DNA of 64,000 nt from Agarophyton chilense (lineage: Eukaryota > Rhodophyta > Florideophyceae > Gracilariales > Gracilariaceae): positions 62,001-126,000 of the forward strand of contig JARGXX010000098.1 in NCBI GenBank assembly GCA_030374765.1, given 5' to 3'. Positions 1 to 64,000 of the stretch are shown here, in pieces. The notes below the pieces were generated by a model. The model saw only the letters and a program-made list of their open reading frames with translations, was not told where the DNA came from and made no database searches. The position numbers and the translations under genes were made by a program. How positions within the stretch are numbered: position 1 is the first letter of the stretch; each line of letters starts with the position of its first letter.

Positions 1-1216
1 CTCAAAGAAAGTGTAATTGAACTAGCCAACCCAGATTGGGCTAGTCCGGTGGTTCTGGTTCAAAAGAAAGGTGATAAACGTATGAGGTTCTGTGTGGACT
101 ACAGGAGGCTCAATAGCGTGACCGTCAGGGATTCGTACCCGATACCTAGAATGGATGAGTGCATTGACTCCTTGGGAGATGCGCAGGTATTTACCACGTT
201 GGATGCCAATTGTGGTTATTGGCAGGTACCTGTAGGTGAGGAAGATCGATAACAAAACGACCTTCATGTGCCATGCAGGTTAGTTTCGCTTCACTCGAAT
301 GCCTTTCGGGTTGCGCAATGCTCCAGCCACCTTTCAAAGGGCGCTGGACATCATCCTTTCGAAGCTTAAGTCGACAGCGGCCTTGGTATACATCGATGAT
401 GTAATCATCTACTCCAGATCGGTAGAAGAACATTTTGCTCACGTGCGCACCATACTAACCCTCCTAGCTGAGGTGGGGGTGACGCTGAAGCTAGGCAAAT
501 GCGTCTTCTTTACCAGAACGGTTGAGTACCTGGGCCACATCATAGGCCCTGGTACCCTAGAGGTTGCGCCGAGCAATATAAGGGCCGTACAGAAGGTCAA
601 GTTGCCACGATCCCAGACAGGCGTACGATCCTTTAAAGGTTTATGTAACGTCTATCGTCGTTTCGTGAAGGGATTCGCGAAAATAGCGGCTCCCCTCAAC
701 AAGAAGCTCCAGAAAGGTGAACCTGAACGGTTTGAGAATCTATCGAACGACGAAATGAATACCTTTGAGGGATTGAAACGAGCGCTGTTGTCGCGGCCAA
801 TCTTAGCGTTCCCGAAAACAGGTCTACCGTACACACTGGATACAGATGCATCCTATGCCCAAATTGGTTTTTGTCTCATGCAGGATCAGTACAACACAGA
901 CAAATTATCTATAGGGTACTGGAGCCGCACTATGAATGAGGCGGAGCAGAAATACATGGAAACAAAGAAGGAATGTCTAGGAGTAGTGTGTAGCATGTTG
1001 GTGCTCCGTCCATACCTGTATGCTGAGCGCTTTACGCTGCGCACGGAACACGATGCCTTAAGGTGGATCCTCGGACTCGCAGATGCGTCCGGTAGACTTG
1101 CCCGTTGGAGGTTGAAACTGTCAGAGTTTGAATACGACGCACAGTACCGTCCAGGTATCAAGCACAACATAGCTGATGCTATTACACGATTAAGCAACTC
1201 AGGATTAGAGACATAA
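1..1216 (+). pseudogene. Ty3/gypsy reverse transcriptase-RNase H, broken (A1)
   Basis: Bases 1-251 encode the RT fingers and palm (the SPVVLVQKKGDKRMRFCVDYR stretch and the LDANCGYWQVP block). One extra base just after the EEDR codons breaks the frame. The frame resumes by 299 with MPFGLRNAPATFQRAL and the active-site box YIDD, then the thumb (LGHIIGPGTLEV) and a gypsy RNase H with its DTDAS aspartate box. The ORF stops at 1214-1216 after LET, where the closest relative in this window (element B) runs on in frame. The function in an intact element is cDNA synthesis and RNA removal. The same frameshift and stop occur in A2, so they predate the split of the two copies. Confidence 0.88.
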
Positions 1217-1219
1217 CAT

Positions 1220-3096
1220 GTGGAAGATGATATCCCTTTCGTTTTGGTGTCATCAAATCAAAATGCTACCGGCGAACACCTAGAAGGATGTTGGGACTTA
1301 CCTGAAGAAGGTGCCTTGCGGAACACCGACATGGAAACGCAGATACTGACCCTAGAGGAAACGAACGTTATGCCCGTAATCCCGAGAGGAATTTACACGA
1401 GAACAGGTCCAGGATGCGTACTGCAGAACCCTGGATGACCAAATTGGTTTCAAAGGATCAACATTCGATGTGGACAACAATTGGTACATCTTGAGAAGGT
1501 CAACCTTGGATGGTAGCCGTCCAAAAGTGGTTCCGAAGGCACTACGACCGAGAGTCTTTTATCTCGCACACTACCCGCGCCTATCGAGACACCCCGGTGC
1601 CACCAGGATGTAATACACCTTGCGGCAACGGTTCTATTGGCCTCATATGGCCCATGATGTCTATACCTTTGTAGGTCAATGCGAATCCTGTGTTCGTACC
1701 CGCGGTGGTATTCGAAAGCATCGAACGTACCTCAAGCTGTTTCCAGCAGCGGGTCCGCTGGAGTTTGCTGCGATAGACCTTCTAGGACCACTTCCCAAGA
1801 CCAGGAACGGGAATCAACACATTCTAGTGATCACCGATAGGTTCTCGAAGCTCACTACAGCGATACCGCTAAAGACGACGAGGTCAACAACGCTGGCGAT
1901 CGCGTTCCTCAACAATTGGGTCTACCCGTATGGTGCACCACTGTACCTACTTACCGATAACGGTTCAAACCTGGCATCTAAATTCTTCGAAGCAGTCTGT
2001 AACCTCTTGTGTATCAAGCACTATTTCACTACTGCCTACCACCCGCAGACAAACGGACAGGTCGAGCGCTTTAACCACACATTGGTATCAAGGCTACGAC
2101 ACTATACGGAAGAGCACCAAACTGGGTGCGATGAGCTGGTGCAACCGCTCACCTACTTCTATAACCTTCAGGTACACCGGTCAACGCAGACCACTCCCTT
2201 TGATTTGGATCTTTCGCGACACCCCCCAGGTCTTGGTAGTGAAGGGAGATCATACCACCCGCACTGAAGCTGGCGCACTGACCCCTGCCCAGGTCAAGCT
2301 TAATACCCTTGTGCGGTTGAGGAGGGCTCTCAAACATGCAGAGAGCCGCCTCACTGCAGCCCAGAAGCGGTACAAGGCCAACTACGACCGTAGGGTAACC
2401 AAAGGGGTCTCTGTATCTTCGGGACAATATGTCTACATAGACAATCCAACTCCAGGTAAAAGACCACGACCGGGTGATGAAGCAGACGATGAAGCTGTTG
2501 ACAGAGATATCAATTCGAAGCTTCTACCCAAATCAGTGGGACCTTATAAGGTACTGAACGCATTAGACCACACAGTTACGGTTGACAAAGATGGAATACC
2601 GAATACGATATCAATTGATCGTATTACAGTAGCACCTGAAACGGTTCAACATCTCATTGAGGCAGGCACCTCAGCCCGAGAGCCCAAAGCTGTAGCTCTG
2701 CGCACTCGACCCTCAGAGGACCCCAGCCCAATTGAGGTGAACGAAGACTGTCAACGTGATGATCTGGATAACTACCCTCTAACAGGGACGGAAAATGAAC
2801 CCCAAACGGTAACAGCGAGAGCTCCCGACCCGGCTCTCACACAAAAAGCTCCCAACTCGGAACATATGAACCCTCGAGGTAGCGTTCCCCCGAAAGATCA
2901 GGACCAAACCTCAGAGGAATTTCCCGGTGACCGTCTGGTGGGGCAAACGCGAACCTACAATGGTCTGAAGTACACCGTCAGGTAGTACGGCTGGGGCCCA
3001 GGAGGGGACACCGTCGAGCCCCCAGCCGCATCACCCCGACACTTCCGTATCGCGTATTGGCGCCGTCGCAAGGAGCCGATGCCCGCAGACGGCTAA
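1220..3096 (+). pseudogene. Ty3/gypsy integrase-chromodomain, broken (A1)
   Basis: A linker (1220-1438) leads through a frame change near 1385 into an HHCC-type zinc-binding region. An in-frame stop near 1611-1613 precedes FYWPHMAHDVY and CESC. The DDE core follows at 1740-2100: AIDLLGPLP, LLTDNGSN and HPQTNGQVERFN supply the catalytic D, D and E. A frame change near 2220 links to the C-terminal half, which lies in the ORF open to 2985. It ends in a chromodomain (KYTVR then YGW, with WYGW expected) where a TGG is now TAG at 2983-2985; A2 keeps the Trp. The remaining chromodomain codons run to about 3096. Integrase would insert the cDNA and the chromodomain would steer it to modified histones. 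Confidence 0.85.
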
Positions 3097-3297
3097 CCAT
3101 AGACCTTTGCGGTACTCAGGCCTAGGGAAGGGGGAGAAAAGACGTCGTTTTTCGTAGAAGGTGGACGCGTATGAGTGTCAGATTACCTACCAGAGAGGAT
3201 ACGCAACAATAACCAAATGTAACAGTAGAAAAGACAATAAGAGACAACAATTTACTTGAAGAAGGAGACAATAAGAATGTCAAGTGGCAGGAGGCCG

Positions 3298-5505
3298 TCA
3301 GAAGAACCTTAAAGGTGAAGCGACAGAAAGTCTAGCCCCTAATCCGGAAGTAGAAGGACCTGTGGGTTTAGGAGCAGTGGGATCAGGATAACCCGTGTTA
3401 TTGACTACCCACGGAGGAAAATTTGCAGAAATGCTAGAAGCCATCGACCTAGGAGGTAGCGAAAGAGCGGTAGCCTCGCCACTGGGAAGAGGAGTCGAAA
3501 CCAAAAGAGGATGAACGAAAGGAACAGCGGGAGTGGATTGCAAAACCGCAGGGTTCAAGTTAGCATCTAGAAGGGCATCCGTCAAAGGATTAGATGGCGC
3601 AGCAGCAGAGACGTTTGCCAGATTGACAACCTGACGGGTGGCCAGTTGGTACATGTCCAACTGGAACTGAATCCAGAACTCACCAAGTTGGTTCAGCGCC
3701 TTTATGTATTGCGCATGGCGCGGCAGCAAAACTTCAAGGAACGTTGACGCAGCAACCACGGACGTAGGCCCAGCCCTCTGAAAGTTGGTGACGCAAGCCT
3801 GGCGTATTCGAGCCAGCAAACCGACCATGGCCGGAGAATCCATCATGGGTTGAGGTGGAGAACGAGCAATACCCGCCAACAGATGTCGAACCGGACCAGC
3901 AACACGCGAGGAGCTCGGTTGAGTAGGAGTCACACCCGTAGGGATAGGCGACTTACGACCTTGAGGTAACGGCTCGGACGGGAGAGAACCAGCATAACGA
4001 CCAACCGGTGTCTCCACAGTACCGTGATAAGGTTCGGGGCTCGCCGGAGCTCCATAAACAGGAGGCTCCCGGTATAATATTGGGCGTGGCAAGGCACAAT
4101 CTCCCAAGTTGCGGGATCGAAAGCTCCCAACCTAGATGGGAATCCCAATGGTAATTCTTGCTCTGCTCGAGATACGAGTCCAAGTCCTTAACGGTATAAG
4201 TGGTCCCCTCCATGATGTTCTCGTCACCAAATCGGAAGATATCCTGGGCAACCCTCGGAGGTATGAAGAAGATGCGACCTACAGGTTGAAAACCATCTCG
4301 GTATATGTCAGAGCCGGGATTGCGACCATCCCAATCGATACCGTAACGTGCAGCCTCCAGAGCCAGGATGGCAACCAATACGGTCCACTCCGAGAGGGCA
4401 ATCGACCAAATGAGGTAATACCGCTCTAGGTTCCGGGAAATCTGACTGCCGAAGTACGCCCAGACCGGCGGAGTGGGCACGCTCAGCGACCACGGAACCT
4501 CATAGGACTCCCACCGATCTGGTCAAAGCACGTACCAATCGCGTCTGTCCTTCGTAGGTTGTGAGAAGTACTCGACGTTATGAAACATATGCATAACGCG
4601 AGTGTAAGAGTTGCAAGTGCGAACGCCACTCTCCGTCGCTGCATCCTCTCCCCACCTACTTTGGTCAGCCCAATTGATAGTGGGGAAAGGCCGATTCAGG
4701 GAAACCAAGTCAGGTGAAACCGGAAGGTAAGTCTCCGGAATAGACGGGTACTGGAACACTTGAACCACCAATCGACGGTAATAATCCAGCTCCGGTTCGA
4801 TGCGCACATACGGTAAGTCGCTCTGATATATCTGCAGGATGAAATACCTCAAAGGTGTATGAAACTGCCGACTCTGGTAACATTCCAGTCGACCCTGACG
4901 AGGTTGAGACTTTGGTCCCGTTTCTTCAAAAGCAATGGATCGGAGCGAAGGCGCTCGCAGTCCCAACGGGAAAATCCCAAGTAGGTATCCGAATGTGGTC
5001 TGGTAAGAGCTGCCGGAAGTGACGAATTACCCACCGCCACAGGCCAATCGTGCTTCAACAGGTCATTGTTCGTCACCTGGTCGAAGGTAATACCAAAAGG
5101 TCCATACTGACTCGTCGTCAGGTTCGCCGCACCGAACGCGAGATTGTGAGCCCAATTGGTTTTGGTCGTCGAAGAAATTCCACAACTGCGTTGGTATGGG
5201 TTAGCCGAAGTCCCAGGGGAGACCTGAGTCGCAGGGACAGGCATGCTGCGAAACCCAATGTTGGTAGGCGTCCGCGAAGTCGAGCGAGTCACCCTCTTGG
5301 AAATACCACCGCTTCCACGGCCACGCGATGGGCCGCTCCCTGATATGGTCAGGAAGGCCATAGTTCGACCCGACGAACGAGTTGATGACCCGACCTCCAC
5401 CGCCGCGGTGAACACCAGCCGGTATTCATCCTTCTGAAGTAGAGCCTCCTCGGTCCCTTCTGAGGAGACGACCAACGGATCCAACCTTTCCGGTAGTACC
5501 GACAC
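3298..5505 (-). pseudogene. Antisense accessory ORF of family A, frameshifted (A1)
   Basis: This coding region lies opposite to pol, tail to tail with the chromodomain. Open pieces are 5505-4849, 4966-4523, 4480-3953 and 4107-3298, so at least three frame changes break what was a protein of about 700 residues. The same pieces and breaks occur in A2. The third piece has a block (PPVWAYFGS, then LSEWTVLVAILALEAARYG, then FFIPPRVAQDIF) that matches the antisense proteins of elements B and D in order and spacing. The last piece is low-complexity, rich in Pro, Ser and Ala. The first codon aligned to the A2 ATG (7827) is GTG here. I know no domain family for it. The homology call rests on my reading of the aligned blocks. 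Confidence 0.75.
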
Positions 5506-6413
5506 TGACCTTTCGGGTACAACAGTGGCCGGCGTGCGATCGCAAGCAGGTCCAGACCTTTGAGGTATCGTGGAACCGCACCAATTCGACCTTTAAGGCA
5601 GAACTGGAGGGATGTCAATCCCCTCGGAATCTCCGACTTCTTCAACCTCAATGGTGACCGGCATTTCACGTCTCCGGAGCACTGGTGCAGCTTATGGGGA
5701 CGACCCACACCTTCGAGGTGACGGTGACAAATCCACGATGCGGCGCGAGGTGCATCGACGTGGCACCGAATGGGTTCGAACGCGTGCACGGAGGCGGCGC
5801 GATGCTTTCATCGCCTTGAGGGTAAACCGGATTGCAAAACCGGGAAAAGGTCGCGCAAATACCGACGGGGCCGCTCAACACCAATAAGGTCTCACAACCG
5901 GAAGCTTCCACCACGGACCCAGGCCAAAACCTCAATGGTTGTATCGACGCAGGCTCAGGCCCCACCGGCGCCAGGAGTCAATCCTTACAAGGTAGACGAA
6001 ACCTGAAAGGTCGAGAAGCCTGGAATCCTTCAAAGAAAGCCGTACAGCACGGTTACGGTTGCGTCGCCGCCAATTAAGGGCAGCAATACCTGAAGGGTTG
6101 TCAAGCCGTGGGAACGAGCAGGCGGGACAGCGCGCGCAGGGACCTAAGAGGAAACTGAATTTTGACTAACCGGAAAGGGCGAAATACCAACCTGGTTAGA
6201 CAGGGGGCTATGCGGAAGCAGAATCGCAAGCAAGCAGGGCCACTACCGAAAAGGTGTCCGCGAGCGCGCTATTTACACTGCATCGCCCTCATGAGAGTTC
6301 CTACCTGAATGGTTTTCGCTCAATTCGTGCGCCGCCGTCGTCGCGCGCCCTCCCCAACGGACACTGGCGCCGAGTTCTGAACCTCAAGGGATTGCGCGAC
6401 GCGCACCGTGAGC
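5506..6413. repeat. Non-coding 3' stretch of A1 with dispersed ACCT-N3-AGGT palindromes
   Basis: This stretch holds no convincing gene. It carries many 11-base interrupted palindromes with ACCT and AGGT arms, such as ACCTTTGAGGT near 5558, ACCTTCGAGGT near 5711 and ACCTGAAAGGT near 6001, mixed with weaker versions. It is the mirror of 6922-7826 and lies upstream of the antisense reading frame, where its promoter would be expected. Confidence 0.7.
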
Positions 6414-6921
6414 AACCGCCGACGGACACCACTCCGATGCCCGCGCCGCTGTCGCTCTCTACAACTCTATGGTTTGATGGAAGGAGACACGGGGCGTGTC
6501 TCACGGGTACGAAGGGGGTCTGTCGAATAGAGTCGGAAGGGCTGCGCTTTGAGGTTGTCAATCACTGACCTTGTAGATGATGGTTGCAAGGGATCATGGG
6601 CCATGCAGTTCCGGGCGAGCTACCATCTAGGTGTTGTCAGCCACGTGTAGTGTTGACATGTACCTCCTGGTTGAGTAGTTGTTAGTAATTGTAATTGTAA
6701 TTATATTTATTTTAGTACAGTGGTGGCCTGGCCGCCTGCCACTGTAGCCAGTACCGGCCAGGTCTCTGACACTAGGTAAGAGACCGTGCCTTGCTGGCAC
6801 CTCCCGGATGATCTGACGAGTGCAGTCCACTGCATATAGGGAACTGAACCTTCCCCATCCTAATCTGATAAAGACAGGCACCCCTTGGGCCACGACTATA
6901 CCTTTTGGTTCATCGTTTCTC
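6414..6921 (+). mobile_element. LTR-like core at the centre of the inverted repeat
   Basis: From about 6535 to 6921 this segment aligns with the A2 5' LTR, which lies split at 28828-29299 and 16793-17032. Its orientation is + (the orientation of A1). Shared marks are the CCGGGCGAGCTACCATCTAGG block, the AATTGTAATTGTAATTA run near 6690 and GACTATACCTTTTGGTTCATCG near 6893, where the match continues across the point at which element B is inserted in the other copy. The first 120 bases (6414-6534) are too diverged to align, and the 3' end is cut where the A2 arm begins. It is best read as the truncated 3' LTR of A1. Confidence 0.65.
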
Positions 6922-7826
6922 ATCGGTGCGCGACGCACAATCCCTTGAGGTTCAGAAGTCGGCGCCAGTGTCCGTTGGGGAGGGCGCGCGACGACGGCGG
7001 CGCACGAATTGAGCGACAAACATTCAGGTAGGAACTCTCATGAGGGCGATGCAGTGTAAATAGCGCGCTCGCGGACACCTTTTCGGTAGTGGCCCTGCTT
7101 GCTTGCGATTCTGCTTCCGCATAGCCCCCTGTCTAACCAGGTTGGTATCTCGCCCTTTCCGGTTACTCAAAATTCAGTTTCCTCCTAGGTCCCTGCGCGC
7201 GCTGTCCCGCCTGCTCGTTCCCACGGCTTGACAACCCTTCAGGTATTGCTGCCCTTAATTGGCGGCGACGCAACCGTAACCGTGCTGTACGGCTTTCTTT
7301 GAAGGATTCCAGGCTTCTCGACCTTTCAGGTTTCGTCTACCTTGTAAGGATTGACTCCTGGCGCCGGTGGGGCCTGAACCTGCGTCGATACAACCATTGA
7401 GGTGTTGGCCTGGGTCCGTGGTGGAAGCTTCCGGTTGTGAGACCTTATCGGTGTTGAGCGGCCCCGTCGGTAATTGCGCCAACTTTTTCCGGTTTTTCAA
7501 TCCGGTTTACCCTCAAGGCAATGAAAGCATCGCGCCGCTTCTGCGCACGCGTTAGAACCCATTCGGTGCCACGTCGATGCACCTCGCGCCGCATCGTGGA
7601 TTGGTCACCGTCACCTCGAAGGGATGGGTCGTCCCCACAAGCTGCAACAGCGCTCGAGAGACGTGAAATGCCGGTCACCATTGAAATTGAAGAAGTCGGA
7701 GATTCCGAGGGGATTGATACCCCTGCATTTATGCCTTTCAGGTTGGATTGGTTCCGCTCCACGATACCTCAAAGGTCTGGAACCACTCGCGACCGTACGC
7801 TGGCAACTGTTGCACCTGAAAGGTCG
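6922..7826. repeat. Palindrome-dense non-coding tail of A2
   Basis: No gene is supported here. Copies of an 11-base interrupted palindrome occur at 7321-7331 (ACCTTTCAGGT), 7393-7403 (ACCATTGAGGT), 7442-7452 (ACCTTATCGGT), 7613-7623, 7733-7743, 7766-7776 (ACCTCAAAGGT) and 7814-7824 (ACCTGAAAGGT), and just downstream at 7837-7847. The density is about one per 65 bases. The block sits directly upstream of the opposite-strand reading frame that begins near 7827. Confidence 0.75.
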
Positions 7827-9983
7827 ATGTTGGTACTACTGGAAAGGTTGGATACGGTGGCCGTCTCCTCAGAACGGACCGAGTAGGCGCCACTTCAGAA
7901 GGATGAGTACCCACTGGTGTTCACGGCAGCGGGGGAGATCGCGTCATCACCTCGTTCGTCGGGTCGAGCTATGGCCTTCCTAACCATATCAGGGAGCGGC
8001 CCATCGCGTGGCCGTGGAAGCGGTGGTATTACCAAGAGGGTGACTAGCTCGACTTCTCGAACGCCTACCAACATTGGTTTTCGCAGCGTGCCTGTCCCTG
8101 CGACACAGTTCTCCCCTGGGACTCCGGCTGGCCCATACCAACGCAGTGGTGGACTTCCTCCGACAACACAAACCAATTGGGCTCACAATCTCGCACTCGG
8201 AGCGGCGAACCGGACGACGAGTCAGTATGGACCTTTTGGTATTACCTTCGACCAGGTGACGAACAATGACCTGTTGAAGCACGATTGGCCTGTGGCGGTG
8301 GGTAATTCGTCACTTCCGGCAGCTCTTACCAGACCACATTCGGATACCTACTTGGGATTTTCCCGTTGGGACTGCGAGCGCCTTCGCTCCGCTCCATTGC
8401 TTTTGAAGAAACGGGACCAAAGTCTCAACCTCGTCAGGGTCGACTGGAATGTTACCAGAGTCGGCAGTTTCATACACCTTTGAGGTATTTCATCCCGCTG
8501 ATATATCTGAGCGACTTTCCATATGTGCGCATCGAACCAGAGCTGGATTATTACCGTCGATTGGTGGTGCAAGTGTGCCAGTACCCGTCTACTCCGGAGA
8601 CTTATCTTCCGGTTTCACCTGACTTGGTTTCCCTGAATCATCCTTTCACCACTATCAATTGGGCTGACCGTAGTAGGTGGGGCGAGGATGCAGCGACGGA
8701 GAGTCGCATTCGTACTTGCAACTCTTACACTCGCGTTATGCATATGCTTCATAATGTCGAGTAGTTCTCACAACTTACGAAGGACAGACGAGATTGATAC
8801 GTGATTCGAACAGAGTTGTGGGAGTCCTATGAGGTTCCTTTATCACTGAACGTGCCCACTCCGCCGGTCTTGGCGTACTTCGGGAGTCAGATTTCCCGGA
8901 ACCTAGAGCGATATATCCTCATTTGGTGGATTGCTCTCTCGGAGTGGACCGTGTTGGTTGCCATCCTGGCTCTGGAGACCACCCGTTACGGTATAGATTG
9001 GGATTGTCGCAATCCCGACTCTGATATATACCGAGATGGTTTTCAACCTGTAGGTCGCATCTTCTTCATACCTCTGAGAGTTGCCCAGGATATTTTTCGA
9101 TTTAATTACGAAACATCGTGAAGAGGACCAATTATACCGTTAAGGACTTGAACTCGTATCTCGAGCAGAGCAAGAATTACCATTGGGATTCCCATCAAGG
9201 TTGGGAGGCTTTCGATCCCGCAACTTGGGAGATTGTGCCTTGCCACGCCCAATATTATACCGGGAGCCTCCTGTTTATGGAGCTCCCGCGAGCCCCGAAC
9301 CTTATCACGGTACTGTCGAGACACCGGTTGGTCGTTATGCTGGTCCTCTCCCGTCCGAGCCGTTACCTCAAGGTCGTAAGTCGCCTATCCCTACGGGTGT
9401 GACTCCTACTCAACCGAGCTCCTCGCGGGTTGCTGGTCCGGTTTGACCTCTGTAGGCGGGTATTACTCGTCCTCCACCTCAACCCATGATGGATTCTCCA
9501 GCCGTGGTCGGTTTGCTGGCTCGAATTCGCCAGTCTTGCGTCACCAACTTTCAAAGGGCTGGGCCTACCTCCGTGGTTGCTGCATTAACGCTCCTTGAAG
9601 GTTTGCTGCCGCGCCATGCGCAATACATGAAGGCGCTGAACCAACTTAGTGAGTTCCGGAATCAGTTCCAGTTGGACATGTACCAACCGGCCACCCATCA
9701 GGTTACCATTCTGGCAAGCGTCTCTGCTGCTGCGCCATCTGATCCTTTGACGGATCCCCTTCTAGGTGCTAACTTGAACCCTGCCGTTTTGAAACCCGCT
9801 CCGGCGGTTCCTTTCGTTCATCCTTTTTTTAATTTGACTCCTGTTCCCAGTGGCGGGGCTACCGCTCCTTTGTTACCTTCTAGGTCGATGGCTCCTAGCA
9901 TTTCTGCAAGTTTTCCTCTGTGGGTGGTCAATAACACGGGTCCTCCTGATTCCATTGTTCCTAAACCGACAGGTCCTTCTTAA
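7827..9983 (+). pseudogene. Antisense accessory ORF of family A, frameshifted (A2)
   Basis: This is the counterpart of 3298-5505. It starts at an ATG (7827) and hits an A2-specific stop at about 7884-7886. It then runs open in pieces 7917-8483, 8366-8764, 8801-9121, 9118-9446 and 9486-9983. Conserved blocks are PPVLAYFGS, LSEWTVLVAIL and FFIPLRVAQDIF. Two of the frame changes match those in A1. It lies opposite to pol, between the chromodomain and the element's 3' end. The product is of unknown function. It matches the intact antisense proteins of B (25970-27865) and D (50288-52063) in its central blocks. Confidence 0.75.
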
Positions 9984-10137
9984 ACTAAATTGTTGTCTCT
10001 TCTTGTCTCTTCTACTGTTTCATTTGGTTGTTCTTTCGTATTCTCCCTTGTAGGTAATCTGACACGCATATGCGTCCACCTTCTTCGGAAAACGACGTCT
10101 TTTCTTCCCCTTCCTTAGGTCTGAGTACCGTAAAGGT

Positions 10138-11620
10138 CTAAGTTAAGCCGTCTGCGGGCATCGGCTCCTTGCGACGGCGCCAATACCTGATACGGAAGTG
10201 TGGGGGTGTTGCGGCTGGGGGTTCGAGGGTGTCCCCTTCTGGGCACCAGCCGTACCACCTGACGGTGTACTTCAGATCAGTGTAGGTTCGCGTGTGGCTC
10301 ACCAGACGGTCACCGGGAAATTCCTCTGAGGTTTGGTTCTGATCTTTCGGGGGAACGCTTCCTCGAGGGTTCATATGTTCCGAGTTGGGAGCTTTGTGTG
10401 TGGGAGCCGGGTCGGGAGCTCTCGCTGTTACCGTTTGGGGTTCAGTTTCTGTCCCTGTTAGAGGGTAGTTATCCAGATCATCACGTTGACGGTCTTCGTT
10501 CACCTCAATTGGGCTGGGGTCCTCTGAGGGTCGAGTGCGCAGAGCTACAGCTTTGGGCTGTCGGGCTGAGGTGCCTGCCTCAATGCGATGTTGAACCGTT
10601 TCAGGTGCTACTGTAATACGGTCAGTTGATATCGTATTCGGTATTCCATCTTTGTCAACCGTAACGGTGTGGTCTAATGCGTTCAGTACCTTATAAGGTC
10701 CCACTGATTTGGGTAGAAGCTTCGAATTGATATCTCTGTCAACAGCTTCATCGTCTGCTTCATCACCCGGTCGTGGTCTTTTACCTGGAGTTGGATTGTC
10801 TATGTAGACATATTGTCCCGAAGATACAGAGACCCCTTTGGTTACCCTACGGTCGTAGTTGGCCTTGTACCGCTTCTGGGCTGCAGTGAGGCGGCTCTCT
10901 GCATGTTTGAGAGCCCTCCTCAACCGCACAAGGGTATTAAGCTTGACCTGGGCAGGGGTCAGGGCGCCAGCTTCAGTGCTGGTGGTATGATCTCCCTGCA
11001 CTACCAAGACCTGGGGGGTGTCGCGAAAGATCCAAATCAAAGGGAGTGGTCTGCGTTGACCGGTGTACCTGAAGGTTATAGAAGTAGGTGAGCGGTTGCA
11101 CCAGCTCATCCCACCCAGTTTGGTGCTCTTCCGTATAGTGTCGTAGCCTTGATACCAATGTGTGGTTAAAGCGCTCGAACTGTCCGTTTGTCTGCGAGTG
11201 GTAGGCAGTAGTGAAATAGTGCTTGATACACAAGAGGTTACAGACTGCTTCGAAGAATTTAGATGACAGGTTTGAACCGTTATCGGTAAGTAGGTACAGT
11301 GGTGCACCATACGGGTAGACCCAATTGTTGAGGAACGCGATCGCCAGCGTTGTTGACCTCGTCGTCTTTAGCGGTATCGCTGTAGTGAGCTTCGAGAAAC
11401 TATCGGTGATCACTAGAATGTGCTGATTCCCGTTCCTGGTCTTGGGAAGTGGTCCTAGAAGGTCTATCGCAGCAAACTCCAGCGGACCCGCTGCTGGAAA
11501 CAGCTTGAGGTACGTTCGATGCTTTCGAATACCACCGCGGGTACGAATACAGGATTCGCATTGACCTACAAAGGTATAGACATCATGGGCCATATGAGGC
11601 CAATAGAACCGTTGCCTCAA
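10138..11620 (-). pseudogene. Ty3/gypsy integrase-chromodomain, broken (A2)
   Basis: Open pieces are 11620-10973 and 11310-10138, with a frame change near 11020 (the same one as in A1). The first piece has FYWPHMAHDVY, CESC, AIDLLGPLPKTRNG, LLTDNGSN and NGQFERFN. The catalytic D, D and E are kept, but the usual GQVER reads GQFER. The second holds the C-terminal domain and an intact chromodomain (KYTVRWYGW, then GDTLEPP) ending near 10140. In A1 the chromodomain Trp codon is a stop, so A2 is the better copy of this domain. Confidence 0.85.
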
Positions 11621-11801
11621 GGTGTATTACATCCTGGTGGCACCGGGGTGTCTCGATAGGCGCGGGTAGTGTGCGAGATACAAGACTCTCGGTCGTAGTG
11701 TTTTCGGAACCACTTTTGGACGGCTACCATCCAAGGTTGACCTTCTCAAGATGTACCAATTGTTGTCCACATCGAATGTTGATCCTTTGAAACCAATTTG
11801 G

Positions 11802-13527
11802 TCATCCAGGGTTCTGCAGTACGCATCCTGGACCTGTTCTCTTGTAAATTCCTCTCGGGACTACGGGCATAACGTTCGTTTCCTCTAGGGTCAGTATCTG
11901 CGTTTCCATGTCGGTGTTCCGCAAGGCACCTTCTTCAGGTAAGTCCCAACATCCTTCTAGGTGTTCGCCGGTAGCATTTTGATTTGATGACACCAAAACG
12001 AAAGGGATATCATCTTCCACATGTTATGTCTCTAATCCTGAGTTGTTTAATCGTGTAATAGCGTCAGCTATGTTGTGCTTGATACCTGGACGGTACTGTG
12101 CGTCGTATTCAAACTCTGACAGTTTCAACCTCCAACGGGCAAGTCTACCGGACGCATCTGCGAGTCCGAGGATCCACCTTAAGGCATCGTGTTCCGTGCG
12201 CAGCGTAAAGCGCTCAGCATACAGGTATGGACGGAGCACCAACATGCTACACACTACTCCTAGACATTCCTTCTCGGTTTCCATGTATTTCTGCTCCGCC
12301 TCATTCATAGCGCGGCTCCAGTACCCTATGGATAATTTGTCTGTGTTGTGCTGATCCTGCATGAGACAAAAACCAATTTGGGCATAGGATGCATCTGTAT
12401 CCAGTGTGTACGGTAGACCTGTTTTCGGGAACGCTAAGATTGGCCGCGACAACAGCGCTCGTTTCAATTCCTCAAAGGTATCCATTTCGTCGTTCGATAG
12501 ATTCTCAAACCGTTCAGGTTCACCTTTCTGGAGCTTCTTGTTGAGGGGTGCCGCTATTTTCGCGAATCCCTTCACGAAGCAACGATAGACGTTACATAAA
12601 CCTTTAAAGGATCGTACGGCTGTCTGGGATCGTGGAAACTTGACCTTCTGTACGGCCCTTATATTGCACAGCGCAACCTCTAGGGTACCAGGGCCTATGA
12701 TGTGGCCCAGGTATTCAACCGTTCTGGTAAAGAAGACGCATTTGCGTAGCTTCAGCGTCACCCCCACCTCAGCTAGGAGGGTTAGTATGGTGCGCACGTG
12801 AGCAAAATGTTCTTCTACCGATCTGGAGTAGATGATTACATCATCGATGTATACCAAGGCCGCTGTCGACTTAAGCTTCGAAAGGATGATGTCCAGCGCC
12901 CTTTGAAAGGTGGCTGGAGCATTGCGCAACCCGAAAGGCATTCGAGTGAAGCGAAACTAACCTGCATGGCACATGAAGGTCGTTTTGTTATCGATCTTCC
13001 TCACCTACAGGTACCTGCCAATAACCACAATTGGCATCCAACGTGGTAAATACCTGCGCATCTCCCAAGGAGTCAATGCACTCATCCATTCTAGGTATCG
13101 GGTACGAATCCCTGACGGTCACGCTATTGAGCCTCCTGTAGTCCACACAGAACCTCATACGTTTATCACCTTTCTTTTGAACCAGAACCACCGGACTAGC
13201 CCAATCTGGGTTGGCTAGTTCAATTACACTTTCTTTGAGTATTCGCTTCACTTCTTTGAGTTCTACTTCTCTCGCCTTCGGACCTACACGGTATGGTTGC
13301 TGATAAATCGGCTTCGAGTCAGGGAGGAGCTCGATGCAATGCTGTGTGGCTTTAATTTGGCCCAGATGGCCTGACCACATAGTTTCAAACTCCTCCAGAA
13401 GGTCGAGAATACGGCCCCGCAGTTGATCGTTTTCTTCACCGATCTGGACTGTATCTTGCCATTGCCTCTCAGGGTCAGGTTCCTCTTCTTTTTCTACCGA
13501 TGCCTTATCGGTTATCTTTGCTTCCAC
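11802..13527 (-). pseudogene. Ty3/gypsy reverse transcriptase-RNase H, broken (A2)
   Basis: Piece 13527-12988 covers the region before RT and the fingers/palm (LLPDSKPIYQQPYRVGPKAR; CVDYRRLNSVTVRDSYPIPR), ending at EEDR where one extra base shifts the frame. Piece 12941-12024 has MPFGLRNAPATFQRAL, the active-site YIDD, the thumb and RNase H (DTDAS). It stops after LET; 12020-11802 is the in-frame continuation. The lesions match A1. The enzyme would copy element RNA to DNA in the virus-like particle, but this copy cannot. Confidence 0.88.
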
Positions 13528-14447
13528 CTTGGTATTTATCGATACCTCTGTGGTTGTGGACGCATTTGCGCACCCCCTTCCTTATCGAAGGCGACCTCGC
13601 CGGGATCAGTGTGAGCTACGGTTAAGACCCCTTATGGTGCCGGTAGTGCGATGCCTACATTGGTATTTTTCGGCAACTTCACCTCGTGACTGCTGAAGTT
13701 ACTGCGACACACCTTAAAGGGTTGATTTGGGATGTTGTCGACAATCCCGTTGGCCATCAAGGTGAGGTGTCGATGTGCTCACCTCGGATGGTTTTGTAGT
13801 ATGATCAGCCCGGAAGTCGCACAAGACACCGGTACCAATATTTGGGGCATTGGCGGGATAACAACATGTTTGGTAATGCGCACTTTGTTGGAGACCGTTT
13901 CGGTGGATATCGTCTTCTTCGGTTTGACGAACCATCCCCGTTTGGTTTCTGTATTACCTAAAATGGCAATTCGTCCCCCCTGACGTAGGGCGACGGTATG
14001 GGAACCAGGAAGGATTGCTTTGACATGTCTATCAATGAAGTTCGTATCTAATAGGCAGTCTGTTGGTAGACGGTCGACAACAAAGAATTGCACTCTTATC
14101 TTGAGGTGTCCGAGCTGCACCACAATGGTGAGCCTAACTCGAAGGTTTAATGGGCGCTCATTTGCATCCACCAGCGGGTTGTGGTCGGGAGGTCGGCTCA
14201 AGTTCCGAAGTACCGCCTCAGGTATGACGCGGGAGTTCAGAACGTTTGGGCCGGCCCGCGTACCCAACACGCAGGTGACTGGAACTGCAACGCAATCAGA
14301 GAAACACATTGAAGCACGTACTTTATAGTTGTTGTACTTCATATGACAAACCGGAACTGGTTGTGACGTGTTCTCTCCCACCTTCAAGGTTCTGTGTATC
14401 GATTGGCCTTCAAATTGCAAGTTGGGTTCGGCCATTACGCCAACCAT
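13528..14447 (-). pseudogene. Ty3/gypsy aspartic protease region, dead (A2)
   Basis: The open piece 14447-13779 aligns with the protease of element B, but the catalytic triplet is lost: B reads LDTGAAPN and this copy reads LGTRAGPN. The piece ends at an in-frame stop (about 13779-13781), and the linker to RT (13778-13528) has at least one more stop. The frame is -1 relative to gag, with an overlap at 14435-14447 and a GGAAAAC run at 14453-14459, so frameshifting was the likely route from gag to pol. The protease would cut the Gag-Pol polyprotein. Confidence 0.75.
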
Positions 14448-16645
14448 TCGGGGTTTTCCTCCTGTACGGGAGGGGTTGAGTCCAAGTTTGGTGTTTCCTC
14501 GACGGTATTGACCTGTACCGTTTTACGCGGTTGGAACATATTTTGTGCTTGCGTTGAAGACCCATAGAGGCGTTGGTGATTCTGCGTGCGAGCCTGAATC
14601 ACCTGGTCTCTCATCTGTGGAGAGAAGTTAGCACAATTGTTTGCCAAATGGTCTGTCGCGAGAAAGAACAAGCAAACGAGGCCTGCGGTTTGGGGGTCTC
14701 GCGTTACCATTGAGGGGGGCTTCGAAAGCTTGTTGGTAAAAACAGTGGCGTAGGATGTGGGTGGCGAGTTATGGGAGCTCGCTCCCTGCATCCTCTGCGA
14801 GCTCATCGCACTTGGCGGCGATTCTACCGAGTTTGGTGTACGCGTTGACGACCAATTTCCTACCTTCGAAGGTCTCGAGAACCGCCCCTGGGTCGCTACC
14901 AAGTGGATAGCGATTCCTGTAGGTACTTCGATGTGGGAGCTACCCTCTGGGATTTTGATATCTTCAATTTCCAAGACAGACCTTTTGGATTTATCCTTCG
15001 AGGCTGGAGGCACGGCTGGTCTCTTTCCCAGCCAAAGGGTATCTCCAAGGCCCTGGGAGTATCGAACCAGCCCATTGTAGTCTACCTTTCGGTTAGTGGC
15101 CAGGTAGTTGCGTACCTGGGAACGGATCGCTTTGTCGACATTGTCGGCAAATAGAGACTTTAACCTAGAGGTAGTGAACACATTTCCACAACGGGTTTCC
15201 AGATTCCACAGCGCGAGCGAAAACTTCGATTCGGTTTGCCCAGACCTTTGATGGTAGGCGAGGACTTCTGACTAAGCCTCTTGGATATCCTCATCGGTGG
15301 CGTATGTTTCCAAAAGGAAATTGACCACCTCTGGGTATGACTCCAACATCTCTGTGCCATCCTCATATATCGTTAAGGTATTGCCGCGGAGCCTACCCTG
15401 CAGCAAGTAGTACTCTTGTCCTTTCAGGTAAAAATGAAATAGCCACATAGCAGCGTCCTCGGAAAAACCATTTTGGTCACATGCAAGCTTGAACTTCTGT
15501 AGAAACTCAATCACCGCAATAGGATCCGTACCTGTGAAGGTGGTGTCACCCATTAGGAAGCTGAGCTTCTTTTGGTGCTTAGTAATATTCTGAGCAACCT
15601 CTTGGGTGTATTCAGAAGACTTGTTGATCAACCGATAAGTCCTGTAATCAACCGCTTTGGTGAACATATCGTTCAACGGTTGGTGCACCTCCAGGTCCAT
15701 TTTGATGTCCGTCTCGGAGTCGGGCGACTCATTGTTTCGCTTTATACCCTTTCGGTTATTTTTCGACAACTTCTTCGTCGACCTGTTTGGTTTCTTCTTC
15801 TTCTTACGTTTACGGTCATCATCCGACGATGAACTCGTATCGGAACTGGAGTCTGACGAGTCTGGGTCTGAATCATTTTCTCGATTCTTTCCCCTCTTCG
15901 TCCTCCGCTTCTTCCCTTTTTGGTTTCTTCGTCGCTCATCCAACAAGTCAGACGAATTGACCTTGGGACCACCTCCATGGGTATCCTTTTGAACGAAACC
16001 AGTAATTGGTGGCAGATAAATGTCTTGAGGATCTACCTTCCCCGGGACCTCTTGAATGTGCCTTGGACCTTGTAGGTACTCACTATCAGTAGGTAAGTGT
16101 TTGGAATGGGTGGCCTGAACCATTTGGAGCCCTTGTGGTATGCGCTTTGTGATGTTCACCTGTGTAGGTCGGGATTCGCAGAATCCCTCGGAAACCCAAA
16201 GGTCCTGCACAGCGCAGTAAGCATGCTCCCTAGCATCTGTAAAGAGATACTGTTTCACCATTTCAGGTATCCTTTCCAACAGCTCTTGAGCTGCTCGGTC
16301 AACCATAATACGGGTATATGCATCGACGTCCATTGAGGGCTGAACCATCCGGTTATCCGACTTCTCCTTTACGGTTAATGCATCCTCGACCGCGAGGGTG
16401 ACGAGCGCTTTCGCTCGCTCTTCGAACTGAGGCCATAGCTCCTCCGCTGCAACCTCTATTGGTAATTCCCTTTGAGGTTCGGTTGCCAAAGGCGGCGGAC
16501 CATGTACCTTTACGGTTTTGTCCAGAGGGTGCCAGAGGAGCTCCTCGGGATTCTCCAGATTCGGTTGAGCCGATGGGGCTCCTTTAGGACCTTTATGGCT
16601 TCGTGGGGCGCTTGCACCACGCGTATATCTTTTAGGTCGTTCCAT
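14435..16645 (-). pseudogene. Ty3/gypsy gag, one nonsense codon (A2)
   Basis: The first piece (16645-15272, 457 aa) has a charged N-terminal half, a Ser/Asp/Lys-rich tract (DSSDSSSDTSSSSDDD followed by a basic run) and a capsid-like region (FTGTDPIAVIEFLQKFKLAC). It stops at a TAG at 15272 and continues in the same frame at 15181-14435. The zinc knuckle near 14680 reads C-x2-F-x4-H-x4-C, so its second Cys is a Phe. Gag would form the particle and bind RNA. The leader to the PBS is about 130 bases. Confidence 0.8.
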
Positions 16646-16771
16646 TTGTTACCAATAGTGGTATCCTGTATTGCTGTGCGGGATTTCCTGAAACCAAATA
16701 GGTGTACGAGCGTCCAATCCTTCTCGGAATCTCGTGTGAACTGTGAAGGTACGACGAAACCTAAAAAACCT

Positions 16772-16789
16772 TTCGAAGTCGGGAGACCA
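16772..16789 (-). promoter_or_regulatory. tRNA primer-binding site of A2
   Basis: On the - strand it reads TGGTCTCCCGACTTCGAA, three bases inside the 5' LTR end. It begins with TGG as expected for pairing with a tRNA CCA end. Elements B (17950-17967) and D (57907-57924) carry the same site with one base changed. Confidence 0.75.
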
Positions 16790-16792
16790 AAA

Positions 16793-17032
16793 TGTCGTAC
16801 AATCACCTCTGTAGTATGCTACTGCCTTGTGTCGGGGGCTTGGTGACGCTCAACCTTAGGAGATAGACGTAATAAACCTCGATGGTAACAGGGCACTGTG
16901 AAAACCCGCAGGGGCAAACGGAGGTGCAACTAGCCTATACCGTGTATGTGAACGATGGTAGGCGTCGACGCGCGGGAAAGCCTGTGTGGTAGTTGGGAAC
17001 CGATGAACCAAAAGGTATAGTCTTGACCCAAG
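16793..17032 (-). mobile_element. A2 5' LTR, inner part
   Basis: This is the PBS-proximal part of the A2 5' LTR. In + orientation it starts TGTCGTACAATCACCT at 16793. It is interrupted at 17032/17033 by element B. The remaining part is at 28828-29299, and together they make about 712 bases. The continuity is confirmed by the uninterrupted LTR-like core at 6890-6920. Confidence 0.75.
17028..17032. repeat. Target-site duplication of B, left (CCAAG)
   Basis: CCAAG here and at 28823-28827 flank element B directly. Five bases is usual for Ty3/gypsy integration. Confidence 0.85.
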
Positions 17033-17947
17033 TGTAGAGCAACGCCCAGTTAGGGGATACTTGAAGATGCAACTCATAGAATGAGGGTTGAACCCTCCGA
17101 GGGTTATGACTATGATCCCCTCTAAGGTGTGCTGAGGTGGCACTCTTTTCTGGTTAGAGTTCGCCTATAAGGGAAGATTCGGATGGCCCATGGTTGGATT
17201 GGCCCCGTGATACACGTGGCTTAATTTTGGCACCGATTTTCGGATATTTGTTAGAACGTTGGACTTTTGGGCCCTGACAGTGGGATCTCCACGTGTATGG
17301 CCCTGAGCAGGTGTGCACTACTGTAGAGTTTAGTTAGTGGGCCCTACTTAGGGAGATGAGAACTGACAGTCCGAAGCTCAGAGTAAATAGGAACCAAGGT
17401 TGGTCTTTGATACCTTTAGAGGTTCTTCGCCGCCATCGTTTCGGCCTTACAACCCGGAACGGGCTCTGGTTAGCAACGCCTGCGTAGGGACACGACTCCA
17501 CTTGGAGAGTGCCCACGTTTGGGTTCCGTGCAACCACCCCCTTGGGACCGCTCAGACGACCTGCGTGCACGATACCCCGTGGGGGTTCTGCTTACTTGTT
17601 GCGTGCTTTTTGTGTTTCCTTTCGAGGAAAGGTTTTCGCCCCTGTATTGGGTTTCTTTTGTTGTTTCGCCCCTTTTCTGGTTCTCGGGTCCGGTGCCTGT
17701 TAGTGCCCGACCCTCGCCCTGTTTTTCCTCTTCGCCGGATTTTCCCCCATTCTTTGGGATACCCATACCCATTCCCGACCAAACGGTTTCTACCCCTCAC
17801 CTCCGTCGGTACTGCCGGAATCCCCCGTGGGAGTTACACCCCACACTACGGGTGGAACGGAGGGCTCTGTCTCTGAGTCTGCCTCCTCCAGGGAGCAAGG
17901 CTTCGAACACCTTGAGAGCACTTCCCGTCGCCGGGTTTTGCTCCACA
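17033..17947 (+). mobile_element. Element B 5' LTR
   Basis: It begins TGTAGAGCAACGC and ends TTTTGCTCCACA, with TG/CA ends. The copy at 27908-28822 differs at about seven bases. It carries several short CCC/GGG palindromes, for example CCCTCCGAGGG near 17094 and CCCTACTTAGGG near 17343. Confidence 0.93.
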
Positions 17948-17949
17948 AG

Positions 17950-17967
17950 TGGTCTCCCGACTTAGAA
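17950..17967 (+). promoter_or_regulatory. tRNA primer-binding site of B
   Basis: TGGTCTCCCGACTTAGAA, two bases after the LTR. It is identical to the site of element D and one base different from A2. Confidence 0.8.
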
Positions 17968-18174
17968 TCCGTTCTCGGACTTTTGGGTTGGTTATCCACG
18001 TGTTGGAATATCTCTTGGAAGAGGAAGCACCGTCGTGAAGATTTGTTGTAGTGGTCTCCTTTGGAAAGGGTGGAATTGGTTTTTATTTTTGTTTTGTGTT
18101 ACGTCATCCGTTCTCCGGGAATCTCGTGATCGAATTCTATCGTTACCCCGAATCGTCGGTATCGTGTCTGCAGC

Positions 18175-20205
18175 ATGTCCCCGATTACCCGTGGTTCCAG
18201 GACTGGATCGAACCGTCAAGCGGATTCAGTGCCCCCGGCCCCGCCTAGGTCGAGGAACTCAATTCCCGAAGATCGGAACGATTCCGGTATCGATCCGGAC
18301 ACTCGGAGAGCACCCTCAGTGGTTTCAGGTCCTCGAGAGGTCGTGGCTGTGGGCCCAGCTCCAGTGGTGGAGACCCCCTCAGAAGCACCCCGAAGTCGGG
18401 CCGACCCTGAATTACAGCGCCTGGAGACTCGAATCGCTATCGCCAACGCGGCTCACGTCGAGCTCCTTCAGGAGGTTACTACCCTCCGCCGCAAGGTGGA
18501 GGACGCCCAGGTGCGGGGACTCGCCGATGACCTTCGTACCCTGAGAAGGGATGTGAACTCCCTTTTGGAAAGCTTTGGTACCCCTGGGGTCTTGATCCAG
18601 GAGTACCGGAGCCTCGTGGAGGAACACTGCGTGCAAGCGGAACGCTTCCGAGCTTGGCTGGACACCCTCGAGGCCATTATCCGTATGGACGGAGACCCAA
18701 AAGCCTCGAAGGATAAACCCGACGTTTCGGAAGACGAAGAACACCGCTCCGCTAAACGGGACCGCCGCAAGTCCAAGAAGAGGGTTCACCTCCAAGAGGA
18801 TTTATCGGATTCCGATCCCAATCGCTCGTCATCGAGTTCGTCCTCCGAATCTTCAGATAGTGAAGATGGACGCCGGTCATCCCGGGCGACTCGGTCGAAG
18901 GCTACTTACACCTCTCAAGGGGCAATCCGTACCCGGAAGGAGGGTAGGAAACACCTTGGATTAAGGGAGCTGAAGCCAACGAATCCTCTCTATCGGAAGC
19001 TGCTATCGTACCGCCAGTACCGGTTGGATAACCCTTCGGGAGATCGAACATCTCGCGGAACGGGTAAGGTCAAGGACTACATCAAAAGGCTGAGCATCAC
19101 CCTACAGAAGAGGGAGTTCACAGGAACAGACCCAATTCTGGTGCTCGATTTCCTTGCGAGGTTTGTCCAGGAGGCTGACATCCTCGGTATGAGTGAAGCG
19201 CAAGCGTATCTTGCATTACCCTATTTCTTAAAGGGGATGGCTGAAGGCCAGTTCAACTCCGTCCGTGGATCATCCCGAGCCTCGGAAGGGGGAGTCACGT
19301 GCTGGCCCGAAGCGGTGCAGTACCTCTTGAGGTCATACGCTACTGGAAATGCGATTCAGGAAGCAATCCTTGCATTAAGGGATACGCGGCAGAAGCCGAT
19401 GGAAACCGAAACGGTGTATTCAACTCGCTTGAATAAAGCGTTTCACCGATGCGGGAATGTATTCCCCGCCTAAGAGAGATGCACCATGTTTGTGAATGGT
19501 TTGGACCCCTCGATAAGGGCATTGGTTGCCCGACATCGGGAAGAGAAGCGCAAGCTGACCTACTTGGAACTGGTTCAGTACGCCCAGGCTGAGGGGGATA
19601 CTCCCCGTGCCCGGCAGAACCGAAAGAGTCGGCCGACACGTGCACTCCTCGCCGATGGAGGTAACTCGTCTTTGTCACTCGCAGGAGGCCCTGCCCCTGT
19701 GGGGGTCAATGATAACATTCAATTCATGGGAAGTAACCCCGAATCTATGGGTACGTCTGAGTTGCCGTCGACATCCGCTCCGACTACGGATGATGACCCT
19801 GCGCTCTATACCCAAGGACGGAGGGTGCCAGCCGCATCGCTCCCTTTTGCGAATACCGCTGCTCGGTTCTCTCGCCCCGGATGGAGGGATACAGCACCAC
19901 GTCGCGTGGGTTCACGTCCACAACCGAACCCGGCAGAGCTGATTTGCTATTTGTGTTACCTCCGTGTTCACAAAGCACCAGACTGCACATTTCTTCTGCT
20001 GGAGGGTTCACGAATTACCGCTCAGTACGAGGCTCTGACCCCTGAGGAGAAAGCTCGAGTCCCGAGTAGGTCCTATGAGGAACAAAGGATACTCCGAGCT
20101 CACCTTGCTGACAGGGATACAGAACTTGTACCCGCGAACGGGGAACAACCGGTCCCCTTCGAGGCAGCTGCACCGAATTCGGTGGGGTCCGCTTCGAAAA
20201 ACTAA
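18175..20205 (+). pseudogene. Ty3/gypsy gag of element B (single internal stop)
   Basis: One frame of 677 codons is broken only by TAA at 19471-19473. It starts MSPITRGSRTGSNRQ after a leader of about 200 bases. A coiled-coil-like stretch lies near residues 85-130. A Ser-rich acidic tract follows (SSSSSSESSDSEDG), then a capsid-like region (FTGTDPILVLDFLARFV, CWPEAVQYLLRSYAT) near 320-425. A CCHC zinc knuckle (C-x2-C-x4-H-x4-C, starting CYLCYLRVHK) lies near base 19950. Element D has an ordinary codon where B has the stop (PAGERCTMF), so I read it as a mutation, not a readthrough signal, though the rest is intact. Gag packages the RNA. Confidence 0.85.
20196..20202 (+). promoter_or_regulatory. 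Probable -1 frameshift site at gag/pol of B
   Basis: GAAAAAC in the gag frame (codons AAA AAC, then the TAA stop at 20203-20205). Pol is open in the -1 frame across this point. At the same place D has GGGAAAA, which fits the X-XXY-YYZ slippery form. Confidence 0.55.
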
Positions 20206-20207
20206 AC

Positions 20208-23200
20208 TTGGGAGTCTCCCCTGCGGGAGGGGCGTCTTCTAAGCCGGAGTTGAAGACGCCCGAGGCGCTCCAGCTTCGCTCCCCAGCTGTGACTATCCTT
20301 TCAAGGAGAACGGCTGACACAGACGTTAACTCGAGATACTTTAGTGTCCTCCGTCTCCCGTGGATACGGTCCCGTAATCTCCGTATTCCGGATCGAGTTA
20401 TGGTAATGGCCAAGCGGAATTATAAAGTATTCGCCGACTTCGGCCTGTCCAACAAGTTTATGGTTCGTCAAATATCTGTCCTGGATACAGGAGCCGCTCC
20501 TAACTTAATTCATGTTGAATTGTTACCTCCGCTGCTCCGGGTTCAAGTTCGTACCGGTCCACGTTTGGATATCGCCGATGCGAACAACAATCCGCTACGG
20601 ACACTGGGTACAATTTCCCTCATGGTGAGGTTAGGCTCCTATCTCGTTCAACTAGAGTTTATTGTATGCAAGTCCATTGCAGCACCAGTCATACTGGGTT
20701 GTGACTTTTGCGACCGCTTCGTGGAAGCCATCCGTCCTCGGAATAGAACTGTGGAACTCGAAGACGGGTCTACGATCCCAATCGTTCGTAACCCCTTACA
20801 GGGAGCAGCGCGAACACGCGTTCCTCTCCCTCTCGCGCAGGAATCTGTGAAGAAGGACCCGGTGTCTACACGGGTAAAGGTTGCGAGGTCAGTGGCTATC
20901 CCGCCAGAAACCCAGGTTTGGGTCACAGTTGTTACCAAGCAAATTGGTGTGCATGTGGTACAACCGAACCCGTCTCTGTATACGCGGCGTCAACTCGCCC
21001 TTGCGAATGGGGTTGTCTCCGTGGAACCGGATAAACCTTTCAAGGTTTTGGTAGCCAACTTTGGAAAGACAACGCAGCATTTGGTCAAACACCAGATCCT
21101 GGGTTCTGTTCTTCCACACCCGCATGCGGTCGTACCTACAAAGATCTCTATCGCAAAGATCCTTGGTGTGGCGGACCCTAAGGAGGGGGAGGACACTGCC
21201 GAAATCGCGGAAGACGGTGAGCATACGACTGTAGCTCCACACGCTGAACACTTTAAACCTCAGGAGGTTACGGCCCCTATCACAGGAGCAGACCAGACGG
21301 ATCCTGTTCAGGAATTGGAGAAATGGGATCTCAACCATGTACCCGCATCTCATCGGGAGAAGCTGAGGCACATGCTTCGTGAATTTACCCCCATGTGGGA
21401 TGGTTCCCTTGGAACTATTGGGATTACAGAACACCGCATCGACTTGTTACCGAACACTCGGCCTATTGCCCAACACCCTTACAGGGCTGGACCAAAAGCT
21501 CGGGAAGAGGAGAAATCTCAGGTGGAGAAGATGCTTAAAGCTGGCGTAATTGAACCTGCCCAGTCCGCTTGGGCCTCACCAGTGGTGTTAGTTCCGAAAC
21601 CGGATGGATCGTTGCGTTTCTGCATCGATTACAGACGCCTGAACGAGGTAACCATTAAGGATGTGTACCCGATCCCTCGGATGGACGAATACATCGACTC
21701 CCTTGGGAGCGCTACTGTTTTCTCTACCCTCGACGCCAATTCGGGCTACTGGCAAGTCCCTATTAGGGAGGAAGATCGAGACAAAACGGCTTTCGTGTGT
21801 CATCAAGGACTTTTCCGATTCCGGAGGATGTTTTTTGGGTTGACAAATGCCCCCGCAACGTTTCAACGGGCGATAGACATTCTGTTGGCTCCCTTCGAGT
21901 GGAGGACGTGTCTAGTGTATTTAGACGACATTGTTGTCTTCTCCAACAACCTGGATCACCACCTCGAACACGTCAGGGACGTAATGAAGATACTCCGCGA
22001 CGCGGGAATCACCTTGAAACTCAAGAAGTGCGAGTTTTTCACCGATTCGGTTAAATATCTGGGTCAAATAATCCGTCCCGGACAGCTTTCAATCGATGAA
22101 GTACGAGTGAAATCCTTGAAGGAAGCAAAACACCCGAAAACTCAAACGGAGTTGCGATCCTTCTTAGGTCTGTGTAACGTGTATCGCCGATTCGTCCCGA
22201 ACTTTGCGGATATTGCCACACCCCTCAACAGGCTCCTGACGAAGGGACAACCAGTTGAACTGGAACCTTTTGGCGACGCAGAAGCGTCTGCCTTCACGGC
22301 ACTGGTGAATGCCGTAACATCACCGCCAATCTTGGCTCTACCCAATCCTGGGCTCCCTTACGAAGTGGACACCGATGCTAGTGCAAACCAAGTAGGGTGT
22401 GCACTGTTCCAATCCTCCGAGGATGGTGAACGTCACCCTATTGGGTACTGGTCACGTTCCCTGAATGTCCATGAAAGGAACTACTCGGTCTCCGAGAAAG
22501 AATGTTTAGCCGTTGTGTGGCCCTTAGCTACACTTCGCCCCTATCTGATGGGTACTCGTTTCAAAGTCCATACGGACCTCGCATGCTTGCGTTGGCTCCT
22601 GGAGATCTCCGAACCCTCGGGCCGCCTTATGCGCTGGCGTCTCCGACTGTCGGAATTCGACTTTGAGATCCTGTACAAGAAAGGGAAGCTGAACACTCAG
22701 GCTGATGCACTATCCCGCTTGGGAACCACAGCGGAAACGGAACCCTACGAGGACGATGACATCCCATGCTTTATGGTATCGGACCTCGAGGGAGGAGCTC
22801 AACCGCTGACGGATGATGTTTGTGACGATATACTCGTCAACGAGAGTCTGGATTCGCCGACCGGCTCTTTTATACGTATCTCTCCAGAGGAGATGATACG
22901 CGAGCAACAGCTCGACCCATTCTGTACACGGATTCGGGCTCGCCTCAACGGAGGATTTCAGTTACCTTTCGAGGACGACGATCAGGGTTACCTAATCAGG
23001 ACCGTTGGACCTCGCCCGAGGATAGTGGTGCCGCACACCCTAAAACAGAGGGTATTACACCTCACTTACTATGTGAAGGTTGGCGCCCACCCCGGGGGAA
23101 GAAAACTGTACCTCACGTTGAGAAGGGACTTTTACTGGCCGGCAATGGCATTCGATTGTTACGCCGTCAGACGGGCCTGCGCCAATTGCGCCAAGAATGA

Positions 23201-24740
23201 CGTCAAACTTCTGAAGCACTCTAAGAAGTTGACGCTGTTCCCGGCACGGGCTCCACTCGAATTCGTGGCCATAGACATCCTAGGGGAGTTTATCAGGACG
23301 CCCCGAGGTCATCGGTATCTGCTTGTCATTTCTGACAGATTCTCTAAGCTAACGAGAACTGTGCCGCTGAAGCGGATCACCGCCGCTACCGTCGCGCAAG
23401 CGTTCGTGACTCATTGGGTGTTCGTATATGGACCGCCGGTGCAGTTGTTATCCGACAACGGAGGGCAATTCGCATCAAAGTTCTTTCAGGATGTATGTCG
23501 AATCCTTGATGTAAGGAATTTATTTGTTACTACGTATCACCCTCAGGGGAATGGCCAGGTGGAGAGGTTTAACCGCACGATACTCAACGCTTTGAGATTG
23601 TATGTTGCGGATCACCCCAAAAATTGGGACTTGTACACAGACGCTATCACGTATGCATACAACACCCAGGTACATCGGGTTACATCGTTATCCCCATTCG
23701 AAATGGTACTGTCGAGGACACCGCCGCCAGTCGCCATTGAGGCTCAACCGACGCTGTCGACGTACCTGTCACCGGGATTGTACCGAGAAGCCTGGAAGGA
23801 GTGGCTTACGAAGATGGTGCCGATAGCCCGGAAAGCAATGGACAAAGCTCAACGCGCCTACAAGAAGGACTTTGACAATCGGGTTCGCAAACCTCTACCT
23901 CAGGTGGAGCCCGCCGACTTCGTCTTCCTTCAAAAGGAATACTACAATCCTGAAAAGGAACGTAGGCACAAGCTTTCGCCAATTGTGGACGGACCCTATC
24001 GTGTGGTTTCCGTAGACCCGGAAACGGTGGTATTGGATATCGCTATCCGCCACGAACGGATCTCCAGGGACCGCATCACACGAGCGCCCAACCCAAATGT
24101 GGAATTGGTGTCGGCACCAACGCCCTCCACAGGGGATGATTCAACGGAAGTTAACCCGTCAGGCGGAGATTGGAACACCCGCCCCGTTATACTTCCGCAC
24201 CCGGAACGTGGTTTAACCGACCTACCGGAAACTTCGGATACTCCCGAACCTGGGCCCGCTCCCTCAAGGGCCCAGTCAACGAACTCTTACAGAGCTACTC
24301 CCCCACCGGAGGTAATCAAGCCTCCTGGCTCTTCGCCTAAGGAGGGGGAGGAGGACTTAGTTCCTTCGCAGGACGATGCTTCGGCGTCAGCCAGTCGCCC
24401 TAACAGGGAATCTAGTTCTCACAGTGAGACGGCGAGCCCGACCGAGCCGGCGACAGAGAAGTCACAACCCCAGCGTATGGGTAGCGACATCACCGCCGAC
24501 CCAGCCGAGCACGACGTCAGAAAAGATGACGAAAACCCGCCTAGGGAGAGTCGTGTGGAGAACTCCGCACCCGGAACGCCTACAGAGCCGACGATCACCC
24601 GCCGCCGCGGACAAGACACTGAGGTGTCGCACACTCAAACCCCACTTTCTCGGGAACGAGCTGTGTCAGCGGACCCGCACGGGGAAGATCTCGACGACGA
24701 GGTTGACCAAATTTGGCTCTCCGTTATGGAATGGGAATAG
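20208..24740 (+). CDS. Ty3/gypsy Pol polyprotein of element B (PR-RT-RH-IN)
   Basis: An open frame of 1510 codons lies in -1 relative to gag, so translation probably enters by frameshifting and 20208 (TTG) is not a true start. Domains in order: aspartic protease (LDTGAAPN, about residue 90); RT from about 400, with SLRFCIDYRRLN, LDANSGYWQVP and active-site YLDD near 575; RNase H with DTDAS near 725; HHCC zinc-binding region ending CANC near 995; integrase core with AIDILGEF, LLSDNGGQF and GNGQVERFN giving D, D, E between 1025 and 1120; then a C-terminal domain and a long acidic/Pro-rich tail. All catalytic residues I can check are present, so the enzymes could be active. The chromodomain expected at the end is in a later ORF (25290-25580) after a stop. 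Confidence 0.93.
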   Translation: MGVSPAGGASSKPELKTPEALQLRSPAVTILSRRTADTDVNSRYFSVLRLPWIRSRNLRIPDRVMVMAKRNYKVFADFGLSNKFMVRQISVLDTGAAPNLIHVELLPPLLRVQVRTGPRLDIADANNNPLRTLGTISLMVRLGSYLVQLEFIVCKSIAAPVILGCDFCDRFVEAIRPRNRTVELEDGSTIPIVRNPLQGAARTRVPLPLAQESVKKDPVSTRVKVARSVAIPPETQVWVTVVTKQIGVHVVQPNPSLYTRRQLALANGVVSVEPDKPFKVLVANFGKTTQHLVKHQILGSVLPHPHAVVPTKISIAKILGVADPKEGEDTAEIAEDGEHTTVAPHAEHFKPQEVTAPITGADQTDPVQELEKWDLNHVPASHREKLRHMLREFTPMWDGSLGTIGITEHRIDLLPNTRPIAQHPYRAGPKAREEEKSQVEKMLKAGVIEPAQSAWASPVVLVPKPDGSLRFCIDYRRLNEVTIKDVYPIPRMDEYIDSLGSATVFSTLDANSGYWQVPIREEDRDKTAFVCHQGLFRFRRMFFGLTNAPATFQRAIDILLAPFEWRTCLVYLDDIVVFSNNLDHHLEHVRDVMKILRDAGITLKLKKCEFFTDSVKYLGQIIRPGQLSIDEVRVKSLKEAKHPKTQTELRSFLGLCNVYRRFVPNFADIATPLNRLLTKGQPVELEPFGDAEASAFTALVNAVTSPPILALPNPGLPYEVDTDASANQVGCALFQSSEDGERHPIGYWSRSLNVHERNYSVSEKECLAVVWPLATLRPYLMGTRFKVHTDLACLRWLLEISEPSGRLMRWRLRLSEFDFEILYKKGKLNTQADALSRLGTTAETEPYEDDDIPCFMVSDLEGGAQPLTDDVCDDILVNESLDSPTGSFIRISPEEMIREQQLDPFCTRIRARLNGGFQLPFEDDDQGYLIRTVGPRPRIVVPHTLKQRVLHLTYYVKVGAHPGGRKLYLTLRRDFYWPAMAFDCYAVRRACANCAKNDVKLLKHSKKLTLFPARAPLEFVAIDILGEFIRTPRGHRYLLVISDRFSKLTRTVPLKRITAATVAQAFVTHWVFVYGPPVQLLSDNGGQFASKFFQDVCRILDVRNLFVTTYHPQGNGQVERFNRTILNALRLYVADHPKNWDLYTDAITYAYNTQVHRVTSLSPFEMVLSRTPPPVAIEAQPTLSTYLSPGLYREAWKEWLTKMVPIARKAMDKAQRAYKKDFDNRVRKPLPQVEPADFVFLQKEYYNPEKERRHKLSPIVDGPYRVVSVDPETVVLDIAIRHERISRDRITRAPNPNVELVSAPTPSTGDDSTEVNPSGGDWNTRPVILPHPERGLTDLPETSDTPEPGPAPSRAQSTNSYRATPPPEVIKPPGSSPKEGEEDLVPSQDDASASASRPNRESSSHSETASPTEPATEKSQPQRMGSDITADPAEHDVRKDDENPPRESRVENSAPGTPTEPTITRRRGQDTEVSHTQTPLSRERAVSADPHGEDLDDEVDQIWLSVMEWE

Positions 24741-24903
24741 GAACTCTTATGGAGACACTGGAACCCTCAGGAATGGGAAAGAAATGAGTGAGACCCGTCG
24801 GGGACAGCTCAGGAGAGTGCTAGCGCGTGCCGAAAGCGCCACCTCACATCCGCTTGCGGAGTGGCAACCGGCGCCCGCGCATTTATGTGGCACACGTCGA
24901 ATG

Positions 24904-25003
24904 TCACCGAGCCAATCAAAAGGCTCTGACGACCAACCGTCGCGCAAACCGCCTCACCGAGCCAATCAAAAGGCTTTGACGACCAACCGTCGCGCAAACC
25001 GCC
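24904..25003 (+). repeat. 50-base tandem duplication between pol and chromodomain of B
   Basis: Two direct copies with period 50, differing at one base (GGCTCTGACG in the first, GGCTTTGACG in the second). Nothing coding is recognised in this spacer. Confidence 0.85.
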
Positions 25004-25289
25004 TCCGTCGCACGGCGCATTGCACAAGAGCAACCTTCGTCCCCGTAGCTCGGGTTGACGTTGGAGTCTTACCCCCCTGAGATTGGAGACGCTACCGCGT
25101 CGCGGTTTCTCAACCGTCACGGAATCTACTAACACCGTTGTTATTGGGAAGATTTCAGCTTTAAGAAGAACCCAAAACTGGGCCGTTTTGACTCCGTAGA
25201 CGGAAGTTACAACGTAGCCCACAGGCCACTCGGCGCCGTTTGGACGAAGTGCTGAGACCCGCTCGCAACACGGAAAAGAACCCACCGGG

Positions 25290-25580
25290 GTGTGTCTAGA
25301 CCCTACGTTGACACCCTCAAGGGAACTAGAGCGTTCCAAGATGGAAGAGAAGCCCGAACAGGGAAAACTGTACCCGCAGGAATTCGTTATCGATCGCATC
25401 GTGCGTCACATCTACACCCCCGAGGGAGAAGTCCGCTACCAAGTCCGATGGTACGGATTCTCGCCTGATGAGGATACAGTGGAACCCATTGAGCACCTTC
25501 CGAGGTCTAAGGTTTTATCTTATCACCGACGCGCTCGGGTAACCTTGCCTCCAAATCTGGATCGTGCCCAAGTCGGGTAA
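25290..25580 (+). CDS. Chromodomain ORF of element B
   Basis: 96 codons; an internal ATG at about 25341 (MEEKPEQ) is an equally good start. It encodes a complete chromodomain: EFVIDRIVRHIYTPEGEVRY, then VRWYGFSPDEDTVEP and a closing helix. The aromatic residues of the histone-tail cage are at the usual places. It is in the same frame as pol but 550 bases after the pol stop. In element D the chromodomain is likewise separated from the pol tail by stops. Either it is made by readthrough or re-initiation, or the frame has decayed. In chromoviruses this domain directs integration to methylated-histone chromatin. Confidence 0.8.
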   Translation: MCLDPTLTPSRELERSKMEEKPEQGKLYPQEFVIDRIVRHIYTPEGEVRYQVRWYGFSPDEDTVEPIEHLPRSKVLSYHRRARVTLPPNLDRAQVG

Positions 25581-25744
25581 GCCACCATGGGAACTGGTGT
25601 GGATGCGACCTCGAAGTGAGGAAGATGTTGGACCTCTGAAGAGGAATTGAGGAGAGTATCCCGAAGAACACGTATTGAGAGGGAATGTCTACTGGCCCTC
25701 GGCCTAGCGCCGTTAACCGGGGAACACAGCACCGGTTATCGGGA

Positions 25745-25912
25745 CAGTTTATGATGAAAAAGGAAAAGAAGACCCACGAAGTGGAGAAGAAGATTAAGAA
25801 GAAGATTGGACCCTAGGAAGGGAAGAAGATGAAGAAGATCATAAGAAGGAATGAAGAAGATGAAGTAGAAGTTAAGATCCTAGGAAGGAAGAAGAAAAGA
25901 AGTTATGCAAAT
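25745..25912 (+). other. Purine-rich (GAA/AAG) tract between the two convergent transcripts of B
   Basis: About 165 bases made mostly of A and G on the + strand, between the chromodomain ORF and the end of the opposite-strand ORF. The matching place in A1 (3127-3290) is also purine-rich. It could end the two converging transcripts or act as an internal polypurine primer; the sequence alone does not decide. Confidence 0.5.
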
Positions 25913-25969
25913 ATCAGAAGTTTACTATTGTCGCCAAGCTATGGACTCTACAATTGCCCGAAGGCGGAA

Positions 25970-27865
25970 CTACGGAAAGCCCGAGGAGGGACCCGCCCCA
26001 CCGTGGGGATTCTGACCCTGATGGTACGCCGAGGCGAAAGCCAACATCTGGCTCACATCCGTCATACTCGGGGGAATCGGAATGCCCGCGTTCACCAGGC
26101 CTTGTCGCACACTACCCGCTTGCGGAGTAGCAACTGGCGCCTGCGCAAGGGTGTTCACACCCCACCCGGGGGGAGCAGATGGACCGCCACCGGATGCATT
26201 CGCCGCCGCAGCTGAGGTCGTTCCCACTGGTTGGAAGGGTGCAGATGGCTCCACAGGGAGTACTCCACTAGGAGCTGGCATGTCGTTACCCAACGCTGGA
26301 TCGTCCAGGTCTACTGGAGGCTCGTACTCGTAATCGTCGGTATAAATGAACCCCGTCGGGTGTCCCACCGGCATCGGTCGAGGCGAGTCAATCAGCGCCC
26401 GTGCTTGCGCCGCGCTGATGCGAACCCCTTCGAAGGGATTGTAATAGACCCAGTTACCGGAGCCCGGATCGTACCGGCCAGGAGACTTGTCTCGCGCGGA
26501 TCCTTCCCCTGCGGGCTGATTTGCCACTGGAACTCGATCCCATTGGGTGTTGTCGATCACGTCCAAGATTGGATACAGGTCCTGCACGTTGCTGGCCGAA
26601 CCCAACGCTGGGACAAGGTCGATCTGACGCATGATGGTCCGTAGCATCGGAGGAATATACCAGATACGGAAATGGTCATGAGCATCCCAGAGGAGGTGCG
26701 CCGCTACGCGGGCTGCCCACTCGGCTGCAACGAGGGCCCAGTATCCCGAGTTCGGGTCGTGCATCAAACGAGACCCGATATAGTAGATACATGGGGGCAG
26801 TTCAGAAAAGCACCCTCGGGGGACCTCGACCTTACTCCACCAAGCTGGAAGGGGCACGAATCGCCCAACCTTCGCCGTGTTACGGATACGCTCCAGTTCC
26901 ACGTGAGGATACGGGACAAGGAACCCGAAACGGGAGCGCGAGCGGCGCTCGAAGCGCACGCGTCGATCGAACCCATACTGGGTAAACTGCCGCTGAAGGT
27001 ACCTGAATTCAGCCCGAAGGATGGGACGACTCCGTTGGAGCATATCTTCTCGGAGAGGAAAACCCGGTCCGCGGAACTCGGCTTCGGGAAAGGCTGCCAG
27101 GTTATCCCCGTAGGAGACCTCACCGTACGTGCGGTAATAGGCGACATCGAACCCGTACTCCGGGGGAACCAGATGGTCAAAGCGTGACCTCTCCAATCGC
27201 TGGTAGGCCAGAGCCGCCATCGCTGCGCGCGCCTTGTCCAGGGACTCCCCGCGACCGCGGTATAGATACTGAGGCTCTATGGCTACCCGCACCCTCCAAT
27301 CGGGAGAACGTACAACCTCGACAGGTAAACCACCCGGCAATAAGCCGTCCTCCACGTAGGAGTCGATGAGCTTATCGTCGCGAACCGCTGTCGGATGGAA
27401 CCGCGGAGCGCGGGAATATATCACCGGATCGGTAAGGGGACTCCACCTTCGAAAGGATTCGTTTGAGATCCAACCTCTGGAGTTTGCTATCAAGGGCATC
27501 GCATGAGCGGAGTTCCACGCCACCGCGTTAATGTCCAAATCCTCCTGAGGATGTCGGTTGCTCGCCGAGGCGGAAGGTTCGGTACCTGACGGAGCCGCAT
27601 ACAAACCGGAGAAATATCCACCCTGCTGGGGAGTTTCGTTGTCCGCCGGCGCGGAGGCCGACGGCCCCGAGAGTGGGTTGATGACGTATAAGTTCATTTC
27701 CTTGAGAGGGCTGGTTGAGACTGCTGTTGCGAGAAGTTGCTTATCGCCGAAAGTCGGAGGAGTAGAAGAAAGTTGTACCGATGTGCCGGTTTTGTGGCGA
27801 TCCTCAGAAGTGGTGAAGGACCCCATTGGGAGAGAAGTATATATAGTGACCGGAAAGCGAGACAC
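25970..27865 (-). CDS. Antisense accessory protein of element B (631 aa, unknown)
   Basis: This is an intact frame on the strand opposite gag-pol. It starts 43 bases from the 3' LTR, so its promoter must lie in that LTR. The protein has a polar N-terminus and a globular centre of about residues 130-450, with blocks LVPPEYGFDVAYYRT, PILRAEFRY, PCIYYIGS, VAAEWAARVAAHLL and RIWYIPPMLRTIMR. A Pro/Ala/Gly-rich tail ends in a short helix. No signal peptide, membrane segment, zinc finger or known domain is visible. The centre aligns with the antisense proteins of D (closely) and A (blocks only). It is not an envelope protein, which would be on the sense strand and carry membrane segments. The function is unknown. 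Confidence 0.85.
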   Translation of the reverse strand: MSRFPVTIYTSLPMGSFTTSEDRHKTGTSVQLSSTPPTFGDKQLLATAVSTSPLKEMNLYVINPLSGPSASAPADNETPQQGGYFSGLYAAPSGTEPSASASNRHPQEDLDINAVAWNSAHAMPLIANSRGWISNESFRRWSPLTDPVIYSRAPRFHPTAVRDDKLIDSYVEDGLLPGGLPVEVVRSPDWRVRVAIEPQYLYRGRGESLDKARAAMAALAYQRLERSRFDHLVPPEYGFDVAYYRTYGEVSYGDNLAAFPEAEFRGPGFPLREDMLQRSRPILRAEFRYLQRQFTQYGFDRRVRFERRSRSRFGFLVPYPHVELERIRNTAKVGRFVPLPAWWSKVEVPRGCFSELPPCIYYIGSRLMHDPNSGYWALVAAEWAARVAAHLLWDAHDHFRIWYIPPMLRTIMRQIDLVPALGSASNVQDLYPILDVIDNTQWDRVPVANQPAGEGSARDKSPGRYDPGSGNWVYYNPFEGVRISAAQARALIDSPRPMPVGHPTGFIYTDDYEYEPPVDLDDPALGNDMPAPSGVLPVEPSAPFQPVGTTSAAAANASGGGPSAPPGWGVNTLAQAPVATPQAGSVRQGLVNAGIPIPPSMTDVSQMLAFASAYHQGQNPHGGAGPSSGFP

Positions 27866-27894
27866 CCGCGGCTCGGAATGTTCTTCCTCGTCTT

Positions 27895-27907
27895 AAGGAG
27901 GGGGAGA
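27895..27907 (+). promoter_or_regulatory. Polypurine tract of B
   Basis: AAGGAGGGGGAGA directly before the 3' LTR, as expected for plus-strand DNA priming. Confidence 0.85.
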
Positions 27908-28822
27908 TGTAGAGCAACGCTCAGTTAGGGGATACTTGAAGATGCAACTCATAGAATGAGGGTTGAACCCTCCGAGGGTTATGACTATGATCCCCTCTAA
28001 GGTGTGCTGAGGTGGCACTGTTTTCTGGTTAGAGTTCGCCTATAAGGGAAGATTCGGATGGCCCATGGTTGGATTGGCCCCGTGATACACGTGGCTTAAT
28101 TTTGGCACCGATTTTCGGATATTTGTTAGAACGTTGGACTTTTGGGCCCTGACAGTGGGATCTCCACGTGTATGGCCCTGAGCAGGTGTGCACTACTGTA
28201 GAGTTTAGTTAGTGGGCCCTACTTAGGGAGATGAGAACTGACAGTCCGAAGCTCAGAGTAAATAGGAACCAAGGTTGGTCTTTGATACCTTTAGAGGTTC
28301 TTCGCCGCCATCGTTTCGGCCTTACAACCCGGAACGGGCTCTGGTTAGCAACGCCTGCGTAGGGACACGACTCCACTTGGAGAGTGCCCACGTTTGGGTT
28401 CCGTGCAACCACCCCCTTGGGACCGCTCAGACGACCTGCGTGCACGATACCCCGTGGGGGTTCTGCTTACTTGTTGCGTGCTTTTTGTGTTTCCTTTCGA
28501 GGAAAGGTTTTCGCCCCTGTATTGGGTTTCTTTTGTTGTTTCGCCCCTTTTCTGGTTCTCGGGTCCGATGCCTGTTAGTGCCCGACCCTCGCCCCGTTTT
28601 TCCTCTTCGCCGGATTTTCCCCCATTCTTTGGGATACCCATACCCATTCCCGACCCAACGGTTTCTACCCCTCACCTCCGTCGGTACTGCCGGAATCCCC
28701 CGTGGAAGTTACACCCCACACTACGGGTGGAACGGAGGGCTCTGTCTCTGAGTCTGCCTCCCCCAGGGAGCAAGGCTTCGAACACCTTGAGAGCACTTCC
28801 CGTCGCCGGGTTTTGCTCCACA
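27908..28822 (+). mobile_element. Element B 3' LTR
   Basis: 915 bases, TGTAGAGC to CTCCACA, nearly identical to 17033-17947. It is followed by the CCAAG duplication. On its antisense strand it must promote the 25970-27865 ORF. Confidence 0.93.
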
Positions 28823-28827
28823 CCAAG
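28823..28827. repeat. Target-site duplication of B, right (CCAAG)
   Basis: Second copy of the duplicated target; see 17028-17032. Confidence 0.85.
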
Positions 28828-29299
28828 GGGTGCCTGTCTTTATCAGATTAGGATGGGGGAGGTGCAGTTCCCTATATGCAGTGGACTGCACTCTCCAGAT
28901 CACCCGGGAGATGCCAGCAAGGCACGGTCTCTGACCTAGTGTCAGAGACCTGGACAGCACTGGCTACAGAGCCAGGTGGCCACGCCACTACTGTACTAAA
29001 ATAATGATAATTACAATTACAATTACTAACAATTACTCAACCAGAAGGTACATGTCAACACTACACGTGGCTGACAACACCTAGATGGTAGCTCGCCCGG
29101 AGCTCCATGGCCGATGATCCCTAGCATCCATCACCTACAAGGTCAGTGTAGTATATGGACAATCTCAAAGGTCAGCCCTTCCGCCACTATACGACAACGT
29201 CTACCTTCTAAGATTGAGCGTCACCACGCTCCCTATGGTTGAGCGTCACCACGCTCCCGAGACAAGACAGTAGCATACCTCAAAGGTGATTGTACGACA
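28828..29299 (-). mobile_element. A2 5' LTR, outer part, with inverted terminal repeat
   Basis: This is the outer part of the A2 5' LTR. In + orientation it ends GGTGATTGTACGACA at 29299, the mirror of the other LTR end at 16793 (TGTCGTACAATCACC). The mirror match extends about 78 bases at roughly 80%. It includes TTGAGCGTCACCACGCTCCC, present twice in tandem here (29211-29259) and once in the other end. Core blocks match 6535-6896 in reverse. Confidence 0.7.
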
Positions 29300-30620
29300 G
29301 ACAAATGTGTTTTCGATTATTTTTGATAATAAAGTTCACTTTTAAAATGCTTTTGCGAGCAATTTTTGTCTTCTATTGCGTGCGAATGAAGCGTTTACAG
29401 TTTCTCTCTAAGGTGAAGAGACGTGCACTGGTTTTCACTTTGTTTCCCTCAACAAGTCAAAAATGCATAGATAATGACATATTTGATAAATTATGAAGGA
29501 TTCAAAGAATGAAGATGTTGTGTAAACGTTTTTTAAAATCGTTAGTGATCTTTAAAATTGACAAAAGAGAACAATAAAGAGTTTGGAACGTCTACGTTCA
29601 AAAATCTAAGAAAATTGTTAAACATTGTCGAAATTATCGATGTTACAATTCTGGCCGCATATGAGATCAGTAGTAGAGACTCTTAATTCTACATTTTCGG
29701 AATATTGGCTTCACATGAGGCCAAAAATTCTCTTAAAAAGTAACTGAAACTCAGTCAAGGTATTAATTGTCAAATGAAAAGCAAAAAAACGATACATCTT
29801 TACCATTAACGAAAGGCTTCAGAAATCTATTCAAAAAGAGATTAAATACCGTTCTTGAAAAGAATATAGTTCTGATTCAGTAAACTTAAGTAGTCGCATA
29901 AAAACAACAACAAAAAATATTGGCCTCAAATCATCAAAAACAAAACATGCCAAAAGAAAATATCTCTTTCAATCATATATTAATGTATAATTTCAATAAT
30001 GAGGCTATCAAAAAGAGTGTTTGGCAATATTTTATCGCCATGCAGAGCAAAGATATAAAACATGGCTTCATATGAGGATAATTGACCTTACATGAGGCCA
30101 TCGGTCGTGAAGAAACTAGTGTCTATACGACCGAGGCAATTTTTCGAAATTGGTTATTTTTTAAAGTATATTTCTGTTTTATACATAGTTTTAGAACGAT
30201 TGTTTAGAGTGCAATCAATTTTTTTGCATACAGAAAAGCCTGTTTTGCATGGTAGCATAGTAATTAGCCTGATCGACATTTAGATATAAATTCTATATTA
30301 CTAAGTTCCTTTAGATTTATATTTACGCGTGAAAGAAATTCCATGAAGCGGAGATTTTTATAAAAAGGTGATATAAAGAATTTACTGCTTCGAGGTCAGA
30401 AGACGAAAAAAATCCGGCCAAAACTACAAAAAATCAGCACAGACATTTACAATTTAGCCTCATATGAGGCCAGCAGTCGTATAGACACTAGTTATACAGC
30501 TGCTTCTTTTAAACCCATTTCAACCTTCCAAAAAGAATTTGTTTTGTTAACCAAATGCTGTTTTTTATTTTTCGAACATGTTGTTCACATGAGAAAGGTA
30601 GAGACGCGGTTTATGTGTCC
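29300..30620. other. AT-rich intergenic region with dispersed CCTCATATGAGG palindromes
   Basis: No coding sequence is supported. A near-palindrome around GGCCTCATATGAGGCC recurs in variants near 29653, 29706, 30062, 30088 and 30459. The copies at 30088 and 30459 are followed by a shared stretch containing GTCGT and ACTAGT. The region separates the retroelements from the first host gene. Confidence 0.55.
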
Positions 30621-30669
30621 TGGCGCGCCATTTGCCATGGCCGACCGCAATTCTAGGCTGCTATATAAA
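30621..30669 (+). promoter_or_regulatory. Putative promoter: TGGCGCGCCA palindrome and TATA box
   Basis: A perfect 10-base palindrome TGGCGCGCCA (30621-30630; its core resembles E2F sites) stands 31 bases before TATATAAA (30662-30669). This is about 310 bases before the ATG of the 30978 gene, which would give a long 5' leader. Support is by motif only. Confidence 0.4.
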
Positions 30670-30977
30670 CAGTATCTGTAATCTGGCAGGTGAACACGAA
30701 CTTTTCGGTCTCTCCACATTTCAAAGCATATCTTCGCAGTCTCTATCAACTCAGTCTTTGCATTCGCAGAGGTACCAGTTATAGCTCATTAGACAAGTTC
30801 TGTAGTACAACTGGACCAGGAAAGTTGCGAAAAGTCGTGTCATCGACGTCCAGCAGGAGCGTTGAAGCACTAGTTCGTAAGAATTGCAGAATCTAGCGTC
30901 TCACTCTTGTGGTCGCATGGCTCGTTGTGCTACTTAGGTGCTTTCGGATCTTTCCTTTTTAGATAGAGGCTCTTAGC

Positions 30978-33900
30978 ATGCCAAGATCCGTCTATATTGT
31001 GAAAGGAGAAGGCGTGCGTGATAGCGTTTGGACTCCGAAAACTGGGGTCGCCTCCCCCTCAACCGCAAATCTTCCAGAGCTCGTGCAAACAGTTCCGAGC
31101 CCAAATTTCTCCGTGAATCCCATTGTACAAGTTTTCTTGCATCCATCCACACCGGTATCTCGTGCGGCGGAAAGCACACCTGGTCTTCTCGTTCCCAACA
31201 ACGCCGCGTCGACCCGAGACGTCGCTCCTCTGTGTTCGTCCACTGTCCGAAGTTTGCATGCTTCGAGTGGCGTGGCCTCGAGGCAACCAAATCCTCCCGC
31301 CTCGCTAGTCAGTCCGAAAGCTCCGAAACTTGGCAACGTATCATCGGCCTCCCGTGCAGCAGGCACCGCAATGACTTCCTTATCGATTTTTGCGCCAGGT
31401 GAGGGCATTCAGACTCATAGGCAAAACCGTCCACGACGAATGTCGCAAGCTAATGGTGCTCGAAAACCGTTTCCGGCGTACAACTGCTCTCCCATGGTTT
31501 CTGCTGTGGTAGTGAAGCAGGCGGAGCCTGTGAAATCAGCAAACCGTCCCCCTCCGTTGCAGGTGCCTTTAACGACCTTAGGCAGAACACATCATCGTTC
31601 TCTTGTTTCCACTGTGGGGCGTCAAGAAGAAGGTCAACGGTCAGGGATGAATACAGAAGTGCATATCCCAGGAAGCAATACTCGGAAACCTTCGTTTTCA
31701 GGGTTGAAGACTAAGTTTGGAGATGGTAGAAAAGAAAAATCAAAGTCCCCCTTGTCCCCGAAGGAATCGCTTCGTGTGTCCAGAATAATGTGCCAAAATG
31801 AAGCTCTCTACAAGGAAACGAGAAAAGTCATGGGCGACATGGTGCAACGTCGGATGGCTCATCAGCGTGAGAAATCTGCGGAGAAGTCTCCCCCTCGACC
31901 ACTAACACCTCTGTCCAAGCTTGGTGAAGACTTCTCTGTCCACAAAATGTCTTCTTCGTTGGATGGAGAAACAACCGCTGCATGTATGGATAGAACAGAT
32001 GGTGGGAAAGAAATCCGAGAGAAATCGTTTCCAAAAAAGATTTCGAAAACGATTTCGAACGATGTGAATGCTCCTAAAACGGTTCCTGTTCAGGTTATGG
32101 CCACTAATTTTGCTCCTAAAAACGAACACGATGTCTCGTCAATTGCAAGAGGTGGTTTAAACACTGCTGTCGGTGATGTAATCTGTTCATCTCCCAGAGA
32201 CAAAAGCTCCAATCGTCATTTTGGAATGAACCAGCGAATTGGGGCTCCCAAACAGCATACAAGTCCTATTCACCCTAGTAAGACTTCATTTTTATCTGCC
32301 AAAAAATCGGGACACGAGGGGAGTGGTATTTCGAGCACAAGGCATATTAGTTCACAAGTCGATGTTTCGGGAGCTGGAAGCCCGCAAACAAAGGTTATCG
32401 CGAGAGCTTCGAGATTTACACATCCCGTCGATCCACACGATGCTACAGTACCGAGCCGTACTAACAGAAGTGGTATTCATGCCATTGGTGCACATTCTGC
32501 CGAAGAGCGCTCAAGAGGAAGACAGCTAGAAAGGCGAAACGAAATGAGAATTGCTACAATTGTAGGAGAGCAGTACAGTTTGGTCATAAGAAGTCTCTTT
32601 GCCCTTGCAGCCGAAGCCAGGAAGGAGGGAAGAACTAGGAACGGTTTGTCCGGAACAGACCTCAAAATATTTGTGAAGCAACGTGTTTTGACGGCATTTG
32701 TATCTCAATCAACGGAAAAGGCTTCAGGGCTGAATAAAACGGCGTCGAAGCTTTTGAAGCAGTTGGAGCGTTATAGAAGTGGCGGGAGCCCGCTGAAACG
32801 GGTGAGAAAGGCTGAAGTTGAAGGAGCGCCTCAAGCCTCATGTCGTTCCAGCAAAGATGAAGTAACATATGAAGATCTACGTGGCTTAAAAAATGTGCTA
32901 CTGTCATGGGAGCGTTACCGTAACCAAGTGTGCAGTTCTGATGAGTTTCATGCTGACGTTAATCACATAAAATGTGTTGGTGAGGCTATACAAGATGGAG
33001 TTGTATCACTTTCAGACTTTGACGCATTTCAGCACTTCAAAGACCTTAGTCTGGTGCATACAGGTGTCGAATTAATATACAATGCAATCAATGGTTTGAA
33101 AACTACGTACAAGGGCGGGAACTATGAGAGCTGCAGAGCGTGGTTTCGTTCTACCGATAACATCTTAACGTGGTTGACGGTCATGAAGAATCGCATGAAG
33201 TATTTATTAACCGTGAAGAATGAATTGCTCGAGCGCGATTTGAAGAAATACTGCAAAGAGTCTAGCAAAGGTTTGACGGATGGGTCCGATTCCAACCGTG
33301 GAGAGGGGACGAAGATGGGACGGAAACTTCGAGAATTGAAGCAACTGATCAAAAATCTGTGGGAAGATAAGGACAAAAAACCAATACCAATTCAGGACAA
33401 ATATTGTTCCAGAACAACTGAGCAGCTGAACTCAGAGGTAAAGTTGTTCGTAAGCCTTTTGAAGGCCATGAAAGTGTATGGTTCATCGGAACTCTATACT
33501 GATGGGGAAAAGGCTGAAAGATCAGGATCCTCAAGCCGAGAAGGTTCTCCGGAAGCACCAGTACAAAACCTAGATGACAATACTTTGAGAACAAGGAAAA
33601 GCGGATCCGCTTTTTTGATGAATGCGGCGACAAGTTCGAAGCATGGCGAGCGCAAGGGGTTTACGAACAAGGGGACTGAAACGAAAAAAGTTCTAGTAGA
33701 TGGTGGTGTCGAGCAAGGAGTAGCTAAAGCTGGGGTGTCCGGCTACGTTCGGCCCCCGGCCGATGATATAGCAAGGCGGGATGGGACAAATAAGAAAGGA
33801 AGCAATAAGGACGTGGCCGTAAGGAAGCAGCAAGAACGTGGCCGTAAGACAGCGGCGAGCTCTACGATTACAATGAAGCAGACGATTCCGCTTTCGATTC

Positions 33901-34502
33901 CACGACGGCCTTTGAAGGCAGGCAGCGATGGGAATTCTACTCGCGCCAATATACTTCGCAGCCACGACACCGGTGCGGCACCAGGTCGAGGTATGGGAAA
34001 GACTGGGCCTGCGGCAACGGTGCAAAATATGCTGGCAAAATCTATTGTTCCTACACCAGTGAAGTCGAGAAAGCGCAAAAGGGGAGATGGTATCCTACAA
34101 AATCATGATAAGGAGGAGCTGGATAACGCCGGAATGCGGGCCAAGCGCAGAAAGCAGACGAAAATACGGTTTCGAAGGGAGCCGGAGGTGTTGTGTGGGC
34201 CGCCGAAGAACTTCGCGACACTTAGCACGTTGTTCAACGACGGGGAGAACTGGCTGACGAACGACAACGAGGTGCAAAAGGCGGCTATTAGCGATAGGAA
34301 CGCCAGACTTTCTCGGGAAACAGTGAGCACATGGTTTAGCTTCCTGCGTGCTTTCATTTGGCAACAAAAGTGTTCCATGTCGAGATTCGCATTTGCGATG
34401 CCGCGTTTCCTACCCACCCCATACACCCCATCCGCCGTGCGCGAGCTGTCACGCACAATCACCGGGCCGTCTCCCAGTAGTACGAAACGCAAACCGACGT
34501 GA
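30978..34502 (+). CDS. Large basic, mostly disordered protein of unknown function (1174 aa)
   Basis: An intact single-exon frame starting MPRSVYIVKGEG. The first 500 residues and 800-1050 are Ser/Lys/Pro-rich and look disordered. The middle (about 515-790) is helical, with RNEMRIATIVGEQYSLVIRS and later AWFRSTDNILTWLTVMKNRM. Basic clusters (KSRKRKRGDG near 1025, AKRRKQTK near 1055) look like nuclear localisation signals. KIRF right after the last cluster fits the short motif that docks to protein phosphatase 1, a weak clue. I do not recognise a domain family. It is a host gene by length and codon continuity, upstream of and parallel to the 35010 gene. Confidence 0.75.
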   Translation: MPRSVYIVKGEGVRDSVWTPKTGVASPSTANLPELVQTVPSPNFSVNPIVQVFLHPSTPVSRAAESTPGLLVPNNAASTRDVAPLCSSTVRSLHASSGVASRQPNPPASLVSPKAPKLGNVSSASRAAGTAMTSLSIFAPGEGIQTHRQNRPRRMSQANGARKPFPAYNCSPMVSAVVVKQAEPVKSANRPPPLQVPLTTLGRTHHRSLVSTVGRQEEGQRSGMNTEVHIPGSNTRKPSFSGLKTKFGDGRKEKSKSPLSPKESLRVSRIMCQNEALYKETRKVMGDMVQRRMAHQREKSAEKSPPRPLTPLSKLGEDFSVHKMSSSLDGETTAACMDRTDGGKEIREKSFPKKISKTISNDVNAPKTVPVQVMATNFAPKNEHDVSSIARGGLNTAVGDVICSSPRDKSSNRHFGMNQRIGAPKQHTSPIHPSKTSFLSAKKSGHEGSGISSTRHISSQVDVSGAGSPQTKVIARASRFTHPVDPHDATVPSRTNRSGIHAIGAHSAEERSRGRQLERRNEMRIATIVGEQYSLVIRSLFALAAEARKEGRTRNGLSGTDLKIFVKQRVLTAFVSQSTEKASGLNKTASKLLKQLERYRSGGSPLKRVRKAEVEGAPQASCRSSKDEVTYEDLRGLKNVLLSWERYRNQVCSSDEFHADVNHIKCVGEAIQDGVVSLSDFDAFQHFKDLSLVHTGVELIYNAINGLKTTYKGGNYESCRAWFRSTDNILTWLTVMKNRMKYLLTVKNELLERDLKKYCKESSKGLTDGSDSNRGEGTKMGRKLRELKQLIKNLWEDKDKKPIPIQDKYCSRTTEQLNSEVKLFVSLLKAMKVYGSSELYTDGEKAERSGSSSREGSPEAPVQNLDDNTLRTRKSGSAFLMNAATSSKHGERKGFTNKGTETKKVLVDGGVEQGVAKAGVSGYVRPPADDIARRDGTNKKGSNKDVAVRKQQERGRKTAASSTITMKQTIPLSIPRRPLKAGSDGNSTRANILRSHDTGAAPGRGMGKTGPAATVQNMLAKSIVPTPVKSRKRKRGDGILQNHDKEELDNAGMRAKRRKQTKIRFRREPEVLCGPPKNFATLSTLFNDGENWLTNDNEVQKAAISDRNARLSRETVSTWFSFLRAFIWQQKCSMSRFAFAMPRFLPTPYTPSAVRELSRTITGPSPSSTKRKPT

Positions 34503-34786
34503 CCAACTACATGAATTGATTACAAAATCGTTTTTGAGGGCTCAGAATTTTTTTTTTGTCGGTAAAAAACGGGCAATTACAACACCTGATCGTTAAATGC
34601 AAAATGCATAATAGAAAGGCCAGGAATTAGTATAATTTTGTGAAATTGAATAGTTCAGGCGAATAAATATGCGTTCGATAATTTCTAGAGTCAGAACCAG
34701 CCTTGGTTTGCTTCTCGTCGGTGAGAGAATAATTCGAGTATCTGTATAAAACTTGAATGCGGTTAACCCACTTTCAGAGACATAAA

Positions 34787-34831
34787 CAATCGTGTATTAT
34801 GCATTTTTGAAAAATGCATAATACATGATTG
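34787..34831. repeat. 45-base near-perfect inverted repeat between two host genes
   Basis: Arms of about 22 bases (CAATCGTGTATTATGCATTTT against its mirror) with one mismatch and almost no loop. It lies 285 bases after one gene and 180 before the next. It may be a hairpin in the upstream transcript's 3' end or a remnant of a small element; the 34503-35009 spacer holds nothing else I recognise. Confidence 0.7.
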
Positions 34832-35009
34832 CTTATCGAAGAAAATTGGAATTACATGTGACTAATACACCCACATACTAGTAATTATCCCCCGAACTTC
34901 CCTGCATCCCAGACGCAATTCGATGCAGATTTTCTAAAATGATCCCGAACGAAACATCTTTAGGGCTGCTCCGTTCAGAGGAATCTTTGAGGTCGATCAA
35001 CTTTCAGAC

Positions 35010-38000
35010 ATGGCACATATGACCAATGAGTATGAATCGTTCAGCGATTGGGAACCGTGCGGACATGATTCTGGTCACGAAAACCCGCAGATTGTTATAT
35101 CACGGCCCTTGTCGTTCGTTCTCGTCGAAGACGATAAACCCAGCGTTGTCGAACATCGGCGCGCGACACCATCGGATGGGCGTCCAAAGAAAACGTTGCT
35201 TAATTTGCCCTCGGAAAATGTGGAAAGGCTTCCTACGCACTCTCAGACAACCAGTAGATATTCTCCTCGGACGCACAAACCCTCGGGAGTCCGGAGTTCA
35301 ACCCTTCTCACCCCGAAGACAGCTTCGCACAATGCCGAGTTAAACATAAATGTTCCTGTCTACGACGTCAACGATCGAATACCCCGACACAATCGTGCAC
35401 ACTGCAGTCGGCCGTCAAGAAATGTTGCTGGGGACGCAAGCTTGGTTGTGGAAGAAGTGTTCACGGGGAAGCGAAGTTCTGCAGCACTCAAGAATACGGA
35501 TCTGTATATCTCAAACAATTCAAGTTCTGAACGCCCCACCAGCAAAAGAACAAAACCGCCAGCATCTACCGCTCCGATGGTTATGCTAGGCGTTCGCGGA
35601 AGCTCTATTCCGGAGCGGAGTGCCACTTCTCTGGCTGTGTCAGAGAAAGACTCCTATCGCCTAGGCTCTACGACAGAGCCGATCACACTGGAGAGAGAAA
35701 AAGCTCGAGATTCACCACCTTTGAATCCAAACGAGCTGCTAAAGCCGAAGGATAATTCAGCGTTGCATGCTCATGCACAGGACTCATTCATTCCGGAGCC
35801 CAATCGCTCCCTAGCGCCGCCCGACAACACCGAGCACCGCAGGTATGCAGCACCTTGTCCTCGAAGACAACACGATCTTACACTCGAAGGACGAGATGGC
35901 GCGAATGAACGTACTCCAAGCACGCAGACAGGAAAGACGAAGTTTCGAAAAAATATGGGAGTACACACGCAAAATAGGAGCGATGATCCCACACACCTTG
36001 CACATGATAGGAGGACACCCTTCGGAATGCCACCACGTCTTGTCGGAGCTCCGTCTTTTCCTCGCTTAGGGTTCGTGATGCCTATCATGCCACCAGAAAG
36101 CCAGCTCGGGTTCGGTCTTTCAGGCATGAACAGGACGAGAATTAGTGCTCCTGGCTCTATGCATCACGGACTGCCCAATCCACACTTTAGCCATGGAGGA
36201 GCAAATCTTGGCCCGGTTGCTGACGAAAGCATTCACGGTTTTTCCTCAGAGACGATGGCACATTTGAATACGATGCATCATGCTTCATTTCTGCCTCTAT
36301 CGCCCATGACGCCGATGATAGGTTATCAAAGACAATTATCGATGCATCCTTTCCTTCCCCAGGTGCCGCCCCATATGCCAATGAACCCCTTTGAGCGCGG
36401 AAATGTTTTCCACAACCAAACCGCTCATTTCAACCCAGCATTGAGCACTGCACCCGTTCCACGGAATCCTTTTCCTGACGATGCTGCAGTAATCACCGGT
36501 TCGGATAGCGGGTTTGCATCCATTCCTGCAGAAGCGGTGACATTGCACATGGCTACACCGCCTGTTGGAGATGTAGCGAATAGAAAGGCATTGGATGAAA
36601 CGAAAAAGAGCGCAGATAAAACACGTACATCTTCGGAATCATTGGGCATTGATTTTAACCAAAAAGTTGAGAAAGAAGACACAATTTTTAGAAGAAGAAA
36701 GCAACTGGTTAAAAAGCAACAGGCAAAGAAGGCGACAGACCGATCTGTTGATGAAGTCGATGAAATTCCATGCGATGACGAAGAAGACGGAGTGGATTAC
36801 GTATCTCGTCTAACTCAGATTCAACAAAAGAAGTTTTTGAGTTTGCCAGTTCCGTTGTTTTTTCCTGTACAGGCAAAGGATGGTGGTGGTTCTGGGTGGA
36901 AGTGTGTAATGACGGCGAAACTCTTGAATAAGTCACCTTCGGAGGAACTTGCAACTATAAAAGTTGCACGAAACCAGAGACGAGCCAAGAGAGCTGCGGC
37001 AAAAGAGCTTCTCTCGAGTTTAGAATCTCGAATCCCAGAGTTGTTTTCAAGCGAAACCAGCGGAAAGCAAAACGTCCAAGCCATGAAATCGCAGTCCGCG
37101 GTGAATGTCATACAACTGCTTGTTCGCGACGGGCACTTACCTTGTCTACCAAATTGTGAAACAGAGGAAGTGAACGATACGGATGAGGACCGTTGGCGGT
37201 GTAGCGCAACACTTTTCACGAACGATCACGGACGAAAGATATTCGTTGAATACGGACCGTCAAAAAGTACGGCCAAGAAAAAATGGGCACGCAAGGCACT
37301 TGAGATTCTGATCCAGTTGAAAGTGCCTGGCGTGGAGCAGTACCGCTGCGTTTTAGACCCAATGCAGGCGACAGCGAAAAAGACGATGGCGGGAGTTCCA
37401 AAGGCGTCCGAAGTCATTGTTAGAACAAGTGATGATGAGGAGATGAATGATTCGTGCGATGATATTGTTGAAGACATGGATTTCACTTTAACGCTGCCAA
37501 GCGATTATGAGCTCGTCCTCGCAAAAACCGAAGCGGATTGCGAAAAATGGTTTGATATCTTCGCACAGCCTGGAGCCGAACTCGGTGTTTTCATTGATTC
37601 GAAGTCAGCGCGGCTGGCAGTTGAAGAAAACTATACATCTCAGCTTGACAGTGACCTGCGAAAGGTGCAGCGACCTATTTTGTGCTTTTCGACCGCAAGC
37701 TCCTGTATTATCATACGTGCTGACAAGAAGCAAGCGTCAGGGAATGGGTCTGAACCGGATGAAGCTCCAGGCGCATTTTGGGTCCCAGAGGTTGTTGCAG
37801 AAACACTTGAAGACCCTAGAGTGCAAAAGGCTGCTCTGGGACCCGACGATGGGCTTGATTTGCTTGTCGTGGTTCACGGAATCCATTGCGCATCGGTTCA
37901 AGATATTGCTGTCTCATCCTTAGCCATTACTGGGTACGGAAGAGTCGGGAGCTCTCGAAATCTGCCGTCGCTGAGAGATCTCACCAAATACTGGATGCGA

Positions 38001-38237
38001 AAAGAGGCGAAAGACCTCAGTTGGAAAGCGATATGGCCAAGCAAGCAGAAGTGGGTGGAAGAAAGGTTAAGCCGAGACAAAAAAGAAGCGGCGATGGCCG
38101 TATTGTCTTCGTATGCCACATTTTGTGTTCGCGAGAAGGTTTGTGATGCCGCAAGGCTGAAGCGAATGAATGCACCGGGTGCTTCCAATGATCTGGAGGT
38201 GTTAAGTAGGCGGATTGTACAAACCGAGGCTGGGTGA
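35010..38237 (+). CDS. Two dsRNA-binding domains plus RNase D-like (probably inactive) domain protein (1075 aa)
   Basis: An intact single-exon frame from MAHMTNEYESF. Residues 1-580 are disordered, with Pro/His/Met-rich stretches near 350-480. A dsRNA-binding-like fold is seen at about 600-680 (WKCVMTAKLLN, then RNQRRAKRAAAKELLSSL) and a second at 698-770 (WRCSATLF, then GPSKSTAKKKWARKALEIL). Residues 825-1035 resemble the RNase D/WRN 3'-5' exonuclease layout: VFIDSK where FxDxE is expected, LEDPRVQKAALGPDDGLDLL for the second motif, NLPSLRDLTKYWM for the SLxxL block, and SSYATFC where YxxxD is expected. Two of the four acidic residues are therefore replaced (Glu by Lys, Asp by Cys), so catalysis is unlikely. 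A role in dsRNA recognition is inferred. Confidence 0.7.
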   Translation: MAHMTNEYESFSDWEPCGHDSGHENPQIVISRPLSFVLVEDDKPSVVEHRRATPSDGRPKKTLLNLPSENVERLPTHSQTTSRYSPRTHKPSGVRSSTLLTPKTASHNAELNINVPVYDVNDRIPRHNRAHCSRPSRNVAGDASLVVEEVFTGKRSSAALKNTDLYISNNSSSERPTSKRTKPPASTAPMVMLGVRGSSIPERSATSLAVSEKDSYRLGSTTEPITLEREKARDSPPLNPNELLKPKDNSALHAHAQDSFIPEPNRSLAPPDNTEHRRYAAPCPRRQHDLTLEGRDGANERTPSTQTGKTKFRKNMGVHTQNRSDDPTHLAHDRRTPFGMPPRLVGAPSFPRLGFVMPIMPPESQLGFGLSGMNRTRISAPGSMHHGLPNPHFSHGGANLGPVADESIHGFSSETMAHLNTMHHASFLPLSPMTPMIGYQRQLSMHPFLPQVPPHMPMNPFERGNVFHNQTAHFNPALSTAPVPRNPFPDDAAVITGSDSGFASIPAEAVTLHMATPPVGDVANRKALDETKKSADKTRTSSESLGIDFNQKVEKEDTIFRRRKQLVKKQQAKKATDRSVDEVDEIPCDDEEDGVDYVSRLTQIQQKKFLSLPVPLFFPVQAKDGGGSGWKCVMTAKLLNKSPSEELATIKVARNQRRAKRAAAKELLSSLESRIPELFSSETSGKQNVQAMKSQSAVNVIQLLVRDGHLPCLPNCETEEVNDTDEDRWRCSATLFTNDHGRKIFVEYGPSKSTAKKKWARKALEILIQLKVPGVEQYRCVLDPMQATAKKTMAGVPKASEVIVRTSDDEEMNDSCDDIVEDMDFTLTLPSDYELVLAKTEADCEKWFDIFAQPGAELGVFIDSKSARLAVEENYTSQLDSDLRKVQRPILCFSTASSCIIIRADKKQASGNGSEPDEAPGAFWVPEVVAETLEDPRVQKAALGPDDGLDLLVVVHGIHCASVQDIAVSSLAITGYGRVGSSRNLPSLRDLTKYWMRKEAKDLSWKAIWPSKQKWVEERLSRDKKEAAMAVLSSYATFCVREKVCDAARLKRMNAPGASNDLEVLSRRIVQTEAG

Positions 38238-38429
38238 TTTGGGAGCAGCGAGTCTGCGAGCAATGCATTCATACAACGTGTAAAGTGGAGTTGATTCCCA
38301 ATGGATCGTTGCGGTGTCGGACATTCCTAACGATTTGCAATTGAATTGAATAATGGGTTGGGTCAGAGACTGGTAACGCTGGTTTACATGGGATGCCTTA
38401 GAGCGCATAGGTGAGTAGGGATATAATAG

Positions 38430-39926
<1,497 letters not shown>

Positions 39927-41693
39927 CTACATTCTTCGTCGAGACCCTCTATTCCTGTTCCCCCAATCTGTCTCATCCCAGGTCTTGGGTCGCGGCACGC
40001 CTGGGCCTTCATCGCGGTCTCCCCCTTTCAGCTTTGCATTCTGCAGCTCTCGTGACAGTTTGTGTATCTCCATGTCGCGGTCCACAACCTTTCTTTTCAG
40101 CTGTTTCACCTCATCAAGTATCTTTGACTCGTGATCGAGTCTTTCGCGCACCAAACGGAACTGGCTGACCTGCATCTTGGCATTTTCCTCTGAAAGCATG
40201 TCCACTCGTCTTTCGAGTTCTTTGATATATTGCTTTTTGCGCTCACGACTCGCGGCAGCGCTCTGGCGGTTCCGCTCCGCTCGCATTGCCTTCTTGACCT
40301 CAACATCCGCGTCGTCATCCGCGTCAGACGTTTGACCAGACAGTGATGATTGTGCCGCTGCCTTTTCAATACGCTCCATGCTCGGCGACACGGCCACAGC
40401 GCCGCTGGAGGCAGCCGAATTTGCTCGGCCACTTACACTGGCATCCACACCAGCAAGCGCGCCAACTGCAGGGTGCAATCTGCTGCGGCTTGCTGGCGCG
40501 GATGCATTCGTCAGAGATTGCGATGATCTTGACGACAAAGATGAGGGTCGCTTGCCAGAACAAGAGCTGTTGACAACGGTTGAGGTGGTTGCAGCAGCAT
40601 GTTTCATGGCAGCGTTGGGCCTCTTCTGACCTCGCATGGTCGTAGGGGTCGGTAGAGGTGGCTGAGGCTGCACGGGTGTAGATGTCATTGCACGCGTTTT
40701 TGATGGTAGCTGCGTTGACTTGGACACATATGAAGCTTGAGCGGAAGGAACTCTTTTTTGATTACATGGTAGCTGCACTCGAGTGCGGGGGTGTGCACGT
40801 TGAGGGAGGCGGTTGTTCTGCAGGGGAGAAGGCGCAAATCTGCGGTGCACTCTTTGAGGGGCAGAGCAGTTAGCTGCGGCGGCGGCCGCAGCGGCAGCGG
40901 CTGCGCCGGCCACAGCGGCTACTGTTGCATTGTTCGGTCTTTGTAAAGGCGAGTTGAACGTAGTAGTTCCAGGTGGAAAATTGCAGCGGGATGCAACTCC
41001 CGGTTGAAGATGGGGGACGGAAGCCATCGCCTGAGCCTGTCGCAAAACAGCCATCAAAGTAGGATTTTGCATGGCAAGACTTGGGTTGGTGAGATGCGGT
41101 GGCATGGACATAGCCAAGGGTGGAGCGGGCGAGTGCATGACAGAATGAGGGCTTAGAAGAGGAACAGAGGGAGAGTTGGTGGGGTTTGTTCCGAGCGACG
41201 TGACAGAAACAGACTGACCGCGAGAGGCATTTCGAACGGAGTTTGCAAGGCTGAGAGCGTGTGAGGAGGACGGGGATTGGAGGTGCGGATAGTTAACGCT
41301 TGGTGGTGGACTAGGGACTGGCATAATGGGCTCGATGGGATATAAGGTGGGGCCGGTGGGGTGGTTTGAGGGGTCATTCGGAGCGGCTCCATTTGTGCGC
41401 TCCTGAGCAATGAGACCGGAATAAACGTGGGGGGTGTTACACTTGACGTAGTCGAGAAGCTCGGGGTTGATGTTATTGAGCAGGTCTGCTGTGGTCATAT
41501 CTTCGAGGTCGAAGGAGAGCGCGGACACGGAGGAGGGGTCAGCGGCGACAGCGGCGGCTGGGGCCGAGGTCGGCGGCATATCCAGGTTAGGGGGGGGGTC
41601 TGCTGGGGGGACATTGGTGGGGAACTGGGCGGAGAAGACAGGGGGAGGGGCGGAAGCGGGCGGAAGGGAAATGGGGAAGGAAGGGGGAAGCAT
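39927..41693 (-). CDS. bZIP transcription factor (588 aa)
   Basis: An intact frame from MLPPSFPISLPP. Residues 1-440 are Pro/Ser/Ala-rich and probably regulatory, with a polyalanine run of about eleven residues near 265-275. The bZIP domain lies near 465-550. The basic region RAERNRQSAAASRERKKQ has the invariant N-x7-R (N...SR), and a leucine-zipper coiled coil follows (ELERRVDMLSEENAKM onward) with a long heptad extension to about 560. It should bind DNA as a dimer in the nucleus. The target cannot be told from sequence. The gene is divergent from nothing: its upstream side faces the 3' end of the 42159 gene on the same strand. Confidence 0.9.
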   Translation of the reverse strand: MLPPSFPISLPPASAPPPVFSAQFPTNVPPADPPPNLDMPPTSAPAAAVAADPSSVSALSFDLEDMTTADLLNNINPELLDYVKCNTPHVYSGLIAQERTNGAAPNDPSNHPTGPTLYPIEPIMPVPSPPPSVNYPHLQSPSSSHALSLANSVRNASRGQSVSVTSLGTNPTNSPSVPLLSPHSVMHSPAPPLAMSMPPHLTNPSLAMQNPTLMAVLRQAQAMASVPHLQPGVASRCNFPPGTTTFNSPLQRPNNATVAAVAGAAAAAAAAAAANCSAPQRVHRRFAPSPLQNNRLPQRAHPRTRVQLPCNQKRVPSAQASYVSKSTQLPSKTRAMTSTPVQPQPPLPTPTTMRGQKRPNAAMKHAAATTSTVVNSSCSGKRPSSLSSRSSQSLTNASAPASRSRLHPAVGALAGVDASVSGRANSAASSGAVAVSPSMERIEKAAAQSSLSGQTSDADDDADVEVKKAMRAERNRQSAAASRERKKQYIKELERRVDMLSEENAKMQVSQFRLVRERLDHESKILDEVKQLKRKVVDRDMEIHKLSRELQNAKLKGGDRDEGPGVPRPKTWDETDWGNRNRGSRRRM

Positions 41694-42158
41694 TACGGCG
41701 GATCTTTAAGGGTCGGGGTGGGGGGGTTGAGAGGGGGAAGGGAGGCGGCGGAAAGAAGAAAGAAGGTCGGCAACGAGAGCGGCGGTGGTGTTGGGTGTTG
41801 GGTGTTGGGTGTGAGAGGAGCAGGCAGTGGAGCGGCGCGAGCTGCTCTGTGTTGATACGGAGCGGCACTGGCAGTGCACTACACGTCGACAAGAGCAAGC
41901 GACGGGGCCACTGGACTGGGGCCATGAGAGCTTCCACCGCGTCGTGGGGCGCGCGCGGCCAATTGTCCGCGCGCTGCACGCGCACACGGCGGCGCAAGAC
42001 GCCCCCGTGCGCCCAATGGCGCACGCGCATGTGCTCGCCCCCCGTCATCGCGCACATGCGCTGTGCATCACGAGACCGCCGCGCCTTCCCCTCCGCAGCT
42101 TCTCAAACACAACAAGCCATTACACAGGCACACCTGTACAATTTGCCACGTGTGAACG
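41694..42158. other. Intergenic: bZIP upstream region
   Basis: About 465 bases holding the bZIP 5' leader/promoter and the 3' end of the next gene on the same strand. It is G-rich next to the bZIP start (41700-41860), with TTGGGTG repeats near 41790-41812. No further gene is seen. Confidence 0.5.
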
Positions 42159-43337
42159 TTAACACACGTCGTCCCATGTGTCCACGTTCGCCGGTCCGCC
42201 AAGGTTCTCGCTGCCATCTGGCTCGCTCCGCTGCCGCACTTGCACGCACCGCCGTCCACTCACCACAGCCACGTGCAGCATGAGCTCGCAGCCCTCGTGC
42301 ACGCCCTTGCGTCCGCCCCCGCGCTCTCCCCCGCGCTCGCACTCGCGCTCTCTTTCGGGGCTCTCGCGAAAACTCTTACGCGCCCACTGCACCTCGCACC
42401 CCATGTCGAAAAACTCCATCCTGCGCACACACTTGGTCCAAACCGCCAACGCAAACACCAAAGTCAAGCTCCAAATCACACAAGCCACAACCAGCAACCC
42501 CGTTACCACATTGGTCGCGTCGCGTCCAGTACCCGCCTCCCCCGCTCGCACGCACCGACCACTCTTGAGCCCCAGAAGCGTCAGTGTTCGTAGCCGCTCT
42601 TCATCACGTTCCCCGCTCTCCACTGCGCGTGCCAGTCGCTTTCCCATTTGCCCTATCAGCTCCTTGCTCACATCGAACCTCACCCGCGTCTTGAGAAATG
42701 TAAACTCCGTTTTGTTCGCCTGTAGACTGCGTTCTTCGTTGGTCGGCCGTGCTGACAAGTACACGTCCTTGCCTTCCACGATCACGTACACGCACATTTC
42801 ACCCACGCATGTGCGCTTGTGATTCTGAACATCGTGGTTCACATGCTGGTGCCGAGCGTAGCTGTACAGTTCGTTTTCTTCGCAAAGAAACGTTCGTCCT
42901 GCCTCCTCTCCCCGTCCGGCGATGCTTAAATTTGCTCCGTGCTCCAGCACAACTAGCTCCTTTCCCGGCTTTGTCTTCCTGCAAGCGATGCGCGCTTCGT
43001 CGCCCACACTACCCGCATCTAGCGTCTGATTCGCATCCGCTATTGCCATCAGTCGGTCGCAGCGCTCTAGTGTGTTTTGCGGTATTATTATGGGGTCACT
43101 GCATACTGATAACACCGTTTCCAACACCAAGAACAATCCCAATGAGCCCCATGTCACTGCTTTAAGTCGCTTCTTCTGCGCGCGTATAGAACACCGCTTG
43201 CCTTTGCTTAGAACCCGACATTGCGATATCGCCAGCACTCTTCGCAGCGCTCGGTACAGCGCCAGCTCACTCAGCGTTGATAACAGCATTGTCAATACGC
43301 TGAATAAGTTAGCAGTGATTGCAATCACTACCATCAT
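42159..43337 (-). CDS. Multi-pass membrane protein of unknown function (392 aa)
   Basis: An intact frame from MMVVIAITANLF. Hydrophobic segments lie near residues 2-25, 63-80 (WGSLGLFLVLETVLSV) and 280-305 (VVTGLLVVACVIWSLTLVFALAVW). Between the second and third is a loop of about 200 residues with several cysteines (ERCDRLM, IACRKT, FLCEEN, KRTCVGEMC) and a possible N-glycosylation site (NQT, NLS), so it probably faces the lumen or outside. The C-terminal 85 residues are charged and Gly/Arg/Glu-rich. No family is recognised. Confidence 0.65.
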   Translation of the reverse strand: MMVVIAITANLFSVLTMLLSTLSELALYRALRRVLAISQCRVLSKGKRCSIRAQKKRLKAVTWGSLGLFLVLETVLSVCSDPIIIPQNTLERCDRLMAIADANQTLDAGSVGDEARIACRKTKPGKELVVLEHGANLSIAGRGEEAGRTFLCEENELYSYARHQHVNHDVQNHKRTCVGEMCVYVIVEGKDVYLSARPTNEERSLQANKTEFTFLKTRVRFDVSKELIGQMGKRLARAVESGERDEERLRTLTLLGLKSGRCVRAGEAGTGRDATNVVTGLLVVACVIWSLTLVFALAVWTKCVRRMEFFDMGCEVQWARKSFRESPERERECERGGERGGGRKGVHEGCELMLHVAVVSGRRCVQVRQRSEPDGSENLGGPANVDTWDDVC

Positions 43338-43639
43338 GAAATTTATGGTTGCTTATCCCAATCCTCCTTTGTTCTATGCCTGCACACCACCATCCAATGT
43401 GCGATGCTATGCAATTCTGTCCCCAACGTCCACTTTCGATGTTAGTAATATATGGCGCATGCTCCGATGATACTCTGGCGAGAAACAAAGCTAGTATGGC
43501 AGCCCGTGTTTTGCTTGCGTACGCCACGGCGTGGAAGATCAATCAATTTTATACATTGTGATCCTGTTCGTCCTCACCGTACAAGGGGAACATCCGTAGC
43601 CCTTACTAGCGTAGCTCAGGGGCTGCGTCAACCCCGGGT

Positions 43640-43771
43640 TGGAAAATATCTGAGGACTTTCTGTGAGAAAAGCGGCGGCTAATTTTCCGTATGAGGGGAA
43701 GACTACCTGATTTTACTTAGTTCATCTCGTCGTCGTGCCTATGTGCCTGCTATTTCTACTGTAATGTTTGA
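43640..43771 (-). mobile_element. Copia 3' LTR remnant
   Basis: Aligned part 43690-43771 matches 49100-49197, e.g. TTCATCTCGTCGTCGTGC here. The outer limit at 43640 is estimated from the length of the other LTR. Confidence 0.55.
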
Positions 43772-44156
43772 TTTTTCGAAAGCCCGAAGCAGCAATTTCT
43801 CGATGATAGTCCCCGGTTGCTGCTTTGTATGCACCTTAGGGGCGTGGGAGAACTTACAGACGAGTTAGTAGTGTTTGGTATTTGTCGCGATGCAAAGGAT
43901 TTGGAAATATGTCCGCCAATATTTCTCCTGTGGGAATGCGATGAATGTATGTGTGATGATTTCTTACATGGTGCTGAAGGTAAAGATGTCGGATATCGTT
44001 GTATTCTCTTCGTTTCGTAGGTGCTTCGCTTTCCACGGTGACGACTACTGATCTATTGTCGATATGGTGTGGGGTCGTTTACTTCAGTGATGCATTGTAG
44101 TTCGCAGAAGCCTTTAAAGCCTACGCGTGAACAAGGTGACGTCTGTAGCTGATATG

Positions 44157-44175
44157 TATATATATATATATATAT
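44157..44175. repeat. TA microsatellite
   Basis: An uninterrupted alternating TA run of about 19 bases. Confidence 0.9.
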
Positions 44176-44202
44176 TCTGCTCTTGTGGTTGAGAGAGCAA
44201 CA

Positions 44203-45208
44203 TCATTCTTTTTCTTTGGATAGCCATGAAATAGAAATTTTATTGAGACAGTTTAAATTTCCTGAGATAGATTCGCTGTAGCGTGAGTTAGCAAAATTGG
44301 CTTCCACCAATAAACCAAGATTTCTGTTTGTGTTCGTTTCCTTGGTGGATTTGTGTTTGTAGATAAAACTACGTGTGCGTGTTCTTACGAGATAGCGCAA
44401 CAATGTCTTGAGTGATTGTTGGTGATGTTTCTGCGAACGGCTCATGTGCTATGGGAGTCTTTTTGTTACGTATATGATATTCGGTCGAGTACTTTCTGAT
44501 ACGTATCGAATATCTCCGAATATTTGTTGATGTTTTTGGCCTCTTTTGCAGTGAGGCATGGAGTTCTAAGTTGTTTGTCTAATTGTTTGAGTGTTTTGTA
44601 TAGGGTAACAGTAGAATTGCAGTTTTTCGTATTTTTAGTTCGAGTATTGCGTTTATGAGATCTGTTTGAGTGACATGTAATTTTCCATCTTTGAAGTCTT
44701 TATTGTCTAGTTAAGAAATTTCTTAGGTGGCTCTAGTCTTTTCAATTTATATTTTTTTGAGAAGTGCGTGACAGAGTTGATTGATAAGCTGTTGCTTGGA
44801 TGCTAGTACAACAAAGTCGTGTATTGTAGTGCTTATGACGGTGGATACTGAATCTTTGTAGCGTTTGTACAGACAATGGTCGTGTTTGGATGGATAGAAA
44901 TCTTGTTGATTCAGAAACTGTTGAATCCAGCGGTTGTAGTAATATTTTGCCGTTTTGGAGCTATATATGTTGCCTCCTAATTTTCCATATGTACCTGCAT
45001 GTCTGTATGTTTCTTCGAATGTTGTTATTTGACGTAATTTCACTGAGCGACCATGATTGTAACGTTCGTGTAGATGTGCTGTTTTGATGTCGAAGTGTTC
45101 CAATGAAAAATCGTGTGTGGCGTGTAATGCGATGAGCATGGGTTGAGTTGACCTGGCTGCTGTGTATGTAGGGATGTTTTTAGGGTCATAATGGAGTTTT
45201 GGTTTCAT
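44203..45208 (-). pseudogene. Copia reverse transcriptase-RNase H remnant
   Basis: Piece 45208-44747 has the copia RT signature FDIKTAHLHERY (usually FDVKTAFLNG) and HDFVVLAS where YVDDLLIAS is expected, so the active-site aspartates are lost. Piece 44445-44203 matches the copia RNase H (LLRYLVRTRTRS, then SGNLNCLNKISISWLSKEKE). Stops and a gap of about 300 bases separate them. It is an old non-functional copy. Confidence 0.75.
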
Positions 45209-45377
45209 GGGGTCTCTACGGAGGTTGCATTGGGCTTCTTTTTGTACTAATTGTCCTTCTGCGTCCCGTTTGTATCAGTACAGCATCATCAGTGGGATGA
45301 TTTGTTGCAGTGGTAGTATGTAGTTCGGAGATAGCCACTTTGTGCTCTTGTGATAGTCGATGTTGTTGAGTTCGGCG

Positions 45378-46689
45378 TCATATCCTTGTTTTCATTGGTT
45401 TACATTCGGGCATTGGCGTGCTTGGGATATGTGGGCTGGGGGCGGTGTGTTTATTTAGATTGTGGCTTGGATGGTTTGTCGTTGAGTAGCTTTGGCCTTG
45501 AATGTTGCTGTGCTTTTGTACTATGCGATCCGGGTGTTGCTGGTATGGATGAAATTCTACCGCTCGAACTGTCTGGTATTGGTTCGTGCGAACGTTTAGT
45601 ACCATTATATGTTTGACGGGGTTGGATAAATTATTCTCGCTGGATCTGACCATTGTTATAGCTTTTCTTTCGGAGCATAGATTGGAATGGTCCTTAGCTT
45701 CTCGAATGTAAAGAGTCGGATGTTCTGGGGCACAGGACGATAGGTATGTGTGGATGTAGGTTTTATCGGTCCGCCCGTATCGGAGCTGACGTATGCTCCC
45801 ATTTGATAGTTATGTGTGGTGCGTTAGAGGGGTACTAGATAGAGCTTTTCGTGTTGACATGAGCTGCAGCTAAGTATAAATACAGAGGGAAGTGTCGTAA
45901 GTATGGTGGGGATGAGCCTATGTTTGGCTGTGAGTGATGACTTCCTAAGGTTGGTGTGATTTAGTCTGATATGCCAGTCATGAAAGGGACATTTGAACTT
46001 TGATGGGCGGTGATGTTTGGTTGTATTTGGTAGAATTCTTAGCATTTGTGAGCCTGTTGCGGGCGCCTTATGATGTGTGACTGATGATGGTGTGTCTTGT
46101 TTGGTTGTTTTGTTCGTGGGTGCTGTTGTAGTTTGTGTTACGGGCAGATGAGCTTCTCGCCGATGTGTATCACGTGGAATTGAAATTGTTTGTGACGTGT
46201 ATGCTGTGGGTATGTTTATGAGAGTTCCTTTGAGGTAGTATTGTCCATGTTTCAATGGTGCTGTGGCCATGACTTTTGGCGTGTTACTTTGTGTATCGAC
46301 TATAAATCCCTTGTTCGCTATGAATGCTACAAGCCCATACCTTGCTGCAAGATGATTGACAGGCAATAAGTTGTGTCTGGTTTTTTTTATACTGTATAAG
46401 ATGTGATACTTCAGGCATTGTTGCGCAGCCGGATTTTGTTATTCCCATGGTGCGTGCACGGAGTCTGCGAGTTGGTGGCGGTGGTAATTAGTGTCGGTTT
46501 GGTGGCTGGTATCATGGATGGCATTGGTTTTGCTAGGTGTGTGAGGTGTGCTCCTCTGTCGAGGATGAACGTACCGTTTGTATCTGTGCGAACTTCAAAG
46601 AGCACGTCGGCACGTGGGAGAGGTGGGTATAGTTGTGTTGGGGGGGTGTAGTACGGCGGATGATAAGCAGGGGGTGGTACGTGCGTCAT
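45378..46689 (-). pseudogene. Copia protease-integrase remnant
   Basis: Piece 46689-46411 has FILDRGAHLTH, a decayed form of the copia protease box LDSGASxH. Piece 46366-45824 has the pre-integrase zinc region WHIRLNHTNLRK and CSSCQHEK (HHCC). Piece 45653-45378 is a likely C-terminal integrase fragment. Frames are broken between pieces. Confidence 0.65.
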
Positions 46690-47262
46690 TTATGTTGCGT
46701 ATGTTGGGCATTGTGGTGTCAAATGAGCTTATTGTGCTACTGGCTTGATTATTCTTATATCTCTGGTGGCGGCGGTCCCGGCAGTCTTTGTCGGTGTGAA
46801 CTGATGGTATTCCCGGTTATGTGTGCAATCTTCATGGAATTTGTCCGTAGTGCATGCGGAGCGGAGTGTACTGGTTGCGACAGGTTGATCGATAGGAGCG
46901 TCTGGGAAAGTTACGTCCGCGGAATCCGTAGTCCCCGATGAAACTTAAGGTGGTGTGAGCGACGGGAGTGGGGCCATGAACAGATTGGTAAAGAGCATGT
47001 AGTTATTTGAATGCACGTGTAAATTCGTTTATTGGCTCCGGTTTTGCGACAAGTAGAGGGCTAGAATGCGCGTAACAGATGATACTAGTCGTAGGCCGGT
47101 GATCATAAACTCGATGGGAAATTCCTCGTCAAAGATTCCTGGGTACTCGGCTGCAATAGTTTTCTGTCGTACGTTGTAGTGTGCTTGAATGTAATCATCT
47201 ATCTTTTCTTTTCTGTCGTCGTGGATGTTCCCTGCTTCGTATTTGAGTAATATGTGATCCTT

Positions 47263-47617
47263 TTATGTGGAGTTATTGAGGTGTGCTATTATTTTGGTAA
47301 GTAATTCGTATGGAATCGGTCGATCGTCCGGGACCAGAATAAGGCTTAGAATTTTGAATGGCATACTACTTAATATGGCTGAAAGTATCTTCGACTGTTT
47401 CGTAGTAAATACATCCAGTTGTACTGACTCGGTGGGTTGCGGGGGATGGCTGGTGAGTTGTGCACTTGCTCGTATAGTGGTGGAATATGGGACTAGCGCC
47501 AGATACCAAGGGGCATAGTATCGGGGGTCAAGTTCTAAGAGGCGATTTTTTCTGTCGTCTGTCATTGTCGTTTGTGGTTCTGTAACGATTGTTTGTTGTT
47601 TGGTATTGTGAGATATA
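47263..47617 (-). pseudogene. Copia gag remnant
   Basis: The open piece continues from the Tc1 insertion point down to 47263. It contains LLELDPRYYAPWYLALVPY, which resembles the tryptophan-containing start of copia gag. Identity rests mainly on position upstream of the protease. Confidence 0.4.
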
Positions 47618-48917
47618 CAGTGCGTTTCAAAAACATATCCCTTTACAAAAACTGCGCCAAAAAGGCATTTCACGTACTGTAGAGCACATTTCACAACAAA
47701 TAAAAACCACTAAGTCAATAACACTGTTTCAAAAGTATATCCTTTATACAATCATTCGCTCAATTATGGCTCGTGGCGCACCTCTGACACGCTCTGAACA
47801 GCTGGAAATCATGGAATTAGTAGGTCAGGGTATGATTCCAGCAGATATAGCCCGAAAACTCAAGCGCAGCCCAAAAACAATCAGCAACTTCATCAAAAAC
47901 CCCGCTACATACGGAACAAAGCGTTCAACCGGCCGTCCTACGGCACTATCCCCGGCCGATAAGCGCGGAATTAAGCGAGAACTATGTTGCAACACTTCAT
48001 CTTGCGGGAAAATTGTCAAAAACCTAAATTTGCCTCTATCAAGATCTACAATATGGCGTGAAGTCAACCGTCAAAATTTGTTCAAGTACACAAAAATGAG
48101 GAAAACTTTTTTTTTAAAAGATAATCACAAGAAAAGTCGAGTTGAATGGTGTGCTCAAAAGGCTTATTGGAAAACTGAATGGAATAATGTTATCTTTTCC
48201 GACGAAAAAAAGTTTAACCTTGATGGTCCAGATTGCTATAAATTTTATTGGCATGATCTACGAAAAGAAAAGAAGGAATTTGTGACTAGGCATTCAGGAG
48301 GCGCATCAGTAATGGTTTGGGCTGGAATCTCTACTAAAGGAGCAACTGATATGGCTTTTGTTGAAACTACAATGAACTCTGAGAAGTATGCTGAAGTTCT
48401 AGAAAACTATCTTTTACCTTTTTCATACTGTATGCATGGAGAAGAATTCATTTTTCAGCAAGATAATGCACCTGTGCATAAGTCTAATTTTATGAAACAG
48501 TGGTTCAATAGTCTAAATATGTCGGTTATGGAATGGCCTGCGCGCTCTCCTGACCTCAACCCTATCGAAAACATTTGGGGAATGTTGGCCCGAATAGTTT
48601 ATGGGCAAGGAAGGCAATTTGATACAGTTTTTGATCTGAAAAATTGTATCAAAGATTGCTGGGAAAAGATTGACTGTAATGCTATCAATCCTTTTATAGA
48701 ATCAATGCCAAAGCGTTGTATAAGTGTTATACAGGCTAAAGGAGCAAAAATAAACTACTGAACTCGCGTTAGAATAAAAAGGATGCAATAAAGGTTATGA
48801 TTTTGAAACAGTTTTTTTACTTGAAAATTTTTTCACACTGATTTTGTTAGTTTTACTGTAGCCAAAACGTCGATTTTTGGAAAATTTGCGCGAGGGATAT
48901 GATTTTGAAACAGACTT
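47618..48917 (+). mobile_element. Tc1/mariner transposon, intact, with doubled (IR/DR-type) ends
   Basis: 1300 bases flanked by TA (47616-47617 and 48918-48919). Terminal repeats: left CAGTGCGTTTCAAAAACATA from 47618, right mirror GATATGATTTTGAAACAGAC ending by 48917. A second copy of the same motif lies about 100 bases inside each end (47722-47748 and 48791-48812), giving four putative transposase sites. It carries one intact transposase gene and is inserted in the copia remnant. Confidence 0.9.
47766..48761 (+). CDS. Tc1-family DD34E transposase
   Basis: 331 aa from the ATG at 47766; the open frame extends upstream through the terminal repeat, so this start is the sensible one. N-terminal helix-turn-helix domains (LTRSEQLEIMELVGQGM, IARKLKRSPKTISNFI, then GRPTALSPADKRGI, a GRPR-like hook). 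Catalytic triad: FSDEKKF, QQDNAPVH, and SPDLNPIENIWG; the last two acids are 34 residues apart. No stop or frameshift. It should cut and paste the element at TA sites. The full frame and clean ends suggest recent activity. Confidence 0.92.
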   Translation: MARGAPLTRSEQLEIMELVGQGMIPADIARKLKRSPKTISNFIKNPATYGTKRSTGRPTALSPADKRGIKRELCCNTSSCGKIVKNLNLPLSRSTIWREVNRQNLFKYTKMRKTFFLKDNHKKSRVEWCAQKAYWKTEWNNVIFSDEKKFNLDGPDCYKFYWHDLRKEKKEFVTRHSGGASVMVWAGISTKGATDMAFVETTMNSEKYAEVLENYLLPFSYCMHGEEFIFQQDNAPVHKSNFMKQWFNSLNMSVMEWPARSPDLNPIENIWGMLARIVYGQGRQFDTVFDLKNCIKDCWEKIDCNAINPFIESMPKRCISVIQAKGAKINY

Positions 48918-49065
48918 TATGTTCGTCGTTTTGTTGTAGGACTGCGTTAGTGTAAAGTTCGGTTGTCAGCTCGTCGATGTCGCGGATCCGTTTCCGTTCT
49001 TATCCACGAATTGCACGTGGAATGCTTGGATTCGTTGTGCAGTAGTGTTAATGAGAAACAGAAGG

Positions 49066-49198
49066 TGTTACAATGTGGTATCGGCTTGTTGCGCTGCTTG
49101 TGGCCCATAAACTATGAGAGGAGGAGTCTAGCTGAGTTTGCTTCGTTCATCTCGTCGTCTTGCATGAGGATTTGCTCTTTCTATTGTGATGTTTAACA
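49066..49198 (-). mobile_element. Copia 5' LTR
   Basis: 133 bases. On the - strand it runs TGTTAAACATCACAATAG to CATTGTAACA, with TG/CA ends. It pairs with 43690-43771. Confidence 0.55.
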
Positions 49199-49370
49199 TC
49201 CCGCGCTGTCGAGTATGGTGCAGCTCATCGTCGTCTAATCATTTGTAGCAAATAAGTCGAAATTATTAAAAATATGTGCTAACTCATGAGGTATATTTGA
49301 GATGCCTGCTCTAGCGCTGGCTGTAGGCGAGCGTACATCCCCGCAATAAATAAACTGCTCTGAATGCAGC

Positions 49371-49375
49371 CCCCT
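49371..49375. repeat. Target-site duplication of D, left (CCCCT)
   Basis: CCCCT here and at 58793-58797 directly flank element D. Confidence 0.8.
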
Positions 49376-50241
49376 TTTAGGATAATGCCCCCAAGAGGGA
49401 AAACCTACGAAGACGTCCGGATCTTCCTCTCACGAGGTAACCGGCGCGGTAGAGCCCTCCCAGGGATCGGCGCGCAATGCCGGGTGTGAGCCGGAGCCGA
49501 ACCGTCGCGACGGGCGCAGGGAGGCTGAAAGAAGCCGAGAATATCCGCCGAAGCGGTGCTTGCGTATCTTCTGAGGAGTCAATACCCACGAGAGTGGCGA
49601 GCACGACAGGTGTCAGTGCGAGCCGCAAGAGCGGGAATTGCCCAACGAAGGGGAGAAAAAGGGAAGGAAAATGGGAACGGAGGCAAGAGGGCGAGGTTGA
49701 CCACGAGTCGCAAGAGGGGACTCGGGAATAGCCGGCACTGCCGGGTGTAGCAAACCGTATACACGTGCGGAACCACGAAAGTGGGAATAGATACCCAACA
49801 CACGAAGGTTTCTTGAACGTCCAAGGGGGTTGGGTAGCCGTGCACCACGGGAAATCCCTCCGTAAGGAGTTGTATATCCGCGCAGGCGGTTCGACCCAGA
49901 GCCAAGATCTGAAAGACCAAGATCATCCTTGTTGGGGAGACTTTACTGGACCGGCGGCCGCGAGGCCGGCGGCCTAAGTACTGTAGTCACCGTAGAATAG
50001 AATAAATAAAGTCTATCCTAAATAGCTAAATGTCCGTCTAACAAAAGGGGCCAATCTGGCGGCCACGTGTCGCGCGGGCGCTGCCGCCACGTGTATGGCA
50101 CCCGGTCCCGCCGGTGCATCACTGGCGTTCCGGCCATTGCCGTGAAAACGGATTACTCCTACTCATAACGAGGTTGCACGCCGGAGGCTCCGGAAAAAAT
50201 CTTAAGTCCCCAAAAACCTCCCTGGAGGCCGTTGCTCTTCA
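49376..50241 (-). mobile_element. Element D 3' LTR
   Basis: 866 bases. On the - strand it runs TGAAGAGCAACGGCC to CATTATCCTAAA; the last bases differ from the TGTCCTACA end of the other copy. It must also promote the opposite-strand ORF that starts 47 bases beyond it. Confidence 0.9.
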
Positions 50242-50254
50242 TATCCCCCCCTTA
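50242..50254 (-). promoter_or_regulatory. Polypurine tract of D
   Basis: On the - strand AAGGGGGGGATA abuts the 3' LTR, the same place as in element B. Confidence 0.75.
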
Positions 50255-50287
50255 AGACAGGGCGAACACCTCGAAGAAGAAGTCGGC

Positions 50288-52063
50288 ATGGCAGCTCGTC
50301 ATGATAAGAGCGCGTCCGACACCGGGTCTCCGGAAACCAACACACCTTCACCAAGGATCCCACGCACGCTCTCCGCATCGAATTCCAACCACAGCACACC
50401 AACACGCACCATGTCCAACCCCGACCGTCATAACATATCCGCGACTCCCGCCCTTGGCGGTTCCACCGGCTTCCGGTCCGCGCCCCACCCTGGGGATGTT
50501 ACCAACCTCGCGTACGAAGACCGCCGTATTGGCGCCCGCTTTCGCGGACAGGCGGACCCACCGCAGTGGCCGACCTACGACCCCCTTGTGGGTGCAAATC
50601 CGAGAACTCGGCATGGCTCCGCGATGTTGCGGTATACGCCTTGGTTTCACCCATTGGCTGTCCGCGACGAGGATTTGATCCAATCCTACACCGATAATTC
50701 GGAGATGCTCCCGGGCGACCTGCCCGGCGTGGTGACCATGTCCTGGGATTGGCGTAATCGCATCGCCATCCCGGTACACCACATACTCCGCCGACGCGGT
50801 GAATCCTCTGCGGAGGCTCAAGCCGCGCTTGTGCGGATCGCTTATCTCAGGCACCATCGGGCGCCTTTTGAGTTCCTGATACCGCCAGAGGTCGAATTCG
50901 ACGTCCACCTTTACCGCACTCGCGGGAAAATGTCGTACTGTGACCGTCTTAACGGATTGGAAACCCTCGCTTGGAGGGGCACACTGATCGCTCGGCAAGA
51001 AGCCCTTTGCTGGGCGCGACCGATTCTTCGGGCAGAGTTCCGCTACCAACCGCGGCAGTCGCGCTCGAACTTCCTTCAGAACTTCATCCGCGATGAGCGG
51101 CGTTGGCGGGCCCGGACCGGTTATTTCGTACCGTACCAGAACACGGAGATTGAGCGCATCGCGCCTGCTCACCGACGTGGTCGGTACGTCAGTCTCCCAG
51201 ACTGGTGGTCCTCCTTGGAGGCGTGCTGGGGTTGCTTCATTGAGCTGCCCCCAGTCTTCACCTATGTAGGGTCGTCGTTCTTGAACGATCCCCAGTCGGG
51301 GTGGTGGTCCGTCGTGGTAAGCGAATGGGCCGTCCGCACTGCGGCTTTTATCCTCGCTGAGGCGTACGACCAATACCGATTGTGGTACGTGCCACCACGT
51401 GTGCGGGCTGCGATCCGCCGTTTGGACATGCGCATCCCCCTCGGGGGCGAGGCGAACGAAGAAGAGATGCTGGGCCTCCTCGATTTTGTGGATGGGGTCC
51501 AGTGGGATGAGGTCCCGCTGGAGAACTCCCAACGCATTCAACCGCGTCGCGGGTCTGGCCCCGGACTCGGGAGGAATACCGCGCTAGCGGGGGATTTCAT
51601 CTATTTCGACCCCTGGGAGTACCACGAGATCAGCCGCGAGGAAGCGGAAGCCAACCGGCATGCGCCGCGTGAAGTCCCGGCCGACCACCCGCGAGGGTAT
51701 GTCGACTCGAGCGACTATTACCGCGGCTATGCGGATGGTGACCCGATGGTCGACAACGAACCGGGGGATCCGGGTTACGCTCCGATGGAGGATGACGAGT
51801 CCGGCGAGGCCGGTGAGGAGTCCGTTGAATACGGTGGTGCGGCTCCATCCGGGGCTGCTGATGCCGTGCGAACGGATTCCTATCCGACTCCATCGGTGGC
51901 GGGCCCGCCCGCAACTGCCGCTGGCGCGGAGCGGGGCGAGGTCATCGCGCGCTTCCTTCGGGAGGTGGGGCTTCGCCCTTCCGAGATCTCGGGTGATGTG
52001 GCCGCCATGCGGGATGCCTTAGCCAACCGCCTGGGCGGGAGTCCACCTCGTGCGGAGGAATGA
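50288..52063 (+). CDS. Antisense accessory protein of element D (591 aa, unknown)
   Basis: An intact frame opposite to gag-pol. I chose the ATG at 50288 (MAARHDKSASD) because the upstream open codons to 50114 lie in the LTR. A polar Thr/Pro/Ser N-terminus is followed by a globular centre: FHPLAVRDEDLIQSY, RRRGESSAEAQAALVRIAY, FLIPPEVEFDVHLYRT, PILRAEFRYQPRQ, PPVFTYVGSSFLNDP, VVVSEWAVRTAAFIL and RLWYVPPRVRAAIRRLD. An acidic region and a final helix (VIARFLREVGLRPSEI) close it. Order and residues match the protein of element B (25970-27865) through the whole centre. No known domain or membrane segment. It is unbroken although gag and pol of this element carry at least five lesions. Confidence 0.85.
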   Translation: MAARHDKSASDTGSPETNTPSPRIPRTLSASNSNHSTPTRTMSNPDRHNISATPALGGSTGFRSAPHPGDVTNLAYEDRRIGARFRGQADPPQWPTYDPLVGANPRTRHGSAMLRYTPWFHPLAVRDEDLIQSYTDNSEMLPGDLPGVVTMSWDWRNRIAIPVHHILRRRGESSAEAQAALVRIAYLRHHRAPFEFLIPPEVEFDVHLYRTRGKMSYCDRLNGLETLAWRGTLIARQEALCWARPILRAEFRYQPRQSRSNFLQNFIRDERRWRARTGYFVPYQNTEIERIAPAHRRGRYVSLPDWWSSLEACWGCFIELPPVFTYVGSSFLNDPQSGWWSVVVSEWAVRTAAFILAEAYDQYRLWYVPPRVRAAIRRLDMRIPLGGEANEEEMLGLLDFVDGVQWDEVPLENSQRIQPRRGSGPGLGRNTALAGDFIYFDPWEYHEISREEAEANRHAPREVPADHPRGYVDSSDYYRGYADGDPMVDNEPGDPGYAPMEDDESGEAGEESVEYGGAAPSGAADAVRTDSYPTPSVAGPPATAAGAERGEVIARFLREVGLRPSEISGDVAAMRDALANRLGGSPPRAEE

Positions 52064-52395
52064 CCGGAGCTTCCGGTAGAATGTAGGGCGGCGCCACTAG
52101 GGCGCCCTTGCCAGTAGTGAGAAATAAAAGAAGAGGGTCGCCTTTCCGACGCCCTTTCCCAAGTCCGCTTCTTTCTTTCCGGGGTACTGGCCTTCTACCG
52201 GGGTTCCGGCGTTGCAGGGAACCAGCCTAGCTGGGAGTTCCGTGTTTAACGGTGGGCGCTTCGCGCGCGGACCAGGTAACTGGCACGACCACCAACGACG
52301 TTGGGATAGCGTGAGCGGTTGCTTCCTTCCCCGCGTTGGGGCATGGACGGAGATGGCGCCTGGCGCCATCAGCCATTCCATTCCGTGTACACGGT

Positions 52396-53037
52396 TTATC
52401 CCTCCTGGGCGTTTACCAGCGTGGCTGGGAGTGCGGTCCCCGCAAGGCGGTGGTATCGCATTACCGCGGAGCGCGGGAGGTGCTCGATGGGCTCCGGGGT
52501 GTCCCACTCCGGCCCGTATCCGTACCAGCGGGTCCGGTACTGGAGCACCCCGTGCTCATCGTAGCTATGTCCGGCGATTCGGTCGAGGATGTACTCCTGC
52601 AAGTAAACTTGCCGGCCTTGCCGGGTGGTGGTGACCCGAGCCTCAGCGCCGCGTGGTGCTGGGCTCGTTGTCGCCTGTTCCGGGTCACCCGGTTTGTCAT
52701 TCCGCTCTGCGGTTGTTGCCGGGTTGCCGGGGCTGCCGTACCGCTTCGCGGAAGTTGCCGGCGCGGCCGGGTTGTGTTTCCGCTGGGCGGTAGGGACATC
52801 CCTGAGGTCCGCTCTTACCGCGAGTTGGCGGGGGTCCTTCCGTCTTGGTGACGGTTCGCCGGAGGCCTCCGCTTGATTTGCGGCATGCGGCGTTCCCATT
52901 GGTGGGCAGTTTCCGCCGTGCGGTGTGCCGTGGGCGGTGAGTGGTTCACCGTCCCGGCGGTCCGCCTCCGCGGGGTGGCTGTCAGCCAATGACCGGGATG
53001 CCGGGTGCCCATTGGTCCGATCTCCCGCCCGGGTCAC
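52396..53037 (-). CDS. Chromodomain ORF of element D
   Basis: 213 codons. The first 130 are low-complexity and Arg/Pro-rich. The end is a chromodomain: YLQEYILDRIAGHSY, then YRTRWYGYGPEWDTPEP and HLPRSAVMRYH. It matches the separate chromodomain ORF of element B. It is in the same frame as the pol tail (53796-53293) but separated by stops. Its coding strand contains several CCGC-N3-GCGG palindromes (52702-52712, 52741-52751, 52780-52790, 52913-52923). It would guide integration if attached to an integrase, which this element lacks. Confidence 0.7.
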   Translation of the reverse strand: MTRAGDRTNGHPASRSLADSHPAEADRRDGEPLTAHGTPHGGNCPPMGTPHAANQAEASGEPSPRRKDPRQLAVRADLRDVPTAQRKHNPAAPATSAKRYGSPGNPATTAERNDKPGDPEQATTSPAPRGAEARVTTTRQGRQVYLQEYILDRIAGHSYDEHGVLQYRTRWYGYGPEWDTPEPIEHLPRSAVMRYHRLAGTALPATLVNAQEG

Positions 53038-53292
53038 GTGACCTTGAGGACGGGTGGTCGGGCCGTCGCGGACGGTTGGCTCCGATTGTTAGGCAAGGGA
53101 GGCGGTTTTCGACTTGTCGTCGCGCCCCTTTTCCCCCATGGGGTTCGTACCGTTCTCAACGGAGTGGCTCGCTAAACCTGCTTGCGCAGCGCCCGCCGGA
53201 GTACCGGTATCGACCGAAACGCTCGGTGTGCGACCGCGAATGTGCGGGGAGCCCTCAGTTGCTTCCACGCGATGCGGAGCGTCCGTAGGGTC

Positions 53293-53840
53293 TCACTTCC
53301 CGGCTTCGGGTCTTCGAGCGCCTTGGTTCCCCTTTCGGGGTTGCGTGGCGGTCGGGTTGACCGCCGCGTCCCGCGGGAGCGGATTGGCGTCCGGCGACGA
53401 TGCCGGTTGCCCGCTCGGGGGCCTTGCCCGGGGTGTCCGGTTAAACTTCCGTTGCGACAGCGATGCTTCCGCGATTGAGCGGGTCCCCTCCCCCTCCTTA
53501 GACGGAGCGACGGGTGATGGTGGGCTAACCGCATGGCGGGTATAAATACCGCTGCGCGGCGCCCGTAAGGGTAGCTGGCCGCGAGGGCCAGGTGTTTCCG
53601 GCATTGCCGGTGGATCCGATAAAGTCGGTATATCGGAGAGACCCCGTGAGGGGTGCGGTACCACGGCGGGGCTTCTAAGCCATGGTGCCACGGGTACGGG
53701 TGTTTCATTCTCGCGCGCTGCGAGTAGCTCATCCATTTCCATGGTGTCTTCCCCGATTTCGGGCCAATCTGACTCCGTCGGTGTTTCCCCTTCCAAGGTA
53801 AAGCACGGGATCTCGTCGACCTCCGGGTCGGCAAGTGAAG
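53293..53840 (-). pseudogene. Pol C-terminal tail of D, fused by deletion to RT
   Basis: The acidic/Pro-rich tail aligns with the last part of element B Pol: VVPHPSRGLSDIPTLSD here against ILPHPERGLTDLPETSD in B, and PSKEGEGTRS against PKEGEEDLVPS. It follows the RT remnant directly and out of frame. About 3 kb coding RNase H and integrase is therefore missing compared with B. Confidence 0.8.
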
Positions 53841-55657
53841 AACTCGCACTTCCTCAACTTCAGGGTTATTCCTGCGTCTCGCAGTACGGTCATCACGTCC
53901 CGCACGTGGGTCAGGTGATCGCCCAGGTTTCTGGAAAAGACAATGATGTCGTCCAAGTAGACAAGGCACGTGCGTCACTTGAAACGCGACATCAGTATGT
54001 CTATTGCCCTTTGAAAGGTGGCCGGTGCATTGGTTAAACCAAACGGCATCCGCTTGAAGCGGTAGGAACCCGAGTGGCAAACAAACGCGGTTTTGTCTCG
54101 GTCCTCTTCCCGGACTGGGACTTGCCAGTAGCCCCAGTTAGCATCCAGGGCCGTAAACACGGTAGCGTCCCCGAGCGAGTCTATACACTCGTCCATGCGC
54201 GGGATCGGCTAGGTGTCCCTCACGGTGACGGCATTGAGGCGGCGGTAGTCAACGCAAAACCGCCATGTGCCGTCAGCCTTGAAGGCCAGCACCACCGGTG
54301 AAGCCCAAGGAGATTGGGCGGGCTCGATGACTCCGGCACAGAGCATCTTGTCCACCTGAAATTCTTCCTCCTCCCAAGCTTTCGGTCCTGCCCTGTAAGG
54401 GGGTTGTGCAACCGGACGTGCGTCCGGTAGCAGGTGTATCCGATGTTCGGTTGTATTGATCTCACCCAGTGAGCCGTCCCACATTGTGGTAAACTCGCGT
54501 AGCATTCCGCGTAAGCGGTCCCGGTGTGAGACCGGTACATGACTCAGGTCCAGGTCCTCGAGGGCCTTGATCGGGTCTATCTTATCGTAGCTCGTAGGCT
54601 GTGCCCTGGTGTCAGGTGTGGGAACCGACGAGGTCGGAAATGCATCCGTCTTGACGGGTTTACCGAGCGCCAACTGCTGTGCCTCCCCGGAGGTTTCTGC
54701 ACCGGATACCGGGAGACTATCCTCGGTGGAGGGAGTTATTCCGAGTACTTCGGCAGCCGTCACCTTTGTAGGGAGCATCGCGAGCGGGTGCGGCGTCACA
54801 GACCCAATGACTTGGTTCTTTGCCAGCGTCTGGGGAGCCTTTCCCAGATTGGCAACCAACACCCTGAAAGGGGAATTCGGCGTGACTTGCACGATTCCGT
54901 TCGCAACGGTTAACTGAAATTTCTCGTACAACAAGGGCAAGGGCTGAACAACCCGAAGACCGTGTTGACGAGAATTGACTGAAACCATAACCTGGCTCTC
55001 CGGGGGTATGGTGACTGACGAGGAAACGCGTAGCTTCGTAGAATCCCGGTTCGCCGGTGTGGGTTCCTGCGCAGGAGGTAGAGGAACGTGTTTCCTCGAT
55101 GCCCGCTTCAGCGGTTGACGAACAATGGGGACGGTCGATCCGTCCTCAAGTTCCACCTGCTTAAGGCGTGGGCGGATGGCGTCGACAAACCTGTCGCAGT
55201 AGTCACATCCCAGTATAACTGGCGCGGCCAGCGAGCGGTACACAATAAAAGTTAGTTTAACCACCATCCGCCCTAGCCTGACGACCAGGTCGATCACACC
55301 AACTGTTTTCAACGGGTTCTTATTGGCGTCTGAGACGTCGGTTACCGTTTCAGAACGGATGAGTGACCGCAATGGCGGGGGTAAAACCGATTCCACAATA
55401 AAGTTCGGCCCAGCACCTGCATCCAGGACAGTGAGATGTCTCACCATAAACTGCGTGTGCAGGCCAATGTCAGCGTAAACCTTGTAGTTACGCTTGGCCA
55501 TTACCAAGACTCTATCCGGGATCCGGTTATTTCTAATCCGTATCCACGGTCGACGCAAAACACCGAGGTGTTTAGAGTCCGCGTCTGTGGTATCCTTCCT
55601 TGTCAGGATTTTCACCGGGGAGCGAGGCCTCGGCGCCTCGGGCGTCGTCAGCCTCAA
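53841..55657 (-). pseudogene. Protease-RT remnant of D
   Basis: Piece 55657-54209 covers a protease-like region where the catalytic box reads LDAGAGPN (DTG expected), the linker and the RT fingers. A TAC codon in the YPIPRMDE box is now TAG (about 54206-54208). Piece 54196-53975 has LDANWGYWQVP and MPFGLTNAPATFQRAI, then TGA where B has a Trp (WRTCLVYLDD). The active-site region LDDIIVFS follows from 53956. The frame ends at CEFFT, where the deletion begins. Pol is in -1 relative to gag. Confidence 0.85.
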
Positions 55658-55692
55658 CTCTGAGGACGCCTCTCCCGAAGGGGAGACTCCCT

Positions 55693-57813
55693 CTATTCTT
55701 TTCCCTGTACAGGGTCCTGGTCGGGCGAAGGCCCGACTTCCTCGGCAACGAGTGCATGATTCCGTTGCACGGTAGCTACCGCAGGAGCGGGTTGAGATCC
55801 ACCAGCGTGGTTTGGCGCTGGTGCGGCGCGTGCCGGCTGAGCCGGTCTGTACCGAGAATTCGGAGTGTGAGCCAATGCGTTGGGGAAGTCCGTCTTCGCG
55901 CGGAGATATGACCTTAGTGGCACGGAGCCCTTCTCCTGCGGGGAGAGGGCTTCGTAATTATCCACCACTCGCGCCATATCGCGTAGCGATAAAAGGCATT
56001 GCGGGGAGGTGTGCCCGAGCTCGTAGCACAAGTGGCACACCAACGTTACTCCCGCGTTTCGCGGTACGGCATTCCGAGCATCGGTGTATCTTCCGGGTTC
56101 CCGGTTTCCAACCCATCCAGGGCGCTGACTTCGTGTCATTCAGTTTGAGTACGGCATACGGGGGGCCGGAGTGCGGCGGTCATTAAGATAGAAGACCTGC
56201 CCGTTCTCCGTGTCCCTTGCGGTTGAGTCAACCGAGCCATCCGTCGTAGACGGTAATTCCGTTGTCGGAATAGATAAACCATCGTGATGGATGACATTCA
56301 TATTGTCATAACCCTGTTTGGGGATGCCATCCGTCGCAAATGACGGTGAAGAAGAGTCTGACTCAAGTAGCAATGCTTTAACGGCCTTCGACCGGGTTCC
56401 CGGATTGCGTGCACGTAGTGCATCTCCCTCTGCGCGGGCAAACTGTACGAGTTCAAGGTAGGTCACCTTCGGCTCTTGTTCCCTGTAACGGGCGACAAGA
56501 GTCTTGATGGCTGGATCCAAGCCATCAATAAACATCGTACAGCGTTCCCCAGCGGGGTATACATAACCACAACGGTGGAAAGCCTTATTCAGGCGTACCG
56601 AGTAATCGGTCTCGAGCTCGCCGGAGCGTTGTCGAGTGTCTCGCAAAGCGGTTATTGCCGCTTGTATCGCGGAGTTGGTTGCGTAGGAACGCAGGAGGTA
56701 CTGCACGGCCTCGGGCCAGCAGGTCACACCTCCTTCGGAGGCTCGCGACGAGCCCCGAACCGACAAAAACTGATCTTCAGCGACACCCCGTAGAAAGTAG
56801 GGTAGCGCCACGTACGCTTGTCCTTCGTTCATTCCGAGTATATCGGCTTCCGCTACAAAACGGTGTAGGAAATCCAAGACCAGAATTGGATCATCCCCAG
56901 TAAACGACTGGTTACGAAGTGAGAGCTACATCCGCTTGATGCAGTCTTTCACTTTACCCGTGTCACGCGGTGTCCGACCTAAAGAGGAACCTTCTAGCCG
57001 GTAATACCGGTAGGACAGGAGTGTCCTGTACAGAGGGTTGGTGGGCTTCAAGGGTTTGAGGCCCAAATGTCGCCGACCCTTGGGGCGCGACCGGATGGCC
57101 CCGTAGGTGGCAGAGGACCGCTTTGAGCGGGAAGAGCGCCCATAACGATCCTGTGGGTCATCGCTCACCGACGAATCGGAACTCTCCGAGTCACTCGGTT
57201 TACCGTCCGACTCAGATTATGAGTCGGACGGGTGTCCGTGCTTACGGATAGAATCCCGGTTCTTCCGGCTCTTCCGGTGCCGCGACTGGGTCTCTCGATG
57301 AGAGAAAACCGGTCTAGCCGCGTTCGCGGGCGAGGTTAACGTCCTCTCGAACGACTCAAGTCGGCTTCGGAGACGCTCGAAGCGATTCTCCATACCTTCT
57401 GCGAAGGAAGACGGATCGCCAAAACACTCGAGTAGTGTATTGACGTCCGACCGCAATACGCGGATATCCTCGGCTAACTCACTTGGAGGGGGGTTAGCGA
57501 GGCTTCCTCGTAAAGAGGTGAACTCCCTCGAGAGGGTATTGTGAGCAGCCCGCAAGGAGCGGAGCTGCTCTTCCAAGCGTACAATCCGCGCTTGGTCGAC
57601 CAACCGCGGAGGCGGAGAAACCACCGTTGCGACGGTCGTTAACCCGGAATCGGGCTGCGGGTCTTCAGTGCCGGTGACCGGTATCTCCCGGGAATCCGGT
57701 GTTGGAGCCAGGGCCTGTGGAACATCAGTGCCCCTGGCATCACCGCTTTGGCGGGAACGGCTGCGTGTTGCAGGAGGCTCCATGCTAGGCGGTTTCCTTG
57801 GCATTGGCCACAC
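55693..57813 (-). pseudogene. Ty3/gypsy gag of D, several stops
   Basis: All pieces are in one frame, from MWPMPRKPPS at 57813. Stops: TAA at about 57214-57216, TAG at about 56926-56928 and TGA at about 56140-56142. Domains match B: a coiled-coil-like N-terminal part (EEQLRSLRAAHNTLSREFTS), an Arg/Ser tract, the capsid-like region (LDFLHRFVAEADILGM, CWPEAVQYLLRSYAT) and a CCHC knuckle (CHLCYELGHTSPQC). The frame ends at TAG 55693-55695 just after a slippery run. Confidence 0.85.
55699..55705 (-). promoter_or_regulatory. Probable -1 frameshift site at gag/pol of D
   Basis: GGGAAAA on the - strand, read in gag as GGA AAA, two codons before the gag stop. It fits the X-XXY-YYZ rule. Pol is open in -1 from here (GVSPSGEASS). 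Confidence 0.65.
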
Positions 57814-57906
57814 CGTCTCGACGGAAAAATAGAAAGCAAACCGGTGAGACCGGAGAAAACCCGTTAAACGGAAAACAACCTCAGAGAGGACACAAGCGGT
57901 CTTGAC

Positions 57907-57924
57907 TTCTAAGTCGGGAGACCA
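57907..57924 (-). promoter_or_regulatory. tRNA primer-binding site of D
   Basis: On the - strand TGGTCTCCCGACTTAGAA, three bases from the 5' LTR, identical to element B. Confidence 0.8.
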
Positions 57925-57927
57925 ATT

Positions 57928-58792
57928 TGTAGGACAATGCCCCCAAGGGGGAAAACCTACGAAGACGTCCGGATCTTCCTCTCACGAGGTAACCGGCGCG
58001 GTAGAGCCCTCCCAGGGATCGGCGTGCAATGCCGGGTGTAAGCCGGAGCCGAACCGTCGCGACGGGCGCAGGGAGGCTGAAAGAAGCCGAGAATATCCGC
58101 CGAACCGGTGCTTGCGTATCCTCTGAGGAGTCAATACCCACGAGAGTGGCGAGCACGACAGGTGTCAGTGCGAGCCGCAAGAGCGGGAATTGCCCAACGA
58201 AGGGGAGGAAAAGGGAAGGAAAATGGGAACGGAGGCAAGAGGGCGAGGTTGACCACGAGTCGCAAGAGGGGACTCGGGAATAGCCGGCACTGCCGGGTGT
58301 AGCAAACCGTATACACGTGCGGAACCACGAAAGTGGGAATAGATACCCAACACACGAAGGTTTCTTGAACGTCCAAGGGGGTTGGGTAGCCGTGCACCAC
58401 GGGAAATCCCTCCGTAAGGAGTTGTATATCCGCGCAGGCGGTTCGACCCAGAGCCAAGATCTGGAAGACCAAGATCATCCTTGTTGGGGAGACTTTACTG
58501 GACCGGCGGCCGCGAGGCCGGCGGCCTAAGTACTGTAGTCACCGTAGAATAGAATAAATAAAGTCTATCCTAAATAGCTAAATGTCCGTCTAACAAAAGG
58601 GGCCAATCTGGCGGCCACGTGTCGCGCGGGCGCTGCCGCCACGTGTATGGCACCCGGTCCCGCCGGTGCATCACTGGCGTTCCGGCCATTGCCGTGAAAA
58701 CGGATTACTCCTACTCATAACGAGGTTGCACGCCGGAGGCTCCGGAAAAAACTTAAGTCCCCAAAAACCTCCCTGGAGGGCGTTGCTCTTCA
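57928..58792 (-). mobile_element. Element D 5' LTR
   Basis: 865 bases; on the - strand TGAAGAGCAACGCCC to CATTGTCCTACA. It pairs with 49376-50241. Confidence 0.92.
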
Positions 58793-58797
58793 CCCCT
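58793..58797. repeat. Target-site duplication of D, right (CCCCT)
   Basis: Second copy of the duplicated target; see 49371-49375. Confidence 0.8.
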
Positions 58798-60693
58798 TAC
58801 ACCTCGAAAGGAGCAGAGAGCAGATATTGCGTTTTGAAGTTTCTCGTGAAGAAGAGCTTCTTAGCTTGGCGAAGAACGCCTGGCATCCATTTTAGTTGTA
58901 GTTAATTACCTTCAATTTAAGCAACAACCTCTTTTGCGATCTTGAACTATTTTGATTGAACATGTTATTGCACGATAGATAACACCGTTTTCGTTCACAT
59001 GACATGCGTCTACCCGAATAAGTCAGAAACGTATCTGTTTCGGAGACCTTATTACAGATTTTTTTCATGCTTTGTATGCGCTCGAATCTACTGGACTCTA
59101 AATCATACAAAGTATGCCCAAAAATCTTCGGTGCTACAGCGTGCGATCTTCGCCTTAAAAAAGTTTAATAAAAGATCTTTTCCATCTCGGTCGTCTGGAC
59201 GACGACCAACCTTATGCAGTCTTTGATATATGCGCTCAAAAATCGGAGTCTGAGTCATACTCGTCTGTGGAATTCTGTAGTTTAGTGAGCTGCACCGATG
59301 TGGTAGGTATGGGAGGTGGTGGACCTGGACGTTTGCCGGAATGCACCGTGTACTGGAGTGGTTTAGGTAGCATTTAGCTTAACTGTTCAATAATGAAGTG
59401 CACCTCCTCATGATCACGTGGAAATGATCGCTATTCTGAGTCGGGTGGCTGGTGAGATATATATCTACAGCGAGCATGGCAACCTCTGTCACTATTGTAA
59501 AGACAAGCACTTATTAGAGTTCTTCTGCGCCTTTTGGTTTCTGAAGTCGACCATACACGTAAGCCTAGTGTCCTTACGTTGTTCCGAAACCGCGAACGCT
59601 GTGCTTCATAGTCTACCAACGTGGTCTCAGTACGCCTGCTGTTCCTGTTTCAACCTTTAGAGGCTGGTTTTGCCACACCTGACAGGTATCTTCAATCTTC
59701 TTCTCCTGGGTCGCACAGATCTCCCACTCTCTAGAACCGCCATGTCTTACTCCCCTCGCTACCGTTTTTGTTTATACCACAAATTCAGGCAACAATGGAT
59801 CGCGAAAACCGTTGTGTTTTGCACAAGAATGAGTTCTGCTTTCCACACCATTGTTACAAGTAACGCTTTTACGCTTTCTGAGATTTTGAAGCGACAAAAA
59901 CAAGACCCTCACTAACCTCAATTATTGTACCACTATTTTCATAAAGCACCGCGAACCTATCTGATTGTAATGTTGTAGAAGTGTTTCGAATGTCTCGAAC
60001 CGCTTTTAACGCATTAGGAAGAATAATTTAGATAATTTATCGTGTGAAGCCCGACATATTTGCTGATAGAAGAACAATATCTATTTTGGTAAAACTAGCA
60101 ATTGGAGTAAGATTGCTGTCGGTGCGAATTTTAAGGATCTTATGTTACTATTTGGTTTAAGTGATACCTGTGTCCGCTGATTCTTAATTTAGTTTATAAC
60201 TGCTGTTCTGGAAGTAACGTCGCTCCTGCGACTACCGAAAAACGAAGAGGGTCTGCGTGAATTAAAAAGTGGATTCCAGACCTCCCAAATATTCTCAAAT
60301 AATTTTTCCTGATGCATTGATGCTTTTGATGCGCTTTGTGTGAACATATGAAATCCACCAAACGATGAGAATCCCAATTCCGTTTACTGCAGCAAACGGA
60401 ATTACTCGATTTCCGTGCAGGCTTCCGTCGACGGTGACTGCCGATTTCTTGACTTTTCTGCTATTACAGTGGGATCTAATAAGGATGCTTTGACCTTTTT
60501 TGAATTCGTTTTAGCGCGCTACTTCGAGGATGGAAACGTTACTCTGGGCTACTATGTAGTGTGTGATGCGGCGTACACGTTATCTAGCTTTTGATTTACC
60601 CCCTGTCAAGATAAGGATACCGACATTTTCAAAGACGCACTAAATTTTTTCACTTCATTCATATGAATGTATGTGGGACAAATATTTGTCATT
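58798..60693. other. Intergenic, no gene recognised
   Basis: Only short open frames without recognisable motifs. A perfect 10-base inverted repeat (AATTCCGTTT with its mirror, 8-base loop) lies at 60374-60401. Confidence 0.5.
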
Positions 60694-60698
60694 CTGAC

Positions 60699-61586
60699 TG
60701 AAGGACAATGCCCTTCAAGGGGGTTTCTTCGCAGGACTTAGGAAGTTCGCTCGCTTGAGGACTAGCTTGGTCTATGGCAAGCTATACTGCTATTGCGTGC
60801 TGACGGCCGGTTAGGACCGGAAGTGCACACGGGTGGGACACGTGGACTGCACGGATGCCAACGCTCGAGTACGAGGCGCGCCACACGTGGCCCGGATTCT
60901 ACCTAATGGTTAGTATTATTTAGTAATTTTTAGTATTTATTTGGCTACGCTATCGCTATTTAGTGTCTATTTTTTGGGCGCACGCCCACTGTCAGGGGCC
61001 GCGCGCCACACTACTTAGGAGGTTGAGCACTGCTCCCCAGTAAAGACCCTCTTCGGAGATCCCAAGGAGGGAGTCTTGGCTCTGAACTTTTCGCCTTCGG
61101 CGCGTTTTCACCTCATACTGCGTGAGCGTCCGTCGCACGTTAGTTCATCCACCCTTCTGTCGACCAGAGTGCTACCACCACCGTGGGTTCATATTTAATC
61201 GCCAACACTTGTCGTAGTCTCGCCCCTGTATAGGGTTTCGCTCCCGTTTTCCTCTTGTTCTCCTTTTTGGCTCTCGTGAGTGGCCGCCCCACTCACCTCG
61301 CTCGTCCACCTCATACGAGTGTTTCCTCGCCTCTTTTCCGACAATCGCCGTGGTACCGCTCCGTCTAGGATTGGTCACACCCCGGACTGTGCCGTGCTCA
61401 CCTAAACACTCTAGGTATATCCCGCCGGATTGGCCTCGGTCTTACACCCGACTTCGTCGTGCCTTTCCAGAGTGGCTCTGTTTCTGTGCTCCGCTGGGAC
61501 GCGTCTCCTCCGCCTGAGGCGTGTCTCTCAAGAGAGGAAGATCCCAAACATCTTCATGGTATCTCCGCTCCAAGCGTTTTCCTACA
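60699..61586 (-). mobile_element. Solo LTR related to element D
   Basis: 888 bases between two CTGAC direct repeats (60694-60698 and 61587-61591), with TG/CA ends. In + orientation it starts TGAAGGACAATGCCC, like the D LTR (TGTAGGACAATGCCC), which fixes its orientation as -. No internal region remains, so it arose by LTR-LTR recombination. Confidence 0.8.
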
Positions 61587-61591
61587 CTGAC

Positions 61592-62900
61592 ATCACGTTA
61601 GAATATACTTTGCAATGGTGGCATCAATGAAAACGTAGAGGAAAGTTTCATCATCATTTCCGTAGGGATTTTTCTAAACAATTACGTAATTTTCTCGATG
61701 CTCGGGAATAGGTATGTGTACAACGCATACGGAATTAAAGCTCAACACAATGAATTAGATGGTTGGCACTAAAACATATATATTCCATGGCGGCCCCAGA
61801 TCTAGAAACCGAGAGGGTGGTAATTCGGGGGAAACTACGTCAAGTACTAGTGGAAAGGGGTTTCCTGCACCTGACGAATAAAAGTTATGTTTGATGGGTA
61901 CGTGAAGTAGGGATAGCATTCACTGATAATTCTGTGTTAATACTAGCCTTCTATATGGCTTGCAGGTTTGTCTCCTCCTCCGATCCTTTCGGCCGGTGCT
62001 TTCTCGGATTTTTGTAGTACCGCGCTTGGTGAGCTGGAACGATTCTGGATCAGACTGGTGTGGCGAGGGTTCTTCTTCGGCCGTGAATTGCGATGGCTAT
62101 GAAATACGGTACACTACAGTGAAATCATACGACGACAGGTGTACAATATAAGGCGTTGGAAGTTATGCTCGATGTAATTGTTGAATACTCTCTGCACTGT
62201 AAGAGTGTTTTAGGACTCGGTATGAAAGAGTCTGGTGATAAAAGGGAAGAGTTTGTTGAGATAGTGAGCAATTCGGATGAAAGAGGTCATTCCCGGGACG
62301 ACTCTCATGGTGTGACAAGCGCGGACAGCTCCAATATGAGCGCTTATCTTCATGAGGCTGCTCATGATCCGAGTTCAGGCTCACAATTCACTTCACAATA
62401 TCATATTGGGATGAGCCTCTGAGGTAAAAGAAATTGGCAGCAATCTAACCAAAGAGTAATCATGGAACAGAAATCTGTCATCGATGAAATTCTGCTAGTG
62501 TGGAATCCGCTGGTGGAACTGAAGACAAATGCATTTCGGTATCGGTATAAGTAATTTCAAGTTCCTTGACCGGATGTTTCTAGTATTTGTATGGAGATAG
62601 ATCACTAGCTCTGGCAGAGTATGACGATACACATCAACCAGCGCTCATAAATAGGCTTTGGCTGCCAGCGTTATTGAGCAGACAAAGGAGAACTTGAATC
62701 AGGAGAACGTTTTTTTGAATGATTTTAGCCGTCTTCCAGCTTTGTTTCCCAGCAACATGTGCTCGAAAGTGTGACGATTTATTGATGAGCGCCATTCACT
62801 GAGCCGCAGTGATCCTCTCAAGCGTCTTGTGGATATTGTATCTGAAGGCATTCGTTATTTACTTACCATTTGTTTTTCGTTCGCTGCGGAGCTTGTGCTG
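61592..62900. other. Intergenic, no gene recognised
   Basis: Short open frames (for example 61960-62151 and 62156-62422) show no recognisable motif. Part may be decayed 5' sequence of the following pseudogene. Confidence 0.4.
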
Positions 62901-62929
62901 CATGTAAGGTGTACGCTCGACCTCATGTA

Positions 62930-63812
62930 TACATCTATCAGACATGAAAAGCATGGACCAGCGACATTCACATCCGCAATTTGGTGTGTTAGAAAATTGA
63001 AACAAACGATAAATACGTTACGAAAACTTGCGTGCTAATGTGCAGGATGTATTTGATTTGGGATGGTCCAGAGATAGTTCAAAGCGTGTTTCAGCTAGAG
63101 TAGATAACGCTTTAATGATATGGGAAGTGAAAAATCCTTCCAAATCACCCTTCACGCTTCGAAACCATGCCAATCTTGTTCAGGGAATGTCCATAGATCC
63201 CTTTTCGCGACTTATTGCATCTTTGGGAAATGAACTAACTGTGTGTGTTTTCACTTCGAACGCTTCCAATTGGTATCAGGTAGCGTATCTATTGAGTTTT
63301 CAGAATATCAAGTTTGTTCATGGATGATTCTTGCTTCAAGACTTGTATTAAAAGAATGAGATGGTCACCGGATGGAATTGTTGTTGTCGGTCCATCTGGA
63401 GTTCATCTTCTCGTAACAAAACGTCAGTTAGAAGTTCATATCGTTACTAAAAAACAATGGCTTCAACCTACAGTTAAATGCGGCGGTCTCACTAAACAGG
63501 CTGTTGTTGTCAGGTTCCACCCGATTTTTTTATGGAATTCGATAGAGCGCTCAATTCTCTCGTGATGATGATGGCGGCACGCCCTCACAACCTTTTACGA
63601 GCTTCAAATATCGCATGACTTTTGCTGGGCCTTGTGTGGATAAAGTGCTGTTTTATAACAGCACAATTTTCAGTGTCTTTTTGCGAGTGTGAAGAGTTTT
63701 CACGTTGCTAAACATACGGAATCAGCTCGGAGTAGTACCGGTCAAAGTTTGGTAATTAGTTCCGCAGACGGATACGTCGTACTGATACGCTTTACGAACG
63801 AGGAACTGGGTC
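62930..63812 (+). pseudogene. CAF-1 p60-like (CHAF1B/FAS2/Cac2) WD40 pseudogene
   Basis: Broken WD40 frames in the order of the histone chaperone CAF-1 small WD subunit. DVFDLGWSRDSS and VDNALMIWEV, then LVQGMSIDPFSRLIASL (63050-63240) match two repeats. DDSCFKTCIKRMRWSPDG (63320-63378) matches the p60-specific motif with DDS, FFRRL and PDG. KQAVVVRFHPIFL follows (63500), and SSADGYVVLIRFTNEELG (about 63755-63805) is the last repeat, followed by a stop. Frames change near 63035, 63310 and after 63540, and parts of repeats are missing. An intron explanation is possible for one break but not all. CAF-1 deposits H3-H4 during replication. Confidence 0.65.
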
Positions 63813-63882
63813 AAAAACTCTGAACGAGAATCACACCTCCATGGTTCCATAGACTCGAAGATATGGCACCAACCATGCAATC

Positions 63883-63910
63883 GCCCCCCCCCCACCCCTC
63901 CAAAAAAAAA
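63883..63910. repeat. C/A homopolymer runs
   Basis: A run of ten or more C followed by CACCCCTCC and nine A. Low-complexity, with no further meaning seen. Confidence 0.8.
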
Positions 63911-64000
63911 GTGCGCAGCCGATTTCTGTGTCTTTTGTGAAACCACAACCTTTCAGAGATTCAGAGAAGCCTGCAGCTAAGATTAATGTAGTGCAACGCC

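What the first reader, a model, noticed from the sequence alone, without database searches (positions are those of the whole stretch)
25970..27865. Three Ty3/gypsy families share a homologous, antisense, undescribed accessory protein
Seen: in A (3298-5505 and 7827-9983), B (25970-27865) and D (50288-52063) a long frame lies opposite gag-pol, always between the chromodomain and the 3' LTR. Blocks line up in order: PP-V/C-x2-Y-x-GS, then (S/A)EW with a hydrophobic helix, then Y/F-x-PP-R-V. B and D match through about 300 residues, and A matches in these blocks. Known: some plant Ty3/gypsy (Tat lineage) elements have antisense extra ORFs, but I know no family with these motifs. Inference: an old, conserved element-encoded function, perhaps regulation of transcription or silencing.
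Basis: partly seen in the sequence, partly recalled or inferred. Interest (0 to 1): 0.9.

Follow-up and report, generated by a model that had tools for sequence, protein, structure and literature searches.

The report
Backward-facing gene in red-algal retrotransposons
Three related families of jumping genes in a red alga each carry, just before their right-hand end and pointing backwards, a gene for the same otherwise unknown protein, which selection appears to have preserved; backward genes in this spot are known in flowering plants and a fungus, but this protein family looks new and its job is not yet shown.

Summary
A, B and D each carry, opposite gag-pol and tail-to-tail with the chromodomain, a long frame before the 3' LTR. 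The proteins are homologous: B-D 43% over 389 residues, E 3e-98; A against B+D by profiles, probability 96.9%, E 1.4e-10; shuffles score far lower. Wherever the chromodomain or pol could be placed the arrangement is the same: A 12 of 12, D 11 of 11, B 20 of 20 places. In A and B, changes shared between copies are constrained (0.44 and 0.42 of neutral; cores 0.27 and 0.23); D is unclear (0.86, p 0.34). So this is a real accessory gene travelling with the element. No Pfam, NCBIfam or PDB relative was found; AlphaFold failed; the large protein database was switched off. Antisense genes in this position are known in plant Grande, RIRE2 and Retand and fungal Boty elements, so this is a new variant of a known kind. 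Most likely function, inferred: an LTR-promoted, nucleic-acid-binding regulator of the element's own expression. Host: probably a gracilarialean red alga.

The parts
25970..27826 (-). B antisense accessory ORF (aORF), 618 aa from the conserved ATG at 27826; open frame reaches 27892, next to the 3' LTR; conserved core about residues 145-525 of the 631-aa listing
   Evidence: ATG in 17 of 18 copies
17033..17947 (+). B 5' LTR
   Evidence: 99.2% to 27908-28822; TG..CA ends, CCAAG duplication at 17028-17032 and 28823-28827
27908..28822 (+). B 3' LTR; 81 nt lie between it and the aORF ATG
18175..20205 (+). B gag region (ORFs 18175-19473 and 19486-20205; gag by position, no Pfam hit)
20208..24740 (+). 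B pol: RT, RNase H, integrase
   Evidence: Pfam RVT_1 1.2e-36, RT_RNaseH 1.8e-32, rve 9.2e-10
25365..25577 (+). B chromodomain region, tail-to-tail with the aORF
   Evidence: 52% to the D chromodomain ORF by tblastn (L001:893-1105)
50288..52063 (+). D antisense accessory ORF, 591 aa from ATG
   Evidence: ATG in 9 of 9 copies
49375..50241 (-). D 3' LTR (element on minus strand); about 46 nt lie between it and the aORF ATG
   Evidence: 98.7% to 57926-58792
57926..58792 (-). D 5' LTR
52396..53037 (-). D ORF with chromodomain, tail-to-tail with the D aORF
   Evidence: Pfam Chromo 4.3e-4, 20.6 bits, below the curated cut-off of 25.1
54209..55657 (-). D pol fragment, protease to start of RT
   Evidence: 58% to B pol over 481 aa
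3298..5826 (-). A1 aORF remnant, broken by frameshift and stops; homologous core within 3956-5026; outer limits approximate
7458..9983 (+). A2 aORF remnant (broken); outer limits approximate
10138..16645 (-). A2 gag-pol remnants (gag by position; RT/RH 12024-12941, integrase 10973-11620, tail 10138-11310)
   Evidence: the A1 equivalents hit Pfam RVT_1, RNase H and rve

Best explanation
A genuine protein-coding accessory gene of a chromodomain-bearing Ty3/gypsy lineage, inherited with the element since before A, B and D split. Shown: position, orientation, homology, conserved start codons in B and D, purifying selection in A and B. Inferred from layout: because only 81 and about 46 nt separate the B and D start codons from the 3' LTR, the mRNA must begin in (or beyond) the 3' LTR or next to it, so the LTR's outer part probably acts as a two-way promoter: gag-pol from the 5' LTR, the accessory gene backwards from the 3' LTR. 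Inferred function: the core has a basic, arginine-containing stretch (net charge +9 in 60 residues in B and D, only about +4 in A; four arginines there kept in the 16-row alignment) next to a hydrophobic W/P-rich part, with low-complexity tails; I think it most likely binds nucleic acid and regulates the element's own expression or silencing, as proposed for plant Grande and Retand antisense proteins. Odds: real selected gene about 0.95; LTR-edge antisense promoter about 0.7; nucleic-acid-binding regulator of the element's own expression about 0.4.
For: Homology of three families. Opposite-strand arrangement: A 12 of 12 loci of L019-L030 (a thirteenth, L048, holds the aORF only), D 11 of 11, B 19 of 20 distinct places by chromodomain and the twentieth, L043, by pol. 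Selection: A shared changes N 103, S 95, ratio to neutral 0.44, p 1.3e-8; core 0.27, p 2.2e-7; nonsense 1 shared against 29 private, X ratios 0.08 and 0.95. B shared 0.42, p 0.001; core 0.23, p 1.3e-4; pol of the same family 0.21. In other frames of A the shared ratio is 1.00-1.36, apart from the antisense frame that shares wobble positions, 0.56. B-D differences pile up at third codon positions, 0.456/0.359/0.676. Divergence runs in the same order as pol: aORF 43% B-D and 22% A-D; pol 58% B-D in the protease part, 48% A-B in RT/RNase H and integrase (different parts, so only a rough comparison). Charge and tails; kept arginines.
Against: D's shared changes are not significantly constrained (0.86, p 0.34; core 0.71, p 0.22), although D's private changes are (0.66, p 0.0098) and its chromodomain ORF is no better (shared 0.77, p 0.34). 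Copies were ranked by aORF protein score, which favours intact frames. In B the antisense frame that shares wobble positions scores 0.40, as low as the aORF itself; it is told apart only by its 20-23 stops per copy. No transcript data. No simple NLS pattern matched; B and D are acidic overall, pI 6.0 and 5.6 (A 8.9). No DNA-binding family hit. No TATAWAW site in either 3' LTR on either strand. No reliable fold.
Confidence: 0.45

Rival explanations
1. The protein works in the particle or at integration (for example packaging, nuclear import of the cDNA complex or target choice with the chromodomain) rather than in gene regulation.
For: It accompanies a chromodomain in every copy placed and its core is about as constrained as pol (0.23 and 0.21 in B). 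PMC7264820 (part 2) raises nuclear import as a possible role for such proteins.
Against: Separate antisense transcription is a poor way to make a structural protein needed in fixed ratio with Gag (argument, not a test). No similarity to B gag: scores 36-45 against shuffle maxima of 52-61.
Confidence: 0.25
2. Anti-silencing factor: it binds the element's noncoding DNA and removes silent marks, as VANC proteins do for Arabidopsis VANDAL elements.
For: Accessory gene kept by high-copy elements; fast divergence between families (22-43% identity), as expected of element-specific factors; basic conserved stretch in B and D.
Against: VANC targets form tandem repeats (PMC10398659 abstract); of the five arrays found in the window only one, two copies of 50 bp at 24904-25005 in B, lies in A, B or D. 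No epigenetic data.
Confidence: 0.15
3. The antisense RNA, not the protein, matters (double-stranded RNA with the genomic transcript), and the ORF is incidental.
For: Antisense regulatory RNAs exist in other elements (PMC7264820).
Against: Amino-acid-level constraint, near absence of shared nonsense and conserved ATG; protein homology between B and D aORFs where blastn (E up to 1e-10, over 80 bp) showed DNA matches only in gag-pol.
Confidence: 0.04
4. Envelope-like or cell-to-cell movement protein.
For: Position between pol and 3' LTR; the A copy has one strongly hydrophobic stretch (Kyte-Doolittle 2.09 over 19 residues).
Against: The same stretch scores only 0.93 in B and 1.17 in D and holds charged residues; antisense orientation.
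Confidence: 0.05
5. Shadow of a sense-strand reading frame or chance open frame.
For: D is open for 411 aa on the opposite strand in 10 of 11 copies; B's wobble-sharing antisense frame has a ratio as low as the aORF.
Against: In D the opposite frame 0 shows ratios 1.17 and 1.14 (which of the three opposite frames is the 411-aa one was not matched, the others give 0.55/1.24 and 1.62/0.91); B has 8-23 stops per copy in its opposite frames; homology across three families is in the aORF frame.
Confidence: 0.02

Closest known systems
Retand-lineage plant Ty3/gypsy elements with antisense TRP28 (Transposase_28, PF04195) ORFs
   Same: Long pol-to-3'LTR region with an antisense ORF in nearly all recent clusters; function unknown, DNA binding predicted (PMC11963269, part 1 of 5 and found passages).
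   Different: Retand is a non-chromovirus lineage found in eudicots and Liliopsida; PF04195 matched none of 17 aligned core members at E up to 10 (HMMER's filters drop most matches above about 0.1) nor the full B, D and L030 proteins at E up to 1.
Maize Grande gene23 and rice RIRE2 antisense ORF
   Same: Antisense, between pol and 3' LTR; Grande's protein is nuclear (PMC7264820, parts 1-2 of 3).
   Different: Grande's promoter lies in the region upstream of gene23; in B and D only 81 and about 46 nt lie between ATG and LTR.
Boty / BcGypsy1 of Botrytis cinerea with antisense gene brtn
   Same: Non-plant LTR element with an additional antisense gene (PMC7264820; passages of PMC8365987).
   Different: Fungal; protein similarity not testable here.
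HTLV HBZ
   Same: Antisense protein; HTLV has an antisense promoter in the 3' LTR (PMC7264820; PMC11963269).
   Different: Retroviral regulator; no comparison of sequence made.
VANC of Arabidopsis VANDAL transposons
   Same: Element-encoded accessory protein; a possible functional analogue (anti-silencing).
   Different: VANC targets are tandem repeats (PMC10398659 abstract), which are nearly absent here. That VANDAL is a DNA transposon is recalled.

Membership tests
Ty3/gypsy LTR retrotransposon with chromodomain | LTRs, target-site duplication, RT-RNase H before integrase, chromodomain after integrase | tested here: met
   B: LTRs 99.2%, CCAAG duplication, RT-RH-IN order. Chromodomain: D Pfam Chromo 4.3e-4, below the curated cut-off; found by similarity to D in B and A loci.
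[quoted passage not shown]
   Position and orientation met: A 12 of 12, D 11 of 11, B 19 of 20 distinct places plus L043 by pol. 'In most copies' not tested: loci were chosen by their aORF, so copies lacking it were not sampled.
Antisense additional ORF between pol and 3' LTR (aORF-3R of Vicient and Casacuberta) | Conserved at a level similar to other element proteins | tested here: met
   B core shared N/S 0.23 (whole 0.42) against pol 0.21; A 0.44 whole and 0.27 core against IN tail/chromodomain 0.50. D not significant for either.
Retand TRP28 protein family | PF04195 Transposase_28 domain | tested here: not met
   No match at E up to 10 in 17 core members or at E up to 1 in full proteins. 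The genome-wide search for PF04195 found nothing, but its controls did not ring either, so that search says nothing.
Grande / RIRE2 / Boty antisense proteins | Sequence homology to those proteins | not testable with these tools
   Their sequences are not held here and the protein database was switched off.
Retroviral-type envelope protein | Transmembrane segment, sense orientation | tested here: not met
   Antisense; top hydropathy 0.93 (B) and 1.17 (D); A has one stretch of 2.09. Signal peptides were not tested.
VANC-type anti-silencing factor | Loss of silent marks on element copies | not testable with these tools
   No epigenomic data.

The most novel reading that the evidence does not exclude
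An ancient, previously unknown family of nucleic-acid-binding accessory proteins, transcribed backwards from the outer edge of the 3' LTR by a two-way LTR promoter, lets red-algal chromodomain-bearing Ty3/gypsy elements control their own expression or escape silencing, making antisense regulators a repeated invention of LTR elements in plants, a fungus and red algae.
Probability: 0.25. Interest if true: 0.75.

Novelty: new variant of a known kind. Interest (0 to 1): 0.55.

Why it matters
Antisense accessory genes of LTR retrotransposons are described mainly from flowering plants and have no established function (PMC7264820, PMC11963269). Here is a case outside land plants, in elements with a chromodomain, with a distinct protein family, three families at different divergence, many copies, and selection measurable against pol. 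If the protein regulates or de-silences its element, red algae offer an independent test of why LTR elements repeatedly carry a gene facing backwards.

Tried and rejected
Structure: two AlphaFold runs, B core with 17 sequences and D sub-core with 16, gave mean pLDDT 30.6 and 33.8; no fold search was run because such models give meaningless matches. Families: Pfam, NCBIfam and PDB by sequence and by profile: no credible hit (two weak chance matches, E 0.16 and 0.52). Outside relatives: IMG/VR and prokaryote genomes, none; both are poor places to look for a eukaryotic retroelement. Origin from gag: no similarity. TATA-like sites: none in the B or D 3' LTR. VANC-like repeat targets: one two-copy array in B. 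Papers: ten searches answered over openly licensed papers; in the listings, and in the passages I read of PMC11963269, PMC7264820, PMC8365987, PMC12477816 and the abstract of PMC10398659, none described an antisense ORF in a red-algal LTR element. Most subscription-journal papers are missing from that library. PF04195 in the genome: uninformative, controls silent.

Full report
What was checked. The finding says that three Ty3/gypsy families in the window carry homologous antisense ORFs between the chromodomain and the 3' LTR. The window lies in an unnamed 79.8-Mb genome. Contig C39, plastid-like by its genes, carries 14 of 15 phycobilisome-family matches, and its allophycocyanin beta chain is identical over 161 residues to PDB chain 5tjf_B. 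I recall 5TJF as Gracilaria chilensis, which the tool did not print, so the host is taken as probably a gracilarialean red alga, species not proven.

The elements. B is a young insertion: LTRs 17033-17947 and 27908-28822 are 99.2% identical, with a CCAAG target duplication; RT, RNase H and integrase follow in that order. D lies on the minus strand with LTRs 98.7% identical. A1 and A2 are broken copies facing each other. A chromodomain is found in D (Pfam Chromo 4.3e-4, below the curated cut-off) and by similarity in B and A loci.

The antisense frames. B's 631-aa frame begins in the listing at a GTG; the first ATG, at 27826, is ATG in 17 of 18 copies. D's ATG at 50288 is ATG in 9 of 9. B and D align at 43% over 389 residues, E 3e-98. 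In the window, tblastn joins A1 to D at 1.0e-9 and to B at 4.4e-6. A longer A frame elsewhere in the genome (842 aa, L030) matches D at 3e-11, and A (9 sequences) against B+D (8 sequences) gives probability 96.9%, E 1.4e-10. Alignment scores lie far above 200 global and 200 windowed shuffles for each pair.

Not a one-off. Only the best candidates are scored, so counts are lower bounds: 70 B, 68 D and 150 A matches were listed. Without internal stops: 37 of 70 B and 27 of 68 D; for A, with a full-length query, 4 of the 54 long matches, the query itself included (a 55th match was a short fragment). Wherever the chromodomain or pol could be placed the aORF faces it on the other strand: A 12 of 12 loci (L048 holds the aORF only), D 11 of 11, B 19 of 20 distinct places by chromodomain and the twentieth by pol. 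Of 15 ten-kilobase B stretches fetched, 13 hold a pol match and all 13 are opposite. These loci were found through the aORF, so I cannot say what share of elements lack it.

Selection. For each variable codon I asked whether changes shared by two or more copies (mostly made while elements still replicated) or found in one copy (mostly made after insertion) alter the protein, relative to a neutral expectation from the same codons. A (13 copies): private changes 0.97 of neutral (core 0.77, p 0.027), shared 0.44 (p 1.3e-8), core 0.27; nonsense 29 private, 1 shared. B (18 copies; two further copies with alignment gaps and three duplicate loci left out): private 0.74, shared 0.42 (p 0.001), core 0.23; pol (11 copies; three with gaps left out) private 0.92, shared 0.21. 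D (11 copies): private 0.66 (p 0.0098), shared 0.86 (p 0.34), core shared 0.71 (p 0.22); D's chromodomain ORF (10 copies) is equally unclear (0.77, p 0.34). Control frames: in A the shared ratio is 1.00-1.36 except in the antisense frame that shares wobble positions (0.56); in B it is 0.86-2.79 except in the wobble-sharing frame (0.40), which carries 20-23 stops per copy. So A and B show that the element lineage kept the protein while inserted copies decayed; D neither adds nor refutes. Copies were ranked by aORF protein score, which probably lowers the private ratios in B and D; the pol comparison is free of this.

Co-inheritance. The aORF diverges faster than pol but in the same order: B-D 43% against 58% in the protease part of pol, A-D 22% over 273 residues against A-B 48% in RT/RNase H and integrase. 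The pol parts differ, so this is a rough comparison; it fits descent with the element better than separate captures, without proving it.

How it may work. Only 81 and about 46 nt lie between the B and D start codons and the 3' LTR, so the message very likely starts in the LTR or outside; a two-way promoter at the LTR's outer edge is the simplest layout (inference). No TATAWAW site was found. The protein has low-complexity tails and a conserved core with a basic stretch (+9 net in 60 residues in B and D, about +4 in A) beside a W/P-rich hydrophobic part. Together with plant precedents this points to a nucleic-acid-binding regulator, but no DNA-binding family matched, no simple nuclear signal was found and the fold could not be predicted.

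Comparison. [quoted passage not shown] Vicient reports antisense TRP28 ORFs in 97% of recent Retand clusters, with predicted DNA binding (PMC11963269, part 1 of 5 and passages read). PF04195 does not match here. The kind is therefore known; the host group, the chromodomain-bearing carriers and the protein family are new as far as these searches reach. The main gap is that the large protein database could not be used, so the spread of the family beyond this genome is unknown.

Noticed in passing
1-6416 and 6915-13239, centre 6417-6914: Two A copies form an inverted pair (92-97% alike) around a 0.5-kb centre holding an A LTR piece (6521-6888). Listed hits suggest other inverted pairs: A on C95 (130330- and 136399+), D on C117 (1234742- and 1237673+).
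   Followed up: partly
17033-28822 within A2: B seems inserted in the A2 5' LTR: 28823-29196 is 90% alike to the A LTR piece 6521-6888, and B is flanked by a CCAAG duplication.
   Followed up: partly
24740-25577: In B the chromodomain match starts about 625 nt beyond the pol stop, with stops between; L031 shows the same spacing (pol match ends at 3247, chromodomain match starts at 3872). Spliced or separate product is open.
   Followed up: no
17950-17967 and about 57907-57924: B and D share a primer-site-like TGGTCTCCCGACTTAGAA next to the 5' LTR and a GTCTTAAGG-plus-G-run tract before the 3' LTR.
   Followed up: no
50348-51541: The D aORF region is also open on the opposite strand (411 aa in 10 of 11 D copies); no clear sign of selection there.
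   Followed up: partly
47589-48761: Tc1/mariner-type transposase ORF (DDE_3 6.6e-18, Tc3 HTH).
   Followed up: no
24904-25005: 50-bp tandem repeat, two copies, 98% alike, in B between pol and chromodomain.
   Followed up: no
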